From Verrucomicrobiia bacterium (GTDB lineage: Bacteria > Verrucomicrobiota > Verrucomicrobiia > Limisphaerales > DASXHY01), in assembly GCA_035629175.1 (NCBI GenBank), contig DASPIL010000107.1, positions 62,001-126,000 on the forward strand: DNA of 64,000 bases, given 5' to 3'. The notes under the pieces were generated by a model. It had not been told where the DNA came from. It searched no databases and saw only the letters and a list, made by a program, of their open reading frames with translations. Numbering within the stretch: position 1 is the stretch's first letter; every line of letters starts with the position of its first letter. Shown here piece by piece: positions 1 through 64,000 of this stretch. A program made the translations under genes and the position numbers.

Positions 1-2
1 TG

Positions 3-1772
3 TACATGGAACGCATGCGTGCGTGCGGCATTGCATTCGGTGAAATCCCTGTCAGCGGCTTTTTTTGGCGGACCGTTTCATCAATGGAGAACCCGATGGA
101 TTACGTCTCGAGTCTCTGCCTCACGTTCGAACAGGCAAACCTTGATTTTGCGCGCCACTTTTCGCGCGGGTTTGCGCGGGTGGGCGACCGTGACACGGCA
201 GCTCTGCTCGAGAGGATTTATCGTGATGAAATCGGCCACGTGGCTTACGGGTTAAAGTGGTTCCGGCGATGGAAAAATCCCAACGAGAGCGATTGGGACG
301 CATTCTGCCGGCAATTGAAGTTCCCGCTGTCGCCGCAGCGCGCGAAGGGTTTTTCGCTGAACATTGAAGGCCGCCGCGCGGCGGGTCTCGATCCCGAGTT
401 CATTGCGAGGCTGGATGTCTTCGCGCAATCAAAGGGCCGAACACCGAGCGTGTTCCTGTTCAATCCTCATGCTGAGGCGCAGATCGCTCACGGGAAAACC
501 TTCAATCCGAACCGCGCGCAACAACAGCTGGCGCGGGATCTGGAGACTCTTCCGCAATTCCTTTGCCGGGAAGACGACATCGTCCTCGTCTCGAAGCAGC
601 CCTCAGTTCAATTCCTCAGTTCGATCAAACAAGCCGGATTCAGCCTGCGCGAATTTTTTCTGACATCGAAACTCCGGTCCGCGGGAGACGGCGATTCCGG
701 TCTCGCGAACCGCAAACTGGGCAGGCTGCGTCCCTGGGCTTGGTCGCCGCACTGCGTGGAATTGTTGCGTCCTTTGTCCGCCAATGTGACCGCCGAGAAG
801 CGGACCCTGGAGCAGCGATTCAATAGCGATGTGGCACGGCTTTTCTCCAAAACATGGAGCGCGGAATTCCTTCGCAAATTTCTGGATCATCGGAACGATC
901 CCATGCTCTGCGAATCCCATGTTGCAGGCCGCGCGGTGACGGACCTGGAGGGCGCGTTGGAAGCGGTGGAATCGATCCGAAGCCGCGGACATCAGCGTGT
1001 TGTCGCCAAGGAGGCGTTCGGACTGGCGGGTGGAAATGCTTTGCGGTTCTTTGAACCTGAAATCAGCACAACACAACGGCGATGGCTGGAGAAGGCACTC
1101 ACTGCCGGGCGTAAGGTTGTGGTTGAACCGTGGCTGGAGCGGGAGGTTGATTTTTCATTGCAGCTTGAGATGAATGACGACGGGCTCAAGCTCTGCGGCT
1201 ACACGGGTTTGATCAACGATGCCAGGGGTCAGTTCCAGGCGAATTGGGCGGAGTCGCACCATCACAAGCGCATCCCCGCCGCCGTGGTTTCACATTTTCC
1301 CGGTTTTCCCGACATTTCCCGGCGAATGCTCGACATCTTCGCTGATCTGTGCCGGCAACTCGAAGATGAGTTGCGTTGCATCAATTATCGCGGTCCGATT
1401 GGCGTCGATGCCTTTGTGTATCGTGATGCATCTGGAACATGCCGCCTGAAGCCGGTTGTGGAGATCAATCCACGTTATACCATGGGCAGGCTGACGGTGG
1501 AGTTGATGAAACAGAGCTGCCCTGGAAGCGCCGGGTTATTTCGGATCGTGAACCGCCGCGGCCTTGAGGCGTCGCGGTGCGACAGTTTTCCAGCATATGC
1601 GGCAGAGATGCGGAAGCGTTATCCGCTGCAGTTGGAGGGCGGCCCCGTGGCGCGCATCCGGGAGGGCGCTGTGGTTCTCAACGACCCTGCGGCCGCGGAA
1701 TCCTTCCTGGCGATTTTCCACGTGAACCGATCCCTGGGAATTCTTTTGCAGGATTTCTCAAAACAGCATTGA
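3..1772 (+). CDS. DUF455 ferritin-like domain fused to ATP-grasp-like domain, 5' truncated by window edge
   Basis: The reading frame is open at the window edge, and the first Met (base 6) sits inside the DUF455 signature (MERMRACGIAFGEIPVSGFFW), so the true start lies upstream. The N-terminal ~130 visible residues are ferritin-like DUF455, with a YRDEIGHV segment (about residues 72-79) supplying the usual E..H metal-ligand pattern. After about residue 145 a second domain begins (RTPSVFLFNPHAE). Its C-terminal half looks ATP-grasp-like: VVAKEAFGLAGG, then EPWLEREVDFSLQ, then VVEINPRYTMGR, where E-x-N is the typical Mg-binding pair. DUF455 proteins are diiron or ferritin-like with no settled function, and an ATP-grasp partner suggests ATP-dependent ligation of an unknown carboxylate. 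The next gene, a small secreted protein, follows after 32 bases. Family calls are firm for DUF455 and moderate for ATP-grasp. Confidence 0.75.
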   Translation, partial: YMERMRACGIAFGEIPVSGFFWRTVSSMENPMDYVSSLCLTFEQANLDFARHFSRGFARVGDRDTAALLERIYRDEIGHVAYGLKWFRRWKNPNESDWDAFCRQLKFPLSPQRAKGFSLNIEGRRAAGLDPEFIARLDVFAQSKGRTPSVFLFNPHAEAQIAHGKTFNPNRAQQQLARDLETLPQFLCREDDIVLVSKQPSVQFLSSIKQAGFSLREFFLTSKLRSAGDGDSGLANRKLGRLRPWAWSPHCVELLRPLSANVTAEKRTLEQRFNSDVARLFSKTWSAEFLRKFLDHRNDPMLCESHVAGRAVTDLEGALEAVESIRSRGHQRVVAKEAFGLAGGNALRFFEPEISTTQRRWLEKALTAGRKVVVEPWLEREVDFSLQLEMNDDGLKLCGYTGLINDARGQFQANWAESHHHKRIPAAVVSHFPGFPDISRRMLDIFADLCRQLEDELRCINYRGPIGVDAFVYRDASGTCRLKPVVEINPRYTMGRLTVELMKQSCPGSAGLFRIVNRRGLEASRCDSFPAYAAEMRKRYPLQLEGGPVARIREGAVVLNDPAAAESFLAIFHVNRSLGILLQDFSKQH

Positions 1773-1804
1773 GTCCGTTTGAATGCGGATATATTTCTAG
1801 CTGC

Positions 1805-2272
1805 ATGCATCGTCCGTGTTCCGCTTTCCTGCTGTTACTCTTCCTGTGCGCGGCTGTTGCAACCCCGGCACGCGCGGCAGAGGGTCGTGTGATGAAGGTG
1901 CTGCCGCACCTGCTCGATAATGACGGACGGCACACGCTTGCGCCGAGCCTTTATGATCGGGACGCCTATCAGGCGCACTTGCGGCAACACACGAACCTGA
2001 TCTCGGGGATTCGGTTTGACGTGCATTGGAAACTGAAGGGGCCGCAAACCGCGCCTGTGCTGTTGCGCCTGGAATTGCGCGGGGCAGCACGGGGAAATCT
2101 TCCGACGCGAACGATCCTTGAAACGGCGGTGAAGCCGTCGTTCTTCAGGCGCTGGACTTCACTTCCACTGTTGGGGGAAGATTACACGCAATTCGGGGAG
2201 GTGACGGCCTGGAGGGCGACCTTGTGGGAAGGCGACGTTTTGTTGGGCGAACATAAATCATTCCTATGGTAA
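1805..2272 (+). CDS. Small secreted protein of unknown function
   Basis: This 155-residue protein begins MHRPCSAFLLLLFLCAAVATPARA, a standard Sec signal peptide with a likely AxA cleavage after residue 24. That is why the Met at 1805 is preferred over starts further upstream that overlap the previous gene. The mature part is mixed and rich in beta-type residues (GIRFDVHWKLKG, VLLRLELRGAARG, WRATLWEGDVLLGEHKSFLW) and looks like a single small beta domain. I recognise no family. Its last seven bases overlap the start of the following HDED-domain gene, which implies translational coupling. It probably acts in the periplasm or cell envelope together with that protein. Confidence 0.7.
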   Translation: MHRPCSAFLLLLFLCAAVATPARAAEGRVMKVLPHLLDNDGRHTLAPSLYDRDAYQAHLRQHTNLISGIRFDVHWKLKGPQTAPVLLRLELRGAARGNLPTRTILETAVKPSFFRRWTSLPLLGEDYTQFGEVTAWRATLWEGDVLLGEHKSFLW

Positions 2273-3741
2273 TTCGAAACTGCACCTTCGGGTTCGTGGC
2301 CGCCGTTGCGCTGCTGACACTTTCTTCCAGCGCGCTGCCCGTTTACCAGATTGGCCAGAAGGCCGATCAGGAGATCAAAACGCCCGTTCCCCTCGTCGTG
2401 GTGGACTTGGAGGCAACGGAAGCGCTGAAGCAACGGGAGGCGCAGCGCGTTCCCGTCATTTACCGCTACTTGCCGCACGGCATCAGCGAAGTGGAAGCCG
2501 CTTTCCGCTCAACGTTCGATCGAACCCGATCGAACTTCCTTGATGCGGTTGAAACGCGGTTCGGTGCGCGGACTCTGCCTGACTCTGAGCTTCTGTCGCC
2601 CGCCTTCCAGCGTTTCCTTGGCGAATTCCAAAAGCAGAACGTGCTATCCCCGGTCGGTCCGCAACTGGCCCGCGTTTGGGTGCAGGGGCAGGCCGATGCC
2701 GAAATTGCAAACGCGATGATCGCGCCGTTGCGCGCTGCCATGAAGCAATATGTGCGGCCAGACACGGCGCCGCAGGATATCTGGGTCGGTTCCACAATTC
2801 GTCTGATCTCGGTGGCCGACAATGAAACAGTAACGGCCAAACTTGCGAATGAGCGCGGGATCAATGTGGCCAAGACGAACTTCATCTCTGTGTCACGAGC
2901 CAAGGCCGAGCTCCTGAATTCGTTTCCGGCGGAGGAACGGACGATGGGCCGGTATGTATCGTCTTTCATCAAACCCAACTGCGAAATGGAAGCAGAACTC
3001 ACCCGTGCGTTGCGCGAGGAACGCACCGGCGGGCTGTTGATCGCGGATCGCTATGAACCCGGCACGGTGCTCGTCCGGCGCGGTCAGGAAGTGGATCGAA
3101 AAATCAAGGCCGCCCTGGATCAACTGGCCGAAAAAACAGAGATTCAAACGCCTTTGGAACGACCGGCGCAATCAATTGTTCCCGCAGTCGCCGCCCCCGA
3201 AGCCGTGCAGGACCTGAAACCTTGGCTGTGGGCCGGCGGCACGGTTGCGGCGCTGTTGCTCTTCATCCTCATTACCTCACGCCCGCGCCGCACACCGGAA
3301 ATGGACCTGATTCCCTATGCGCGGCTGCCTGTGGCGTCAGTTCCACTTGAGACTCCCGCAGAGCAAGCCTGGCGGGAGCGGGCCCTTCAGGCGGAACAGC
3401 AGGCTGCCAAGGCGCAGGCTGCCGTACGTTCCGGGGTGATGTCGCAGCTGGCCGGCTGGATGGCGTCGCATTTCACCCAAAAGCTCGTGAGTCAACGGAC
3501 TGAGATGATGGATGCGCATCGCCGCGCGGCCGTTGAGGTCGCGGAGCTGGAGGCGCGCCTCGAGAAAATCCAGGCGCCGCTGCAGGAGCGGCTGTCAGCC
3601 TACGAAACGCGGATCGCGGAACTGGAAAAGGAGTTGTCGGTGAAGGATGCGGAAAACCGCCAGCTTATTCAGGCCAAAATCCAGATCATTCGCAAGCAAC
3701 TCGAGATCGAGCGCGACAAGCATCGACTGGAATTTAACTGA
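2266..3741 (+). CDS. Membrane protein with detached 7TMR-HDED extracytoplasmic domain and C-terminal coiled coil
   Basis: The 491-residue product has a signal or anchor at about 1-24. A region at about 25-310 then matches the 7TMR-HDED family, the extracytoplasmic N-terminal domain of PgpH-type c-di-AMP phosphodiesterases. Telltale segments are YQIGQKADQEIKTPVPLVVV, EATEALKQREAQRVPVIY, FIKPNCEMEAELTRALREE and the late RRGQEVD. One membrane helix follows at about 323-345 (PWLWAGGTVAALLLFILITS). The C-terminal ~130 residues are a charged coiled coil (ETRIAELEKELSVKDAENRQ). The seven-helix bundle and HD phosphodiesterase domain of full PgpH are absent, and the coiled coil runs to a clean stop, so this is not a simple truncation. 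It may sense something outside the membrane and signal or scaffold through the coiled coil. The start overlaps the upstream gene by 7 bases. Confidence 0.75.
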   Translation: MVIRNCTFGFVAAVALLTLSSSALPVYQIGQKADQEIKTPVPLVVVDLEATEALKQREAQRVPVIYRYLPHGISEVEAAFRSTFDRTRSNFLDAVETRFGARTLPDSELLSPAFQRFLGEFQKQNVLSPVGPQLARVWVQGQADAEIANAMIAPLRAAMKQYVRPDTAPQDIWVGSTIRLISVADNETVTAKLANERGINVAKTNFISVSRAKAELLNSFPAEERTMGRYVSSFIKPNCEMEAELTRALREERTGGLLIADRYEPGTVLVRRGQEVDRKIKAALDQLAEKTEIQTPLERPAQSIVPAVAAPEAVQDLKPWLWAGGTVAALLLFILITSRPRRTPEMDLIPYARLPVASVPLETPAEQAWRERALQAEQQAAKAQAAVRSGVMSQLAGWMASHFTQKLVSQRTEMMDAHRRAAVEVAELEARLEKIQAPLQERLSAYETRIAELEKELSVKDAENRQLIQAKIQIIRKQLEIERDKHRLEFN

Positions 3742-3753
3742 GCGAGGAGGGGG

Positions 3754-3776
3754 AGCGCACGGCAGGTGCGCTTTTC
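3754..3776 (+). terminator. Intrinsic terminator after the HDED-domain gene
   Basis: A perfect 7-bp stem AGCGCAC/GTGCGCT (3754-3760 and 3766-3772) with a 5-base loop is followed by TTTC. It begins 12 bases after the stop codon of the HDED gene and closes the transcription unit starting upstream of the window. Confidence 0.6.
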
Positions 3777-3916
3777 AAAGGGTTTTTGATCGGGGACAGA
3801 ATCATTGAAAGTTTTGGCAACTTGCTCCGTATTACGGCGTCGAGTCGCCATAGGATTCCTGAGGGGCGATGGTACCCGTGGCCGCAGGGTCTGAAAAGGA
3901 GCGGCGGCTTTTACAA

Positions 3917-4114
3917 ATGCGCGTGTTATTGCAGAACGGCGAGACGGGAATGTTCTACATTCGCGAAGGCGAATGGGATTCTGACGTGAAGCGGGCTCTG
4001 AACTTTCGCACAGCCCGCGCGGCGGCGGAGATGGCTTACCGGTTGTGGGTCCCCAAAGCCCGGGTTTATTACGCCTTTCCCGATCCCAGCCGGAATTATT
4101 CGGATGTTGTCTGA
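3917..4114 (+). CDS. Small conserved-looking protein (65 aa)
   Basis: The protein starts MRVLLQNGETGMFYIREGEW and ends shortly after a VYYAFPDPS segment. Small proteins of this general pattern (MRVLLQ..., then F..A..F..., then a short beta strand) are familiar from Verrucomicrobiota, where they are annotated as hypothetical. That is why the Met at 3917 is preferred. An in-frame ATG at 3869 with a purine-rich GAGGGG just upstream would add 16 residues and cannot be excluded. No signal peptide or membrane helix is visible, so it is probably cytoplasmic. It ends 9 bases before the stop of the convergent TPR gene. Function unknown. Confidence 0.55.
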   Translation: MRVLLQNGETGMFYIREGEWDSDVKRALNFRTARAAAEMAYRLWVPKARVYYAFPDPSRNYSDVV

Positions 4115-4123
4115 CGCAGCCGA

Positions 4124-5152
4124 TCAGCCGGCTTGCGACACGCTGTGCTTCAATTCGTGCACCGTTTTCTCCTGCGTCCGCAATGCCATTTCATAGCATT
4201 CGACCGCTTCCCCATAGCGTTCCATGCGGTTGAAGAGCCCGCCTTTGTACAGATAGGCAATTGTCAATGAACTGTCCGCCGCAATGGCCTGGTCGTAACA
4301 GGCGATCGCTTCGTTGAGCCGGCGGAGTCTCTCCAGGGCGGCGCCCTTCTTGACGAGCGCCTCGGCGTTATCTGGCTCGTGAACGAGCACCTGGTCAAAT
4401 ATTTCCGCGGCGGCCTCGGGCTGATCTTCATCGAGCAACTTCTGGCCGCGCTCCATCAACTCCCGCGCAGACCCGGGTTCGGCGGCAACTGCTTCCGCAT
4501 TCAGCTGAATGGCTTCGAGATCTGGCTCGCGTTCCACGGCAAGTTGCTCGGGCGCCGGAGCCAGCGGAACTGCCGCGGCGCGTTCAAGCTCAAGAATCCG
4601 CTTCTCAAGTCGTTCAACCGCGCTCAACAGCCGGCTGTTGGAGAAGTCCACAGGCGCCTGTGCAGGCTCGCCTGCCGGAAGTTGCAAGCGGTTTGACCCC
4701 TGCAATGCAAGCGAGCGATCCAGATTGAGTGCAGACGTCATCTCAGCCATGCGATGGACCGTTCGCCATTGGAAATAAGCGGTGACGGCCACAGCGAGGA
4801 AGCTCAACGCGGCAAAGCTTCCGAGAACATACACCAGGAATTTCGCCTCATCGGCGCGCTGCGCAGAGAGCTTTTGGTCCAGGTCGCGCACCTGCTTTTC
4901 CAACTGTTCCGCATTCTGGACGCGTGCCTGCTCGGCTTCGACGCGCGTCCGCTCGATGGCGAGCTGCGCGTCGTGAATCTGCTGCTGCAGTTGCAGGTAT
5001 GCGCGAAGAGTCTCGTTGGAGGTGGAGGATTCCGACGCGATTTCCGGCAGGGGTTCGACAGGGTGTGTGATCGCCTCCTCAGATTGGCCTCGCGCGTGGG
5101 CCAGCATCAGGATGGCGATCGAAAAGAAGGCCGCGCAGTTCCAGGTTCTCAT
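4124..5152 (-). CDS. Membrane-anchored TPR protein with coiled coil
   Basis: The 342-residue product starts at the Met at 5152, which gives a signal or anchor sequence (MRTWNCAAFFSIAILMLAHARG). A heptad-like Gln/Glu-rich coiled coil follows (about 44-100), then a clear membrane helix (about 104-128, FLVYVLGSFAALSFLAVAVT) and a short second coiled coil (about 175-195). The C-terminal tetratricopeptide repeats occupy about 228-325 (ELMERGQKLLDEDQPEAAAE, NAEALVKKGAALERL, AYLYKGGLFNRMERYGEAVE). TPRs bind protein partners; none can be named here. An upstream in-frame Met (5251) would put an unlikely basic extension before the signal. The gene is divergent from the GH43-like gene. Confidence 0.7.
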   Translation of the reverse strand: MRTWNCAAFFSIAILMLAHARGQSEEAITHPVEPLPEIASESSTSNETLRAYLQLQQQIHDAQLAIERTRVEAEQARVQNAEQLEKQVRDLDQKLSAQRADEAKFLVYVLGSFAALSFLAVAVTAYFQWRTVHRMAEMTSALNLDRSLALQGSNRLQLPAGEPAQAPVDFSNSRLLSAVERLEKRILELERAAAVPLAPAPEQLAVEREPDLEAIQLNAEAVAAEPGSARELMERGQKLLDEDQPEAAAEIFDQVLVHEPDNAEALVKKGAALERLRRLNEAIACYDQAIAADSSLTIAYLYKGGLFNRMERYGEAVECYEMALRTQEKTVHELKHSVSQAG

Positions 5153-5404
5153 GGTGAATGGTTCTCGACTGGGAGCGAGCTTGAGGCGAGCTGGATTTGT
5201 TGTCAAGAAAGGCGCGTGCACCACAACTCGCAGGGCCAAAAAGTACCACACCAGGAGTCCTGTTGCGGCGAAAATCAGGCCATTGGTGGAGGCTCGAGCT
5301 TTGAAAATTTTCCAGCGCGCCGCTGTCCCAGGGTTGCAATTTCATCAGTCCAGACTTCATTGTGTCACCCAGCCTGGCAACAACGCCCGGCAAGCAATAC
5401 TTCT
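5153..5404. other. Divergent intergenic region between TPR and GH43-like genes
   Basis: These 252 bases separate two divergent starts and must hold both promoters. I see no convincing -35/-10 pair, operator palindrome or small gene. In-frame extensions of both flanking genes run into it, but they precede clear signal peptides and look non-coding. Confidence 0.4.
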
Positions 5405-6370
5405 ATGAAAACAATTTGTCTCCTTCTCGCGTTCCTGGCGGTCGAAGTCTTTGCAGCCGACAGCGGTTTTCTTTTTGTCACCTTCAAGGGTGAGCAAAGT
5501 CCGATGACCGAACAGGTTTATTTTGCATCAAGCCGCGACGGCCGGAACTGGAACGCACTCAATGGCGGCGAACCCGTGCTCGTCAGCGCGCTGGGCGAAA
5601 AAGGCGTGCGCGATCCCTATCTGCTGCGCTCGCACGATGGCCATCGGTTTTACCTCATCGCCACCGACCTTTCCATCAACCTCAATCGGAATTGGAAACG
5701 CGCGGTGGAAGCCGGCAGCCGCTCCATCGTTATCTGGGAATCCACCAACCTCGTGCAATGGTCCGAACCCCGGCTGGTGCGGGTGGCGGCGGAGGACGCG
5801 GGCTGCACGTGGGCGCCTGAAGCGATTTACGACGAGGAGGCGCGCGACTACCTCGTTTTCTGGGCGTCAACGACCCGGCGCGATGAATTCCGCAAGCATC
5901 GCATCTGGGCCGCGCGAACAAAGGATTTCCAAACGTTCGGCGAACCGTTCGTTTATATCGAGAAGGCCGCAACCGTCATCGACACAACGATCGTCCGCAG
6001 CGGAACGAACTACGTGCGATTCACCAAGGATGAACAGTCAAAGGGAATCATCATGGAAGCCAGCGAGAAGCTGATGGGACCGTGGCGGGACGTTCCCGAT
6101 TTTTCGCTGAAGGATCTTCGCGGGTATGAAGGGCCGGAGTGTTACCTGGTGGAACCCGCATCGGAGGGCAAGCCGCCCACGTGGTGCCTGATTCTGGATC
6201 ACTACAGTCGCGGTCGCGGCTACCAGCCTTACGTCACCCATGACCTCGCGGGCGGGCAGTTCAATGCCGGCGAAGGTTTTACCTTCCCGTTCCGATTCCG
6301 CCACGGATCCGTACTGCCGATCAGCAGCGCGGAGCTGGCTCGCGTGGAGAAAGCTTACGCCCGCCCCTGA
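5405..6370 (+). CDS. Secreted glycoside hydrolase, GH43-like five-bladed propeller
   Basis: This 321-residue enzyme starts MKTICLLLAFLAVEVFA, a signal peptide that fixes the start at 5405. The body shows the GH43/GH32-like propeller pattern. It has GVRDPYLLRS (candidate base Asp70), SIVIWESTNLVQWSEP, TWAPEAIYDEEARDYLVFWA (Glu139) and DTTIVRSGTNYVRF. A late YEGPECYLVEP holds a candidate acid Glu, followed by DHYSRGRGYQPY. GH43 enzymes are mostly alpha-L-arabinofuranosidases, beta-xylosidases or exo-galactanases; which one applies here cannot be read from sequence. The XylR-type regulator follows 44-83 bases downstream, suggesting they are controlled together or that this is a regulator-linked enzyme. 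A 7-bp inverted repeat (6358-6364 with 6373-6379) overlaps the stop codon but lacks a T run. Confidence 0.75.
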   Translation: MKTICLLLAFLAVEVFAADSGFLFVTFKGEQSPMTEQVYFASSRDGRNWNALNGGEPVLVSALGEKGVRDPYLLRSHDGHRFYLIATDLSINLNRNWKRAVEAGSRSIVIWESTNLVQWSEPRLVRVAAEDAGCTWAPEAIYDEEARDYLVFWASTTRRDEFRKHRIWAARTKDFQTFGEPFVYIEKAATVIDTTIVRSGTNYVRFTKDEQSKGIIMEASEKLMGPWRDVPDFSLKDLRGYEGPECYLVEPASEGKPPTWCLILDHYSRGRGYQPYVTHDLAGGQFNAGEGFTFPFRFRHGSVLPISSAELARVEKAYARP

Positions 6371-6453
6371 TTGCGGGCGAGGCAGGCGTTGCACCGTTTG
6401 ATTCGACTTCAACAATGAAGCGTGGCATTGCGTTCGCACTGCCACCACGTCGT

Positions 6454-7638
6454 ATGAGCAAACAGCTTCCGAGGGTTGCGCTGCTGATAGAGAGTTCGCG
6501 TAATTATGGGCGCGGCATCCTTCGCGGCATTGCAAAGTACGTGCACACCAACGGCCCGTGGTCCTGCTTCACGCAGGAGCGGCAGCTTCACAGCGGGATA
6601 CCCAAGTGGCTCAAGCAATGGAAGGGCGATGGGATCATTGCGCGCATCGAGGACCCGCGTACAGCGCGCGCGCTGCGGAACCTCGGCTACCCTGTCGTCG
6701 ATGTTCTCGGCAATGCGAGGTTTCCGGGGATTCCGTTTTTCGACACCGACGCAAAGGCTGTTGCGAGGCTGGCGGGGAGCTTTTTTCAGCGCGCGGGCTT
6801 CAATCACTTCGCCTATTGCGGATACAAGGGGATTCCCTTTTCCGATCGGCGGCAGGCGGCATTTGCGGAATATCTGGCGGCGCACGGGCAGCAGCTCGCC
6901 GTGTTCGCGCCGCACACCCCCGGCCGGTTGCGCGCACATATTCAAGCGGTGGAGCAAAGCGGACTGGGAGCCGAACCCGCGATTGCCGAATGGCTTCACA
7001 AGCAGCCGCGTCCCCTCGCGCTGTTTGCCTGCAATGATATCCGCGCGCAGCAGGTGCTCAACGCCCGCCGCGAACATCGCATCAAGGTGCCTGAGGAGGT
7101 TGCAGTGATGGGCGTGGACAACGACGATGTCCTGTGCAGCCTTTGCGAACCCGAGTTGAGCAGCATCGAGCCGGATACTGAACGACTGGGATACGAAGCA
7201 GCGGCTCTTTTGGACCAAATGATGCAGGGCGCGAATTCCGCGGCGGGACATGTGCAGATCGCGCCGGTCGGGATCGTTGAACGCGCGTCAACCGACGTGG
7301 TGGCCATTGAGGATCCGATCACCGTCAACGCCGTGCGTTTCATTCGCGACCACGTGGGCGAGGGAATTGCGGTGAAGGATGTGATGACGCACGTCAAGCG
7401 CTCGCGCACGGACCTGGAGCAGCGGTTCCGCGTCTGGTTGAAAGGGAGCGTGCGCGCCGAAATTTTCCGGCGGCGAATGGACCGTGTTTGCGCGCTGTTA
7501 CAGCAAACCAGCCTGAACCTCGATGAGATTGCCAATCGCTCCGGGTTTTCCACCTCCGCCCACCTCTGCCGCTGCTTCCAGAAGCAGTTCCGCCAGTCCC
7601 CGACGGAGTTCCGGCGTTCGTGTAAGAATAGACAATAG
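6454..7638 (+). CDS. XylR-type AraC-family transcriptional regulator with LacI-like sugar-binding domain
   Basis: The N-terminal ~270 residues resemble the XylR/LacI periplasmic-binding fold: RVALLIESSRNYGRGILRGI, GDGIIARIEDP, GYPVVDVLG, FFQRAGFNHFAYCG, LALFACNDIRAQQVL and EVAVMGVDND. The C-terminal ~100 residues are an AraC-type double helix-turn-helix (VKRSRTDLEQRFRVWLKGSV, LDEIANRSGFSTSAHLCRCF). Such proteins bind a sugar in the N-domain and activate catabolic genes. The Met at 6454 leaves six residues before the first beta strand, as usual in the family. A Met at 6415 would add 13 residues, and neither has an obvious ribosome site. Candidate targets are the adjacent GH43-like gene and the carbohydrate operon at 13.6-34.7 kb. 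Confidence 0.85.
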   Translation: MSKQLPRVALLIESSRNYGRGILRGIAKYVHTNGPWSCFTQERQLHSGIPKWLKQWKGDGIIARIEDPRTARALRNLGYPVVDVLGNARFPGIPFFDTDAKAVARLAGSFFQRAGFNHFAYCGYKGIPFSDRRQAAFAEYLAAHGQQLAVFAPHTPGRLRAHIQAVEQSGLGAEPAIAEWLHKQPRPLALFACNDIRAQQVLNARREHRIKVPEEVAVMGVDNDDVLCSLCEPELSSIEPDTERLGYEAAALLDQMMQGANSAAGHVQIAPVGIVERASTDVVAIEDPITVNAVRFIRDHVGEGIAVKDVMTHVKRSRTDLEQRFRVWLKGSVRAEIFRRRMDRVCALLQQTSLNLDEIANRSGFSTSAHLCRCFQKQFRQSPTEFRRSCKNRQ

Positions 7639-7639
7639 G

Positions 7640-7657
7640 ATTGGCAAGACTGCCAAT
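7640..7657 (+). terminator. Stem-loop directly after the regulator stop codon
   Basis: A perfect inverted repeat ATTGGCA/TGCCAAT with a 4-base loop begins one base after the TAG stop of the XylR-type gene. There is no T run, so it could be a Rho-assisted end, an mRNA stabiliser or an operator rather than a classical terminator. The remaining 195 bases to the next gene show nothing else I can support. Confidence 0.4.
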
Positions 7658-7852
7658 TGCCGGCACGCCATGTTCTGCGGCATGGTGGACTGCAGAAACC
7701 GGCAGGTGTTCACCACGTGACGCGGTGCCGGCGACGAAACGATCCTGAGCCAATGCGTCATCCCACCTCCACCGTTCATGCCCTCCGTCAGCGTTTGATG
7801 AACCGCGGGTGACCTTCGTTCGGCTGCGCCAGATCAAATCTCAACACAACCT

Positions 7853-10800
7853 ATGAAGATCAGACAACTTCTGCTGGCAGCCGGTATCGCCAGCGCAACC
7901 GGAGAGAGTCATGCCCAGATACAATCCGCTGGAACCTTGTGGGTGAATGTCGACGCCACCGCACTTGCAATCGGAAGCGTCAACAACGTTCCGAACGGCG
8001 GTGCGTTGGGAGGGACCTTCGAAGCGCGAGGCGGCGGCACCACGGTTCCGATCGCAACAAACGTGGCGGGCGTCGTTGCCATGATGTTCGACGGCTCGAA
8101 TGACTATCTGCAGCTTGCCGACTCCATCGGCGGTTCGCTGGTTCCGCCCGCGTCAGGATTGGCCGGGGTCAATGAGTCCGCATCGATTGAAGTTTGGGTT
8201 TACAATCCGACCGTCGGCACGGAGGAATCGATGGTGAGCTGGGGCCGCCGCGGAACCGCCGGCGCCAACCGGACCTTTTCCTACGGCTATTCAGGGCAGC
8301 TCGGCGCAGCTGTGCATCATGGCGCAGGTGCGACGGATCTTGGCTGGGAAGACAACGGCGGCGCGCCGTTGAACCATAAGTGGCATCATCTGGTTTACAC
8401 CTTCGACGGCACCACCACGCGCGTCTATGCAGATGGCGTGCTGATGAACAGCGAACCCGTTTCGATCAACGTGGCAACCAACTCGGGCATCATGTTGGGC
8501 GCGCAATGGAACGCAGCAGGCACGGCGGTTGGCGGGCAGTATGCTTCCCTCGCCATGGCCAAAGTGCGGGTTCATGACGGTGCCTTGACGGCCTCTCAGG
8601 TGCTCAACAATTTCAACGTGGAGAAAACCGCCTTCATTCCTGGAGGACCTGCAGCGGCGCTGCTGGCGTCGGGCCCCACGCACCGCTATTCGTTCAACGA
8701 GGCAGCAACGGCCGATGCGGCCGGCTTGACGTTCAACGATTCAGTGGGAACGGCACACGGAACGATCCAGGCCGTGGGCAGTGTCCCGGCCCCGCAATTC
8801 ACCGGCTCACGCCTGGTGCTTCCTGGCGGGCCTGTGGCAACAGGTTCTTACGCCGATCTTCCGAACGGAATTCTCTCGGAAAACAGCTCGGCCAATGGCG
8901 GTTCAGGCGAAGTTTCAGTTGAAGCCTGGTTCAAGGTCACGGGTTTCCGTCCGTGGACGCACTTGTTCGACTTCGGTTCGGCTGGAGTTGTGGGTTCAGC
9001 CGGAACGGAGCTGACCACGCCTGGCGGAAACTCGGGCCTGACGATGCTCGACGATTTCATGTATGCGATCCAGGTTGGCAACGATGTGAATCGGCATCGG
9101 CTCGAATGGGCGAACCGCGACATTGATCCCGCGGGAACGACAACCAACGCGACGCGCAATATCGAAGTGACGCAGAATGCGGTGTACAACACAGACAGGC
9201 ATCTCGTCGTCACCTGGAAGGAAAGCACGGGAGAAATCCTCGCCTATGAAAATGGTTTGCAGGTCGCAACGTTGTTCGCTTCGAACTCAATTGCCGCGAT
9301 CAACGACATCAACAACTGGATCGGCCGCTCGCAGTATGGTGACAATACGATGGAAGGAGAGATCGACGAGTTCCGCATTTACAACCACGTGCTGACGGCG
9401 GGCGAAACGCTGGGCAATTTCCAGGCTGGTCCCAATGTGGTTAACACAAGCGCTACGCTGGCAATTCAGAGCGATCCGCAAGATCTCTCCGTGAGCCAGG
9501 GCCAGGCGGCAGCGTTCTCAGTTTCGGCCGGAGGCACGCCTCCCCTGGCTTATCAATGGCTGCGCAACGGTTCGCCAATCCAGGGCGCAACGAACCGCAT
9601 ATACACAATCGCCTCCGCAAGCCCGGCGAATGCTGGCGCCATTTCCGTCCTCGTTTCCAACGCCACAACGTTTGTGGCGAGCAGCGCGGCAACATTTGCA
9701 GTAGTGCCTAACCAGGGGCCCGTCGCGCAGTTCCTTTACGAACGCCGTGACGGCAATCGCGACAACTACAGCGGCACGATCGGCGGTTCGTTTCAGGTGG
9801 GTGGTACGGATGTGCCCGTGACGCACCTCGGTTATTACGATCTCAATCACGACGGTTTGAACCAGGCGCACCAGGTTGGAATCTGGCCCGTGAGCGGCGG
9901 TGCCACACCAATTGCTTCTGTGACAGTTCCCGCGGGCGCGGGCGCATTCCTGACGAACGGGTATCGCTGGATTGCGTTGGATTCGCCAGTCCTCCTGCGC
10001 GCGAACACGACTTACATACTGGGCGCCGAGGTGACATCGGGCAGTGGCGATGGTTTCCCCGATAACTTCCCGCCGCTCCTGTGGAATCCGTTCTTCGTGG
10101 GGTCGAATGGTTACGACACCCGCCTTTCCCGCTATGGCGGCGCATGGCCAAACGCCCCGACGACTGGCAACCAGATCAACGGCATCTACGGCGCCCCGAA
10201 TCTCGCCACGTTGCCGATCGGCCCAGCGCTCGTGTCAGTGTCATCGACAACAGTCACCCAATACACGGGCATGAACGTGACAGTTACGGCTGCGCTCGCG
10301 GGCCAGGCACCCGTGAGCGTGCAATGGTACAAGGCGCCTGGTACTTTGCTGGGAGGGCAGACGAATGCATCCCTCACGTTGTCCAACATCACAGCCGGCG
10401 CTGCGGGCGGCTATTACGCCATCGCTTCGAACAGTTTCGGAAGCTCTTCCCCGAGCGCGAATGTGACGCTCGTCGTGTTAAACGACACACCCGTGAGCAT
10501 CACGCAACAGCCAGCCAGCACCAACGTGTTGGAAGGTGGTTCAGTATCCTTCACGGTTCTGACCGCAGGCACCCCGCCCGTTTCGTTCCAATGGCGTCGC
10601 AATGGCGGGAACATCGCCAATGCAACGAACGCCACCTACACCCTGGATCCCGTAACGCTCGCCAACAACGGCGACGTGTATTCGGTCGTGGCCTCCAACT
10701 TCGCCAACGGGTCCGCGCAATTGGCGGGAAGCGCGAACGCGACACTGACGGTCCTCCCGAACAAAGCGCCCGCCGCGCAAATCCTGCATTCGACCTGGGC

Positions 10801-12697
10801 CGGAAGCCGTGACGATTTCTCGGGAACCATCGGCGGCATCTTCCAGGTGGGCGGCGGCGATCGTCTGGTGACGCACCTTGGATTCTACGACAACAACGGT
10901 GACGGCCTTGCATTGGATCATCGTGTCGGCATCTGGCCCGCCACTGGCGGAACGGAGCCGATCGCGTGGGTGACCGTTCCCGCTGGAACGTCGGGATACC
11001 TGACCAACGGCTATCGATACGCGGCGCTGAATCCGCCGGCCGTCCTCACCAACGGAGTGTCTTACATCCTTGCAGCAGAGTCCTTCGCGGCATCAGGTGA
11101 CGGCTGGCCCGATGCGAACACCACACCCGCCTGGGATGATTACTTCGTCGGCGTGAACGGTGCGACGACTCGCGACGTGCGTTACATCGGCGCGGGATGG
11201 CCAAACGGTCCGACCTTTGGTTCGGGTTACACCTGGGGCGCCAATCGCATCTATGGCGCACCAAACCTGGCTGTTCTGCCAGTCGGTTCGCCCGCTGCAT
11301 GGGTCAGTCCTGCGGCCGTGACTGAATACGTTGGATTCAGCGCCGCTCTGAATGGGGTGGTGAATGGCGATGCACCGCTGACAGTGCAGTGGTACAAGGC
11401 GCCTGGAACCGCACTCGCAGGCGAGACCAACCTCACGCTTGTGTTCAACAGCCTGACGCTCGCTGACGCGGGCGACTATTACCTGGTGTCTTCAAACACG
11501 GTGTCGGGTGCTGTCGGCCAGAGTGCGAACGTCACGGTCACGGTGCTGGCATTGACCGCGCCGAACGTTACGGAAGATCCACAATCGCAATCCGTGTTCG
11601 CTCATTCCACCGTCACCTTCAACGGCGCCGCGTCGGGAACGCCGCCCCTGAGCTATCAGTGGACGCTCAACGGATCCGCAATCCAGGGGAAAACGAACGA
11701 AACGCTGACGTTAACCGGAGTTTCGTCCGCTGACGCCGGAAGTTATCGGCTCCTCGTCACCAATCTGTATGGCTATGACCAGAGCGCGCCCGCAACGCTG
11801 TCGATCATTCCCGTGCCCAGCGGCAGCTACGCAGCGTCCGTGATGAGTCCCGACCTGCTGTTGTATTATCGCTTGAACGATGCCGCAACCGGCCTTGGCA
11901 TTGCAACCAACCAGGGCAGCGCCGGCTTTGAATATAACGGAGCCTATCGTGGTGGCTATGGGAGCGGCAGCGGCCCGACTGTGTCGAACTTCGAGCCCGG
12001 AAACACGGCTGTGGCGCTGGATGGCTTCACTGCAGACGTGCAGGCGACGACACCAGACGTGCTGATCTCCGGCGGGACTATGGCGGCCTGGGTGTATCGT
12101 CCGACAGAACAGGTTCCCGATGCGGGGATCTTCTTCCATCGCGGCACGGACACGATCGGTTTGAGCGTGTTTCCGGATACGGCAACGGGATCCGACGCCC
12201 TGCGTTACACCTGGAAGGGAACGCACTTCACCTTTGCAAGCGGTCTTCTCATCCCAACAAACGAGTGGGCACTTGTCGCGGTCAGCGTCACTTCCGATGC
12301 CGCGACGCTTTATGTCATCGACAGCACCGGCGTGCGCAGCGCCCAGAATGTCGCTGCCCACGGCGACGTCACCCTCGGCGGCGCAACCCACATCGGGTGG
12401 GATTCGGCCGGCGGAAACATTGGCCGCCGTTGGAACGGCTCCATTGATGAAGTGATGCTGTTCAATCGCGCGTTGTCGGACGCCGAAATCGAAAGTCTCT
12501 ACACGGGGTTGGCGGCAACAGTGTCGCTGTCAATGGAACGCTCGGGCAACATGCTGATCCTGAATTGGACGGGTGGCGTGCTCATGCAGGCGGACAGCCT
12601 GAACGGTCCCTGGTCGCAGGTGAATGGCGCGAGTTCGCCGCTGCAGGTGCAGATGACGGAGGATCAGAAATTCTATCGCGTTCAGCGAAATCCGTGA
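7853..12697 (+). CDS. Giant secreted LamG/Ig-like multidomain protein
   Basis: This 1614-residue protein has a short signal peptide (MKIRQLLLAAGIASATGESHA). In approximate order it holds LamG/concanavalin-like domain 1 (70-260: IEVWVYNP, WHHLVYTFDGTTTRVYADG), LamG domain 2 (275-523), Ig-like domain (533-617: PPLAYQWLRNGSPIQG), module A (620-790), two Ig-like domains (791-968), module B, a second copy of module A (970-1145), two more Ig-like domains (1146-1321) and LamG domain 3 (1323-1556). A 58-residue C-terminal beta domain ends FYRVQRNP. Modules A and B share SGTIGG.FQVGG, THLG.YD and NGYR.AL segments and do not match a family I can name. LamG domains bind glycans or proteins, so an extracellular adhesin or substrate-binding role is likely. 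No catalytic motif was seen. Confidence 0.85.
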   Translation: MKIRQLLLAAGIASATGESHAQIQSAGTLWVNVDATALAIGSVNNVPNGGALGGTFEARGGGTTVPIATNVAGVVAMMFDGSNDYLQLADSIGGSLVPPASGLAGVNESASIEVWVYNPTVGTEESMVSWGRRGTAGANRTFSYGYSGQLGAAVHHGAGATDLGWEDNGGAPLNHKWHHLVYTFDGTTTRVYADGVLMNSEPVSINVATNSGIMLGAQWNAAGTAVGGQYASLAMAKVRVHDGALTASQVLNNFNVEKTAFIPGGPAAALLASGPTHRYSFNEAATADAAGLTFNDSVGTAHGTIQAVGSVPAPQFTGSRLVLPGGPVATGSYADLPNGILSENSSANGGSGEVSVEAWFKVTGFRPWTHLFDFGSAGVVGSAGTELTTPGGNSGLTMLDDFMYAIQVGNDVNRHRLEWANRDIDPAGTTTNATRNIEVTQNAVYNTDRHLVVTWKESTGEILAYENGLQVATLFASNSIAAINDINNWIGRSQYGDNTMEGEIDEFRIYNHVLTAGETLGNFQAGPNVVNTSATLAIQSDPQDLSVSQGQAAAFSVSAGGTPPLAYQWLRNGSPIQGATNRIYTIASASPANAGAISVLVSNATTFVASSAATFAVVPNQGPVAQFLYERRDGNRDNYSGTIGGSFQVGGTDVPVTHLGYYDLNHDGLNQAHQVGIWPVSGGATPIASVTVPAGAGAFLTNGYRWIALDSPVLLRANTTYILGAEVTSGSGDGFPDNFPPLLWNPFFVGSNGYDTRLSRYGGAWPNAPTTGNQINGIYGAPNLATLPIGPALVSVSSTTVTQYTGMNVTVTAALAGQAPVSVQWYKAPGTLLGGQTNASLTLSNITAGAAGGYYAIASNSFGSSSPSANVTLVVLNDTPVSITQQPASTNVLEGGSVSFTVLTAGTPPVSFQWRRNGGNIANATNATYTLDPVTLANNGDVYSVVASNFANGSAQLAGSANATLTVLPNKAPAAQILHSTWAGSRDDFSGTIGGIFQVGGGDRLVTHLGFYDNNGDGLALDHRVGIWPATGGTEPIAWVTVPAGTSGYLTNGYRYAALNPPAVLTNGVSYILAAESFAASGDGWPDANTTPAWDDYFVGVNGATTRDVRYIGAGWPNGPTFGSGYTWGANRIYGAPNLAVLPVGSPAAWVSPAAVTEYVGFSAALNGVVNGDAPLTVQWYKAPGTALAGETNLTLVFNSLTLADAGDYYLVSSNTVSGAVGQSANVTVTVLALTAPNVTEDPQSQSVFAHSTVTFNGAASGTPPLSYQWTLNGSAIQGKTNETLTLTGVSSADAGSYRLLVTNLYGYDQSAPATLSIIPVPSGSYAASVMSPDLLLYYRLNDAATGLGIATNQGSAGFEYNGAYRGGYGSGSGPTVSNFEPGNTAVALDGFTADVQATTPDVLISGGTMAAWVYRPTEQVPDAGIFFHRGTDTIGLSVFPDTATGSDALRYTWKGTHFTFASGLLIPTNEWALVAVSVTSDAATLYVIDSTGVRSAQNVAAHGDVTLGGATHIGWDSAGGNIGRRWNGSIDEVMLFNRALSDAEIESLYTGLAATVSLSMERSGNMLILNWTGGVLMQADSLNGPWSQVNGASSPLQVQMTEDQKFYRVQRNP

Positions 12698-12707
12698 ACG
12701 ACCACCA

Positions 12708-12729
12708 GCCGCCGGCTGCAAACGGCGGC
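12708..12729 (+). other. GC-rich stem-loop between adhesin-like gene and pseudopilin gene
   Basis: GCCGCCG (12708-12714) pairs perfectly with CGGCGGC (12723-12729) across an 8-base loop. No T run follows. It may attenuate read-through from the 1614-residue gene into the pseudopilin gene, which starts 25 bases later. Confidence 0.35.
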
Positions 12730-12754
12730 GGCTGCCGCAACAGAGAGAGACCAC

Positions 12755-13552
12755 ATGAAAATTGAGAGATCAGCCGGCCCTGGAGCCAGTCGGATGCGAG
12801 CGCGGACAACGAACGTTCGCCAGGGATTCACATTGATTGAGTTGCTGGTGGTGATTGCGATCATAGCCATCCTTGCAGCAATGCTCCTCCCTGCCTTGTC
12901 GCGCGCCAAGATTCGCGCGCAACGCATCCAGTGCGTCAATAACCTGAAGCAGATCGGCGTCGGGATGACCATGTATGCCGATGACAACAACGAGTTTTAT
13001 CCGGCATTCCTGCAATGGGCTGCGTGGGGCGGAAAAAAGGGAAGCACCACAATGGAAGGAGGTCACGTGACTGAGGAGAAGCGTCCGCTGAATGCCTACA
13101 TCAAGAATGTGAACACGTATCGCTGCCCGGGCGACAAGGGTGATTCCCTCAAGCCGACATGGCCCGCAGGGCTGACCTGTTTCGACGCCTGGGGAACGAG
13201 TTTCGTCGTCCCCTGGCGCGGCCTGAGTTTTGCGGCCGCGCCAGATTACGGCTGGCTCGGCATCGCGTGCATTGGGGGGAACAGTTTCCCAGGCCAGGAG
13301 GTCCCTTCAATGAAAGTGCGGGAGATTGCGAAGGATCCCACGCGGAAGATCATTTCGATGGATTGGGCAGGCGCGCCTGACCGCTCAGTAGACCAGGCCG
13401 CAAACACCTGGCACAGCGACCGAGGCAAAGGCCTTTACAACATCCTTTACGGCGACACGCACGTGGAAGGCTACCTGTTCAAGGCGAAGGAGCGTTATCC
13501 CGACGTGAGTTACGGAGCCAAGCCTGACGCAGCGCTTCGAAACTACTGGTAA
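12755..13552 (+). CDS. Type II secretion-like pseudopilin (prepilin N-methylation motif, DUF1559-type)
   Basis: The 265-residue protein carries the prepilin peptidase signature [13 protein letters not shown] at about residues 24-36. Cleavage would fall after the Gly and leave a hydrophobic N-terminal helix with the conserved Glu five residues further on. After the helix comes the familiar [20 protein letters not shown] block, then a beta-rich C-domain ending in a [20 protein letters not shown] segment. This gene type is found in many copies in Verrucomicrobiota, Planctomycetota and Lentisphaerota, usually without pilus genes alongside, as here. It probably forms part of a surface filament or secretion pseudopilus. 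It lies 57 bases after the giant LamG gene. Confidence 0.9.
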
Positions 13553-13578
13553 CTGCAATGAGAGTTTTCATCGGGCCG

Positions 13579-13595
13579 CCGCACACCCCGTGCGG
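13579..13595 (+). other. Stem-loop between pseudopilin and DUF5107 genes
   Basis: CCGCAC/GTGCGG with a 5-base loop lies 27 bases after the pseudopilin stop and 37 bases before the DUF5107 start. No T run follows. It may mark the upstream boundary of the carbohydrate operon. Confidence 0.35.
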
Positions 13596-13631
13596 TGCCG
13601 CGGCCATAGCCAGACGAAAGACGGTATTTGA

Positions 13632-16600
13632 ATGAGTGGTAAGAATCGCGAACCTGCAACTGCAACCCTGATTTCACGTGACAACGGTGCCTCACAAGCG
13701 AATGGTTCCGGCATGCATCGTTCCGGAAAACGGCCGGCCGTCCAGGTCCGCGTCGAGGAGTTGACGCTTCCCACCTACCTTCCGGCGGCGCCGGATCGCA
13801 ACCCAATGTTCCTCGAGAAACGCGTTTACCAGGGCAGCAGCGGACGCGTTTATCCGATTCCGTTTACGGATCGCATCGCGGAGAAGCCAGTCGATCGAAC
13901 ATGGAAAGCCATCTGGCTGGAAAACGAATACATCCGAGTTCTCGTCCTGCCTGAAATTGGCGGCCGCATCCACGCGCTGCAGGACAAGACAAATGGCTAT
14001 GACGCGCTCTATCGCCAGCCCGTGATCAAGCCCGCACTGGTCGGCCTTGCAGGACCCTGGATCTCAGGAGGCATTGAGTTCAACTGGCCCCAGCACCATC
14101 GTCCCGCAACGTTCCTGCCGGTGGATTTCGAGATTGAGGAACATGCCGATGGATCGGCTACGATCTGGTGCAGCGATCACGACCCGCTGGCGAGGATGAA
14201 GGGCATGCACGGCATATGCCTGCATCCCGGCAGGGCGTATGTTGAGGTGAAGGTGCGCGCGTACAATCGCACTCCGCAAATTCAGACGTTTCTTTGGTGG
14301 GCCAATGTCGCCACCCGCGTGCACGAGGCTTACCAGAGTTTTTTTCCGGGCGACGTTTACTACGTGGCCGATCACGCGCGCCGATCGACGAGCGAGTTCC
14401 CGCTGTGCCGCGGCCATTACTATGGGGTCAATTACGGCGAGCGCGGGCGCAAGGGAGTTCCGCCTGATGAAGTGCCCGCGCAATTTCTCGCGCCGCATTG
14501 CGGCGGGACGAAAACAAAGCCCGAGGGCTTGCCGGATTACGCAGCGAATGACCTTTCGTTCTACGCCAACATCCCGGTGCCCACGTCTTACATGTGCATG
14601 GGCAGCCAGCACGACTTCTTCGGCGGATATGATTTCAAGGCGCAAGCCGGAATTGTCCACTTTGCGAATCACCATATCTCGCCGGGCAAGAAGCAATGGA
14701 CATGGGGCAACCACGAGTTTGGTTACGCGTGGGATCGAAACCTGACGGATGCCGACGCCAATGGCGAATACGGTCCTTATGTTGAAATCATGGCGGGCGT
14801 TTATACCGACAACCAACCCGACTTCAGTTTCCTTCACCCGGGCGAAACCAAAACGTGGAGCCAGTATTGGTATCCGATCCAGAAGATCGGCCCTGCCAGC
14901 ATGGCCAATCTGGATGGAGCGGTGAGCCTCCGCCTGCAGCAGCGCACCGCAACGGTTGGCGTCGCGGTGACCCGTCTTGCGCCGGGATGCACGGTGAAAG
15001 TCACATCGCGCTCCAAACCCGTTGCGCGCTTCACGCGTGACCTCGCCCCGGACCAGCCGCTCGTGGAGCAGTTCCAGATTCCGCGAGGTCACTCGGAAAC
15101 CGGACTGCGCGTCGTTGTCACTGATGGCGAGGGAAACGAGGTGATCTCGTATCAGCCCGAAACCCCGGTTAAACGCGATCTTCCACCGCCAGCCTCAGAG
15201 CCGCCTGCGCCCGCGGACATTGCGAGCAACGATGAGTTGTTCGTCACGGGTTTGCACCTGGATCAATACCGCCATGCGACCCGCAGCCCGAGCCTTTATT
15301 GGAGGGAAGCATTGCGACGAGATCCACTTGATGCGCGTTCCAACAACGGGATGGGACTCTGGCATCTGAGGCGGGGGGAGTTCGGGCAGGCGGAGATGCA
15401 TTTTCGGAAAGCAATAGAACGGCTTACGCGGCGGAACGGTAATCCCGCAGACGGCGAACCGCTTTACAACCTCGGCGTGTGCCTTCGTTTGCAGGGGCGC
15501 GATGACGAAGCTTACGGGGTGTTTTACAAGGCGGTCTGGAACCAGGCATGGATGGCGGCGGGCTGCCACGCGCTGGCTGAAATCGATTGCAGGCGCGGGC
15601 AATGGCCGACGGCACTGGACCATCTTGATCAATCGCTTCGCTTCAACACCGACAACACACGCGCGCGAAACCTGAAAGCCGTTGTGCTGCGACGCTTGCA
15701 TCGTGCCAGTGAAGCCGATGAACTCCTGGCTGCCACGCTGGCGCTGGATCCCCTGGACTGGTGGGCACGGCACCTGGCGGGCGGGCCCGCGGATTGTGAT
15801 CTGCAGGCGCGATTGGACGTCGCCCATGATTTTGCGCGCGCGGGATTGTTCAACGAGGCAATCGATTGGCTTGAACTTGCGCCGTCCCAAAAACGGGTGG
15901 CGCCAGGGGAGTTGCTCAACCAGAACTGGGGCGCGTTGCCGCTGGTCCACTACACACTCGGCTGGCTGCAGCATCGCAACGGCAACGGGAAAGCTGCGCG
16001 CGATTGCTTTAATCGCGCCGCGGAGATTGCTCCCGACTACTGCTTTCCCGCGCGCATCGAGGAGATCGCCATTCTCGAACTCGCGATGCAGGTGAATCCC
16101 GGGGACAGTCGTGCGCCGTATTATCTTGGCAACCTGCTCTATGATCGAAGGCGTCACGAGGAGGCGATTGCGCTGTGGGAACGGAGTGTCCGTTTGAACG
16201 CTCGGTTTGCCACCGCGTGGCGCAATCTCGGGCTCGGTTACTTCAACATTCGCAAGGAGCCCTCGCGCGCCCGCTCCGCCTATGAACACGCATTCTGCTG
16301 TGATCCGAACGACGCGCGGCTGCTGTACGAACGCGACCAGCTTTGGAAGCGATTGGGAGTGAAGCCGTCGCGACGGCTGCGAGAACTGGAGAAACACAGC
16401 ACGCTGGTGCAGCAACGCGATGACCTTTCGGTCGAGCTGTGCGCCCTCTACAATCAGACGGGGCAGCACGTGAAGGCCATGCAACTGGTCAGCAGCCGAA
16501 TATTCCAGCCGTGGGAGGGCGGCGAAGGCAGGCCGTTGGGACAGCATGTGCGTTCGCAACTTGCGCTCGGACGCGCTGCCCTCGCGCATGGCGACTTCCA

Positions 16601-17330
16601 GAACGCGCGCGCGCACTTCGAACACGCGCTGACGTCGCCACGCAACCTCGGCGAGGCCAAGCACCTCCTGGCGAACCAGAGCGACATTTTTTACTGGCTT
16701 GGCTGCGCACTCAGCGAACTGGGCGAAAACAAACTCGCTCGCAGGAATTGGCGTGCCGCTGCGACGTCCAAGGGCGACTTCCAGGAAATGAGCGTCAGGG
16801 CGTTCAGTGAAATGACGTTCTACTCGGCGCTTTCCTGGCGCCGGCTGGGAAACGAAGCCCGCGCCCGCGCGTTGTTCAGCGAACTCCTCGGCTACGCCCT
16901 CGCACTGGAACGCGCGCCTGCAAAGATCGATTTCTTCGCCACTTCACTCCCGACGATGCTGCTGTTTGAGGATGATCTTAAGCTGCGGCAGCAGACCACC
17001 GCGTTGTTCCTCCAGGCGCAGGCGCGCCTTGGGCTCGGCGAGCATGCGAGCGCGCGGGCTCTGTTGCAACAAGTGCTGGAACGCGATCCGAACCACGCGA
17101 TGGCATCAGACCTTTTGAATGAAGTGAACGGCCGTAGAGCTTCGAAACCGCGCTCGGGACATCCATCGGGCCCGCTCGCGCCGGCAACGGCGGCGCACGC
17201 CATCGGTGCGGATGGCGCCAGGGGCGAATTGCATGAGGCGAACGCCCAGGCAAACGGAACGCGCAAGGGCTCTTCAGACGGCGGCGGCGTGGTGCCGCTC
17301 GCCGCAGCCCCGGATCCCCGCAGGAACTAA
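13632..17330 (+). CDS. DUF5107 domain protein with long TPR array
   Basis: This 1232-residue protein has no visible signal peptide. Residues about 40-350 match DUF5107: PEIGGRIHALQDKTNGYDAL, GPWISGGIEFNWPQHHRP and FLWWANVATRVHE. This domain has the beta-sandwich look of galactose mutarotase-like proteins and often sits beside glycan-degrading genes. From about 540 to 1190 the chain is tetratricopeptide repeats (NNGMGLWHLRRGEFGQAEMH, PLYNLGVCLRLQGRDDEAYG, LGCALSELGENKLARRNW). The last 70 residues are low complexity. It ends 5 bases before the GH30-like gene, so it appears to be the first gene of the carbohydrate operon. Family membership is firm, the biochemical role is unknown, and a sugar-binding or sugar-modifying role is inferred from context. 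Confidence 0.8.
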   Translation: MSGKNREPATATLISRDNGASQANGSGMHRSGKRPAVQVRVEELTLPTYLPAAPDRNPMFLEKRVYQGSSGRVYPIPFTDRIAEKPVDRTWKAIWLENEYIRVLVLPEIGGRIHALQDKTNGYDALYRQPVIKPALVGLAGPWISGGIEFNWPQHHRPATFLPVDFEIEEHADGSATIWCSDHDPLARMKGMHGICLHPGRAYVEVKVRAYNRTPQIQTFLWWANVATRVHEAYQSFFPGDVYYVADHARRSTSEFPLCRGHYYGVNYGERGRKGVPPDEVPAQFLAPHCGGTKTKPEGLPDYAANDLSFYANIPVPTSYMCMGSQHDFFGGYDFKAQAGIVHFANHHISPGKKQWTWGNHEFGYAWDRNLTDADANGEYGPYVEIMAGVYTDNQPDFSFLHPGETKTWSQYWYPIQKIGPASMANLDGAVSLRLQQRTATVGVAVTRLAPGCTVKVTSRSKPVARFTRDLAPDQPLVEQFQIPRGHSETGLRVVVTDGEGNEVISYQPETPVKRDLPPPASEPPAPADIASNDELFVTGLHLDQYRHATRSPSLYWREALRRDPLDARSNNGMGLWHLRRGEFGQAEMHFRKAIERLTRRNGNPADGEPLYNLGVCLRLQGRDDEAYGVFYKAVWNQAWMAAGCHALAEIDCRRGQWPTALDHLDQSLRFNTDNTRARNLKAVVLRRLHRASEADELLAATLALDPLDWWARHLAGGPADCDLQARLDVAHDFARAGLFNEAIDWLELAPSQKRVAPGELLNQNWGALPLVHYTLGWLQHRNGNGKAARDCFNRAAEIAPDYCFPARIEEIAILELAMQVNPGDSRAPYYLGNLLYDRRRHEEAIALWERSVRLNARFATAWRNLGLGYFNIRKEPSRARSAYEHAFCCDPNDARLLYERDQLWKRLGVKPSRRLRELEKHSTLVQQRDDLSVELCALYNQTGQHVKAMQLVSSRIFQPWEGGEGRPLGQHVRSQLALGRAALAHGDFQNARAHFEHALTSPRNLGEAKHLLANQSDIFYWLGCALSELGENKLARRNWRAAATSKGDFQEMSVRAFSEMTFYSALSWRRLGNEARARALFSELLGYALALERAPAKIDFFATSLPTMLLFEDDLKLRQQTTALFLQAQARLGLGEHASARALLQQVLERDPNHAMASDLLNEVNGRRASKPRSGHPSGPLAPATAAHAIGADGARGELHEANAQANGTRKGSSDGGGVVPLAAAPDPRRN

Positions 17331-17335
17331 ACGCG

Positions 17336-20300
17336 ATGGCGGGCCAATCGCGAATTCCTCGCCGCCACTCGTGCCATCCGGGGTTCGGCGGGATCCTGCT
17401 GGCGGTGGTGTTCATGGCTGCCATGGATGCCTGCGGCCGGAGCTTCGATGCCGCACAGGTTCCGCACGACGCGATCCCCGCCTTCACGTCTGATGACGGG
17501 GCGCTTGTGATCTCAGCCTGGGCGGACTTCACTGCCTCCGGCCCCGCCAATTTGGGTCAGGCTGGAAATTGGCTGGGTGTAACGGGAGGAAATCACAGTG
17601 CAATTGATGGCAGCGAATCTGTCACAATTCAATTTGCCACCAATGCTTCTCTGTTTCGCATCGGACATATCTGGACGCGCTCAAAGGTGATCATATCCGG
17701 ATTTGCCAGTGATCCGGGTTTTGTCGACGCGCATGGACAGGCGAAGGTCGTCAACTATCAGGATGGAACGCTGACGTATGTTCTTGGCTGGGACGCGGGT
17801 GCGGAGCGCATTGTCACGTTCACGAACCCGGGCGCTTCCGCCGGGCGCACGCTGCGCATCAACGTGCAGGACGCAATGCCGGGCTGGCAGGCGACGATCA
17901 CACGCATTGATTACGGATTGGACGGCGTGCTACCCGCAACGGTTGGCCTGCGTTCCACGGCTCAAATGATCGACAACTTCTCCGCCTCCGACGCGTGGTC
18001 GATGCAGAATGCCGGGTTGTGGTCTGATTCCAATCGCGTGCAGGTTGCCGACCTGCTGTTCACGACAAACAATGGAATCGGACTTTCCGCGTGGCGATTC
18101 AATCTCAACGCGGGATTCGATCCCGCAGTGCAACCTGGAAACCGCTGGCAACTCTGGAGAACGGGCGAAGGTTTTCTCGTGGCGTCGAACCAGTACGACT
18201 GGACGCGCCAGGCGGGGCAACGCTGGTTTTTGGCGGCCGCGAAGGAGCGGGGAATTCGGGAATTCATAGCCATGGCCTACAGCGCACCGACCAACTTCAC
18301 CCGCAACGGCCGAGTCTTTGGAACCGAAGGATTGGGTTCATCCAATCTAAAGCCCGGTTTCGAACCAGCCTTCGCACGCTATCTTGCCGACATCGTTGCG
18401 CATTTCAGAACCAACGCCGATGAGCGCGAGCGAGTCGCTTTCAATTACCTGATGCCGGTGAACGAGCCCTACTGGGATTGGAACGGCAACTCACAGGAAG
18501 GGTCCCGCTATTCGAATCCTGACATCATTGAACTCGCGCAGGCGCTCCATCCCGCGCTGCGTGCGCGCTCGCTTGATACCGAAATTCTGCTCGCAGAGGC
18601 AGGCGATTTGCCCGGGCTGTATGCCTTGCGCCAGGACATCAGCGGGAAGTATGGCGAGCCCTACGGAAATTACCTGGGCGCGTTTGATTCCATCACAAAT
18701 CTGATTTCGCACAACCTTTCCGCGCACTCCTACTTCACTGAAAACCCAACGAACCTGCTCGTCGCCGTTCGCGCCACGCTGCGTCAGCACATGGAGGCTA
18801 AGCAGCATTTTAGATTTTGGCAGACGGAGTATTGCATCCTCGGCCCGAACGGCCCTGGGCGCGACCTCACCATGACGACCGCGTTGAACGTGGCGCGCGT
18901 AGTCTGGGCAGACCTTTCAATTGCGAACGCGGCTGCCTGGCATTGGTGGCTCTCGTTGTCGCAGGCCGATTACAAGGACGGTCTGCTCTACACAGATTGG
19001 TGGCAGGCAGGAGACATTGAATCACTGTATTGCTCGAAGAATTTTTGGGCGTTCGGCCAATGGAGCAGGTTTATCCGGCCAGGTTGGAGGCGCGTGGAAA
19101 TGCCAGGATTCGAAGACGTTTTTGGGCTGATGGGCGCAGCCTTCATCGAGCCAGAGACAAACAGCGTGGCACTGGTCTTCGTCAATCACTCTAACAAGCC
19201 GTACTACGTTGCGCCTGAGGTCGGCAAAGTGGCGTTCTGGTCGGCGTGGGTGACTTCGGCCGCCACTTCAGACAACCTTTCTCCACTGCCGCCCGTTGCT
19301 GCGGAAGCAATGTGTATCATCCCGCCATCTTCAGTCGTGACCTTGGTGGGCAACGTGAGCGGAACGGCCCCACCCCATCCTGTTATCAGCGGAATCAGCG
19401 ATCTGACCATGCGGGCGGGCGAGTCGTTGACGTTCCAGGCGAATGTCGCGTGTGCGGGATTTCCTGCGGCGCTGATCAACCTGTCCGTGTTCTCCGACAA
19501 TCCTGCGCTGCTCGCCAGTTCGCGGCGGCTGATTGTGACGAATTCGATCACACGCGAATTCTATGTGAACTTCTCGGGAACGAACCTGGCGCACCTTGCT
19601 GCCGCGCCACGATTCCCAAATGAACCTCACGCACGGCATTCAATGATCAGTTTCGAGACTCCGGAAAACCTCGGCGGCGTCTACGGGACCCGGGTGCGGG
19701 GCTTTGTGGTTCCGCCTCAAGACGGCGAATACACGTTCTGGATCGCCAGCCGCGACGCGAGTGAATTGTTCCTCGGCAGCGACGAGAATCCCGCCACGAA
19801 AACACGGATTGCGTTTGTAAGTGTTGCGACGGAACCACGTCAATGGACGCAGTTGACGACGCAAGAGAGCGCGCCGATTCGGCTGCAGGCCGGGCGACGA
19901 TACTATGTCGAGGCGGTGCACGTCGGGCACTCCAGCGGAGATCATCTTGCAGTCGGGTGGAGGCTGCCTGACGGCAGAACCGAACGCCCGATCCCCGGCA
20001 AGCGCCTTTCGCCCTGGACCGATCCGTTCGCGGAAACAGCGAGTTTCAATGTGGTGCTAAGTTCCATGACGAACGCCGGTACGGCGGCAAACCTTTTCAT
20101 CGTGGCCCGTGTTCCCGGCGGGATTGCTGTGACCAATGAGGTTCGGGTGACACTGCAGCTGCCCGGCGCCATCTCACCAAACCTGCGCGCCGAGGTTGGC
20201 GATGGCGAGGTGCATCTCAGTTGGCCGCGAAAGCAACTCGGATGGGTGCTTGAAGCGCAAACGAATCCGCTGAGTGCGGGGCTTGGAAACCATTGGACTC

Positions 20301-20389
20301 CTATTGCGACGTCGTCTGTCACCAATCATTGGAGTTTGTCGATGGACTTGAATAACCCCGCTGTGTTTTACCGTCTTTCCGAACCGTGA
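17336..20389 (+). CDS. Secreted GH30-like glycoside hydrolase with PA14 domain
   Basis: This 1017-residue protein has an N-terminal hydrophobic segment (about 18-30) in a long leader, then a beta domain (about 45-195). The catalytic barrel runs from about 200 to 640 and is strongly GH30-like: TAQMIDNFSASDAWSMQNAG, GIGLSAWRFNLNAG, YDWTRQAGQRWFL. Likely catalytic residues are acid/base Glu377 in PVNEPYWDWN and nucleophile Glu498 in WQTEYC. A PA14-type carbohydrate-binding domain lies at about 780-905 (DGEYTFWIASRDASELFLG, RYYVEAVHVGHSSGDHLAVG). A C-terminal beta domain ends FYRLSEP. The pattern is closest to the GH30 group with endo-beta-1,6-galactanases, so a galactan side-chain substrate is plausible but not proven. 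The gene starts 5 bases after the DUF5107 gene, and its stop overlaps the next start by one base (TGATG). Confidence 0.8.
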   Translation: MAGQSRIPRRHSCHPGFGGILLAVVFMAAMDACGRSFDAAQVPHDAIPAFTSDDGALVISAWADFTASGPANLGQAGNWLGVTGGNHSAIDGSESVTIQFATNASLFRIGHIWTRSKVIISGFASDPGFVDAHGQAKVVNYQDGTLTYVLGWDAGAERIVTFTNPGASAGRTLRINVQDAMPGWQATITRIDYGLDGVLPATVGLRSTAQMIDNFSASDAWSMQNAGLWSDSNRVQVADLLFTTNNGIGLSAWRFNLNAGFDPAVQPGNRWQLWRTGEGFLVASNQYDWTRQAGQRWFLAAAKERGIREFIAMAYSAPTNFTRNGRVFGTEGLGSSNLKPGFEPAFARYLADIVAHFRTNADERERVAFNYLMPVNEPYWDWNGNSQEGSRYSNPDIIELAQALHPALRARSLDTEILLAEAGDLPGLYALRQDISGKYGEPYGNYLGAFDSITNLISHNLSAHSYFTENPTNLLVAVRATLRQHMEAKQHFRFWQTEYCILGPNGPGRDLTMTTALNVARVVWADLSIANAAAWHWWLSLSQADYKDGLLYTDWWQAGDIESLYCSKNFWAFGQWSRFIRPGWRRVEMPGFEDVFGLMGAAFIEPETNSVALVFVNHSNKPYYVAPEVGKVAFWSAWVTSAATSDNLSPLPPVAAEAMCIIPPSSVVTLVGNVSGTAPPHPVISGISDLTMRAGESLTFQANVACAGFPAALINLSVFSDNPALLASSRRLIVTNSITREFYVNFSGTNLAHLAAAPRFPNEPHARHSMISFETPENLGGVYGTRVRGFVVPPQDGEYTFWIASRDASELFLGSDENPATKTRIAFVSVATEPRQWTQLTTQESAPIRLQAGRRYYVEAVHVGHSSGDHLAVGWRLPDGRTERPIPGKRLSPWTDPFAETASFNVVLSSMTNAGTAANLFIVARVPGGIAVTNEVRVTLQLPGAISPNLRAEVGDGEVHLSWPRKQLGWVLEAQTNPLSAGLGNHWTPIATSSVTNHWSLSMDLNNPAVFYRLSEP

Positions 20390-21294
20390 TGACTGAACGC
20401 TCGAGCCTCGTAGCGCAGGTTTCCAAACCGGCTGTATCGCAGACGTCCCCGTCTGCCCGCGCTTGGTGCGCCCCGCGGGTCCGGAAGCCTGCGCTAGATG
20501 TTCAGTTTGCGTTGCTTGCGATTCTCTTTGCGTGCCTTTCCGGATGTTCGACGGTGGATCAGCGCGAAGCGCGGCCGTTGCGCATCCTTCCTGTCGGCGA
20601 TTCAATCACGGCTGGCTACACGGACAACCCGGCCTGGCGGACGCCGTTCGAATTCGGATATCGGGAGCCCCTTTTCCAATTACTGCGCAGCAACCGGATT
20701 GCGTTTCGATTCGTCGGCGACTCGCAGGAACCGTGGAATGGACTTTGGAAAGTTCCGACCAACTCCCCCAAGCCGGATTTGCGCTGCTTCGGCCAGGACC
20801 ATCACGAGGGTTACGGCGCGAAAGGAACCGCGTTCGTGGCGCAGCACATCGGAAGGTGGATGGAAACGCATCAACCCGACATCGTGTTGCTGATGATCGG
20901 CATCAACGACATCGCCGCGGGCTCGACAAACCCGCCCGCGGCGGCCATCACCAACCTACAGCGTATCGTGGACACCATCGCCACGATCCGTCCGCGAACG
21001 CATGTGATTGTTGCGGAAAATATTCCCTACACAAAGCCGACCCCGGCGATGGTGGAGTTGAATCGATTCATCTGTGAAACCCTGGTTCCTGCGGCGCGCG
21101 CGCAAGGACGGAATGTCAGCAGCGTGGACCACTATTCCATGATGGTCTCCGGGTCCGATCCGCTCACGGGTGATCGACGCTGGTATTCGAATGGATGGAA
21201 TCATCCAAACGCCGCCGCTTATCACCGCATGGCACAGAGTTGGTTTGAAGAAATTCGGCGCGTGGCAAAAGTGAAGGTGGAGGAGCCTCGATGA
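20389..21294 (+). CDS. SGNH/GDSL-fold hydrolase lipoprotein
   Basis: The 301-residue protein has a lipobox (LLAILFACLSGC, Cys about residue 48) and then the SGNH blocks. Block I is ILPVGDSITAGYT with the nucleophile Ser, a Gly-Asn-type block lies around LMIGINDIAAGSTNP, and the C-terminal SNGWNHPNAAAYHRMA places the catalytic His. Such enzymes are often acetyl esterases acting on decorated polysaccharides, which fits the operon. The 29 or so residues before the lipobox are unusual. They are encoded by a palindromic repeat element (20409-20497) and read as SLVAQVSKPAVSQTS-like sequence, so the signal peptide is abnormally long. No in-frame ATG exists between the element and the lipobox; ATG 20389 or GTG 20386 are the practical starts. 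Confidence 0.75.
   Translation: MTERSSLVAQVSKPAVSQTSPSARAWCAPRVRKPALDVQFALLAILFACLSGCSTVDQREARPLRILPVGDSITAGYTDNPAWRTPFEFGYREPLFQLLRSNRIAFRFVGDSQEPWNGLWKVPTNSPKPDLRCFGQDHHEGYGAKGTAFVAQHIGRWMETHQPDIVLLMIGINDIAAGSTNPPAAAITNLQRIVDTIATIRPRTHVIVAENIPYTKPTPAMVELNRFICETLVPAARAQGRNVSSVDHYSMMVSGSDPLTGDRRWYSNGWNHPNAAAYHRMAQSWFEEIRRVAKVKVEEPR
20409..20497. repeat. MITE/REP-like palindromic element inside the N-terminus of the SGNH gene
   Basis: TAGCGCAGGTTTCC (20411-20424) and GGAAGCCTGCGCTA (20483-20496) form terminal inverted repeats with one mismatch. Inside are GGTTT-CC-AAACC and a perfect stem GCAGACG/CGTCTGC (20439-20445 with 20450-20456). The sequence style matches intergenic palindromes I recall from Pedosphaera-like genomes, which appear in predicted proteins as AQVSKPAV peptides. 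Here it forms part of the coding frame ahead of a lipobox. Confidence 0.65.
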
Positions 21295-24188
21295 ACCCGG
21301 TTTCCCGCGCGGCGCTCGTGTTGATCCTCCTTGGCGCGTTTCACCTGCACGCCGGCGTTATCAACCTCGCGGGGCGATGGGAGTTCGCATTGGATTCGAA
21401 GGACGAAGGCGTGACGTCGCATTGGTGGACGGTGCCGTTTGGGGATCACATTCAACTTCCCGGAACGACAGCAATCGCGGGCAAAGGCGAGCCGCTGGAA
21501 ATCGATCTGAGGCTCGACAGAAAAAATATTGGCCAGCTTCACCCTAAGTTCTCGCACATCGGCCCGGCTTGGTATCGCCGCAGCGTCGATCTTCCGGAGT
21601 CGTGGCAGAAAAAGGACGTCCAACTCACGCTGGAACGCGTGTTGTGGGAGACGCGGGTGTGGGTAAATGGAACTGAAATCGGCAGGCAGGACAGCCTGAG
21701 CACGCCGCATCGGCACGATATTACCCGCACCATCCGCCCCGGGTCTAATGACATCGTGATTCGCGTCGACAATCGCAAGAAGATCGAGATTGGCGGCGGA
21801 CACGCGTATACGCCGGAGACGCAGACGATTTGGAATGGAATGGTTGGGGAATTGAAAGTTGAAGCGCGGGATCGCCTGCGCATCGAGCATGTCGCATTGC
21901 GACCAGACGTTGCGCGCGGCGGTGTAGAGGTTGAACTCAAGTTGCACAACGGCACAGGTAAGACGCTGAGCGCTGAGCTGGCGACGGAGGTTGTTGGGCG
22001 GAAATTTCGCGCTCGGTTTGAGGAGATCCGCGAGCGCGTAACAGTTCCGCCCGGGGTCAGCACCACGACGCGCTTTCACTCGTTGAGCCCAGCCTTCGAG
22101 CTCTGGTCAGAATTCAATCCCCGGCTCTACACGCTGCGCGCGACGCTTTCAACGTGCGAATTCGAATCGAAGCAGGAGCGTGGGTTCGGAATGCGCGCGT
22201 TCAAAGCTGAAGGACGGCAGCTGGCGGTAAACGGCAATCCGGTCTTTCTTCGTGGAACACTCGAGTGCTGCATCTTTCCTGAGACGGCGCATCCCGCAAT
22301 GACGGATTCGAAGTGGGAGACGATCTTTGAGGCAGTGAAGGAGCATGGATTGAATCACGTGCGTTTTCACTCGTGGTGTCCGCCCGAGGCGGCGTTTCGG
22401 GTGGCCGATCGCATGGGTGTCTACCTGCAGGTGGAATTGCCCAACTGGAGTTTCAAGATGGGCGAGTTGCCGGCTGCGGATGAATTTTTTCGTCAGGAAG
22501 GCGAGCGGATGCTGCGGGAGTATGGACATCATCCATCGTGGGTGATGTTCAGCATGGGGAACGAATTGCTGGGCGACCTCGAAAAGCTGGATGCATTGGT
22601 CGCAGGATTGAAGCCGCTGGATTCAACCAGGCTTTTCACAAGCACATCCTATTCGTGGAGCGCCGATGGAGCCCCGCGGGGTTTGCTTCCGGGGCCGCAG
22701 GACGATTTCTTCATTTCGATGAAAACACAGTGCGGGTGGGTGCGCGGGCAGGGATTCTTCAACGACACAAAACCGAACACGACCAATGATTATGCAGAGG
22801 GTGCCGCTTGTTTCGATGTTCCGCTGGTGAGCCATGAGGCAGGCCAATACAATATTTACCCCGACCTGCGCGACCTGCCGAAATTGAACGAGGGACCCCT
22901 GCGCGCGACAGCCTGGGAGGCGATGAAGCTGGATCTTGAGAAGAAGGGCCGCCTGGAAGAGGCCGGACGTTACGTTCGCGACTCTGGAAAACTGGCTGCG
23001 ATCCTCTACAAGGAAGAGATCGAACGGGCGCTGCGAACGAGGCATCAAGCGGGAATTCAGCTGCTGGATTTGCACGATTTCCCGGGGCAGGGCACGGCGA
23101 CGGTCGGGTTGCTCAATGCGTTTTGGCAGAGCAAGGGCATCATCAGCCCGCACGAGTTTCGACGATTCGCTGGGGCAACCGTGCCCCTGGCGCGGTTACC
23201 CAAGCGGACATTTGAGAACACGGAAACCCTGGAGTGCGCGATTGAAATCGCTCACTTCCGCGAGATGCCGATTCGGAATGTTTTGGTTGAGTGGACGCTG
23301 CGGGAAAGGAGCGGTCGACCCCGGATTTTCGGCGGTCGCCTGGTTGGCCGCGGGGAATTTCGTGTGCCTGAAATTCCGCTCGGCTCGGGAATCTCCTTGG
23401 GAAACGTTCAACAGCCGCTGAGCGCACTGGAACACGCAGCGAAGCTCACGCTGGAAGTGCGGGTGCGTGGAACCCGGATTGCGAACGATTGGTCGGTATG
23501 GGTGTATCCATCCAACGCTAGCACGGCGGGCGTTGATGACGTGCGCGTCTGCGAGGCTTTTGACGAGACCTTGTTCGCCGCTTTAGCCGACGGTGAAAAG
23601 GTGTTGTTGTTGCCGCGGCGTGCTGCGTTGAGGACGCCGGTCGATGCGCAGTTTGTCCCCATGTTTTGGAGTCCAACCGCGAACCCATCAAAGCCTGGAA
23701 CATTGGGCGCAACCATCGATGCAGCGCATCCGATCTGGAAAAACTTTCCGACGTCCACCCACACGGACTGGCAATGGTGGGAATTGTTGAGCAGTTCGTT
23801 CGCAATCGACCTGGACGGCGTTGTGCCGCGGCCAGTCACGCCGTTCGCATTCGTCGACAAGTTCAATCGCAACGCGCTGCCTGCTGGCGTCTTTGAAGTG
23901 CGCGTGGGGACGGGGCAGTTGCTGGTCTGTACCCTTGATATTACCAATGATCTCGACGCGCGAATCGTCGCGCGGCAACTCCGCAAGAGCATCTTGTCTT
24001 ACATGAACAGCCGTGACTTCAACCCGCGCACCGAGTGGACGCCTGAGATCCTTCGCACCCTCGCACGAGCACGTGCGACACAGCAGACTTGGAAGTCTGC
24101 GCCACGTGGGAACGAAACGCCCTGGAACGCGCCTCGCGCTGAGCGTCGCGCCGGCGGATTCTTTTTATACCGGTTCACATTCCTATGA
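21291..24188 (+). CDS. Secreted GH2-family beta-glycosidase
   Basis: The 965-residue enzyme begins with a signal peptide (MNPVSRAALVLILLGAFHLHAG). A GH2 jelly-roll follows (about 22-190: LAGRWEFALD, GPAWYRRSVDLPESW, LERVLWETRVWVNG), then an Ig-like domain and the catalytic barrel (about 315-620: FLRGTLECCIFPETAHP, HVRFHSWCPPEAAF). Acid/base Glu425 is in FSMGNELLGD and the candidate nucleophile Glu516 in VSHEAGQYN. GH2 enzymes include beta-galactosidases, beta-glucuronidases and beta-mannosidases; the specificity is unresolved. The N-terminal ~950 residues are clearly paralogous to the GH2 part of the 1923-residue protein. The last ~40 residues are odd: they translate a palindromic repeat (24083-24100) and lack fold-like character. 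Start and stop overlap the neighbours by 4 bases (ATGA), so translation is coupled. Confidence 0.85.
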   Translation: MNPVSRAALVLILLGAFHLHAGVINLAGRWEFALDSKDEGVTSHWWTVPFGDHIQLPGTTAIAGKGEPLEIDLRLDRKNIGQLHPKFSHIGPAWYRRSVDLPESWQKKDVQLTLERVLWETRVWVNGTEIGRQDSLSTPHRHDITRTIRPGSNDIVIRVDNRKKIEIGGGHAYTPETQTIWNGMVGELKVEARDRLRIEHVALRPDVARGGVEVELKLHNGTGKTLSAELATEVVGRKFRARFEEIRERVTVPPGVSTTTRFHSLSPAFELWSEFNPRLYTLRATLSTCEFESKQERGFGMRAFKAEGRQLAVNGNPVFLRGTLECCIFPETAHPAMTDSKWETIFEAVKEHGLNHVRFHSWCPPEAAFRVADRMGVYLQVELPNWSFKMGELPAADEFFRQEGERMLREYGHHPSWVMFSMGNELLGDLEKLDALVAGLKPLDSTRLFTSTSYSWSADGAPRGLLPGPQDDFFISMKTQCGWVRGQGFFNDTKPNTTNDYAEGAACFDVPLVSHEAGQYNIYPDLRDLPKLNEGPLRATAWEAMKLDLEKKGRLEEAGRYVRDSGKLAAILYKEEIERALRTRHQAGIQLLDLHDFPGQGTATVGLLNAFWQSKGIISPHEFRRFAGATVPLARLPKRTFENTETLECAIEIAHFREMPIRNVLVEWTLRERSGRPRIFGGRLVGRGEFRVPEIPLGSGISLGNVQQPLSALEHAAKLTLEVRVRGTRIANDWSVWVYPSNASTAGVDDVRVCEAFDETLFAALADGEKVLLLPRRAALRTPVDAQFVPMFWSPTANPSKPGTLGATIDAAHPIWKNFPTSTHTDWQWWELLSSSFAIDLDGVVPRPVTPFAFVDKFNRNALPAGVFEVRVGTGQLLVCTLDITNDLDARIVARQLRKSILSYMNSRDFNPRTEWTPEILRTLARARATQQTWKSAPRGNETPWNAPRAERRAGGFFLYRFTFL
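24083..24100. repeat. Palindromic repeat in the 3' end of the GH2 gene
   Basis: GCAGACTT and AAGTCTGC pair perfectly across a 2-base loop, flanked by GACACA and GCCACG. It is similar in style to the palindrome inside the repeat at 20409-20497 (GCAGACG/CGTCTGC). It encodes part of the terminal TQQTWKSAPRG peptide of the GH2 enzyme. This looks like an inserted repeat that replaced the original C-terminus. Confidence 0.55.
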
Positions 24189-25606
24189 TCACCACTGCTC
24201 CAAGTGAAAGTTCGAAGCTCAAGGCGGACTACCATCGCGGCTATGTCTGGTTAATCTCGTCCGTCGCCGCAATGGGCGGATTGTTGTTTGGCTGGGACTG
24301 GGTGGTGATCGGCGGCGCGAAGCCCTTTTTTCAACGCTTCTTCAACCTGACAAGCGAGGCGCAGATCGGGTGGGTGAACAGCTGCGCCTTGATCGGTTGT
24401 CTCGTCGGCGCGGTTGCCGCTGGCGCGCTCAGTGACAAGTTCGGCCGCAAGCGGCTGCTCATTCTCGCCGCCTTGCTGTTTGCGGTGACCTCGCTGGGAA
24501 ACGCCTTGGCGAATACGTTCAACATTTTTGTGTTCTGGCGGATTCTCGGTGGAGTTGCCATCGGACTGGCATCAAATCTCTCGCCGCTCTACATCGCAGA
24601 AGTCGCCCCCGCGCAGGTGCGTGGGAAACTGGTTTCGATCAATCAATTAACCATCGTCATCGGCATTCTCCTCGCCCAATACATCAACTGGTTTCTCGTT
24701 CGGAATCTTCCCGAGGGCGCAACGGATGAGTTCATTCGCAACTCGTGGTTCGGGCAGCAGGGCTGGCGCTGGATGTTTGGCCTCACGGCCGCACCGTCGC
24801 TCCTGTTTTTGCTCGGGATGTTCTTCGTGCCGGAAAGTCCGCGCTGGCTGGCGAAGATCGGGAACGATGAACGCGCGCGCGCTGTTCTCAGGAAAATCGG
24901 AGGCGCTCGGTACGCGGCGGCAGCATCTGACGAAATCCAGTCATCGCTCGCAAGCGAACAGGTTGAGCGGGTCCGGTTTTCCGAACTGCTCGCCCCGCGC
25001 ATGCGCAACGTGCTAATACTCGGCATCGTTCTCGCCGTCTTCCAGCAATGGTGCGGCATCAACGTCATCTTCAACTATGCGGAGGAAATATTCCGCGCCG
25101 CCGGTTACGACATCTCGAGCGTGCTGAAGAACATCGCCTGGACGGGATCCGTAAACCTGGCGTTCACGTTCGTCGCGCTCGGCGTGGTCGACCGCGGAGG
25201 ACGCCGTCCGCTCATGCTTCTTGGCTCAGCCGGCCTTGCGTTGATCTACATCGCGATGGGCTTCTGTTATCACAATGAAGTCAAAGGTCTCCCCATGCTG
25301 CTGCTCGTCCTTGCGGCCATTGGCTGTTATGCGATGTCGCTCGCTCCCGTGACCTGGGTGGTGATTTCCGAGATATTCCCGAACCGGATCCGCGGCGCCG
25401 CCATGGCAGTTGCAGTGACGTCGCTCTGGATCGCCTGCTTCATTCTCACCTACACGTTCCCGATCCTGAACGCGAAGATGGGTTCGGCAGGAACCTTCTG
25501 GCTCTACGCGGCGATCTGCATCGCGGGCTTTTTCTTCATCAAGTTCAAGCTCCCCGAAACCAAGGGAAAGACGCTGGAACAAATTGAAAAAGATTTGGTG
25601 GATTAA
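24185..25606 (+). CDS. MFS sugar porter (sugar:H+ symporter type)
   Basis: The 473-residue protein has about twelve hydrophobic helices and the sugar-porter family signatures. These are GALSDKFGRKRLLI after helix 2, GGVAIGLASNLSPLYIAEVA, PESPRWLAKIG after helix 6, the VVDRGGRRPLML repeat loop, and the late KLPETKGKTLEQIE. It is closest in pattern to XylE/GalP/AraE proteins that import a monosaccharide with protons; the substrate is not readable. It sits between two GH2-containing genes and overlaps the upstream one by 4 bases (ATGA), so it most likely imports the monosaccharide released by those enzymes. It is the only transporter in the operon. Confidence 0.9.
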   Translation: MITTAPSESSKLKADYHRGYVWLISSVAAMGGLLFGWDWVVIGGAKPFFQRFFNLTSEAQIGWVNSCALIGCLVGAVAAGALSDKFGRKRLLILAALLFAVTSLGNALANTFNIFVFWRILGGVAIGLASNLSPLYIAEVAPAQVRGKLVSINQLTIVIGILLAQYINWFLVRNLPEGATDEFIRNSWFGQQGWRWMFGLTAAPSLLFLLGMFFVPESPRWLAKIGNDERARAVLRKIGGARYAAAASDEIQSSLASEQVERVRFSELLAPRMRNVLILGIVLAVFQQWCGINVIFNYAEEIFRAAGYDISSVLKNIAWTGSVNLAFTFVALGVVDRGGRRPLMLLGSAGLALIYIAMGFCYHNEVKGLPMLLLVLAAIGCYAMSLAPVTWVVISEIFPNRIRGAAMAVAVTSLWIACFILTYTFPILNAKMGSAGTFWLYAAICIAGFFFIKFKLPETKGKTLEQIEKDLVD

Positions 25607-25615
25607 CGAAGCACT

Positions 25616-28600
25616 ATGAGAAGAACCCTTTTCAAGGCATTCATTCTGGCCTTCGCGATGCAAGCCATCGCGGATGAACGACCCGTAACGCTCGCAGGCA
25701 CTTGGCGATTTCAGCTGGATCGCTCTGACGCTGGAATCGCGCAGCGCTGGTTCGAACGCGCATTGCCGGATCGGGTGAAGTTGCCAGGCGATCTCAGCCA
25801 GCAGGGAATTGGAGATGCGCCGGGCCTGGAAACCAAATGGATCGGGGGCGTGCAGAAACCCGACTGGTTCAAGGACCCGGCGCTGGCGCCTTACAGCAAG
25901 CCCGGTAACTTCAAGTTCCCGTACTGGCTGACCCCCGAGACGCATTATGCCGGTGCGGCGTGGTACCAGCGCGACATCGAGATTCCACGGGAATGGGAAT
26001 CGCAGCGCGTCGTGCTCACGCTGGAACGGCCGCATTGGGAGACGCGCGTGTGGATTGATGGACGCCTGATCGGCACCAACAATGCGCTGGGAACACCGCA
26101 CGAGTTTGACCTCGGGCAGGTGGCGCCGGGCAAACATACGCTGACCATTCGCGTGGACAACCGGATGATCATCGACGTGGGGGAGAACTCCCACAGCGTC
26201 AGCGATCACACACAGGGCAATTGGAACGGCATCGTCGGCCGGCTGGAGCTTCGCGCAACGCCACTCGTTTGGATTGATGAGGTTGGAACAGTTCCGCAAC
26301 GAACAAATCGTTCCGTTCGCGTGCAGGGCTTGCTGGGAAACAGCAGCAAAAAGCCGGGGCAGGGCAGCGTGACGTTGTCAGTCCGCGAGAAAGGCCACAG
26401 GCGTGCCATTGCCTCGGCGCAGGTGAACGCCACCTGGACTGAGCGCGGCGGAAGCTTCGAAGGGGAACTCGCGTTGGGCAATTCGGCCGAAGCGTGGGAT
26501 GAATTCAATTCCAAGGTCTACACCGTCAGCGCGAGCTTGAATGTTTCCGGCGCATTGCCCGATACACCACGGCACGAGCGGGAAACCGTGGTAGGTTTTC
26601 GCGACATCGGAATCGACGGAACCCAGTTCACCATTAACGGTCGCAAGCTGTTCTTCCGCGGCACACTCGAGTGCGCCATTTTTCCGAAGACAGGTCATCC
26701 GCCAACGGATCTTGGATCGTGGAAACGGATCATGGACGTCTGCCGCGCGCATGGACTGAACATGATCCGGTTTCACTCCTGGTGCCCGCCCGAAGCTGCC
26801 TTTCACGCTGCCGACGACGCTGGCATGTACCTGCAGGTGGAGTGTTCCTCGTGGGCAAACCAGTCGACCACCCTTGGGGACGGAAGACCTGTTGATGCCT
26901 GGATCTATCAGGAAGCCGATCGCATCCTGAAGCACTACGGGAATCATCCGAGCTTCGTGCTGATGCTCTACGGCAACGAGCCCGGCGGACCGAAGCAGAA
27001 TGAATATCTCGACAAGTGGGTGAAGCATTATCGCGCGCTGGATCCGCGGCGGCTCTACAGCAGCGGCGCGGGGTGGCCGCAGATCGATGCGAACCAGTTT
27101 CACGTCACGCCCGATCCGCGCATTCAGCTCTGGGGCCAGGGCTTGAAATCGCGGATCAACGGCAAGCCGCCAGAGACCACGACCGATTACCGCGATTACA
27201 TCAACAGACGCAAGGTGCCGGTCATCAGCCATGAAATCGGCCAGTGGTGCGTCTACCCCAACCTTGATGAGATTCCGAAGTACACGGGTTATCTGAAGGC
27301 GCGAAACTTCGAAATTTTTCGCGCGAGCCTGGAGGCGAATCACATGCTGGACCAGGCGCGCGACTTCCTGCTCGCTTCGGGCAAGCTCCAGGCGTTGTGC
27401 TACAAGGAGGACATTGAAGCCGCCTTGCGCACGCCAGGCATGGGCGGCTTTCAATTGCTGGACCTGCACGACTTTCCCGGGCAGGGCACCGCGCTCGTTG
27501 GCGTGCTCGATCCGTTCTGGGAGGAAAAGGGTTACATCTCACCCGACGAGTACAGACGCTACTGCGACAGTACCGTTCCGCTGGCGCGCCTCTCGCGCCG
27601 CGTGTTCACGACTGAGGAAGCCTTGGAGGCTGACTTGGAGGTGGCTCATTTCGGAGCAGCACCGATGCAGGCGGTGACTCGATGGAAGCTCGTCGGCCAA
27701 CGCCAAAAGGTGCTCGCGAGCGGTGCATTGCCGGCGCGGCGCATCAATGTCGACAACGCGATTGCCCTGCGCCGAATCCGCGTGCCGCTCGATGACGTCA
27801 GCGGTCCTCAACAGTGTCGCCTGGTTGTTTCCATCGATGGAACAATCGTGACAAGCGAGGGCGCACGGCGCCGGTCCGAGCGGGTGTCTGCTGAGAATGG
27901 TTGGGACCTTTGGGTTTATCCACGACACGTCAACACCGAGCCCGCTTCGGACATCATGATCGTCGAGGAGATGAACAGGGCGGCGTTGGGAGCGCTTGAG
28001 GCGGGCGGCAAGGTGCTGCTGATGATTCCACCGTCGCGTGTGAAGAATGCGGACACCAACAAGGTCGCGCTCGGCTTCTCGAGCATTTTTTGGAACACCG
28101 CGTGGACGCATCGCCAGGCGCCTACAACGCTCGGCATTCTTTGCGATCCAAAACATCCGGCGCTGGCTGAGTTCCCCACCGATTTTCACAGCAACTGGCA
28201 ATGGTGGTACCTCATCAACCGCGCGGGGGCGATGATCCTCGACGACATGCCCGCGGCGCTGCGGCCCACTGTGCAAGTGATTGATGACTGGGTGACGAAC
28301 CATCGGCTGGCGTTGCTGTTCGAGGCAAAGGTCAGTGGCGGGAACCTGATGGTCTGCAGCGTGGATTTGAAGAACGAACTGGAAACGGATCCCGTGCGGC
28401 GCCAGTTCCGCCACAGCGTTCTCAATTACATGTCGGGCAGCCGCTTTAATCCACGGGTGCCGCTCACACCCAGCCAGGTGCGAAGCCTGGTAAGCACGGC
28501 GCCGGAAGTGAAAGGGCTGGATGTGCGCGCGGCCGAATCGTCGAGCGAGGAGACCGGATACGAAGCCTCCAATGCGGTTGATGCTGATCCCAACACTCTG

Positions 28601-31387
28601 TGGCACACTGCCTGGACCCCTGAACCAAAGCGCCATCCGCACGAACTGAAGATTCAATTCAACTCAGCGCGTGAATTTAGCGGGGTGACGATCCTGCCAC
28701 GCCAGGATGGGCCGCGAAACGGCTGGATCAGGGAGTTTGTGGTTTACGCCAGCAATGACGGTTCAATCTGGGGTGAGCCGGTCGCGAAAGGCAGCTTTGC
28801 GCAAGACGCGAAGCTCAAGTCCGTTTCATTTGACCGCACAATCAACGCGAAGTTTGTGCGGTTCGTTGCGCTGTCGGGATTTGGGTCGGATCCGCACGCA
28901 TCGATGGCAGAGTTCTCATTGGTGGACGAAGGGGCGAGGGCAGAAATGCGCGATGAACGTGGGATTCCGATTCGGCAGGTGCGGGGATCGGTGTTTGAAC
29001 CAGCAGCCAATCAAGCCATTCCGATCACGGTTGATGGCCGAAGCGGAGGATTAGTCTTCGATGGAGTGGGCGCTGTGAGCGCGGGCGGGTCTTCGCGGTT
29101 GTTGATCGATTATCCCGAACCGCAGCGCAGTGAAATTCTAGATTACCTGTTCAAGCCGAACTATGGTGCGGCGTTGCAAATCCTTAAGGTGGAGATTGGC
29201 GCCGACAGCGACACGACTGCTGGTGCGGAACCCAGTCACGAACGCGAACCGGGCAGCATCAATTGCGGTCGCGGTTATGAATGGTGGTTGATCAAAGAGG
29301 CCAAGGCGCGCAACCCGGCAATCAAATTAGCGGCACTCGCGTGGGGCTCGGCTGGCTGGGTGAATGGCGGGTTCTGGTCGGATGACAACATTCAATACAC
29401 GCTGAACTGGCTTGGATGTGCTGCGTTGAACGGCTATCGCGTTGATTACCTCGGCGGAGGGAATGAGCGCGGCTGGGATGCCGAATATTACATCAGGCTC
29501 GCCGCCGCCTTGAAGCAAAACGGCTTCGGCCACGTGAAAGTGATTGCGAGCGATGACCACAACCCTCCGAACTACTGGAGTGTCGCGACCGCGATGAAGA
29601 ACAATCCCGCGTTTGCCAGCGCGGTGGATGTCGTGGGGCAGCACGATGTCTGCGGCTGGCGGACATTGCAGCGGCATTGCAGCGTGAGTTCCGATGCCCT
29701 CGAACTGAGCAAGCCGCTTTGGGACAGCGAGAACAGCACGCAGGATTATCTCGTTGGCGCGGAGCCGTTGGCGAGGGTGATGACGCGGCACTATCTCGAT
29801 GCGGGGGTGACGGCGAATCTTAACTGGGCGCTTGTCTCATCAATGTATTCCAGTTTTCCATGTGCCGGCACCGGACTGATGCTCGCTGACCGCCCGTGGT
29901 CGGGCTATTACGACGTCGGCAAAATCATCTGGGTTGACGCCCATCTCACGCAATTCACCGAACCCGGCTGGCGTTATCTTGACTCCGCCTGCGGCTACAG
30001 CCAGGGCGGCGCGAGCTTCACTACACTACGATCCCCCGTTTCAGGTGATTACACGATGTTTATCGAGACACTCGATCAATCGCGCAGTGAGACCTGGGAC
30101 GTTTCGATCGAGGGTGGACTCTCAACGCACCCTGTGCAGCTATGGTCAACAGCGATGCGCTCGGCGGATGCTTCGCGGGACTTTGTGCATGTCGGTTCGA
30201 TCGAGCCGAAGAACGGTCGCTATCAGGTGAAGCTGGAGCCTGGCCACGTGTACACAATTTCCACACTGACAGGTCAGGGCAAAGGAGATGCGCGTCCAAC
30301 CGCCAGCGGCGTCGCGCAGATGCCGCTGCCGTTCAGGGAAGACTTCGAAGCCGTTGATGTTGGCCGATTTGCAAAATATTTTTCGGATGTGCACGGCGCG
30401 TTTGAAATTGCTCCTGCTTCAGCCAATCACGGAGGCAAGGTCTATCGCCAGGTCGTATCGCGGGAGCCCGTGATCTGGCATCGCACGAAAATGCAGCCGA
30501 CCACGATCGTGGGCGACCCGCGATGGTGGGGTGATTACGAAGTGAGCGCGGATGCTTTGCTGGAGGGCAAGGGATCCCTGGCGTTGCTGGGCCGCGTTGA
30601 ATCGCAGCAGCACAGTGCCGCGGGATATCATCTGCAGTTCGCCGATTCAGGAGAATGGAAGCTTCTTTCGCAGGACATCCGAGGCGTGGACACGATTCTC
30701 GCATCGGGCACAAATAATTCCTTCGGTGTCAACAAGTGGCATCGGCTCGCGTTGCGTTTTGAAGGCGCGACAATCACTGCGACTCTTGATGGCGCAGTGA
30801 TGGCCCGGGTTAAAGATGACAGCCACACCATGGGCCAGGTGGGGTTTCGAGTCAGTCCCTGGCAGCATGCGCAATTTGATAATCTTCGCGTTGTTCCCAC
30901 CCGTCCTGCGCCGCAACTGCTTGCGCGTTCTGAGATGAAGGCGGTGGCGACGAGTGAGCATGCGATGAACGATCACGGCATGATCCACATTGCGGCCAAT
31001 GCCATCGACGATCGGCTGGAAACCACGTGGCGCTCGGAGTATTCACCCATTGCGCCACTGCCACAATCCGTGACTGTGGATCTTGGGTGCGAACACGCCG
31101 TTCAGGGTCTCATCCATCACCCCCCCATCGCAGGGTTGAGCGATGCAGCCGGCTGCATCACGGAATACAATGTGTACCTCAGCGCGGATGGATCGAATTT
31201 CGGCAAGGTAGCCTCTGGACGGTGGCGCCCCGGCATTGCCGCGCGAACCGCAGCATGGCCCAGCGCGTCCGCGCGATTCGTTAGGCTCGAGGCAACTGCA
31301 AGTTCATCGGGTTCGGCTGTTGCAGTGAGTGAGTTGGATGTCATTGCTTCGTCATCGACCGGATCGTCGAACACGGCGCAACGGTGA
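25616..31387 (+). CDS. Fusion enzyme: GH2 - F5/8C - GH59 galactocerebrosidase-like - F5/8C
   Basis: This 1923-residue secreted protein (signal about 1-21) carries two complete catalytic units. Residues about 22-960 are GH2, paralogous to the upstream GH2, with acid/base Glu455 (MLYGNEPGG) and candidate nucleophile Glu540 (VISHEIGQW). A discoidin-type F5/8C domain follows (about 965-1103). Residues about 1120-1760 match GH59 (GALC): VFDGVGAVSAGGSSRLLIDY, EILDYLFKPNYGAALQILKV, GRGYEWWLIKEAKARNP, and acid/base Glu1284 in GGGNERGWD. The nucleophile is Glu1372 in LWDSENST. The GALC-like lectin end is also present (AQFDNLRV). A second F5/8C domain fills about 1765-1910. GH59 enzymes remove beta-galactose. 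The gene begins 9 bases after the MFS stop; the downstream gene starts 13 bases after its stop. No frameshift joins the parts. Confidence 0.88.
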   Translation: MRRTLFKAFILAFAMQAIADERPVTLAGTWRFQLDRSDAGIAQRWFERALPDRVKLPGDLSQQGIGDAPGLETKWIGGVQKPDWFKDPALAPYSKPGNFKFPYWLTPETHYAGAAWYQRDIEIPREWESQRVVLTLERPHWETRVWIDGRLIGTNNALGTPHEFDLGQVAPGKHTLTIRVDNRMIIDVGENSHSVSDHTQGNWNGIVGRLELRATPLVWIDEVGTVPQRTNRSVRVQGLLGNSSKKPGQGSVTLSVREKGHRRAIASAQVNATWTERGGSFEGELALGNSAEAWDEFNSKVYTVSASLNVSGALPDTPRHERETVVGFRDIGIDGTQFTINGRKLFFRGTLECAIFPKTGHPPTDLGSWKRIMDVCRAHGLNMIRFHSWCPPEAAFHAADDAGMYLQVECSSWANQSTTLGDGRPVDAWIYQEADRILKHYGNHPSFVLMLYGNEPGGPKQNEYLDKWVKHYRALDPRRLYSSGAGWPQIDANQFHVTPDPRIQLWGQGLKSRINGKPPETTTDYRDYINRRKVPVISHEIGQWCVYPNLDEIPKYTGYLKARNFEIFRASLEANHMLDQARDFLLASGKLQALCYKEDIEAALRTPGMGGFQLLDLHDFPGQGTALVGVLDPFWEEKGYISPDEYRRYCDSTVPLARLSRRVFTTEEALEADLEVAHFGAAPMQAVTRWKLVGQRQKVLASGALPARRINVDNAIALRRIRVPLDDVSGPQQCRLVVSIDGTIVTSEGARRRSERVSAENGWDLWVYPRHVNTEPASDIMIVEEMNRAALGALEAGGKVLLMIPPSRVKNADTNKVALGFSSIFWNTAWTHRQAPTTLGILCDPKHPALAEFPTDFHSNWQWWYLINRAGAMILDDMPAALRPTVQVIDDWVTNHRLALLFEAKVSGGNLMVCSVDLKNELETDPVRRQFRHSVLNYMSGSRFNPRVPLTPSQVRSLVSTAPEVKGLDVRAAESSSEETGYEASNAVDADPNTLWHTAWTPEPKRHPHELKIQFNSAREFSGVTILPRQDGPRNGWIREFVVYASNDGSIWGEPVAKGSFAQDAKLKSVSFDRTINAKFVRFVALSGFGSDPHASMAEFSLVDEGARAEMRDERGIPIRQVRGSVFEPAANQAIPITVDGRSGGLVFDGVGAVSAGGSSRLLIDYPEPQRSEILDYLFKPNYGAALQILKVEIGADSDTTAGAEPSHEREPGSINCGRGYEWWLIKEAKARNPAIKLAALAWGSAGWVNGGFWSDDNIQYTLNWLGCAALNGYRVDYLGGGNERGWDAEYYIRLAAALKQNGFGHVKVIASDDHNPPNYWSVATAMKNNPAFASAVDVVGQHDVCGWRTLQRHCSVSSDALELSKPLWDSENSTQDYLVGAEPLARVMTRHYLDAGVTANLNWALVSSMYSSFPCAGTGLMLADRPWSGYYDVGKIIWVDAHLTQFTEPGWRYLDSACGYSQGGASFTTLRSPVSGDYTMFIETLDQSRSETWDVSIEGGLSTHPVQLWSTAMRSADASRDFVHVGSIEPKNGRYQVKLEPGHVYTISTLTGQGKGDARPTASGVAQMPLPFREDFEAVDVGRFAKYFSDVHGAFEIAPASANHGGKVYRQVVSREPVIWHRTKMQPTTIVGDPRWWGDYEVSADALLEGKGSLALLGRVESQQHSAAGYHLQFADSGEWKLLSQDIRGVDTILASGTNNSFGVNKWHRLALRFEGATITATLDGAVMARVKDDSHTMGQVGFRVSPWQHAQFDNLRVVPTRPAPQLLARSEMKAVATSEHAMNDHGMIHIAANAIDDRLETTWRSEYSPIAPLPQSVTVDLGCEHAVQGLIHHPPIAGLSDAAGCITEYNVYLSADGSNFGKVASGRWRPGIAARTAAWPSASARFVRLEATASSSGSAVAVSELDVIASSSTGSSNTAQR

Positions 31388-31400
31388 GGGCAAGACTTCG

Positions 31401-34400
31401 ATGATGGACAAGAATCAGCGCCGGAACGGGATGCAGAGGATCGCGCTGGGTGGGTTTGCGGGGCTGCTGTGTCTCACCGCCTGTTCTGTTCCGGCGCCGC
31501 AGCCTCTCGCGTCGAGTGCACCTCTCGCATGCGAACCTGCGAACGTGTTGGCGATGATGGAGCATGTGGCTGACTGGCAGCTCGCACACCCGGCGCGTTA
31601 TCGAACGACCGACTGGACGCAAGGGGCGCTGTACGCAGGAATGATGGCTCTCGACGGAATCTCTCCCAGTCCGCGCTTTCGTGAAGCCATGCAGCGGGTG
31701 GGTGCCACCAATCAATGGAAGCTTGGTGCGTGGCATTACAATGCCGACGACCACTGCGTCGGCCAGATGTATGCGGAGATGGCGATGCGGCTGGAGGATT
31801 CCACAATCATCGGCCCGATGCGCGCGCAGTTCGACTCGATCCTGGAGAAGCCTTCGCCCGTTGCGCTGCTCGATTTCAGACGACGCGAAGCGGGGGACAG
31901 ATGGTCCTGGTGTGATGCGTTGTTCATGGCGCCGCCCGCATGGACGCGCCTCTGGTCAGCCACCGGAGATCGACGATATCTCGACTATGCCGTTTCAAAC
32001 TGGTGGATCACGTCAGAGTTTCTTTACGACGACGTCGAGCATCTCTTCTACCGCGACAGCACTTACTTCAATCGCATCGAGGCCAACGGTAAACGCGTGT
32101 TCTGGGGCCGTGGGAACGGCTGGGTGATGGGCGGCCTTGTTCGGGTGATCCAGGATCTGCCGGCGGATCATCCCGAACGCGAACGGTTCCTCCGGCAGTT
32201 CCGCGATATGTCGGCGAAGATACTTCAATGCCAGCAGCCGGATGGGCTGTGGCGATCGAGCCTGCTGGATCCTGAGAGCTATCCGCTGAAGGAAACCAGC
32301 GGCTCGGGGTTCAACACCTACGCCGTAGCGTGGGGAGTCAATGAAGGGGTGCTGGACCGTGCGCGTTTCCAGCCGGCGGTCGACAAGGCGTGGGCTGCGC
32401 TCGTCGGATGCGTCACAGGCGAAGGCAAGCTCACCCATGTGCAACCCATTGGAGCCGATCCCAAGAAATTCGACGTGAACCACTCCGATGTGTACGGCGT
32501 CGGCGCGTTCCTTCTCGCAGGGAGCGAAGTATACCGCATGCACGGCGGTCGCGTGCTTTACACGCATCGCGCCAACGCAAAGATTTCCCATGATGGAAAC
32601 GCCGCCGCGTCAAACACAGCCGCAGCAGCGCAATTCCAAAGGGTGGTGGAACGTTATCGTCAGGTCATCCTGCGAAACGATCCGGATTGGTCGCAGGAGA
32701 AAACGACAGCGGCGCAGCCGACGCAATCCGCGAAATGGATTGAATCGCTCGGCGCCGATGGCACATGGCCGGATATCGATTACGCGAATCAGGAACGGGC
32801 ATTCTGGAAAACCTGCATGCATCTCGATCGCGTTCGATCCCTCGCCAGGGCGCTTGTGGATCCACAACACTCGCTGCATCAACACCCGGAACTCGAATCG
32901 GCAGTGTTCCGCGCGCTGGATTTTTGGCTCGCGAAGCGTTTCACAAACCCGAACTGGTGGTGGAACCAGATCGGCGTTCCCGCCATCATGGCAGACGTCG
33001 TGGTTCTCATGGACGAACACTTGAGCGAGCCGCAGCGCAAGGGCGCGCTCGAGGTCGTTGCGCAATCAGGACGCCCGCGCCGCGGCAGTGGCGCCAACAC
33101 CGTCTGGATCGCAGACATTTCCCTGCAATACGCCGCGCTGACTCGCAACGCGGAATTTCTCGCGGAGTGCAGTCGTATCATAGCAGGGGAGATCAACATC
33201 ACGACCCAGGATGGCATTCAGTCCGACTACAGCTTCCATCAGCATTACCAGCGATTGCAGCAGTTCTCGTACGGCCGTCCTTACCTCGTGACGGGCACGC
33301 GCGTGGCCTGGCAGTTGCAGGGTACGCCGTGGGAGATTGCGGAAGAAAAGGCCGGCATCCTTGCAGGCCTGGCGCTGGAAGGAGATCAATGGATGTCTCG
33401 CGGGATTTATACCGTTCCGTCCGTTCTCGACCGCAGCGTGAGCCGGCCAGGCACGCTGAAGTGGGCCGATATTCGGACAACGTTGAAACAGCTGCGCGAC
33501 CTGGTTCCCCAACGCAGCGTTGAACTGAACCGGTATGTTGCGCGGCAGAACGACGTTCGGCGGGAGCCGTTGGTTGGCGCCCGGAATTTTCCAAGGTCCG
33601 ACTTCGTTGCATATCATCGACCCCGGTTTTCGTTTTTTGTGAAGACACTTTCGTCGCGAACATTTACGACGGAGGTTGGATTGAACAGTGAGCATCTGAA
33701 GGGTGGGCTGCAGAATTGCGGCGACCACTACCTGATGAGGGAAGGTGACGAGTATTTCGATCTTGCGCCTGTCTGGGATTGGAATCGATTACCCGGAGTC
33801 ACGTACGCCGAAGGTGCGGGAGTGCCCCAGCGCGACGACTTTGTGGGCGCGGTCACGGATCAGGCGAGCTGCGCGATTGCGATGAACACCCGCTTTGGCA
33901 CGACCAACGAAACCAGGTTGAGCGCGAGAAAATTCTGGGCGTGCCATGGCGACATTGTGGTTTCGCTCGTCGCGGGATTGAAGGCAGACGCTTCCATCGG
34001 AGCCGTTCGGACTGCGATGGACCAAAGCCATCTGCGCGGACCTGTCACGCTTTGTGACTCCAACGGCAGGGTTCGCGAAGTGCAAGGCTCAGCCGAGGGA
34101 ACGAACGCGCGCTGGATTCATCATGCCGGGTTCGTTTATGTGCCGATCGCGGAAAATGCCAGCGTGGAAACAGGAGTTCGGGAAGGCTCATGGCGATCCA
34201 TCAATGCTGCGTTGCCGGACGATCGGGTGAGTGCCCCGGTTTTTTTGCCGTCCATTGAACACGACACGCGTGCATCTTCCAAAGGCTCGGGCTTCGTGAT
34301 CGCGCCGGGTACCGCTGCAGAAGCACGCAAGCTGTTCAAGAATCCTCCATGGCGTGTGCTGCGCAATGACGAAGCAGTTCAGGCCGTCCAGTTCGATGAC

Positions 34401-34709
34401 GGAGCGATTCTCGCGGCAATCTATCAAGCGAACGAAATCGTTTCTGATCTGAGGGTTGACCGAGCCTGCCTGGTCTTGCAGCGCGGAAATCGAATCTGGA
34501 TCGCTGATCCTGCGCAGCGTGGTGGCTGGGTGACAGCGACAATCAAAGGGAAAACGCGACGGGGTGTGCTGCGTCCCGGCGGTTTCACGGCCGAACTCCT
34601 TGAGCCTCCAACCCGCTCTTTGACTGCGGTCGAAGTTTCTACCCTGCCTTCGCGATCCACGTTCCGCCGCTTTGGAAGCGCGGCGATACGGTCCCGGCTC
34701 GCCGAGTGA
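31401..34709 (+). CDS. Fusion lipoprotein: GH105 unsaturated uronyl hydrolase - PL8 polysaccharide lyase
   Basis: The 1102-residue protein has a lipobox (GLLCLTAC), which supports the Met at 31401. Upstream in-frame codons overlap the previous gene and lack a signal. Residues about 45-385 are GH105: TQGALYAGMMALDG, DDHCVGQMYAEMA and RWSWCDALFMAPPAW with catalytic Asp172, then GRGNGWVMGGL. Residues about 415-1090 are polysaccharide lyase family 8: NPNWWWNQIGVPAIM, then GANTVW with Asn566, and DYSFHQHYQRLQQFSYGRPY with His615 and Tyr624. The His-to-Tyr spacing of nine equals that of characterised PL8 lyases. PL8 cleaves uronate-containing chains by beta-elimination, leaving an unsaturated uronate that GH105 removes, so the fusion couples consecutive steps. 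It is the last gene of the carbohydrate operon. Confidence 0.87.
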   Translation: MMDKNQRRNGMQRIALGGFAGLLCLTACSVPAPQPLASSAPLACEPANVLAMMEHVADWQLAHPARYRTTDWTQGALYAGMMALDGISPSPRFREAMQRVGATNQWKLGAWHYNADDHCVGQMYAEMAMRLEDSTIIGPMRAQFDSILEKPSPVALLDFRRREAGDRWSWCDALFMAPPAWTRLWSATGDRRYLDYAVSNWWITSEFLYDDVEHLFYRDSTYFNRIEANGKRVFWGRGNGWVMGGLVRVIQDLPADHPERERFLRQFRDMSAKILQCQQPDGLWRSSLLDPESYPLKETSGSGFNTYAVAWGVNEGVLDRARFQPAVDKAWAALVGCVTGEGKLTHVQPIGADPKKFDVNHSDVYGVGAFLLAGSEVYRMHGGRVLYTHRANAKISHDGNAAASNTAAAAQFQRVVERYRQVILRNDPDWSQEKTTAAQPTQSAKWIESLGADGTWPDIDYANQERAFWKTCMHLDRVRSLARALVDPQHSLHQHPELESAVFRALDFWLAKRFTNPNWWWNQIGVPAIMADVVVLMDEHLSEPQRKGALEVVAQSGRPRRGSGANTVWIADISLQYAALTRNAEFLAECSRIIAGEINITTQDGIQSDYSFHQHYQRLQQFSYGRPYLVTGTRVAWQLQGTPWEIAEEKAGILAGLALEGDQWMSRGIYTVPSVLDRSVSRPGTLKWADIRTTLKQLRDLVPQRSVELNRYVARQNDVRREPLVGARNFPRSDFVAYHRPRFSFFVKTLSSRTFTTEVGLNSEHLKGGLQNCGDHYLMREGDEYFDLAPVWDWNRLPGVTYAEGAGVPQRDDFVGAVTDQASCAIAMNTRFGTTNETRLSARKFWACHGDIVVSLVAGLKADASIGAVRTAMDQSHLRGPVTLCDSNGRVREVQGSAEGTNARWIHHAGFVYVPIAENASVETGVREGSWRSINAALPDDRVSAPVFLPSIEHDTRASSKGSGFVIAPGTAAEARKLFKNPPWRVLRNDEAVQAVQFDDGAILAAIYQANEIVSDLRVDRACLVLQRGNRIWIADPAQRGGWVTATIKGKTRRGVLRPGGFTAELLEPPTRSLTAVEVSTLPSRSTFRRFGSAAIRSRLAE

Positions 34710-34778
34710 AACCTGCCGCTCGCCGTGCGCAAAAAGTAACTGTTAGCCGAAGCCGCTCCGGTCGGCGTTTCGCCGTCC

Positions 34779-34806
34779 TTGACTGAGTGCCGTTGGGCAG
34801 TATGCT
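34779..34806 (+). promoter_or_regulatory. Candidate sigma70-type promoter for the 1874-residue secreted protein
   Basis: TTGACT (34779-34784) and TATGCT (34801-34806) are separated by 16 bases in the gap between the GH105-PL8 gene and the next start at 34904. A short CGGCG-TTT-CGCCG hairpin just upstream could end the preceding operon. The match is moderate and unsupported by other data. Confidence 0.35.
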
Positions 34807-34903
34807 CCGGTCGTGTTCCCCCAGCAAAAACCCGCAGAGGTTTTGTGTTTTCGCGACCACCACTTCAAGGGGACGACGGCTCTTCAATCCAGCAAGGCTA
34901 CTT

Positions 34904-37900
34904 ATGCGCTTCCGATCTGTTCCCTGTCCGCACTTTTGTTTGTGCCTGCCGGTTCTCCTCTTTTCGCTGGCGTCTGCATTCAGCGGTCCTGAACTTCAGA
35001 TGCACGTAAGCGGCACCAATGTGGTGCTTGCATGGCCGGCCAACGCCATAGGTTTCCGCGCACAATCCCGGGGCGAACTTGCAGCGGACAACTGGGATGA
35101 CCTCGGCTCCGCGCCGTCCGTGCTGAATGCGGAACAGCGGCTGCTCGTTCCGCGAACCAATGCGCATGTGTTTTTCCGCCTGTTCAAGGATTCCGGCACG
35201 AACCCCGCCATTACGTCGCTTTCCGTGTCGACGAATGCCCTCTCTTTGGATTCAACGGGGATCCTTCAGTTTGATTTTAACGAACCGGATCTCGACCTTG
35301 CGGGCCTTGCGCTGACCTGGACCAACGTTCTGGGATCGTTCACAAACATTCTGTCTGCCCAGTCGGTGGGAATCACGGACTTGCTGACGCATGCCGAATT
35401 TCCAATTCGCCCCGACAAGCTGCCGTTCGGCACATCTTACTTCACGCTCTGGCTTGTGGATCGCATGGGCCTTTACAGCGAGCCGGTTGAGTTTCAAATC
35501 ACCATTGTGGGCACTGGTGGACTGGGAACCGCGCCGCAACTATCAGGGGTGTTGTCGGAGGCTCCCGCATGGAGGCCGGGTTTTAGTGAAACGTGGAAAT
35601 TGAACCCCGGCTTTGCGGTGTCCTGGAGCGATGCGGAGAGCGATGTGGCACGCGTTCGCGCCGTGCTGCGAACGCCGTCCGGAGTGGATGCGGTCAGGGA
35701 AATCTTCGCCAGCAAGACTGGCATGACGAACAGCGGGGGCTCGGCGATGTTGCGGCCCTTCACGCTGACGCATCTGGATTGGTGGGGGACCTACGAAGCC
35801 GAATTCCAATTGATTGATCGCACCGGCCGGACCAGCGCGGTTCGGTCTGTTTCCTTTCAATTGGACGACTCAGCGCCGGCGTCGCCGCAGGTGACGGGGT
35901 TTTTTCCCAGCAGCGGTGTTCCGGGCTCGATTGCCTATCTGATGGTGGCCAACGCGGATGGGTTGGGAACGAATTTTCAAGTGACGCTCGCGGGGGTCCC
36001 GTGCCCCGTAATCACCAACGATTTCGGATACCTGACAATGCTCGTTCCCACAGGCGCCGTCACCGCGCCATTCAAGCTGTTCACGGCTTCAGAAGTTTCG
36101 GCTTCGACCACGCCATTTGTTGTGCCGCCGTTCATTCTGCTGACAGCGAATCGAGACGCTGCCGCGCCAGGCGAGGCCGTTCAGTTTTCCACATTTGTTC
36201 GCGGTGCGACCAATCGGCTGGTGACCTTCGCGGTTAACGGCGTTGCGGGCGGAAACGCGGCGGTAGGTTTGATTTCCGGCGGGTTATACCGATTGCCCGA
36301 GCTGCCACCGACGAATTTGATGACCATTACCGCCATGCTTGTGACGCAGCCGGGCATCAGCGCGACGGCGCTCGTCCAAGTGTTGCCACGAACGAGTTTG
36401 GGTGGGACGAATTGGATCAGCGCGGGTCAGGGCGGTTCCGTTAATTCTGTGGATGGCAGTGCAGCATTGGATGTCCCGCCGGGTGCGCTGGCCACGAACG
36501 CGCTGGTGAGCATTGCGATTGTGGATGGCACCAACCTTCCCGCGCCCGCGGCAGGAAGGCGGCTCTTGGGCGCCGTGCGATTGGCGCCTTCCGGGCTCGT
36601 GTTCAATCAGCCCGTCACGCTGACACTGCCGTTGCTGGAGGCGCGGCCGCCGGGTTCGGTGCTCCCATTGAAATATTACAATCGGCCGACGGGGAGCTTC
36701 ATCGACGAAGGTGTCATCGCGACTGTCGCATCCAACGGGCGCCAGGCGAGCGCCGAAATTCTGCATTTCTCGGAGGCGATGCTCGACGATGCGGAGACGC
36801 CGCCAAACGGTCCCCCGCAAATTTCCGGTCTGCTGCGCCAGATGGACTTTCAGGAAGGTCTCACCGTTCCCGTGCTGATCACGGGCCAGAACCTGGTTCC
36901 AGGATTGCGCGTGGAAATCTGGCGCAACGGACAACTCACTGACGACGTCGTCGCGTCGGGCGCGATCTTTGAAACGAATCGCGCAGGTGTGTTGTTGACC
37001 GTGCGCACGTTGCGCGATCTGGGTTTGGGCATGCCGCGTGATTACGAATTGCGACTCGTGAACAGCGCGAACGAATGGGCAGGCTGGAACCTGCCTGTGA
37101 GCGGGTTGGACGAGTTGTTCATTTCGCCGGGCGTTCACACTAACGTTGACAGTTCGCTGCAGGTGTTCTCGGAAGTGGAAGTTGGTGCGGGCGCGGTGTT
37201 GAACGCTTCGGGAGGGCTCAGGTGGCTGGTGAACGGACCGGTTCGAATGGCGGGACGAATCGGGGCACATGGTCAGAGTGGGGAGTCGTCTCACGAGGAC
37301 GGGCCTGGCGTGAACGGGGACTTTTCAGAGTTCACGCTGCGCGGCGCGAACGGCGGGAATCCTGATCTGCCTGGGCACGACGCGTTTTTGCAACTCTCGG
37401 CGCGCGGTGATTTTCATTATGGGGAAGGTGGCGCGCCGGGCGAGGACATCAGCTCGATCGAAACGTTCTTTGAAGCCCTGTTTAACCTCTGGAGTTGCAT
37501 CTCTGGCGACTTCATTTCGTGCGGCGAGTTCGTCGCGAATGTGATCGAGATTGTTGGCGACTTCGCAGACATGGAAGCAGGCAAGGCGATTGGACGTCCG
37601 GGGCTGCCCGGCGCCCGCGCGAGTTTCGATTTGTTCGCAAACAGCGGCCGCGGGGGCGGTGGGGGCGGCGGGGGTGGCGACCTGAACTGGCTGGATGAAG
37701 GCGAGTACGGCGGCGCGGGAGGCAACGGCGGGCGCGGCGTATTCATTCTGACACGCAGTGACATGTGGGTGAATGGGCTCGTGGAAACACGCGGCGGAGA
37801 TGGAGGAGATGGCGGTGAGAATATTGTCACGATTTACGAGAATACCAGCCTTCCGTTTCCGATCGAAGACACGCCAAGTGCCAATCGCGGCGGCGGCGGT

Positions 37901-40528
37901 GGCGGCGGAAGCGGCGGCAATATCATGCTGATCGGGCGCAACGGATTTGGATTTGGGCCGGCTGGCGGGGTGGATGCCCGTGGTGGACATCCTGGCAACA
38001 GCCTGACGACTTTCAGGACTGTCGACGCGAGCACCGGAATGGAAACCGCCCGGCGTTCAGTCAGGTTCGTGGATGCAAAATATCCATTCACGCCCTCGGG
38101 CCGCATCACGACGCGCGGACTGCCCGTTGATGCGCAAGACCTGCCAGATCTCGTCACTCGTTATGGATTACTGCGCTTGCACCTGCCGCCGCTCGGCCAT
38201 TCATTTGGATCAACAGTCACGATCACCATCCGGGGCGAGAACACGAACCAGGTTCGAGTGGCTGCTTTCACCGCGGACAGCAGCGGCGTCCGCAATGCGA
38301 ACCTCCTGTTCTTTCCCGGCTTCAACACGATATGGATCGATGATGACGGTATTCCCGACCACCCCGTGCTGCATCGAAACGCTTTGTATCTGGCAGGCCC
38401 GGACAGCGATGGTGACGGGCTTTCTGACGCCGACGAGGCGCAACTCGGAACGGACTCTCAAGCAGCAGACACCGACGGTGATGGGTTGAACGACCTTGAT
38501 GAACTGCTGGCAGGGCTCAGTCCCATTACGGGCGATAGCGATGGTGATTTGATTTCGGATCCAGATGAATTGAGTGGCGGAACAGATCCGCGGTCGCGCG
38601 ACAGTGATCAGGATGGTTTTTGGGATGGCTGGGAATTGCAGGCGGGACGCTCGCCGCTTCTGGCTCAACCAACGATCGGGGCGTTGCCGCCAGGAACGTT
38701 GTTTGCCGAAGTTGGGAGCAGTGTGAATGGCCGCGTGCTCGCGATTGTTGATCCGGCTGCGAGCAAGCTCTTCGCCATCGGCCGCGTGAACAGCGGGTTG
38801 GGTTTTGGAGTTGCGTTCAATGCTGAAGGGAGCCTGCTGGGTGTTCGGGGCAATCAACTCGTGCGCGTGCTGCTCGACCAGCCAGCAGACATCACGGGTC
38901 AACTTGCGGTCACGAGCATTGGATATCTCACCACCAACGGTCCCGCCATTTATTGCTACAGCCTTGCTTCATCTCCCTTTGGCGGGAAGTTGCTTGGCAT
39001 TGAGAGCACAGCGCAGGGCGATTCAACAGGGCAGTTTCTTGAGATCGATACCATCAGCGGCCTTGCAACGCGCGTGGGATTGATGCGACCGAATCCTCTG
39101 CATGCGCTGGCTGTGTTTGGATCGGGTTCCGCGCAGGAGGCCTTGTTTGCCTCGTCGGAACAGCCTGGCACGGCGGATTCGCTGGAATCGTTTTCAGCCG
39201 GTATTTCCAACGCGCCTCAAACCGTGGCGTTGCTGAATGGAACCAATGTTTATGGCCTCACACCTGCATCACCAGACCGGCTTTACGCGGCGAGGACTGA
39301 CGGCGTGGAAAGCGCGTTGTTGCTGGTCAACGCGACGAATGGAACGCAATCGATGCTCGGAGAATTTTCCGGGGCCCTGTTCGACCTGGCCCTCAGCCCT
39401 TGTCCCGCACCTTGTTTGAACGGGCCGTATCTTTCGACACTGACCTTCCTGGGAATGCAGTTTGAAACGGCGGATTTCAATGGCGATACACGGCCCGACC
39501 TTGCCGTCGCCGTGACACGAACCATTGGGAACGAAGAGTTCGCGGGAATAACAATCCTTCACGGGCAAGGTAATAGTCAGTTTACGAATTCGGGTTCGTA
39601 CTTCTTCGACAATGCGCGCGACATTTCGGCGCCGCATTTCGCCCTTGGGGATGTGAACGCTGACGGACGCCTGGATATAGTCATGGTTCAGCCAGCCGTC
39701 ATTGTTGGATTTTTCCAAACGCTGCTGCGGCCCGCCGAAATCATGGTTTTGCTGGCGAACAACCAGGGCGGTTTTCAGCCGCCGATCATTCACTCGATGG
39801 CGATGGGCAGCCCCATGGAACGAATGGCGCAGGTTACGGCTGCCGACTGGTCGGGTGATGGCCGGGCGGATCTCATCTTTGTCAACGAGAGCCAGCGGAC
39901 CTATACATTTCAGGGCACGGGAACGGGCCTGTTCACGAATGCCATTGAGCTCTTGCCTGCATTATTTCAGGAGGTCGCACTGCTGGCTGACGTGAACGCG
40001 GATGGCGATCCTGATTTCATCGGGGCTGGTTCAAGTGGTGTGAACGTCCGTCTGGCCGATGGTGCGGGCGGGTTCACTGCGAATCAGTTCTACGATGGGA
40101 GCGGCAGACATATCAATACTGCGGATGTGGATGGCGACGGGGACCAGGATTTGGTTGTGACGGACTATGGCGCAGTGCCGAGAATCTATTACAACAGCGG
40201 GACAGGTACCTTCCCGACAAATGCCACATTTAATCCGCGAACCTTCCCGAATGGCGTCTATGCCCGCGCGGCATTGGGGGATTTATCTGGGGACGGTCTG
40301 CCAGATGTGGTGGTTCCATCGACCGGCCAGAATCTCACGGCGTTCATCAGCGGCATCATGCCTGCGACGCTCGCGCACACCATGATTGAACCCTTGTCGG
40401 CACCTTTCCCATGCGGCGGAACGGCTTCAAGCGTGCTGATCCTCGACGTGAACAACGATTCGCATCCAGACGTTGTCGCTCTGATTGGGCACAGCATCTC
40501 GGTGATGCTCGGAGAACCGTCGTTCTGA
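34904..40528 (+). CDS. Giant secreted calcium-binding/FG-GAP protein
   Basis: The 1874-residue product starts at 34904, where AAGG six bases upstream and a signal peptide (CLCLPVLLFSLASAFSG) agree. Residues about 29-99 are a small beta domain ending FFRLFKD, the same type found at the C-terminus of other secreted proteins here. Later come Ig/IPT-like domains, a ZU5-like segment (about 500-620: LDVPPGALATNA) and a Gly-rich stretch (about 916-1009). Thrombospondin type 3 calcium repeats follow at about 1166-1245 (DSDGDGLSDADEAQLGTD, DTDGDGLNDLDELL), then FG-GAP/VCBS repeats at about 1523-1870 (DFNGDTRPDLAVAV, DVNADGRLDIVMV, DVDGDGDQDLVVTD). This fits a calcium-stabilised surface or exported structural protein. 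No catalytic site or cell-wall sorting motif was recognised. Confidence 0.8.
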   Translation: MRFRSVPCPHFCLCLPVLLFSLASAFSGPELQMHVSGTNVVLAWPANAIGFRAQSRGELAADNWDDLGSAPSVLNAEQRLLVPRTNAHVFFRLFKDSGTNPAITSLSVSTNALSLDSTGILQFDFNEPDLDLAGLALTWTNVLGSFTNILSAQSVGITDLLTHAEFPIRPDKLPFGTSYFTLWLVDRMGLYSEPVEFQITIVGTGGLGTAPQLSGVLSEAPAWRPGFSETWKLNPGFAVSWSDAESDVARVRAVLRTPSGVDAVREIFASKTGMTNSGGSAMLRPFTLTHLDWWGTYEAEFQLIDRTGRTSAVRSVSFQLDDSAPASPQVTGFFPSSGVPGSIAYLMVANADGLGTNFQVTLAGVPCPVITNDFGYLTMLVPTGAVTAPFKLFTASEVSASTTPFVVPPFILLTANRDAAAPGEAVQFSTFVRGATNRLVTFAVNGVAGGNAAVGLISGGLYRLPELPPTNLMTITAMLVTQPGISATALVQVLPRTSLGGTNWISAGQGGSVNSVDGSAALDVPPGALATNALVSIAIVDGTNLPAPAAGRRLLGAVRLAPSGLVFNQPVTLTLPLLEARPPGSVLPLKYYNRPTGSFIDEGVIATVASNGRQASAEILHFSEAMLDDAETPPNGPPQISGLLRQMDFQEGLTVPVLITGQNLVPGLRVEIWRNGQLTDDVVASGAIFETNRAGVLLTVRTLRDLGLGMPRDYELRLVNSANEWAGWNLPVSGLDELFISPGVHTNVDSSLQVFSEVEVGAGAVLNASGGLRWLVNGPVRMAGRIGAHGQSGESSHEDGPGVNGDFSEFTLRGANGGNPDLPGHDAFLQLSARGDFHYGEGGAPGEDISSIETFFEALFNLWSCISGDFISCGEFVANVIEIVGDFADMEAGKAIGRPGLPGARASFDLFANSGRGGGGGGGGGDLNWLDEGEYGGAGGNGGRGVFILTRSDMWVNGLVETRGGDGGDGGENIVTIYENTSLPFPIEDTPSANRGGGGGGGSGGNIMLIGRNGFGFGPAGGVDARGGHPGNSLTTFRTVDASTGMETARRSVRFVDAKYPFTPSGRITTRGLPVDAQDLPDLVTRYGLLRLHLPPLGHSFGSTVTITIRGENTNQVRVAAFTADSSGVRNANLLFFPGFNTIWIDDDGIPDHPVLHRNALYLAGPDSDGDGLSDADEAQLGTDSQAADTDGDGLNDLDELLAGLSPITGDSDGDLISDPDELSGGTDPRSRDSDQDGFWDGWELQAGRSPLLAQPTIGALPPGTLFAEVGSSVNGRVLAIVDPAASKLFAIGRVNSGLGFGVAFNAEGSLLGVRGNQLVRVLLDQPADITGQLAVTSIGYLTTNGPAIYCYSLASSPFGGKLLGIESTAQGDSTGQFLEIDTISGLATRVGLMRPNPLHALAVFGSGSAQEALFASSEQPGTADSLESFSAGISNAPQTVALLNGTNVYGLTPASPDRLYAARTDGVESALLLVNATNGTQSMLGEFSGALFDLALSPCPAPCLNGPYLSTLTFLGMQFETADFNGDTRPDLAVAVTRTIGNEEFAGITILHGQGNSQFTNSGSYFFDNARDISAPHFALGDVNADGRLDIVMVQPAVIVGFFQTLLRPAEIMVLLANNQGGFQPPIIHSMAMGSPMERMAQVTAADWSGDGRADLIFVNESQRTYTFQGTGTGLFTNAIELLPALFQEVALLADVNADGDPDFIGAGSSGVNVRLADGAGGFTANQFYDGSGRHINTADVDGDGDQDLVVTDYGAVPRIYYNSGTGTFPTNATFNPRTFPNGVYARAALGDLSGDGLPDVVVPSTGQNLTAFISGIMPATLAHTMIEPLSAPFPCGGTASSVLILDVNNDSHPDVVALIGHSISVMLGEPSF

Positions 40529-40531
40529 TCC

Positions 40532-40573
40532 AAAAAAACGCGGGGCTCCGCTGGCGATCCAGCGAAGCCCCGC
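40532..40573. terminator. Strong terminator between convergent giant genes
   Basis: A 15-bp stem (40540-40554 with 40559-40573, one mismatch) with a CGAT loop lies between convergent stops at 40528 and 40605. The A7 run at 40532-40538 becomes a U tract on the minus transcript, so it is a textbook intrinsic terminator for the minus gene. It can also stop plus-strand transcription, though without a U tract. Confidence 0.85.
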
Positions 40574-40604
40574 TCCTCAAACTATCCAGTTTCAGTTCGG
40601 CCGA

Positions 40605-42977
40605 TCAGGGCCAGACTGTGCGATAGAACCGAGTCTCGCCCGGATTATCGGTATGCGAGAACGTTCCATTGGTGCTTGCCGTCACCGACCCGTTTACCAG
40701 GTTTGTCCAGACTGCCGGACTTAGCACGGGTGTGTGTTGCAAACGATAGGTACGACCGGGAATTCCCCAGCCATCGATTCGCAGGGAACCACCGCCAAGG
40801 TCAACGATGCGCAGGTTCATTGACGGTGCGGAATCCTCCGCGTTGGCAATAGTGACTGTCGCCATGCTTGAGCCGCCACGGCCATCAGCAACCGTATAGG
40901 TGAACGAATCGTCGTTTGTGAATCCAGGCGCGGGTCGATAGAACACCCAGCCTCCCACCAATGTCACAGTCCCGCCGTTTGCGCTTGCCGGGTTGATGCT
41001 CGGGATCAGGGTGTCGGAATCCGCATCCGTGTCGTTCGCGAGAAGGACTGACAAACGCACCTTGTAGTCGCCGCGTGCGTGGCGCTCGAACGTGTCATTG
41101 CCCGCGACAGGCGGCGTGTTGATGGATTGCACAGGATCCAGCGTGTTCGTGGCGCCCAGGAAGTTGCCGTCGCCGGCGTATTCAGCCGTAACGCTGTGTG
41201 TGCCGAGCGCCAGGCTGTCGAGTGTGAATCCGGCAGCGCCGCCTGCGAGGTTCGCAGAACCGGCAATCGCTCCCTCGATGCGGAAGTTCACTGTTCCCGT
41301 GGGGATTCCCGCGCCCGGCGCTACCGGGATGACGGTGTGGGTGAAGGTGATATCCGCGCCCGGCAGGCCGGGGTTCGCGGACGAGACAATCGCGCCTGTT
41401 GTGGACGCCTGGCCAATCGTCAGGGTCCCATTCACATGGTCAATAGCATAGTTGGCATCTGCCGCGCCACTTGCCGTGATCGCATACGTGCCCACATCAC
41501 TGGTTGAGGTGGCATCTGTCGCGAGGGTGACAGGCGTGTCGAGGTCGTTCGCATCATCCCCGTTAACGAACCCGCTGTAGCTCGCCGTGAACGCGGGCAG
41601 CGCCTGGCCGAACAGTTTCGACTGGTCATGCGCCGTGATCGTGAGGTTCACGGTTGTTACGGTCAGCGTTCCGTTCTCATGAGTGATGCTGTAGTTCGCG
41701 TCGCTCGCGCCCGATGCCGTGATCGCATACGTGCCGACGCTGCTTGCGATGGTCGCGGCGGTTGCGAGGCTGGCTTCTGTATCCAGATCGCTCGCGTCGT
41801 CACCGTTTACGAAGCCGTTGTAACTCGCGGTGAGCGCTGGCACTGCTGCACCGTAAGCCTTGAACTTGTCGACGGCACTGATGACGAGCGGCGCCTGGGT
41901 GATGGTCAGTGTTCCGTTTACATGATTGATGCTGTAGTTCGCATCGGCTGCGTCGGTCGCGGTGATTTCGTAAGTTCCGACGGAGCTTGCAGCTGTGGCG
42001 GCTGTGGCGAGCGTCACAGGCGTATCCAGGTCGTTCGCATCGTCACCATTTACGAAGCCGCTATAACTTGCCGTCAATGCGGGCAAGGCGCCGCCATAGA
42101 CTTTGTTTTTGTCTGCCGCTGTGATCGTCAGCATGGCTGGTGTCACGTTGATGCTGGCGGTAGTTGACGCAGGCAGAAATGCGTTGGTGTCAGCAGGCGT
42201 GAATGTCACCGACAGAACCTGACCTGCACCTGCATTCAGGATCGCTCCCGTGTCTGGTGAATAGGAAAACGATCCGGGCACGTTCGTTGAGCCGTAGGTC
42301 ACGCTGGCGTTCAGTTGCGTCGCCGTCAGCGCCGTTCCATAGACGATGTCGGACGGGTTGTTCCAGACAATCGCAGGCGCCGCAGCCCCAGCGATTTCGA
42401 GTTCCCATTGCGTCAGCATGTTCGTCGCGCCCGATTCCATATCCGCGAGGAACAACACCCACTCGCCATTGGCATTCAGGCCATTGAAGTTCGTCAGCGA
42501 GGTTTCGCGCGCCGAGGCGTCCGTGACACTGGCTGGGTCGATACTGCGTCCGTCGGGCTGCCACGACCCGATGAGCGGCGCCCCGTTTGCAGGGGTGGTG
42601 ACGTTGCGATAGAGATGAATGTCGCCATTCGCCGCATCAGCCTGGAATGTCACGTCGAGGCCGCTGTCGGGATACCCGGATGTATCCGCAACTGTCTTCC
42701 CCGCGCGGTTCAGCAGGACGGTGAAGCCGCTGGAGTGAGTGAGGAAACCATATAAGTCACCGTTGAATTCTCCCGTGACTTTCAATCGCACTTTCACGGA
42801 TGAGATGGTGCCGATGGCGGAGTTCACCTGCCGAATGTCGCTCAAGCCTGACGGATTTCCGTCGGGAAGGACGCGATTCGTGGTGAACGTGTAGGTTTCG
42901 ATGGTTTGCGCTTCAAGGAGCGGTGGTGCCGCTGCTCCGAGAAGCCCTATAAGGACTATGGCTTTTAGCCGTTTCAT
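40605..42977 (-). CDS. Secreted P-domain-like / MBG-repeat / Ig-like protein
   Basis: The Met at 42977 gives a 790-residue protein with a signal peptide (MKRLKAIVLIGLLGAAAPPL). Upstream in-frame sequence is compositionally non-coding. Residues about 24-200 resemble the proprotein convertase P-domain beta sandwich (FNGDLYGFLTHSSGFTVLL, NANGEWVLFLADMESG, TQWELEIAG). Three tandem MBG-type repeats of ~80 residues follow (about 281-520), each with ALPALTASYSGFVNGDDA-like cores. A Big_3-like Ig domain (GTVNFRIEG, EYAGDGNFLGATN) and a cadherin-like NDTDADSD region come next. The C-terminal beta domain ends FYRTVWP. A surface adhesin or exported structural protein is likely. It is paralogous over its C-terminal ~350 residues to the adjacent upstream gene at 43064-46147. 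Confidence 0.8.
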   Translation of the reverse strand: MKRLKAIVLIGLLGAAAPPLLEAQTIETYTFTTNRVLPDGNPSGLSDIRQVNSAIGTISSVKVRLKVTGEFNGDLYGFLTHSSGFTVLLNRAGKTVADTSGYPDSGLDVTFQADAANGDIHLYRNVTTPANGAPLIGSWQPDGRSIDPASVTDASARETSLTNFNGLNANGEWVLFLADMESGATNMLTQWELEIAGAAAPAIVWNNPSDIVYGTALTATQLNASVTYGSTNVPGSFSYSPDTGAILNAGAGQVLSVTFTPADTNAFLPASTTASINVTPAMLTITAADKNKVYGGALPALTASYSGFVNGDDANDLDTPVTLATAATAASSVGTYEITATDAADANYSINHVNGTLTITQAPLVISAVDKFKAYGAAVPALTASYNGFVNGDDASDLDTEASLATAATIASSVGTYAITASGASDANYSITHENGTLTVTTVNLTITAHDQSKLFGQALPAFTASYSGFVNGDDANDLDTPVTLATDATSTSDVGTYAITASGAADANYAIDHVNGTLTIGQASTTGAIVSSANPGLPGADITFTHTVIPVAPGAGIPTGTVNFRIEGAIAGSANLAGGAAGFTLDSLALGTHSVTAEYAGDGNFLGATNTLDPVQSINTPPVAGNDTFERHARGDYKVRLSVLLANDTDADSDTLIPSINPASANGGTVTLVGGWVFYRPAPGFTNDDSFTYTVADGRGGSSMATVTIANAEDSAPSMNLRIVDLGGGSLRIDGWGIPGRTYRLQHTPVLSPAVWTNLVNGSVTASTNGTFSHTDNPGETRFYRTVWP
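41419..42134 (-). repeat. Three tandem MBG-domain repeats within the secreted protein gene
   Basis: Three units of about 240 bases, roughly 42134-41903, 41890-41660 and 41650-41419 on the minus strand, encode near-identical MBG modules. Shared cores are SGFVNGDDA.DLDT, VGTY.ITA and NGTLT. They are coding protein repeats, and their similarity makes the array prone to copy-number change. Confidence 0.75.
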
Positions 42978-43063
42978 TGGATGGATCGTTTGAGGTTTCG
43001 CGCAGTTAAACTGATCGGCGAACGCTCCTGCGCGTAAGCAGTGCCGAAATGATGAAATGATTC

Positions 43064-46000
43064 TCATGGTTGAACTGATCGATAGGTGCGCGCCGGGGTG
43101 CCGGGGGGCGCTGAGTTGGTGAACGAAAACTGGCCGAGGGTTGACGCGATCGCGGTGCCGAGTGACTGCCATCCAGAGAGGACGGCATTCGTGGTATATT
43201 GAATCGTGTAAACCCGGCCGGGGACGCCGGCGAAGCGAAGACGCTTTGAACCGGGCCCAAGAGCATCGGTGCCCACGAGGTTTTGTGACGGAAGAAGGTC
43301 CTGAGCAATCGTGATGGATACCTGGCCCGTCGCAGTCAGGTTTCCTGGATCGCCTATTGTGTAGGTGAACGAATCGGCATTCGTGAAGCCGTTGGCCGGG
43401 CGATAGAAGATCCAATTTGCGTTCGAAGAAATGGTTCCAGCGGACGCCGTGGCGCTGCTGAGGCTGCGCAGCGTGAAGGGATCGTTGTCAGGATCAGAGT
43501 CGTTGGCCAGCAATGTCGCGGGACGGACTTTTGCCCCGCTCAAGGGATGGCGCGGCAAGGTGTCGATGCCAGCGACGGGACGCGTGTTGATGGATTGGAT
43601 GAGGCTGTTGGTGCTGCCGATAAAGTTTGCGTCGCCGGAATATCGCGCAGTGATGGTGTGAGAACCCCTTGACAGGAGAGCCGTGCTCATGCCTGCACTT
43701 CCGCCGCTGACCGCAACAGCGCCTCCTGCGGCGACGTTGTTTGTCAGGAACTGAACGGTTCCTGTTGGCAGGCCGCTGGCCGGCGCGATGGCATTCAAGA
43801 TCGCGGTGAAAGTTACGTTCGACCCCGCTCCTGCGGGATTGGCTGAAGTGGTGAGCGCGTTCGTGGTGCTGGCGCGATTGATCGTCAGCTGGCCGCTCAC
43901 GAACACGAACGTGTAGTTGGATGCGCTGAGGGTTCCGTTTGTGGCTGTGATCGCATAAGGGCTTCCAGCCACTGTGCTTGCTGCGCCGGCTGAAGTGGTC
44001 AGCGACGGACTTCCACTCAAGACGCTGGAGTTTTCCCCAGCGACAAACCCCGAATAGCTGGCTGTGAACTGCGGGTTCGGCGCACCGTACAGGCGGTTTG
44101 TGTTGTTCGCCGTAACAGTGAGTTGCTTCGCTGAAACAGTGATCGTGTTGGTCACAGTTGCCGCGGCGTTCCAGTTGGTGTTTCCTGCCTGGCTTGCCAG
44201 TACAGACACGGAACCGGCGCCATTAATCTGCAGGGTTGTCCCGACGATCTGGGCCGGGCCGGAAGCCACGGAATAGGTGATGGGCAACCCTGAAGAAGCC
44301 GTGGCGGCCAGGGCAGGATTCGCGCCGTAGATTTGGTTGCCGGGAGAGGGGAAGGAGATCGTCTGAGATCCGCGGTTCACCGTCGTGCTCGGGCTCGTGC
44401 TGGACGTAATTCCTGGACGTGCATCGGTAGCAGTGACGGTTGCCGATCCCGCTGTGTTGAAGGTGACGGAGAACACGCGGGTTCCGTTGGTCAGCGCTGC
44501 GTTTGCTGGAAGCGTTGCGCTGCTGTCGCTTGATGTGATCGCAATCGTGTCGTTCGTGCTGATCCCGTTCCAATTCGCATCAACGGCGTTGACGGTAATG
44601 TTGAAGGAACTGGCCACCGTGCGAGCCGTCGGCGAACCGCTCTTTCCGGTGGCTGTGCCCGGCGCAGCCGATTCGCCCGGCATCAGCAACTGCAGCTTGT
44701 TGAACGGCCCCGGGCTGACTGTGAAGGTGGAACTGGTGCCAGCCGCCAGGGACATTCCGCTGGTGCGCGTCGCAGTGAGACTTACGCCGCTTTCAGCTTT
44801 GAGGTAGTTGACGCCACTGATCGTGACGGAGTTGTTGCCCGACGTGATCGTGCCGGTAAGCGTGCCCGTTAATGTGCCGCTGCCCGTGGCGCGGGTGAGG
44901 CTCACGGCGGTGTTGGTGGTGACGGCACTTGCGTTTCCTCCCGCGTCCTGCGCCTGCACCACAACGCTGAAGGAAGTTCCCGCGCTCGGCGGTGTCCCGC
45001 TGTTGACTGCGGTGATCGCGATTCTGGTTGGCGGCGGCGATGGAATCTCCTGGGTTCCAACGCTGTAAAACGATGAGGGCGCGCTCTGGTTTCTAAACTC
45101 GGTGGTTATCCAGGATGGAGACCGTGCCGTGCTGGAGATGCGCACTTCGTCAACCAATGCATCGGAATACCGCTGCGGATTGCTGTAGTTGTGCATGCCG
45201 CCGATGAGAGTCGCCATGCCATTGGTGAGTGCTCCTGTGGCGCTGGGAGTGGCTGAGCGCTGGGTCCCGTCCATGTAAACGCGCCAGTTTGAGCCATCGT
45301 AAACGCCGACCACGTGGCGCCATTGTCCCGTGGTCCAGCCAGAGATCGTCCAGGTTGCGGCGTTGTCCGTGATCGAATAGGACCCCGCTGAAAGGCTGTG
45401 AGGCGAACCGCCTGGATAACGCTGCGTGCGCAGGTAATAGGCTTCACCGCTGTTATCATACCCTTTACCAATGATATAGGCGTAATCATTATCCCAGATG
45501 AACGTTTTGTAGTTGATCCAGGCGCTCATCGTGATCTGTCCGCTGAAGGAAAGACTGCTGCTGTAGGGAGCCCGAATATGATCCGACCAATTCGTTAAAC
45601 TTTGGCCTTTGCCGATCTTTCCTGTTTTGCCCGTGGAGGAAACGAGGTCGTCGCCGTGATTGCTGTTGGCTGTAGAATCCAAATAAACGTCGGCAGTACC
45701 CGTTCCTGCAAGATCCTCCTTCAAATGCCAGACTGCCCTGAAACTTGAATCCCAGACCGCCGTTGCGTTCTGCTGGTTCGCCGCCGCGGCATTTCCGTAG
45801 TAGAGGTAGACGTTTGTGCTGGTGACGGAAGAAAGGAGTGGAACCTTTACCCAGGAAACAAGGACTCCATCCGAACTGGTGTAGCTTTCAATCTCATGCG
45901 CGAGCTTGTTGGTTCCGTCAGCGGAGGTGAACAGGATGTCATTGCCGCTTCCGAGGGCCGACGCCTTGACGCTGGCATTGGTAATGTTGACAAGGAGCGT

Positions 46001-46147
46001 GAAGTTGGTGAGCGGCCCCGCAACGTTCGTCGAATGAATTGTGATGGGGACGCGATATTGCCAGGCCGCATTGTACCAGGACGCGGCTGCTGTCCGCGCT
46101 GGGAAAAGGCAGACGACTGCCACCGCCAGGGCGAGGGCGATGATCAT
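43064..46147 (-). CDS. Secreted DUF2341 / LamG / MBG / Ig-like protein
   Basis: The Met at 46147 gives a 1027-residue protein with a signal peptide (MIIALALAVAVVCLFPARTAAA). It continues with a DUF2341 domain (about 25-115: WYNAAWQYRVPITI, LVNITNASVKASAL, NVYLYYGN). A LamG domain follows (about 130-330: AVWHLKEDL, ITMSAWINYK, WRHVVGVYDGSNWRVYMDG). After invasin-like Ig domains (about 350-620) come an MBG repeat (RLYGAPNPQFTASYSGFVAG), a Big_3-like Ig domain and a cadherin-like NDSDPDND region. A C-terminal beta domain ends YRSVQP. DUF2341-LamG combinations occur in bacterial surface proteins with presumed glycan binding. Its tail is the same arrangement as in the gene at 40605-42977, which lies 86 bases downstream, so the two likely arose by tandem duplication followed by N-terminal divergence. 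Confidence 0.82.
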   Translation of the reverse strand: MIIALALAVAVVCLFPARTAAASWYNAAWQYRVPITIHSTNVAGPLTNFTLLVNITNASVKASALGSGNDILFTSADGTNKLAHEIESYTSSDGVLVSWVKVPLLSSVTSTNVYLYYGNAAAANQQNATAVWDSSFRAVWHLKEDLAGTGTADVYLDSTANSNHGDDLVSSTGKTGKIGKGQSLTNWSDHIRAPYSSSLSFSGQITMSAWINYKTFIWDNDYAYIIGKGYDNSGEAYYLRTQRYPGGSPHSLSAGSYSITDNAATWTISGWTTGQWRHVVGVYDGSNWRVYMDGTQRSATPSATGALTNGMATLIGGMHNYSNPQRYSDALVDEVRISSTARSPSWITTEFRNQSAPSSFYSVGTQEIPSPPPTRIAITAVNSGTPPSAGTSFSVVVQAQDAGGNASAVTTNTAVSLTRATGSGTLTGTLTGTITSGNNSVTISGVNYLKAESGVSLTATRTSGMSLAAGTSSTFTVSPGPFNKLQLLMPGESAAPGTATGKSGSPTARTVASSFNITVNAVDANWNGISTNDTIAITSSDSSATLPANAALTNGTRVFSVTFNTAGSATVTATDARPGITSSTSPSTTVNRGSQTISFPSPGNQIYGANPALAATASSGLPITYSVASGPAQIVGTTLQINGAGSVSVLASQAGNTNWNAAATVTNTITVSAKQLTVTANNTNRLYGAPNPQFTASYSGFVAGENSSVLSGSPSLTTSAGAASTVAGSPYAITATNGTLSASNYTFVFVSGQLTINRASTTNALTTSANPAGAGSNVTFTAILNAIAPASGLPTGTVQFLTNNVAAGGAVAVSGGSAGMSTALLSRGSHTITARYSGDANFIGSTNSLIQSINTRPVAGIDTLPRHPLSGAKVRPATLLANDSDPDNDPFTLRSLSSATASAGTISSNANWIFYRPANGFTNADSFTYTIGDPGNLTATGQVSITIAQDLLPSQNLVGTDALGPGSKRLRFAGVPGRVYTIQYTTNAVLSGWQSLGTAIASTLGQFSFTNSAPPGTPARTYRSVQP

Positions 46148-46636
46148 ACGAAACTTCTCTGGACCGATCGCCCCCGCAAACCGACCATCGGCGTTGCCCT
46201 GCCATTTCCTCTGACGAATCCGATCACGGACCCACCGCCCGACCACCAGAAAAGCTGAACGTGCTGCGTTGGGTTTCTCGTCAGTCACTGTCAGGCTGTT
46301 TTCCAGATCCGCAGGCCGGCAGGCACAATCGCGCTTCCGCTCCACGGACCAGGAGGTGGCGCCCGCATTTTTCTACGAGGCGCTGCACCTGTGACTTATC
46401 GGCGACATCCGGAGTGGCTTAACGAAAGTTCTGCAATTCAGGGCAAAAACGCCCCAATTTTGCACGTCTTTTGAGGGAGACAGCCTTAGTCTCTGGACGG
46501 GTGGGGCTTGCTATTTGCCGGACGAAAACGGATTTCGGCGCGAGAGGCTCGCGTTGAGTGGCTGGAACAAACCCGTCGCATGCGAGCCGGGATTCAGGGT
46601 TTTACCGGCGCAATTCTTCGATGCCCGGTGGGAGGG
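46148..46636. other. 489-base gene-free region upstream of the DUF2341 gene
   Basis: It lies between the stop of the transferase-like gene and the start of the DUF2341 gene, both on minus, so it should hold a terminator and a promoter. A perfect hairpin CGCGAG-AGG-CTCGCG (46539-46553) and small ones (GGGC/GCCC at 46441-46454, GAGAC/GTCTC around 46477-46493) are visible, none with a proper U tract. No convincing -35/-10 pair or small gene was found. Confidence 0.4.
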
Positions 46637-47461
46637 TCACCGTGCGGATCGTGATGAGGCGGGGAGCTTTACCGTGAAGGCGCTGGTGGCAGCAATCCTG
46701 GAAAGGTCGCCTTTGTGGAACTCGTTGCGATACTCCTCCGCTTCCAGGAGATGCTGGTAAAGCTCCTTTTTGTCGCGCTTCAAAATGAACTTCAATTCGT
46801 CGAGGTCATCCGACCACTTGAATCCGTTGAAGAATTCGGCGCCTGTAAATTGTGTTTTATACAAGGCGGTTTGCGAGTAGCAGGTGCCGAGATAAAAATG
46901 CTTGAAGCCGCGCGTGGCAAACAGTTCGACAGCCGAGGTCATCATGAACATGCCGAGATTGCGCGCGTAATAGTTCAGGTCGTAGAACGCATAGTAATAA
47001 TAGCCGAGTTCCTTCGATTCCACATACAGCGTGGCCACGCCGACTTCAGCGGCGGTCTTCATGTCGACGAACACCAGCAGGTGCGAAATGATCGGCGATG
47101 CGAACAGAGAGTCGAGCCGTTCGAAGCTCATCACGTCCTTGCCGAACTTGATGTCTGCGTAGGTTTTGAAGAACTGGCGCCGTTCAGGTGTGTAATCGTA
47201 CTTCTCCCGGGGCACGAGTTTGACTTCGATGTCATTTCCTTTCCGCAGAATGCGCCGATTTTCCGAGGAGGGCTTGAATTTTCCCAGGTTGACGCGGATT
47301 TGGCGGCACAGATAGAAGCGATCCAGGTTGCGCGAGGAGGGGAGAAATCCCGAAGCGAAGATGTCTGCAGGAGTTTCACCGGCCTCTGGAAGTGCCCAGA
47401 TCGCATAGGGAAACTGGTAATGCTCGTAATCGGACTTCTGCTCGGAAAAAAGGAGTTTCAT
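46637..47461 (-). CDS. Arginyl-tRNA-protein transferase-like (ATE C-domain / GNAT fold) protein
   Basis: The 274-residue protein resembles the C-terminal catalytic half of ATE1/Bpt aminoacyl-tRNA-protein transferases. Segments include RVNLGKFKPSSENRRILRKG, EVGVATLYVESKELGYYYYA, FYDLNYYARNLGMFMMTSAV and FKHFYLGTCYSQTALYKTQF, ending near FNGFKWSDDLDELKFI. These enzymes attach Arg or Leu to protein N-termini, marking them for degradation. The usual N-terminal Cys cluster of ATE1 is absent or reduced, and the N-terminus (SEQKSDYEHYQFPYAIWA) is short. The gene follows clpP and clpX on the same strand, 95 bases after clpX, so a role in feeding substrates to ClpXP is attractive but inferred. A different GNAT-fold acyltransferase is the main alternative. 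Confidence 0.65.
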   Translation of the reverse strand: MKLLFSEQKSDYEHYQFPYAIWALPEAGETPADIFASGFLPSSRNLDRFYLCRQIRVNLGKFKPSSENRRILRKGNDIEVKLVPREKYDYTPERRQFFKTYADIKFGKDVMSFERLDSLFASPIISHLLVFVDMKTAAEVGVATLYVESKELGYYYYAFYDLNYYARNLGMFMMTSAVELFATRGFKHFYLGTCYSQTALYKTQFTGAEFFNGFKWSDDLDELKFILKRDKKELYQHLLEAEEYRNEFHKGDLSRIAATSAFTVKLPASSRSAR

Positions 47462-47556
47462 GGGCGCGGCGATTTAATACGTCGCACCCATGAAAGGGAA
47501 ATGCAAAGTGGGACCTCCGCGTGGCGGAACGCCGATTCCAAGCCGGGTCGTGGAAC

Positions 47557-48864
47557 TTAGGCCGCAGCCTTATCCGCTTTCCTGCGAAGCAGAGGCTTTG
47601 ACTCACCCGTGACCACGCCTTGCGTGATCTTCACATGCGTGATGTCGTCGCTGCTCGGCACGTCGTACATGATGTCGAGCATGAGCCTCTCGAGCAGGCT
47701 GCGAAGGGCCCGGGCTCCGGTGCCTTTTTTGATGGCTGCTGCTGCGAGTTCCCGAAGCGCATCAGGCGTGAATTCCAGTTCCACGCCTTCCATCGAGAGC
47801 AGCTTTGCGTATTGCTTTGTCAACGCGTTGCGAGTGTCGGTGAGGATGGAAACCAGCTGTTCCTCGTTCAACTCGCCCAGGACAGTGACCATCGGGAGGC
47901 GCCCGATGAATTCGGGAATAAACCCGAAGCTCAACATGTCCTCGGGTTCGACGTGCTGGAGAATTTCCTGCCGCTTGATGGTGGCGGTCTTGTATCCCTG
48001 TTCCGCAGCGCGGAAGCCCATGACATTGTTGCCGAGCCGGCGCTGTATGATTCGCTCGAGCCCCACGAAGGCGCCGCCGCAAATGAATAGGATATCGGCT
48101 GTATTGACGCGAATGTATTCCTGCTGGGGATGTTTGCGCCCGCCTTGCGGCGGCACATTGCAAACCGTGCCTTCAAGGATCTTCAACAACGCCTGCTGAA
48201 CGCCTTCGCCGGACACATCGCGCGTAATCGAAACGTTCTCCGTCTTGCGCGAGATCTTGTCGATTTCGTCAATGTAAACGATGCCGCGCTGTGCTCGCTT
48301 GACGTCGTAATCCGCATTTTGAAGCAAGCGCAGGATGATGTTTTCAACGTCTTCACCCACGTAGCCCGCCTCCGTGAGCGTCGTGGCGTCTGCAATTGCA
48401 AACGGAACATCCAGAATCTTTGCAAGCGTGCGGGCGAGCAGGGTCTTGCCGGAGCCCGTGGGTCCGATCATGAGTATATTGCTCTTCTCAATTTCAATCT
48501 CCGCGTGCGGGCCCGAAGGCATGCTGGCAGTGGAATCCTTTCCTTCGTCGCCTTCCGTGGTTGCGGCTGGTTCCTGAAGGATGCGCTTGTAATGGTTGTG
48601 AACGGCAACCGAAAGGGTCTTCTTCGCGTGTTCCTGACCAATGATGTGCTTGTCGAGCTGCCGCTTGATCTCTGCGGGTTTGGGCACCTGGACCCGCGTT
48701 CTCGTCTTGCGGCCCTGGGTGGAGAATTCCTTGTCCAGGACGTTCTTGCAGAGGACGACGCAGTTGTCGCAGATGTACACACCCGGTCCGGCGATCAGTT
48801 TTTTGACTTCCGCGTGGGATTTCCCGCAGAAGCTGCACAGGGTGATATTGGTGGGACGCGCCAC
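47557..48864 (-). CDS. clpX: ClpX, ATP-dependent unfoldase of ClpXP
   Basis: At 435 residues this is full length. The zinc-binding N-domain has Cys10, Cys13, Cys32 and Cys35 ([20 protein letters not shown]). The AAA+ core has Walker A GPTGSGKT (134-141), the pore loop GYVGEDVE (about 167-174) and Walker B IVYIDEID (195-202). A sensor/arginine region and the C-terminal [20 protein letters not shown] segment follow. The ClpP-docking tripeptide appears as MGF in RLGNNVMGF. It unfolds tagged proteins and feeds them to ClpP. It starts 2 bases after the clpP stop and is surely co-transcribed with it. The tail [14 protein letters not shown] is unremarkable. Confidence 0.98.
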
Positions 48865-48866
48865 GC

Positions 48867-49508
48867 TTATTCCTTTTTGTCGATGAGTGAAGTGGCTCGT
48901 TCGGCCATGCCCGGTATTTCCTTGCGCGACTGGACAACCTCATCCACGAGGCCGTAAGCCTTGGCTTCCTCGGCAGACATGAAATTGTCGCGATCGCAAT
49001 CCTTCTCGACCTGATCGATCGCTTTCCCGGTGTGCTTTGAGATGATTCCGTTGAGCCGCTGCTTCAACTTGAGCATGTAACGGACACGGATTTCAACATC
49101 GCTCGCCGGACCTTCAGCGCCGCCGAGCACCTGGTGAATCATGATGTTCGAGTTTGGAAGCGCGTAACGCTTGCCATGGGTGCCGCCGCAGAGAAGCACC
49201 GCGCCCATCGACGCAGCCTGTCCAATGCAGTAGGTGTTCACGTCGCAGGTGAGGAATTGCATGGTGTCGTAAATTGCCAGGCCCGCGGTGACGCTTCCGC
49301 CCGGAGAATTAATATAAAGATGAATGTCCTTCTTGGGATCGGTCATCTGCAGGAACAAGAGCTGTGCAATAATGAGATTGGCGACCATGTCATCGACGGG
49401 GGTGCCCAGGAACACGATGCGATCCACGAGCAATCGCGAGTAAATATCATAACCACGCTCCCCGCGGCCGGTTTGCTCGACCACCATGGGCACTAAGAAA
49501 TTTTGCAT
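48867..49508 (-). CDS. clpP: ClpP serine protease subunit
   Basis: The Met at 49508 gives 213 residues beginning [20 protein letters not shown], the normal ClpP N-terminus; an upstream Met would add 12 non-family residues. The catalytic triad is Ser100 (GQAASMGA), His125 (MIHQVLGG) and Asp174 (CDRDNFMS). The oligomer forms the proteolytic chamber used by ClpX, encoded next. Trigger factor, which often precedes clpP, is absent; a VOC-family gene is divergent instead. Confidence 0.98.
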
Positions 49509-49528
49509 AGATTTATTCTCTGGTGCGC

Positions 49529-49557
49529 AACCTACTGGAGCCATAACGAGAGGTCAA
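49529..49557 (-). promoter_or_regulatory. Candidate promoter of clpP-clpX
   Basis: On the minus strand TTGACC (49557-49552) is followed after 17 bases by TAGGTT (49534-49529), about 20 bases before the clpP start. The -35 is good and the -10 weak. No heat-shock (CIRCE) palindrome is visible. Confidence 0.35.
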
Positions 49558-49629
49558 GCGCCCCAGGCGCATCGCCTTGCGCCCGAAAATTTCGTGCAAC
49601 GCGGGAGAAATCCGCCTAGAACTGCGGGC

Positions 49630-50025
49630 GTGAACTTCGCGATTGAACACATCGGCCTTCCCGCACAAAACACCACGGCATTGAAGGACTGGTACGTGCA
49701 GGTCCTCCGTTCAGAAGTCATCTATACCAACGATCAGAGTCCACCCATGTTCCTCCTGCGCGTTGGAGGCGCCATGATGATAGAAATTTATGCGGGCGAC
49801 CAGTCGCTTCGCGAAACCGGCAACAACCGATTGAACGGCTGGCGGCATGTGGCCTTGCGAGTGGAATCGATTGAGGAGGCGCGAACACACCTGGAATCTG
49901 CGGGGGTTCCGATAACAGACGAGATCCGGCCCGCTGGCGGCGGCGGACGGGTTCTATTCTTTGCCGATCCCGAAGGCAATCTTCTTCATTTGGTCGAACG
50001 TTCCACGGATTCACCTGTTCGTTGA
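49630..50025 (+). CDS. VOC/glyoxalase-family protein
   Basis: Starting at GTG 49630, this 131-residue protein reads as one vicinal-oxygen-chelate unit pair: NFAIEHIGLPAQNTTALKDW, MMIEIYAG, NGWRHVALRVESIEEARTHL and VLFFADPEGNLLHLVER. The metal-ligand positions look like His (EHIGL), Glu (MIEIY), His (WRHVAL) and Glu/His near NLLHLVE. The family includes glyoxalases, epimerases and dioxygenases, and no substrate can be inferred. The upstream in-frame extension to 49486 overlaps the clpP promoter region and lacks family sequence. It is not methylmalonyl-CoA epimerase, which is encoded separately at 58042. Confidence 0.75.
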   Translation: MNFAIEHIGLPAQNTTALKDWYVQVLRSEVIYTNDQSPPMFLLRVGGAMMIEIYAGDQSLRETGNNRLNGWRHVALRVESIEEARTHLESAGVPITDEIRPAGGGGRVLFFADPEGNLLHLVERSTDSPVR

Positions 50026-50249
50026 TTCCCTCCAAGGTTCTCCACATCTCCTCTAAGGGAACGCCACTTACGTCCCCACTGTTTCTTTTTTTCGTCCGGG
50101 CTGTTTTCATTTGCGCCCCGGGGTTTCAGGTGCAAGTGTCGTCGAACAATCGGCAGCGCACACGGCTCACCACTCCTCTTGCGCCCTTCTTGCGCCCTTG
50201 TCCGAATAATAAGAATTCCTGAAATGGGATGGCTGAACGATAAAAATAG
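50026..50249. other. Region upstream of the rex operon
   Basis: The 302 bases between the VOC stop and the rex start hold a pyrimidine-rich stretch with a TTTCTTTTTTTC run (about 50081-50092) and a short tandem duplication of TTGCGCCCTTC (about 50178-50198). The likely promoter and operator, listed separately, fill the 3' part. I see no small gene here. Confidence 0.4.
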
Positions 50250-50293
50250 TTGATTCATCTTCCTCGGGACGTATCGTTCGTTACGAAACGATA
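50250..50293 (+). promoter_or_regulatory. Candidate promoter with overlapping palindromic operator for the rex operon
   Basis: TTGATT (50250-50255) and TATCGT (50272-50277) are spaced by 16 bases. Overlapping the -10 is an inverted repeat with arms TATCGTT (50272-50278) and AACGATA (50287-50293), with a nested TTCGT-T-ACGAA. The position, 35 bases ahead of the rex start, suits autoregulation. The sequence is not the classical Rex site (TTGTGAA...TTCACAA), so assignment to Rex is inference. Confidence 0.4.
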
Positions 50294-50327
50294 TTCCAGT
50301 ATCGATATCCAAGTCGCGATAGCTGCA

Positions 50328-51005
50328 ATGATCAAAAGAACAGCCTCAGGGCCGGTGGAAAGTGCGCAAAAAGCGAGCGTTGCTTGTCTTAAGCGGCTGC
50401 CGTCGTATCTGCAGCTGCTGAGGGAGATGCAAAAGCATGGCCAGGAATTTGTATCCGGCACCGTTCTTTCCAGCGTTCATTCGCTCGAGCCTGTCATCGT
50501 CCGCAAAGATCTCGCAATCACCGGGGTTGTCGGACGGCCGAAACTGGGGTTCAGGATCGATGAGTTGATTCACGCGATCGAACGCTTCCTTGGATGGGAT
50601 CGGCCGACCGAGGCGGTTCTCGTGGGCTGCGGGAGTCTCGGAACGGCTCTGCTCGGTTACGGGCGGTTCAGCGGATTGCGGCTGAAGGTGGTGGGGGCTT
50701 TTGATCGCGACAGCCGCAAAACGGGGCGCGTGGTTCACGGCGTTAAGATTGGCGCGATGGACACGATGGCGTCCTTTGCCGCGCATCGGAATATCGCGCT
50801 GGGCCTGCTCACCACGCCTGCGGAGTCCGCCCAGGAAGTGGCGGATCAGATGGTGGAGTGCGGCATTCGCGGCATTTGGAATTTTGCACCAGTCAAGTTG
50901 AACGTCCCGCCGCACGTGGTCGTGCAAAAGGAGGACATTGCGGAAGGATTGGCGGTATTGCTCCACCGAATGCGACAGGCCCACGCAGACGCAATCGCCG
51001 ATTGA
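50328..51005 (+). CDS. rex: Rex, redox-sensing NADH/NAD+ responsive repressor
   Basis: The 225-residue protein starts MIKRTASGPVESAQKASVAC, the usual short lead into the Rex winged helix (CLKRLPSYLQLLREM, GFRIDELIHAIERFLG). A Rossmann domain follows with G-x-G-x-x-G at residues 100-105 (VGCGSLGTALLGY) and an acidic residue (Asp126 in VGAFDRDS) at the end of beta 2, as expected for NAD(H). Rex represses fermentative and respiratory genes until NADH rises. Here it is the first gene of the propionate-pathway operon, 29 bases before the carboxyltransferase gene, so it probably controls this pathway as well as itself. Confidence 0.93.
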   Translation: MIKRTASGPVESAQKASVACLKRLPSYLQLLREMQKHGQEFVSGTVLSSVHSLEPVIVRKDLAITGVVGRPKLGFRIDELIHAIERFLGWDRPTEAVLVGCGSLGTALLGYGRFSGLRLKVVGAFDRDSRKTGRVVHGVKIGAMDTMASFAAHRNIALGLLTTPAESAQEVADQMVECGIRGIWNFAPVKLNVPPHVVVQKEDIAEGLAVLLHRMRQAHADAIAD

Positions 51006-51034
51006 AATTTAGCAAAGCAACAGGAACGAAATTC

Positions 51035-52549
51035 ATGAAAGCAAAGAAAGTATTGTTCAATAACACCGTTCTGCGCGATGGCCACCAGTCCATGGCTGCC
51101 ACACGCATGGCGACTTCCCAAATGCTCGAACCCGCGCCCATCCTCGATGAAATGGGCTTTGCCGGGTTGGAGACTTGGGGCGGAGCAACGATCGATTCCT
51201 GCCTTCGGTTCCTGAACGAGAACCCGTTTGATCGCCTTCGAACCCTGAAGAAGCTGGCTCCCAGGACACCGCAATTGATGCTTCTGCGCGGGCAAAACAT
51301 TGTTCAATACGCCAGTTTTCCCGACGACGTTGTCGAGACATTCGTCCGTCTCACCTGCGAGAACGGGCAGGACATCCTGCGCATCTTCGACGCGCTCAAC
51401 GATGTGCGGAATCTTCAAACCGCGATCAGGGCCACAAAGAAATTCGGCAAGCACGCCCGCGGCGAACTGTGTTACACGATCAGTCCTGTGCATACGGTGG
51501 AGAACTTTGTGAAGATGGGTGTCGAGCTTGAGAAGATGGGTTGCGATTCCATTGGGATCAAGGACATGTCAGGGATCCTCCAGCCGCAAATCGCGTTCAA
51601 GCTCGTGCAGGAACTCAAGGGCGAGGTGGGAATTCCAATCGCATTGCATACGCACGACACGGCGGGCCTTGGCGCGGCCAGTTACCTCGCTGCGATTGAT
51701 GCCGGAGTGGATTGTGTGGAGGTCTCGATTACGCCGTTCGCCAATGGCACGTCACAACCCGACACGCAGCGCATGCTGGCATTGCTGGAAGGACATCCGC
51801 GCTGCCCCAGTTTCGACACCGAAAAACTCGCAAAACTCCGCACCTATTTCGAAGGCGTCTACAAGCAGCTCGAGAAATTCACGAGCCCGGCCAACGAACG
51901 CGTCGACAGCGACATCCTCATTTATCAGGTGCCTGGCGGGATGCTTTCGAATTTCCGAACACAGTTGAAGGAACAGGGAATGGCCGACAAGTTTGACCAG
52001 GTCGTAAAGGAAATTCCCGTGGTGCGCGCGGCACTGGGCTGGATTCCGCTGGTCACGCCGACATCGCAGATCGTGGGAACGCAGGCGATGATGAACGTCA
52101 AGTTTGGGCGTTGGAAAATGATCTGCCAGCCTGCGCAGGACATTGCGCTGGGCAAATATGGCCGCACTCCAGGGCCGATCGATCCCGGCGTCCTGGCGCA
52201 GGTAGAGAAGCAAACGGGCAAGAAGCCCACGACCGAAAGGCCCGCCGATCTGCTGCAACCAGGCATGGAAGGTTATCGAAAACAATGCGGTGAGAAGGGA
52301 CTGCCAACTGACGACGAGACGGTGGTGTTGTTTGCGATGTTTCCGCAGCAGGTGCAGGATCTGCATAAGCCCAAAGCGGCAGCCGCAGCGACGGCCACTC
52401 CGGCTGCGCCCGCGCCGGCGCCTGTTGGAAAAGCCGCCCCACCATTAGCGTCAACAGCCACCGCAGGAACCACAGGAGCAGTGGGACGCCAATTATTCGT
52501 CACGGTGAACGGACAGCGGCATAGCGTAACCGTCGAAACCCTCGATTGA
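51035..52549 (+). CDS. Biotin-dependent carboxyltransferase (transcarboxylase 5S / oxaloacetate decarboxylase alpha type)
   Basis: This 504-residue protein matches the pyruvate/oxaloacetate carboxyltransferase family. It shows TVLRDGHQSM with metal ligand Asp15, the carbamylated Lys176 in GIKDMSG, and His205/His207 in ALHTHDTAG. Length and residue spacing follow transcarboxylase 5S. It moves the biotin-borne carboxyl group between pyruvate and oxaloacetate. The C-terminus has an Ala/Pro linker (about 447-480) and ends VTVNGQRHSVTVETLD, which looks like only the first strands of a biotinyl domain with no MKM site. The carrier is a separate gene at 60468. AGGAAC precedes the start. Whether it works as transcarboxylase or with an unseen decarboxylase pump cannot be decided from this gene alone. 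Confidence 0.9.
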   Translation: MKAKKVLFNNTVLRDGHQSMAATRMATSQMLEPAPILDEMGFAGLETWGGATIDSCLRFLNENPFDRLRTLKKLAPRTPQLMLLRGQNIVQYASFPDDVVETFVRLTCENGQDILRIFDALNDVRNLQTAIRATKKFGKHARGELCYTISPVHTVENFVKMGVELEKMGCDSIGIKDMSGILQPQIAFKLVQELKGEVGIPIALHTHDTAGLGAASYLAAIDAGVDCVEVSITPFANGTSQPDTQRMLALLEGHPRCPSFDTEKLAKLRTYFEGVYKQLEKFTSPANERVDSDILIYQVPGGMLSNFRTQLKEQGMADKFDQVVKEIPVVRAALGWIPLVTPTSQIVGTQAMMNVKFGRWKMICQPAQDIALGKYGRTPGPIDPGVLAQVEKQTGKKPTTERPADLLQPGMEGYRKQCGEKGLPTDDETVVLFAMFPQQVQDLHKPKAAAAATATPAAPAPAPVGKAAPPLASTATAGTTGAVGRQLFVTVNGQRHSVTVETLD

Positions 52550-52560
52550 ACATTGAGCTC

Positions 52561-54702
52561 ATGACAGCCCCGGAAAATCAACAGAAGCGGGAAACGTTGC
52601 TCGCGGAATTCCCGCAGGCAAGCGTGGAGGAGTGGCGCCGGCTTGTGGAAGCCGAGTTGAAGGGTGCGCCTTTCGACAAGAAGATGTTCACCGACACTTA
52701 CGAGGGAATCCACGTGAAGCCTCTCTATCGCAGCGAGGACATTGCGAACCTGCCGCATGTCCATTCCTTTCCCGGGTTCGCGCCGTATGTTCGCGGAGCG
52801 CGCGCCAGTGGTTATGTGAAGCGACCCTGGGATGTGTCGCAAGAAATCGCTGTCTCAAGCCCGACGGCTTTCAACGACGCTGCGCGCAACTCGCTCGCCC
52901 GCGGATTGAACGCGCTGAACATCGTTCTCGATCGCGCAACCCGCAACGGCCAGGACCCCGATTGGGCGCAGCCGCATGAGGTCGGTTTGGGCGGGCTCTC
53001 CATCGCGACGTTGAACGACCTGAATCGCGCACTGGATGGAGTGGATCTCGATACCACATCGTTGTTTGTCCGGTCGGGGGCATCAGCAATGCCATTCGCC
53101 GCAGTGCTGATTGCGCTCGCACGCAAGCGGAAGAAAACGCCAGCAAACTTGCGCGGATGCATTGAGATGGATCCGCTTGGCGTGCTGTCGCACGAGGGCA
53201 AGCTGCCGCAATCGATGGACGGCGCGTATAATGAAATGGCGTGCCTCACCGCATGGGCTGCCGAACGCGCGCCAAAACTTCAGACAATTTGCATCCACAG
53301 CCGTGCCTGGCACGAGGCCGGAGGAAGCGCGGTACAGGAACTCGCGTTTACGCTGGCCACTGGGCTCGAATATCTCCGCGAGTTGAATCAACGCGGCCTG
53401 GACGCCGACCTTGTCGCGCCTCGCATGCGTTTCGCGATCACCGTTGGCGAGCAATTCTTCATGGAGATTTCCAAGCTGCGCGCCCTGCGCATGCTTTGGT
53501 CACGCCTCATTTCAAGCCTTGGCGGCAATGAAGCATCCCAGCGCATTTCGATTCACGGACGCACATCGCTTTGGAACAAGACGGCCGTGGATCCCTACAA
53601 CAACCTGCTGCGCGGCACGGTGGAGTCCTTCAGCGCGGTGCTGGGCGGAGTCGATAGTTTGCAGGTCGGCGCGTTCGACGATGTGTTGCGGCCTCCTGAC
53701 GACTTCAGCCTGCGCATCGCGCGCAACACGCAATTGATCCTGCAGAAGGAATGCAACCTGACTGAAGTGATCGATCCCGCTGGCGGCTCCTGGTATGTGG
53801 AATGGCTGACTGCCGAAGTGGCGCGCCGGGCATGGACGCTGTTCCAGGAAGTCGAGAAACTCGGCGGAATGCGCGCTGCGCTCGAGACCGGGTTTCCGCA
53901 AAAGTCTGTGGCAGCAACGGCAGCCGACAAACTCAACGCAGTTGCCCGGCGTCGTGACGCAATCATAGGCGTCAACCAATATGCGAATCCTGCGGAGAAG
54001 CCTCTGCCCGTCCCGCCTGTTTCTGCGGAACCATTTCACAAGCGCCGCGTCCAGCAGGTCACATCGCACCGAACTTCTCTCGACGACGAAACCAATGCCG
54101 CAGTGCTCAACCAGCTCTCGCGCGTCGTGGGCGCGAAGGGTGTGGATTTGTTTGAGGTGTGCGTGGATGCCGTCGCGGCTGGCGCAACTCTCGGCGAATT
54201 GACGCGGGCCATTCGGATTCAAGACGCGCCAGGAACGCCAATCATCCCGGTATGTATCACCCGCGGTTCGGCGCAACTGGAGCGGCTTCGGGCTGCGATG
54301 AACCGGCAGGTGGAACCCGCGCCTGTGTTTCTCTGCACGATGGGCGCGCCAAAGGAATACCGCGCGCGCGCGGAGTTTTCCCGCGGCTTCTTCGCAGTCG
54401 GCGGGTATATCGTGAGTGCGCCCCGCGGATTCAAAACACCTGCGGAAGCCGCTGACGCTTTTGCCAAATCCAGTGGACGAATCGCTGTGATTTGTTCGAC
54501 GGATGAGAACTATCCCGCGCTCGTGCCGCCGCTCGTGGCGGAATTGCGCTCGCGCAAACCTGATGCTGTGGTGGTGCTGGCGGGTTATCCACCCGACCAA
54601 ATCGAAACGCACAAGAAATCTGGAGTCGACGAGTTCATTCACCTGAGGGCGGACGCCCTGGAGGTGCTGACGAAGCTGCACCAGAAACTGGGAATTGTAT
54701 GA
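52561..54702 (+). CDS. mutA: Methylmalonyl-CoA mutase small (beta) subunit
   Basis: The 713-residue protein aligns with the MutA subunit: WRRLVEAELKGAPFDKKMFT, GIHVKPLYRSEDI, FPGFAPYVRGARASGYVKRP, SLFVRSGASAMPFAAVLIAL and IHGRTSLWNKTAVDPYNN. The cobalamin-binding DxHxxG motif is missing from its C-terminal domain, as expected for the non-catalytic subunit of the heterodimer. The Met at 52561 follows the carboxyltransferase stop by 11 bases; a TTG at 52546 overlapping that gene is a possible alternative. It pairs with MutB, encoded next. Confidence 0.92.
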   Translation: MTAPENQQKRETLLAEFPQASVEEWRRLVEAELKGAPFDKKMFTDTYEGIHVKPLYRSEDIANLPHVHSFPGFAPYVRGARASGYVKRPWDVSQEIAVSSPTAFNDAARNSLARGLNALNIVLDRATRNGQDPDWAQPHEVGLGGLSIATLNDLNRALDGVDLDTTSLFVRSGASAMPFAAVLIALARKRKKTPANLRGCIEMDPLGVLSHEGKLPQSMDGAYNEMACLTAWAAERAPKLQTICIHSRAWHEAGGSAVQELAFTLATGLEYLRELNQRGLDADLVAPRMRFAITVGEQFFMEISKLRALRMLWSRLISSLGGNEASQRISIHGRTSLWNKTAVDPYNNLLRGTVESFSAVLGGVDSLQVGAFDDVLRPPDDFSLRIARNTQLILQKECNLTEVIDPAGGSWYVEWLTAEVARRAWTLFQEVEKLGGMRAALETGFPQKSVAATAADKLNAVARRRDAIIGVNQYANPAEKPLPVPPVSAEPFHKRRVQQVTSHRTSLDDETNAAVLNQLSRVVGAKGVDLFEVCVDAVAAGATLGELTRAIRIQDAPGTPIIPVCITRGSAQLERLRAAMNRQVEPAPVFLCTMGAPKEYRARAEFSRGFFAVGGYIVSAPRGFKTPAEAADAFAKSSGRIAVICSTDENYPALVPPLVAELRSRKPDAVVVLAGYPPDQIETHKKSGVDEFIHLRADALEVLTKLHQKLGIV

Positions 54703-54736
54703 ACACCACACTTTGGGCAACCCCTTTTGATCGCGC

Positions 54737-56914
54737 ATGAAAACGTTTCCCGACTTTACGCAAGTGCCCTTTGACAGCACGCCCGCGACAATAACCCGCG
54801 CCGACTGGCGCGCGCATTTTGAGGCAGAAACCGGCGCGTCGCTCGACGAATGGGTGACGAAGACGCTGGAACAGATTGATCTTCAGCCGTTGTACGATGC
54901 CGATGACCTCGCGCGCTGCGAGCATCTTGAAACATTGCCCGGCCTCGCGCCGTACGTTCGAGGCCCTTACGGTTCAATGTATGTCAGCAAGCCCTGGACG
55001 GTCCGGCAATACGCAGGATTCTCCACGGCCGAGGAATCGAATGCGTTTTACCGCCGCAATATCGCAGCAGGCCAGCAGGGTTTGTCAGTTGCTTTCGACC
55101 TGCCAACGCATCGCGGATACGACTCGGATCACCCGCGCGCGTTTGCTGATGTTGGCAAGGCAGGAGTGGCGATCGATTCAATTGAAGACGTAAAACTTCT
55201 GTTCAAGGACATTCCGCTCGATCGCATTTCCGTTTCGATGACCATGAACGGCGCGGTGCTGCCCGTGATGGCGTTCTACATCGTGGCGGCGGAGGAACAG
55301 GGGGTGAAACTCGAGCAACTCTCGGGCACGATTCAAAACGACATCCTTAAGGAATACATGGTGCGGAACACCTATATCTATCCGCCTGCGCCTTCGATGC
55401 GCATCATCGCTGATATTTTCGGCTTTGCGTCGAAGTTCATGCCGAAGTTCAATTCGATCTCGATTTCGGGCTATCACATGCAGGAAGCGGGCGCGACGGC
55501 TGACCTTGAAATGGCTTACACGCTCGCGGACGGCCTGGAATACGTTCGCACTGGCATCAAGTCAGGAATCGACATTGATGCATTTGCTCCGCGGCTCTCG
55601 TTCTTCTGGGCGCAGGGAAAAAATTACTTCATGGAGGTGGCGAAGATGCGGGCTGCCCGCGCTCTGTGGGCCAAGCTTATCCGCCAGTTCAATCCGAAGA
55701 ATCCCAAGTCGATGGCCTTGAGGACGCATTCGCAAACTTCGGGCTGGTCCCTGACGGAACAGGATCCCTTCAATAACGTTGCGCGCACGTGCATTGAAGC
55801 CATGGCAGCTGCGCTCGGCCACACACAGTCACTCCATACGAACTCCCTCGATGAGGCCATTGCTTTGCCCACTGACTTCTCCGCACGCATCGCGCGCAAC
55901 ACGCAGCTGTTGCTGCAGGAGGAGACCGGCATCTGCCGTGTCATTGACCCGTGGGGCGGGTCGTTCTTTGTCGAGGCGTTGACTGACGAGTTGATGCGCC
56001 GCGCGTGGGGCCATATTCAGGAAGTGGAATCGCTCGGCGGAATGGCCAAGGCGATTGAGACAGGTTTGCCGAAGCTGCGCATCGAGGAAGCGGCGGCGCG
56101 GCGCCAGGCGCACATTGATTCGGGCAAGGAACAGATCATTGGCGTGAACACGCTGCGCCTGGAAAAAGCCCAGCATCTCGACCTGCTGGAAGTGGACAAC
56201 TCCGCCGTGCGCGAATCGCAGATCAAACGATTGCATCAGATCAAGGCGAGCCGCGACAACGCCAAAGTCCAGGCCGCTCTCGATGCCCTGACGCGTTGTG
56301 CGGAAACGGGCGGGGGCAATCTGCTCGGGTTGTCCGTGGAAGCCGCGCGCGCTCGTGCTACGTTGGGCGAAATTTCGTTCGCATTGGAGAAACACTTCAG
56401 CCGGCACAAAGCCGTCATTCGATCCGTGAGTGGAGTTTATCAAGCCGAATTCGGAAGCGACCCGCAAATTCAGCAGGTGCGCCAGTTAACCGACCAGTTT
56501 GCCGAGAAACAGGGACGCCGCCCGCGTGTGCTCATCGCCAAGATGGGCCAGGACGGACACGATCGCGGCGCGAAAGTCGTGGCAACGGCTTATGCAGACC
56601 TCGGATTTGACGTGGATATCGGACCGCTGTTCCAACAACCCGAGGAAGCGGCGCGCATGGCGGCAGAGAACGATGTGCACGTTGTTGGGATTAGCTCCCT
56701 AGCTGGCGGACACAAGACCCTGCTGGTTCAATTGCGCGAAGAACTCGTGAAGGTGGGTCGCGACGACATCATGATCGTCGTGGGCGGTGTCATTCCTCCG
56801 CAGGACTATGACTTCCTGAGGGCCAATGGAGCGGCTGCTGTCTTCGGGCCGGGCACGTTTATTCCAGACGCGGCGAAGGAGATTCTGACGCAGTTGAACC
56901 AGACATTGGGGTAA
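54737..56914 (+). CDS. mutB: Methylmalonyl-CoA mutase large (alpha) subunit, B12-dependent
   Basis: The 725-residue catalytic subunit interconverts succinyl-CoA and (R)-methylmalonyl-CoA. The barrel shows [51 protein letters not shown] and [13 protein letters not shown]. The C-terminal cobalamin domain has D606-G-H608-D-R-G611 in [15 protein letters not shown], with His608 as the lower cobalt ligand. Length is typical. It follows mutA by 34 bases and is followed by its GTPase chaperone meaB. Direction in vivo depends on metabolism; in this operon the succinate-to-propionate direction is likely. Confidence 0.97.
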
Positions 56915-57004
56915 ATGAAGCGGCATGGGAACATCGCGGAACATGGAGAGTCAGTCGGGCGAACGCCGGTTAAGCCGCGCCGATGCAGTCGCGTGGGTTT
57001 ACGC

Positions 57005-57010
57005 GGGAGG
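57005..57010 (+). promoter_or_regulatory. Ribosome binding site fixing the meaB start
   Basis: GGGAGG lies nine bases before the ATG at 57020. This strong site favours 57020 over the ATG at 56915 directly after the mutB stop, whose extra 35 residues are Arg-rich and not family-like. Confidence 0.65.
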
Positions 57011-57019
57011 AGCAGGCGA

Positions 57020-58045
57020 ATGAGCGAAGAGCGTTCCGTCCCAATGACTCCCAGGCGTCCGCGCCAGATGACGGTGGAGGATTACGTTTCGGGCATTCTC
57101 AATCGTGATCGCGCAATCCTCGCGCGTGCAATCACGCTCGTTGAAAGCACGTCGCGCCTGCACGAGGCCTTGGCGCAGGAGGTGTTGCAGCGCGTGATGC
57201 CGCACACAGGGAAAGCCAGGCGCGTGGGAATCACGGGAGTTCCGGGGGTTGGCAAAAGCACGTTCATCGAATCCCTGGGAACGCACCTCGTGGAACGGGG
57301 GCAGCGAATCGCAGTTTTGACGATAGATCCGACGAGCTCGCGTTCCGGCGGAAGCATCCTCGGTGACAAGACGCGGATGGAAAAGCTGTGCCAGTTGCCT
57401 GCCGCATTCATTCGTCCTTCGCCCACGGGACACAGCCTCGGGGGCGTTGCGCGGCGCACGCGCGAGACGATGCTGCTGTGCGAGGCAGCGGGCTACGATT
57501 CGATCCTTGTGGAAAGCGTCGGCGTTGGGCAGACCGAGATCGCGCTCCGCTCCATGGTCGATTTTTTTCTGCTGCTGCTGCTGCCCGGAGCAGGGGACGA
57601 ATTGCAAGGCATCAAGAAGGGGATTGTTGAAATGGCGGACCTCGTGGCGATCAACAAGGCCGATGGCGACAACCGCTTGAAAGCCGAACTCGCGCGGCAG
57701 GATCAGAGCGCGGCGCTGCATTACCTGCAATCGGCGACGCCAGGCTGGAAGACGGACGTCGCATTGTGCGCGGGGCTGACGGGCGACGGCGTTCCAGAGC
57801 TTTGGCAGGCCGTAGAACGCTTCTACGCAGAGTTGGAGCCCAAGGGCGTCATTGCCCGCCGGCGGCAGGATCAATCGTTTTCGTGGCTTGAGTCGCTGAT
57901 CGAGGACGAGCTCAAGCGGCGATTTTACGAAGACCCGCGCGTCAGTGCGCGGCTCCCGGAAGTGCGGCAGGCTTTGATCCGTGGTGAGACCACGGCGGTG
58001 CGTGCCGCAGCGGATTTGATGAACGTTCATCGACAAAATTTATGA
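57020..58045 (+). CDS. meaB: MeaB/ArgK G3E-type GTPase, mutase chaperone
   Basis: The 341-residue protein protects and reactivates B12-dependent mutase by gating cobalamin loading with GTP. Walker A is GVPGVGKST (73-81). It is followed by LTIDPTSSRSGGSILGDKTR, the family-specific FIRPSPTGHSLGGVARRTRE, VESVGVGQTEIALRSMVD and the guanine-specificity NKADGDN. The N-terminal helix (YVSGILNRDRAILARAITLV) matches the MeaB family start, and a strong Shine-Dalgarno site at 57005-57010 supports the chosen Met. It lies directly after mutB, and its stop overlaps the mce start (ATGA). Confidence 0.95.
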   Translation: MSEERSVPMTPRRPRQMTVEDYVSGILNRDRAILARAITLVESTSRLHEALAQEVLQRVMPHTGKARRVGITGVPGVGKSTFIESLGTHLVERGQRIAVLTIDPTSSRSGGSILGDKTRMEKLCQLPAAFIRPSPTGHSLGGVARRTRETMLLCEAAGYDSILVESVGVGQTEIALRSMVDFFLLLLLPGAGDELQGIKKGIVEMADLVAINKADGDNRLKAELARQDQSAALHYLQSATPGWKTDVALCAGLTGDGVPELWQAVERFYAELEPKGVIARRRQDQSFSWLESLIEDELKRRFYEDPRVSARLPEVRQALIRGETTAVRAAADLMNVHRQNL

Positions 58046-58476
58046 TCAAGAAAATCGACCATCTCGGCATCGCGGTTAAGTCACTCGATGAAGCGGTTCC
58101 GTATTACGAGAAAGCCTTGGGGCTGAAATGCGAGCATCGCGAGGAAGTCGCGTCACAGCGCGTGCGCACCGCGTTTTTCAACTGCGGCGAAGTTCACCTG
58201 GAGTTGCTTGAACCGACGGATCCGGAAAGCCCGATCGCCAAGTTCCTGGAGAAGAATCCTGCGGGCGGCATTCACCACATTGCCTTTGGCGTGGATGACG
58301 TACAGGCGCAGCTGCAGCAGGCTGCAGGCGCAGGCGTGCGCTTGATCAATGAGGAACCTTTTGACGGCGCAGCGGGCAAGCTCGTCGCGTTTCTCCATCC
58401 AAAGTCCACCTTCGGCGTGCTCACGGAATTCTGCATGCCCAAGGGAGGCGACGACACCTGCGGTTGCAAACATTAA
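58042..58476 (+). CDS. mce: Methylmalonyl-CoA epimerase
   Basis: The 144-residue VOC protein has IDHLGIAVKSLDEAVPYYEK (metal His7), VHLELLEPTDPESPIAKFLE, GGIHHIAFGVDDVQAQL and a C-terminal TEFCMPKGG Glu ligand. This is the methylmalonyl-CoA epimerase pattern, interconverting R and S isomers between mutase and carboxyltransferase. The tail ends in a small Cys cluster (CGCKH), which is unusual and may bind metal. It overlaps meaB by 4 bases and lies 12 bases before the carboxyltransferase gene, in the expected pathway order. Confidence 0.94.
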   Translation: MIKKIDHLGIAVKSLDEAVPYYEKALGLKCEHREEVASQRVRTAFFNCGEVHLELLEPTDPESPIAKFLEKNPAGGIHHIAFGVDDVQAQLQQAAGAGVRLINEEPFDGAAGKLVAFLHPKSTFGVLTEFCMPKGGDDTCGCKH

Positions 58477-58488
58477 CCCGAAAACTTT

Positions 58489-60042
58489 ATGGCCATTAGC
58501 AAAGCACTGTTGGAAGAACTGGAGAAAAAACGCGCGGCCGCCCGCGCTGGCGGCGGGGAGGACAAGCTCAAGGCACGGCGCGCGAAAGGTCTCATGACGG
58601 CGCGCGATCGCCTCGACGCTCTCTACCAATCCGGCACATTCCAGGAATGGGGAATGCACGCCGACCACGATTGCCACAACTTCGGCCTTGAGAACAAAAC
58701 GATGCCGGGGGACGGCGTTGTCACGGGAACTGGATTGGTCGATGGACGCGCCGTGGCAGCGTTCAGCCAGGATTTCACAATCAGTGGCGGATCGCTCGGC
58801 CGTATTCATTCCAAGAAGATTTGCGACATCATGGAATACGCGCTGAAGGCAGGCTGCCCCATTATTGGCTTCAACGATTCAGGCGGCGCGCGCATCCAGG
58901 AAGGTGACGATTCCCTCTCGGGCTACGGGCAGGTCTTTTTTCGCAACGTCCTCGTGTCGGGCGTTGTGCCCCAGATCGCGATCATAGCCGGACCTTGCGC
59001 GGGCGGCGCCGCCTATTCCCCGGCGCTGATGGATTTCATCATCATGGTCAAGGGCTCCGCCAACATGTTCATCTGCGGACCCGAAGTGATCCAGGCGGTC
59101 ACAGGACAGAAATGCACGATGGAGGAAATCGGCAGCGCCATGGCCAACGCGAGCGTCAGCGGCAATGTTCATTTCATCGCCGAGAACGACGCCGATGCTG
59201 TGCGCATTGCGAAGAAGCTGCTCTCGTATCTGCCGTCAAACAACATCATGGACCCGCCGCATGCGCCGACGCCCAAGATCGACCTGACGCCGGATCCCGA
59301 GATGAACAAGCTCATCCCCGAGAACATGAAGGATCCGCTCGACGTCACCAAGGTCATCGCGCGGCTCGTGGATGGCGGCGATTACCTGGAAGTGATGAAG
59401 GAGTTTGCGAAGAACGTTGTGATCTGTTTCGCGCGCATCCAGGGGATCGTTGTGGGCATCATTGCTAACCAGTCCGCTGTCAAGGCAGGCACGCTCGACA
59501 TCGACGCTTCGGACAAGACGGCGCGGTTTATCCGTTTCTGCAACGTGTTCAATATTCCCATTGTGACGCTCGTCGACGTTCCCGGATTTTTGCCGGGCGT
59601 GCAGCAGGAACGCGGCGGGATCATCCGGCATGGCGCGAAGATGTTGTTCGCCTATGCTTCGGCAACAGTTCCAAAGATCACGGTGATCCTGCGCAAGGCG
59701 TATGGCGGTGCTTACCTCGCAATGTGCAGTTCCGACATGGGGGCCGACGCAGTCTATGCATGGCCCACGGCCGAGATCGCGGTCATGGGCGCAGAAGGCG
59801 CGGTGAAGATTCTATACAAGCGCGAAATTGCCGCGGCTGCCGATCCCAAGAAGGAGGAGGCCAAACTGGTTGCGGAGTATCGCGACCATTTTTGCTCGCC
59901 GTACGAAGCTGCGAAGAAGGCGATGATCACCGACGTCATCAGTCCGGCCGAAACGCGCGCCACAGTCGGGCTGGCATTGCGAAATGTCCTGAGCAAGCGC
60001 GAAACGCGTCCGCCGAAAAAACACGGAACGATCCCGCTGTAA
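58489..60042 (+). CDS. Acyl-CoA carboxyltransferase (12S / MmdA / PccB type)
   Basis: The 517-residue crotonase-fold protein transfers the carboxyl group between methylmalonyl-CoA/propionyl-CoA and biotin. Signatures are RDRLDALYQSGTFQEW, FNDSGGARIQEGDDSLSGYG (CoA-site oxyanion), IAGPCAGGAAYSPALMDF, VDVPGFLPGVQQERGGIIRH (biotin site) and YGGAYLAMCSSDMGADAVYA. Length and motifs fit transcarboxylase 12S, methylmalonyl-CoA decarboxylase alpha and propionyl-CoA carboxylase beta equally. No biotin carboxylase gene accompanies it, so ATP-dependent propionyl-CoA carboxylase is unlikely within this operon; transcarboxylation with the 5S-like gene is the simplest reading. Confidence 0.93.
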   Translation: MAISKALLEELEKKRAAARAGGGEDKLKARRAKGLMTARDRLDALYQSGTFQEWGMHADHDCHNFGLENKTMPGDGVVTGTGLVDGRAVAAFSQDFTISGGSLGRIHSKKICDIMEYALKAGCPIIGFNDSGGARIQEGDDSLSGYGQVFFRNVLVSGVVPQIAIIAGPCAGGAAYSPALMDFIIMVKGSANMFICGPEVIQAVTGQKCTMEEIGSAMANASVSGNVHFIAENDADAVRIAKKLLSYLPSNNIMDPPHAPTPKIDLTPDPEMNKLIPENMKDPLDVTKVIARLVDGGDYLEVMKEFAKNVVICFARIQGIVVGIIANQSAVKAGTLDIDASDKTARFIRFCNVFNIPIVTLVDVPGFLPGVQQERGGIIRHGAKMLFAYASATVPKITVILRKAYGGAYLAMCSSDMGADAVYAWPTAEIAVMGAEGAVKILYKREIAAAADPKKEEAKLVAEYRDHFCSPYEAAKKAMITDVISPAETRATVGLALRNVLSKRETRPPKKHGTIPL

Positions 60043-60061
60043 GCATCAACTCCGTTGAGCC

Positions 60062-60454
60062 ATGAGCGATTCAAGAAATCCAAATGAGGGCCTGGGTGCG
60101 GCTGAAGCCAGCCTGGGCAGGGCGCTGGTGCTGTTGCATCGCGCTGCGTCGAGGTTGGACGACAGTTCCCGCCACGCGGAGGTGCAGGCGGCTCTCCGCC
60201 ACGCTGCTGAGCTTGTCGAGCAGGCGCGGCACACGCACGGCGGTGGCATTCATGTGCCGCTCGGAGCGCAGAAGGTTTCGACCGCCGTCACCTCGGAGAT
60301 AGCCGCGGTGATCGCCGCAGCCGTTTCGGTTGCGCTAGACCGGCCGTATCGATTGGTTTCCGTTCAACAGGTTTCTGTGCCTGTCGTTCCGCACCTCAAC
60401 GTTTGGGCAGTGGAAGGCCGCACCCAGATTTTCATGTCCCATCGCGTCCGTTAA
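60062..60454 (+). CDS. Small soluble protein in the delta-subunit position of the carboxyltransferase operon
   Basis: This 130-residue protein lies between the 12S-like and biotin-carrier genes, where OadG/MmdD-type subunits are usually encoded. It has an Ala-rich helical N-half (ASLGRALVLLHRAASRL, ALRHAAELVEQARH). The C-half is VTSEIAAVIAAAVSVALDRP, then YRLVSVQQV and ending NVWAVEGRTQIFMSHRVR. That last pattern (E.AAVIAAA.., WAVEGR...S) resembles the tails of small proteins in methylmalonyl-CoA decarboxylase clusters. Unlike OadG there is no N-terminal membrane helix. I infer a structural role in assembling the complex; the family is not certain. Confidence 0.6.
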   Translation: MSDSRNPNEGLGAAEASLGRALVLLHRAASRLDDSSRHAEVQAALRHAAELVEQARHTHGGGIHVPLGAQKVSTAVTSEIAAVIAAAVSVALDRPYRLVSVQQVSVPVVPHLNVWAVEGRTQIFMSHRVR

Positions 60455-60467
60455 CCCGCAATTTCAC

Positions 60468-60878
60468 ATGATCAAAAGACTTCGTGTAACTGTAGATGGC
60501 ACCGCTTACGACGTGACAGTCGAGGTGCCGGAGGAATCGTCAGCAGCCACCGCGGCTCCTGCACCATCAACACCGCCGCCATCCGCATCTTCGCCCACTC
60601 CGCCTCCTGCCCCAACTCCCGCTCCCGCACCCGTTGCTGCGTCGAAGCCGGTCGAAGCGTCCGCGCCAGGCGACGTTCCCAGCCCGCTCTCAGGCCGTGT
60701 CACTGCAGTCGTGGTTCAAGCCGGCCAGGAAATCAAAGAGGGCGAACACCTGCTGACGCTGGAAGCGATGAAGATGAACACGTTCGTATTCGCGCCGAAG
60801 AGTGGAAAGGTCACTGCCGTGAAGACAGAGGTCGGCGCGGTCGTGGAAGAGGGCCAGGGCCTGGTCACCATCGGATAA
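60468..60878 (+). CDS. Biotin carboxyl carrier protein (1.3S / MmdC type)
   Basis: The 136-residue protein starts with a short beta strand pair (MIKRLRVTVDGTAYDVTVEV) and has a long Ala/Pro hinge (about 23-70). It ends in a complete biotinyl domain with EAMKMNT, where Lys102 is biotinylated. It shuttles carboxyl groups between the 5S-like and 12S-like enzymes. The N-terminal strands resemble the orphan strands at the C-terminus of the 5S-like protein. It lies 4 bases before the biotin ligase gene, which makes the holo form. Confidence 0.95.
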   Translation: MIKRLRVTVDGTAYDVTVEVPEESSAATAAPAPSTPPPSASSPTPPPAPTPAPAPVAASKPVEASAPGDVPSPLSGRVTAVVVQAGQEIKEGEHLLTLEAMKMNTFVFAPKSGKVTAVKTEVGAVVEEGQGLVTIG

Positions 60879-60882
60879 GCCG

Positions 60883-61647
60883 ATGAATCTCAGCTCTGCC
60901 AGATTCGATGCCGGCCGGAAATCTGCCGTGGCCGGATGGACGGTGCTGGAATTCGAGCAGGTTGATTCAACCAACCTCGTCGCAGCCACACTGCCACCGT
61001 GGACCGCTGTGCGCGCCGAAACGCAAACCGCAGGACGCGGCCGCTTTCAGCGTTCCTGGGTTTCAAACGAGGGTGGCCTCTGGCTGTCAGCGGTTGTCCC
61101 CGCGCCGAATCCTCATTCGCGTGAATTACTTCCGCTGGCCGCAGGGCTGGCGGCAATTGAGACGCTCCGTGGGCTCGGCGTGAAGCACGCGCGCCTGCGC
61201 TGGCCCAATGACGTGATGATCGGCGAACAAAAGCTCGCCGGCCTTCTCATCGACACCTTTCAACCCGGAACGGCGGTCGTCGGACTGGGAGTGAACGTGA
61301 GGAACCAGCCCGCCGTTATTGAGACGACGCTTGCGTCCACGGCTGCCCGCCTTGCGGATTTGATCGACCCTTGTCCCTCCCTCTCCACGCTCACGGAGGC
61401 GCTGCTGCAATCCATTCGCGAGGTTGTTCAACCGCTGCAAAAGAGCCGCCTCACTGAATTGTGTCCGCGCATCAATGCGCTCTGGGATCGGTCGCGGCCC
61501 GTGAAGCTTGACCTGGATGGCGTCGAGGTAACGGGCTCATTCTGCGGCGTGGATGAATGCGGGCGTTTGCTGTTCTCCGATGCCTCGCGTCACATTCATT
61601 CATTTGCGCCGCACCAGGTGCGGTCGCTTCGGGAAATTTCATCATGA
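60883..61647 (+). CDS. birA: Biotin--[acetyl-CoA-carboxylase] ligase, BirA without DNA-binding domain
   Basis: The 254-residue enzyme has the biotin protein ligase core. It shows FEQVDSTNLVAA, TAGRGRFQRSWVSNEGGLWL (GRGR at 51-54, biotinoyl-AMP loop), LRWPNDVMIGEQKLAGLLID and a C-terminal SH3-like cap (LDLDGVEVTGSFCGVDECGR). The N-terminal winged helix of E. coli BirA is missing, so it is a type I ligase that does not repress biotin genes. It sits directly behind the carrier protein gene and overlaps the CoA-transferase gene by 4 bases (ATGA), so it is made together with its substrate. Confidence 0.93.
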   Translation: MNLSSARFDAGRKSAVAGWTVLEFEQVDSTNLVAATLPPWTAVRAETQTAGRGRFQRSWVSNEGGLWLSAVVPAPNPHSRELLPLAAGLAAIETLRGLGVKHARLRWPNDVMIGEQKLAGLLIDTFQPGTAVVGLGVNVRNQPAVIETTLASTAARLADLIDPCPSLSTLTEALLQSIREVVQPLQKSRLTELCPRINALWDRSRPVKLDLDGVEVTGSFCGVDECGRLLFSDASRHIHSFAPHQVRSLREISS

Positions 61648-63146
61648 ACTCGTATCCAAAAGTTACCGCCGCTGAAGCCGCGGATTTCATCCAGCACGAT
61701 CAAACGGTTGCCTTCAGCGGATTCACTCCCGCGGGCGCTGCGAAGGAAATTCCCAAGGCCATCGGCGCCCGTGCGAAGCTACTGCACGCCGAGGGCAAAC
61801 CGTTTCAGGTTGGCGTGATGACGGGAGCGTCGACAGGCCGGTCGCTTGACGGCTCGCTTGCCGATGCGGAAGCCGTCAAGTTCCGCATGCCGTATCAATC
61901 CGATCCGACCCTCCGCAAGAGCATCAACGAAGGCAAGACGCAGTTCTTTGACATGCACCTGTCCATGGCGCCGCAGAACGTGCGTTATGGATTCCTTGGG
62001 CCCGTGCATTTTGCTGTGATTGAAGCGGCGGACGTTTCCGAGCACGGTGAGATCACACTCACCTCTTCGGTTGGCGCAGCGCCGACCTACTGCCGCGTTG
62101 CTGAGAAGATCATCATCGAGCTCAATGCGTTTCACCCCGCATCGTTGCGCGGATTCCACGACGTCTTCGAGCCCGAAGATCCGCCCTATCGAAACCCTAT
62201 ACCGATCTTTCGTCCGTCGGATCGCATCGGCGCGCCGGTCGTGAAGGTCAACCCGAAGAAAATTGTCGGGATCGTGCAAACGGATGCAGCCGATGAATCG
62301 GGTTCGTTCAGCGAGATTGGAGAAACAACAGCGAAGATAGGCCGCAACGTGGCGGAGTTTCTTGCAGCGGAATCGCGCCGCGGATTGATTCCCAAGTCAT
62401 TTCTCCCAGTGCAGTCGGGTGTCGGCGACACGGCCAACGCGGTGTTGAAAGCCATGGGCGAAAACGCCGACATTCCGGTTTTCGAAATGTACACCGAGGT
62501 GATCCAGGATTCCGTGGTGAACCTGATGAAGCAGGGGAAGATCCGTTTTGTAAGCGGCTGTTCGCTCACGGTGACCAATCCGACCTTGAAAGAGATTTAC
62601 GCGAACCTCGATTTCTTCCGTCCTAGGATGCTGCTGCGCCCGCAGGAAATCAGCAACAGCCCCGAGATCGTCCGCCGCCTCGGAATTATTTCAGTGAACA
62701 CAGCGATCGAGGTGGACATCGCGGGCAACGTGAACAGCACGCACGTTCTTGGCCGCAGCATGATGAATGGCATCGGCGGGTCGGGCGACTTCGCGCGCAA
62801 TGCATTTCTCTCGATCTTCACGTGTCCCTCCACTGCGAAGGATGGAAAGATCAGCACGATTGTCCCGCTGGTGAGCCACCTGGACCACAGTGAACATTCA
62901 GTGCAGATCATCATTACCGAACAGGGCGTTGCCGACCTGCGCGGAAAAAGCCCGATGCAACGGGCGGAGACAATCATTCAGAACTGCGCGCATCCCGATT
63001 ATCGGGGGCTCCTGCGCGACTACGTGAAGATGGCAGGTTCAGTGCACTCACCTCAAACGCTCAGTGCGGCTTTCGGGCTTCACCAAACATTTGCGAAGGC
63101 GGGAGACATGAGAAAAATCGCCTGGGGCGATTTCATCCCGCGATAG
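61644..63146 (+). CDS. Succinate/acetate-type CoA-transferase
   Basis: The Met at 61644 gives 500 residues of the AarC/Cat1/ScpC group of CoA-transferases. Marks are VAFSGFTPAGAAKEIPKAIG, LTSSVGAAPTYCRVAEK, the catalytic Glu285 in MYTEVIQDS and MNGIGGSGDFARNAFLSIFT near the C-terminus. Such enzymes move CoA between succinate and acetyl-CoA or propionyl-CoA. As the last gene of this operon it closes the cycle by turning propionyl-CoA plus succinate into propionate plus succinyl-CoA, the mutase substrate. Acetate:succinate CoA-transferase activity is the main alternative. It overlaps birA by 4 bases; a strong hairpin follows the stop. Confidence 0.92.
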   Translation: MNSYPKVTAAEAADFIQHDQTVAFSGFTPAGAAKEIPKAIGARAKLLHAEGKPFQVGVMTGASTGRSLDGSLADAEAVKFRMPYQSDPTLRKSINEGKTQFFDMHLSMAPQNVRYGFLGPVHFAVIEAADVSEHGEITLTSSVGAAPTYCRVAEKIIIELNAFHPASLRGFHDVFEPEDPPYRNPIPIFRPSDRIGAPVVKVNPKKIVGIVQTDAADESGSFSEIGETTAKIGRNVAEFLAAESRRGLIPKSFLPVQSGVGDTANAVLKAMGENADIPVFEMYTEVIQDSVVNLMKQGKIRFVSGCSLTVTNPTLKEIYANLDFFRPRMLLRPQEISNSPEIVRRLGIISVNTAIEVDIAGNVNSTHVLGRSMMNGIGGSGDFARNAFLSIFTCPSTAKDGKISTIVPLVSHLDHSEHSVQIIITEQGVADLRGKSPMQRAETIIQNCAHPDYRGLLRDYVKMAGSVHSPQTLSAAFGLHQTFAKAGDMRKIAWGDFIPR

Positions 63147-63177
63147 TCGTCCCGCTCTCGTAGATACCGCGCGAACC

Positions 63178-63204
63178 ACGAGTGGAATGATTTGTTCCAC
63201 TCGT
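63178..63204 (+). terminator. Stem-loop terminator of the propionate operon
   Basis: ACGAGTGGAA (63178-63187) and TTCCACTCGT (63195-63204) form a perfect 10-bp stem with a 7-base loop, 32 bases after the CoA-transferase stop. Only a short TT follows, so it may need Rho or act as a stabilising 3' hairpin. The rest of the gap to 63320 shows nothing else. Confidence 0.6.
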
Positions 63205-63319
63205 TAAGCCATTCTGCTAGCCGGCCGCAGTCTTCACCGGGGAATCTTCCCGTAGTTTCCGATTCCTTGCCTCTTGGCACAGTCTCTGCCTCTCGGGCTC
63301 CTAAGAATTGAGAATAAGA

Positions 63320-64000
63320 ATGGGAAGAGACACGATCTATGATTTGGCGGGTGCGGTGCGGGAACCGCTCGCGCGTTTATTGGAAAAAATATTCGGCAGC
63401 GGCGTGCACCAGCCGATTGCCGGCGCGATAACTTGGGTGGACGCCGGCATCTCCTGTCTCGTGGTGCTGTTGCTCCTCACGATCCATGCGATCGCCGCGG
63501 GATGGCTTCGATGGCGGCGGTCGCGGGAAAGTTCTCAGGCAACCTGGCAGCACGATCTTCTTCAGTCCTTCGCCGGGCCGCTGTACCTCGCGATCTGGGT
63601 GGCTGGAATTTACATGGCTGTGGTTCCACTGCTGCAACGCGCAGAGACGCAGGACGAAACGTCTGCGGGGATGAATGCCTGGAACTGGTGCTTCGACGCG
63701 GGCATGGTGATCGCCCTGTTCTGGCTGTTCATTCGCGCGACGCGTGTTGCGGAAAAACGCCTCCTGCAATGGAGCGCGTTGTCGAAGACCAACATCGATG
63801 ACCTTCTCGTCCCACTCGGAGCCCGCGCGCTGCGAGTCGTCGCGCCCGCAGTCGCAGTGATTGTGACGGTCCCGCTGCTCGATTTGCCGCCCGACTACAA
63901 TGAACTCATTGGGAAACTCAGCGGCCTGCTGATTGTTGGCGTCGTGTCATGGATCCTCATCCAGCTCGTGAAGACGGGCGAAAAGGTGTTGCTCACGCGC
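63320..64000 (+). CDS. MscS-like mechanosensitive channel family protein, 3' truncated by window edge
   Basis: The frame is open from the ATG at 63320 to the last base, giving 227 residues (MGRDTIYDLAGAVREPLARL...). At least four membrane helices are visible: WVDAGISCLVVLLLLTIHAI, LLQSFAGPLYLAIWVAGIYM, CFDAGMVIALFWLFIRAT and a pair around VVAPAVAVIVTVPLLD and GLLIVGVVSWILIQLV. The stretch NIDDLLVPLGARALRVVAPA is typical of the helices before the pore in MscS-superfamily proteins. The pore helix and beta domain lie beyond the window. Its role would be osmotic pressure release; it appears unrelated to the propionate operon. Confidence 0.7.
   Translation, partial: MGRDTIYDLAGAVREPLARLLEKIFGSGVHQPIAGAITWVDAGISCLVVLLLLTIHAIAAGWLRWRRSRESSQATWQHDLLQSFAGPLYLAIWVAGIYMAVVPLLQRAETQDETSAGMNAWNWCFDAGMVIALFWLFIRATRVAEKRLLQWSALSKTNIDDLLVPLGARALRVVAPAVAVIVTVPLLDLPPDYNELIGKLSGLLIVGVVSWILIQLVKTGEKVLLTR

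Follow-up and report, generated by a model that had tools for sequence, protein, structure and literature searches.

A single open reading frame in a bacterial genome encodes a protein in which two glycosidases, one of family GH2 and one of family GH59, are joined end to end, each followed by an F5/8C (discoidin) domain. It was found in a stretch of 64,000 nucleotides (the window), where it forms part of an operon with other carbohydrate-active genes. The layout seems to be undescribed and to combine known enzyme families in a new way; nothing previously known is overturned by it. On balance, the product is somewhat more probably than otherwise a secreted two-site exo-β-galactosidase, which would have arisen from end-to-end joining of a GH2-F5/8C gene and a GH59-F5/8C gene and would serve the side chains of an acidic polysaccharide.

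Domain Architecture

The frame starts with ATG and runs for 1,923 codons without an internal stop (Table 1). Inspection of the N-terminus revealed a typical hydrophobic stretch ending AIA-DE, and given this signal-like start the protein is predicted to be secreted. The protein was searched against Pfam, NCBIfam and, by sequence, the PDB. In addition, its two halves were modeled separately with AlphaFold2 from alignments of 17 rows (GH2 half) and 22 rows (GH59 half), which gave mean pLDDT values of 80 and 82, respectively. The original prediction, made from the sequence alone, was of one polypeptide carrying GH2, GH59 and two F5/8C domains; the Pfam and PDB matches within one unbroken frame agree with this, and the coordinates and operon context that it gave were borne out.

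Table 1. Features of the fusion gene and its operon (positions are those of the window; aa, residues of the fusion protein).
Feature	Position	Strand	Basis
GH30_2 + PA14	17336..20389	+	domain search
GDSL esterase-like	20386..21294	+	domain search
Second BT4151-like GH2, divergent	21291..24188	+	NF049890 771 bits
MFS sugar porter	24185..25606	+	TIGR00879 over cut-off; XylE model 404 of 608 bits
Whole gene, secreted (predicted) GH2-F5/8C-GH59-F5/8C protein, 1,923 aa	25616..31387	+	single frame; domains; L003 layout
Signal-peptide-like N-terminus MRRTLFKAFILAFAMQAIA	25616..25672	+	read directly from sequence
GH2 unit, BT4151-like, aa 20-955	25673..28480	+	NF049890, PDB 8u01, model TM 0.95
E455, GH2 acid/base	26978..26980	+	GNE motif (GNEPGG)
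E540, GH2 nucleophile	27233..27235	+	SHEIGQW motif
First F5/8C (CBM32-like) domain, aa 973-1100	28532..28915	+	Pfam 6.5e-37
Linker, ~aa 1104-1141	28925..29038	+	low model confidence; frame kept in L003
GH59 TIM-barrel catalytic domain, aa 1148-1446	29057..29953	+	PF02057; GALC fold
E1284, GH59 acid/base = GALC E182	29465..29467	+	GNERGW; mouse GALC alignment
E1372, GH59 nucleophile = GALC E258	29729..29731	+	WDSENS; mouse GALC alignment
GH59 central β-sandwich region, aa 1462-1553	29999..30274	+	PF17387; GALC fold match
GALC-type C-terminal lectin domain (GH59_C), aa 1593-1759	30392..30892	+	PF21708 2.3e-19
Second F5/8C domain, aa 1767-1910	30914..31345	+	closest to 4a41, 3e-20
GH105/GH88-PL8 fusion, lipoprotein-like	31407..34709	+	true start within longer frame 31329-34709

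The GH2 Half

In the N-terminal half, the Pfam models GH2_N (PF02837; aa 26-187, 3e-15) and GH2_C (PF02836; aa 333-480, 2e-6) matched over their cut-offs. The NCBIfam equivalog model for the BT4151 exo-β-1,4-galactosidase, NF049890, gave 1100.7 bits over aa 11-972, below its curated cut-off of 1500, so the linkage specificity of this half is not fixed by the score. The 1500-bit cut-off was reached in none of 313 genomes of the window's order, and since the GH2 half falls under it like GH2s throughout the order, it is placed in a BT4151-related group rather than in NF049890 itself. PDB 8u01, from Phocaeicola plebeius, matched aa 24-951 with 958 bits in the sequence search, and the AlphaFold2 model superposes on it with a TM of 0.95 by target. 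The GH2 half resembles 8u01 and the BT4151 type in its full-length match (46% identity in the structural alignment to 8u01) and in both catalytic Glu residues, whereas its sub-cut-off score, its attached F5/8C domain and its junction to GH59 set it apart from them. These Glu residues, originally proposed as Glu455 and Glu540, are found at those positions and are invariant across the 17 aligned rows. BT4151 is reported to be an exo-β-1,4-galactosidase which removes galactose from RG-I oligosaccharides (PMC8002723). The GH2 half appears closest to this type, and a glucuronosidase activity, for which an assay had been proposed, is therefore the less likely option.

The GH59 Half

GALC, the relative of the GH59 half in animals, is the human Krabbe-disease enzyme. 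Bacterial GH59 enzymes are widespread; no characterized member was found in the open-access literature searched, in which their function is covered only by family lists and by the xyl-doc cluster described below. The original prediction had staked its GH59 assignment on a profile match after residue 1120, and PF02057 matches at full length from aa 1148 (model positions 1-294 of 294; 333 bits, cut-off 27; 2e-99). The central GH59M model (PF17387) is weak, with 21.6 bits against a cut-off of 28, and its region is covered by the GALC fold match. The complete GALC-type unit spans aa 1148-1759 and, as anticipated, runs through to the lectin end. Mouse GALC was matched in the PDB with 316 bits for aa 1142-1761 in the sequence search, and the model of this half superposes on it with a TM of 0.89 by target; the structure prediction that had been called for thus places the two halves on the 8u01 and mouse GALC folds.

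The predicted catalytic pair Glu1284/Glu1372 also lies where it was expected, aligned with the GALC pair, and E1372 is invariant across the 22 aligned rows, with at least 90% conservation at E1284. In GALC, galactose is contacted by G48, T93, W135, N181, S261, W524, and R380 (PMC4445328). Alignment to mouse GALC gave G1157, T1201, W1243, N1283, S1374, and W1621 as equivalents of the first six, the position of S261 being variable among bacterial GH59s, and gave no equivalent for R380. Mouse galactocerebrosidase (PDB 4ccc, 3zr5) and the GH59 half have in common the catalytic domain, β-sandwich, lectin domain, catalytic Glu pair and, by alignment, most galactose contacts. In contrast, the window protein has a bacterial host, bears an N-terminal GH2 and two F5/8C domains, and leaves the GALC insert with R380 unmatched.

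The F5/8C Domains and Linker

A discoidin domain had been predicted after each catalytic unit, and the Pfam model F5_F8_type_C matched two stretches at these places (126.9 bits), the first being the best. The first domain is closest to the N-terminal domain of galactose oxidase (2e-24) and keeps the motifs WHT, PRQD, and NGWI, a putative galactose site, which in CBM32 galactose binders comprises conserved His, Arg, and Asn. The second domain has other residues at the matching positions, as do its closest relatives. Moreover, a domain like the first also trails unfused BT4151-like GH2s, and the kind represented by the second is common to the GH59 clade of Actinomycetota among the clade members checked. 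Duplication of one F5/8C-bearing unit was ruled out, because the two domains accompany different enzymes elsewhere. These comparisons indicate that each F5/8C domain came with its own catalytic partner and is not a repeated unit. Between the first F5/8C domain and GH59, AlphaFold2 confidence is low for aa 1088-1131, as expected for a linker.

Recurrence and Rarity of the Fusion

The same four parts, in identical order and in one frame of 1,962 aa, were found in L003 (QEVI01000040.1), a metagenome-assembled genome (MAG) labeled Planctomycetota PLA4. Identity between the two proteins is 60% for GH2, 47% for the first F5/8C domain, 63% for GH59 (72% for its catalytic domain), and 44% for the last F5/8C domain, and they can be aligned through the join in frame. 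The partners in the L003 operon are only partly like those in the window; upstream it has weak matches to GH30 and to GH43. A sequencing error near base 28500-28970 had been named as a risk, and the L003 join contradicts it, since a chance error would not recur in a second assembly. Although the source is a draft genome of 108 contigs and relatives carry GH2 and GH59 genes apart, it is hardly credible that an assembly or sequencing error fused two separate genes, given the alignable fusion in L003, an open frame of 5.8 kb, and the absence at the join of an additional signal peptide such as the signal-like one of the unfused locus L197.

Outside L003 the layout was sought in several ways. In 84,980 species genomes, a scan with GH59 peptides, which requires near-exact peptides and so performs best at close relatives, yielded 73 GH59 loci, with a GH2 in the same frame only in L003. 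PF02057 searches, in which the open frame around each match was recorded, covered four phyla and somewhat over 1,500 genomes. No further GH2-GH59 fusion was found in 388 genomes of the window's phylum, 320 of its order, 343 of the L003 phylum, 277 of that of L045, or 287 of that of L056, and only the window and L003 had strong PF02057 matches in a frame of more than 1,600 aa. Among plasmids, no record covered 80% of the protein and none held both halves together; viral contigs contained no relative of it. The original prediction knew of no described protein with this layout; this stands for the databases and open-access papers searched, with the qualification that the layout recurs in L003.

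Origin of the Two Halves

A tree of 110 GH59s, from a short search and with SH-aLRT as its sole measure of support, places the window and L003 as sisters (97) inside a ten-row clade (100), which otherwise comprises Actinomycetota and one Porphyromonadaceae MAG. The remaining GH59s of the window's order are placed elsewhere in the tree, which gives no support to this GH59 as a native gene of the order. In the GH2 tree, where other phyla were hardly sampled, the GH2 half is placed among those from the window's own order, and roughly half of these have a C-terminal F5/8C domain resembling the first one. Here the sister relation of the window and L003 is without resolution when all rows are included, and gains weak support (84/90) when three distant rows are removed. 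On this weak support, a single fusion event shared by the two is put as likely. In GC content the two halves resemble each other and the neighboring genes, which gives no sign of recent arrival. The simplest history would be that two complete genes were joined, each with its own F5/8C domain: a GH2-F5/8C gene of the kind common in the window's order and a GH59-F5/8C gene of a mainly actinobacterial clade.

Further loci carry the two genes unfused. In L195 and L196, both from the window's order, and in L055 and L045, BT4151-like GH2 genes are found close to GH59 genes and share their strand. At L197:1133-4654 (minus strand) a GH2-F5/8C gene ends in two stops; past these, with no change of frame, come a signal-like peptide and the beginning of a GH59. 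The latter stops short at some 60 residues and is thus a remnant. Of the roughly 45 GH59 loci known from the order, L195 to L197 make up three. A state resembling that before the fusion is probably preserved in this relative, which would show how the fusion arose.

Operon Context and Proposed Function

The operon genes as far as the sugar porter follow each other with successive 4-base overlaps, the ATG of the fusion gene lies nine bases past the porter stop, and 19 bases separate the fusion gene from the GH105-PL8 gene. The latter encodes another two-enzyme fusion with a lipobox-like start, whose GH105/GH88 part is closest to PDB 4ce7. Further upstream are an AraC/XylR-type regulator and a relative of GH43-type arabinofuranosidases (205 bits, cut-off 500). 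In L056, from Chitinophagaceae, GH30, PL8, and GH59 genes adjoin. Gene content in the window points to an acidic polysaccharide carrying galactosyl side chains as the probable substrate. PL8 and GH105 indicate uronic-acid polymers generally, glycosaminoglycan-like ones included, so that side chains of a plant polymer are a guess for the substrate. In Ruminiclostridium cellulolyticum, GH59-1238 lies beside GH2-1239 within the xyl-doc cluster (PMC6556953). This cluster serves plant polysaccharide breakdown and pairs GH59 with GH2 as the window does, but there the two are separate enzymes of the cellulosome, equipped with CBM6 and dockerin. At the level of the families, the cluster lends independent support to the pairing of GH59 with GH2.

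From these observations a scheme can be proposed in which each half would be a retaining β-galactosidase, the two with differing linkage preferences, and would take different β-galactosyl residues in turn from the side chains of an acidic polysaccharide, for which a rhamnogalacturonan-I- or arabinogalactan-like polymer is a first guess. The first F5/8C domain probably anchors the protein on galactosyl ends, the PL8, GH105, and GH30 enzymes of the operon would break open the remainder of the polymer, and the released sugar would be imported by the MFS protein. The stepwise trimming of a mixed side chain that was originally suggested is plausible in this light. It is a real, if lesser, possibility that two exo-galactosidases for one polymer were joined for equal dosage and co-secretion, without hand-over between active sites. 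Relatives carry the two enzymes as separate genes in close proximity, the linker is poorly predicted and probably flexible, and the finding of two copies suggests a gain too weak for wide spread in the searched set. However, the join has been kept in L003 at about 60% identity and is thus long-lasting, and GH59 has undergone fusion with partner enzymes on several occasions.

Concerning the polymer, it is unlikely, though worth weighing, that it is glycosaminoglycan-like or a complex xylan instead of RG-I or arabinogalactan, with both galactosidases acting on its neighboring galactosyl links. The PL8 part most resembles chondroitinase AC (245 bits, cut-off 1000; PDB 1cb8, 197 bits), the regulator is of XylR type and the porter XylE-like, and the R. 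cellulolyticum cluster in which GH59 and GH2 adjoin is one for arabinoxylan. Against these stand the GH43-type arabinofuranosidase relative upstream and the BT4151-like character of the GH2 units; moreover, all model scores are sub-cut-off except those of Pfam and of the generic porter model. Action of the GH59 half on galactolipids, as in animal GALC, so that the protein would serve lipid-bound galactosides, is very improbable: the GALC fold and galactose-contact residues are kept, but R380 is unmatched, the set of operon genes (GH30, GH105-PL8, GH2) is one for polysaccharides, and bacterial GH59s adjoin GH2, PL8, and GH30 genes. The protein is a ready two-site enzyme for expression, and the fusion, its unfused neighbors and the parallel fusions of GH59 to other exo-enzymes provide a concrete, testable hint at the role of bacterial GH59.

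Upstream of the operon, positions 7853-12697 of the window encode a protein of 1,614 aa, which has three laminin-G-like domains besides Ig-like ones. On the minus strand, 40605-46345 holds the overlapping long frames 40605-43415 and 43064-46345, full of MBG and Ig-like repeats, which may represent a pair of similar surface proteins or a single one interrupted by a frameshift.

Other GH59 Fusions

GH59 was also found fused to GH36 (L166:3734-7771), to GH127 (L062:4663-9267), and to GH67N-like and CBM6 domains (L173:1-4341). These resemble the window protein in that one frame encodes GH59 together with another unit of glycosidase type, but differ in their partner families and GH59 clades. Some long GH59 frames elsewhere contain GH59 with F5/8C and a lamin-tail domain. 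Long GH59 frames were considered as extra GH2 fusions and rejected, since they contain GH36, GH127, GH67N-like, F5/8C, or lamin-tail domains. Joining of GH59 to another glycosidase is, as judged from these domain assignments, recurrent (GH36, GH127, GH67N-like). A wider reading, which is doubtful but deserves mention, is that in Verrucomicrobiota and their neighbors GH59 may be a side-chain galactosidase module, repeatedly paired within one chain with GH2, GH36, GH127, or GH67N-like units, each pair acting in turn on adjacent linkages within a single branched side chain. If this were true, the GH2-GH59 protein would read out the order of two adjacent galactosyl linkages in an acidic polysaccharide.

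At L172:3-4622 (minus strand), about 770 aa following GH59 gave no Pfam or NCBIfam match and could be an unclassified enzyme, and in the L014 frame the first 540 aa are without an identified domain. In another genome of the window's order, L174:3764-13339 forms a frame of 3,192 aa with two weak GH59-like stretches.
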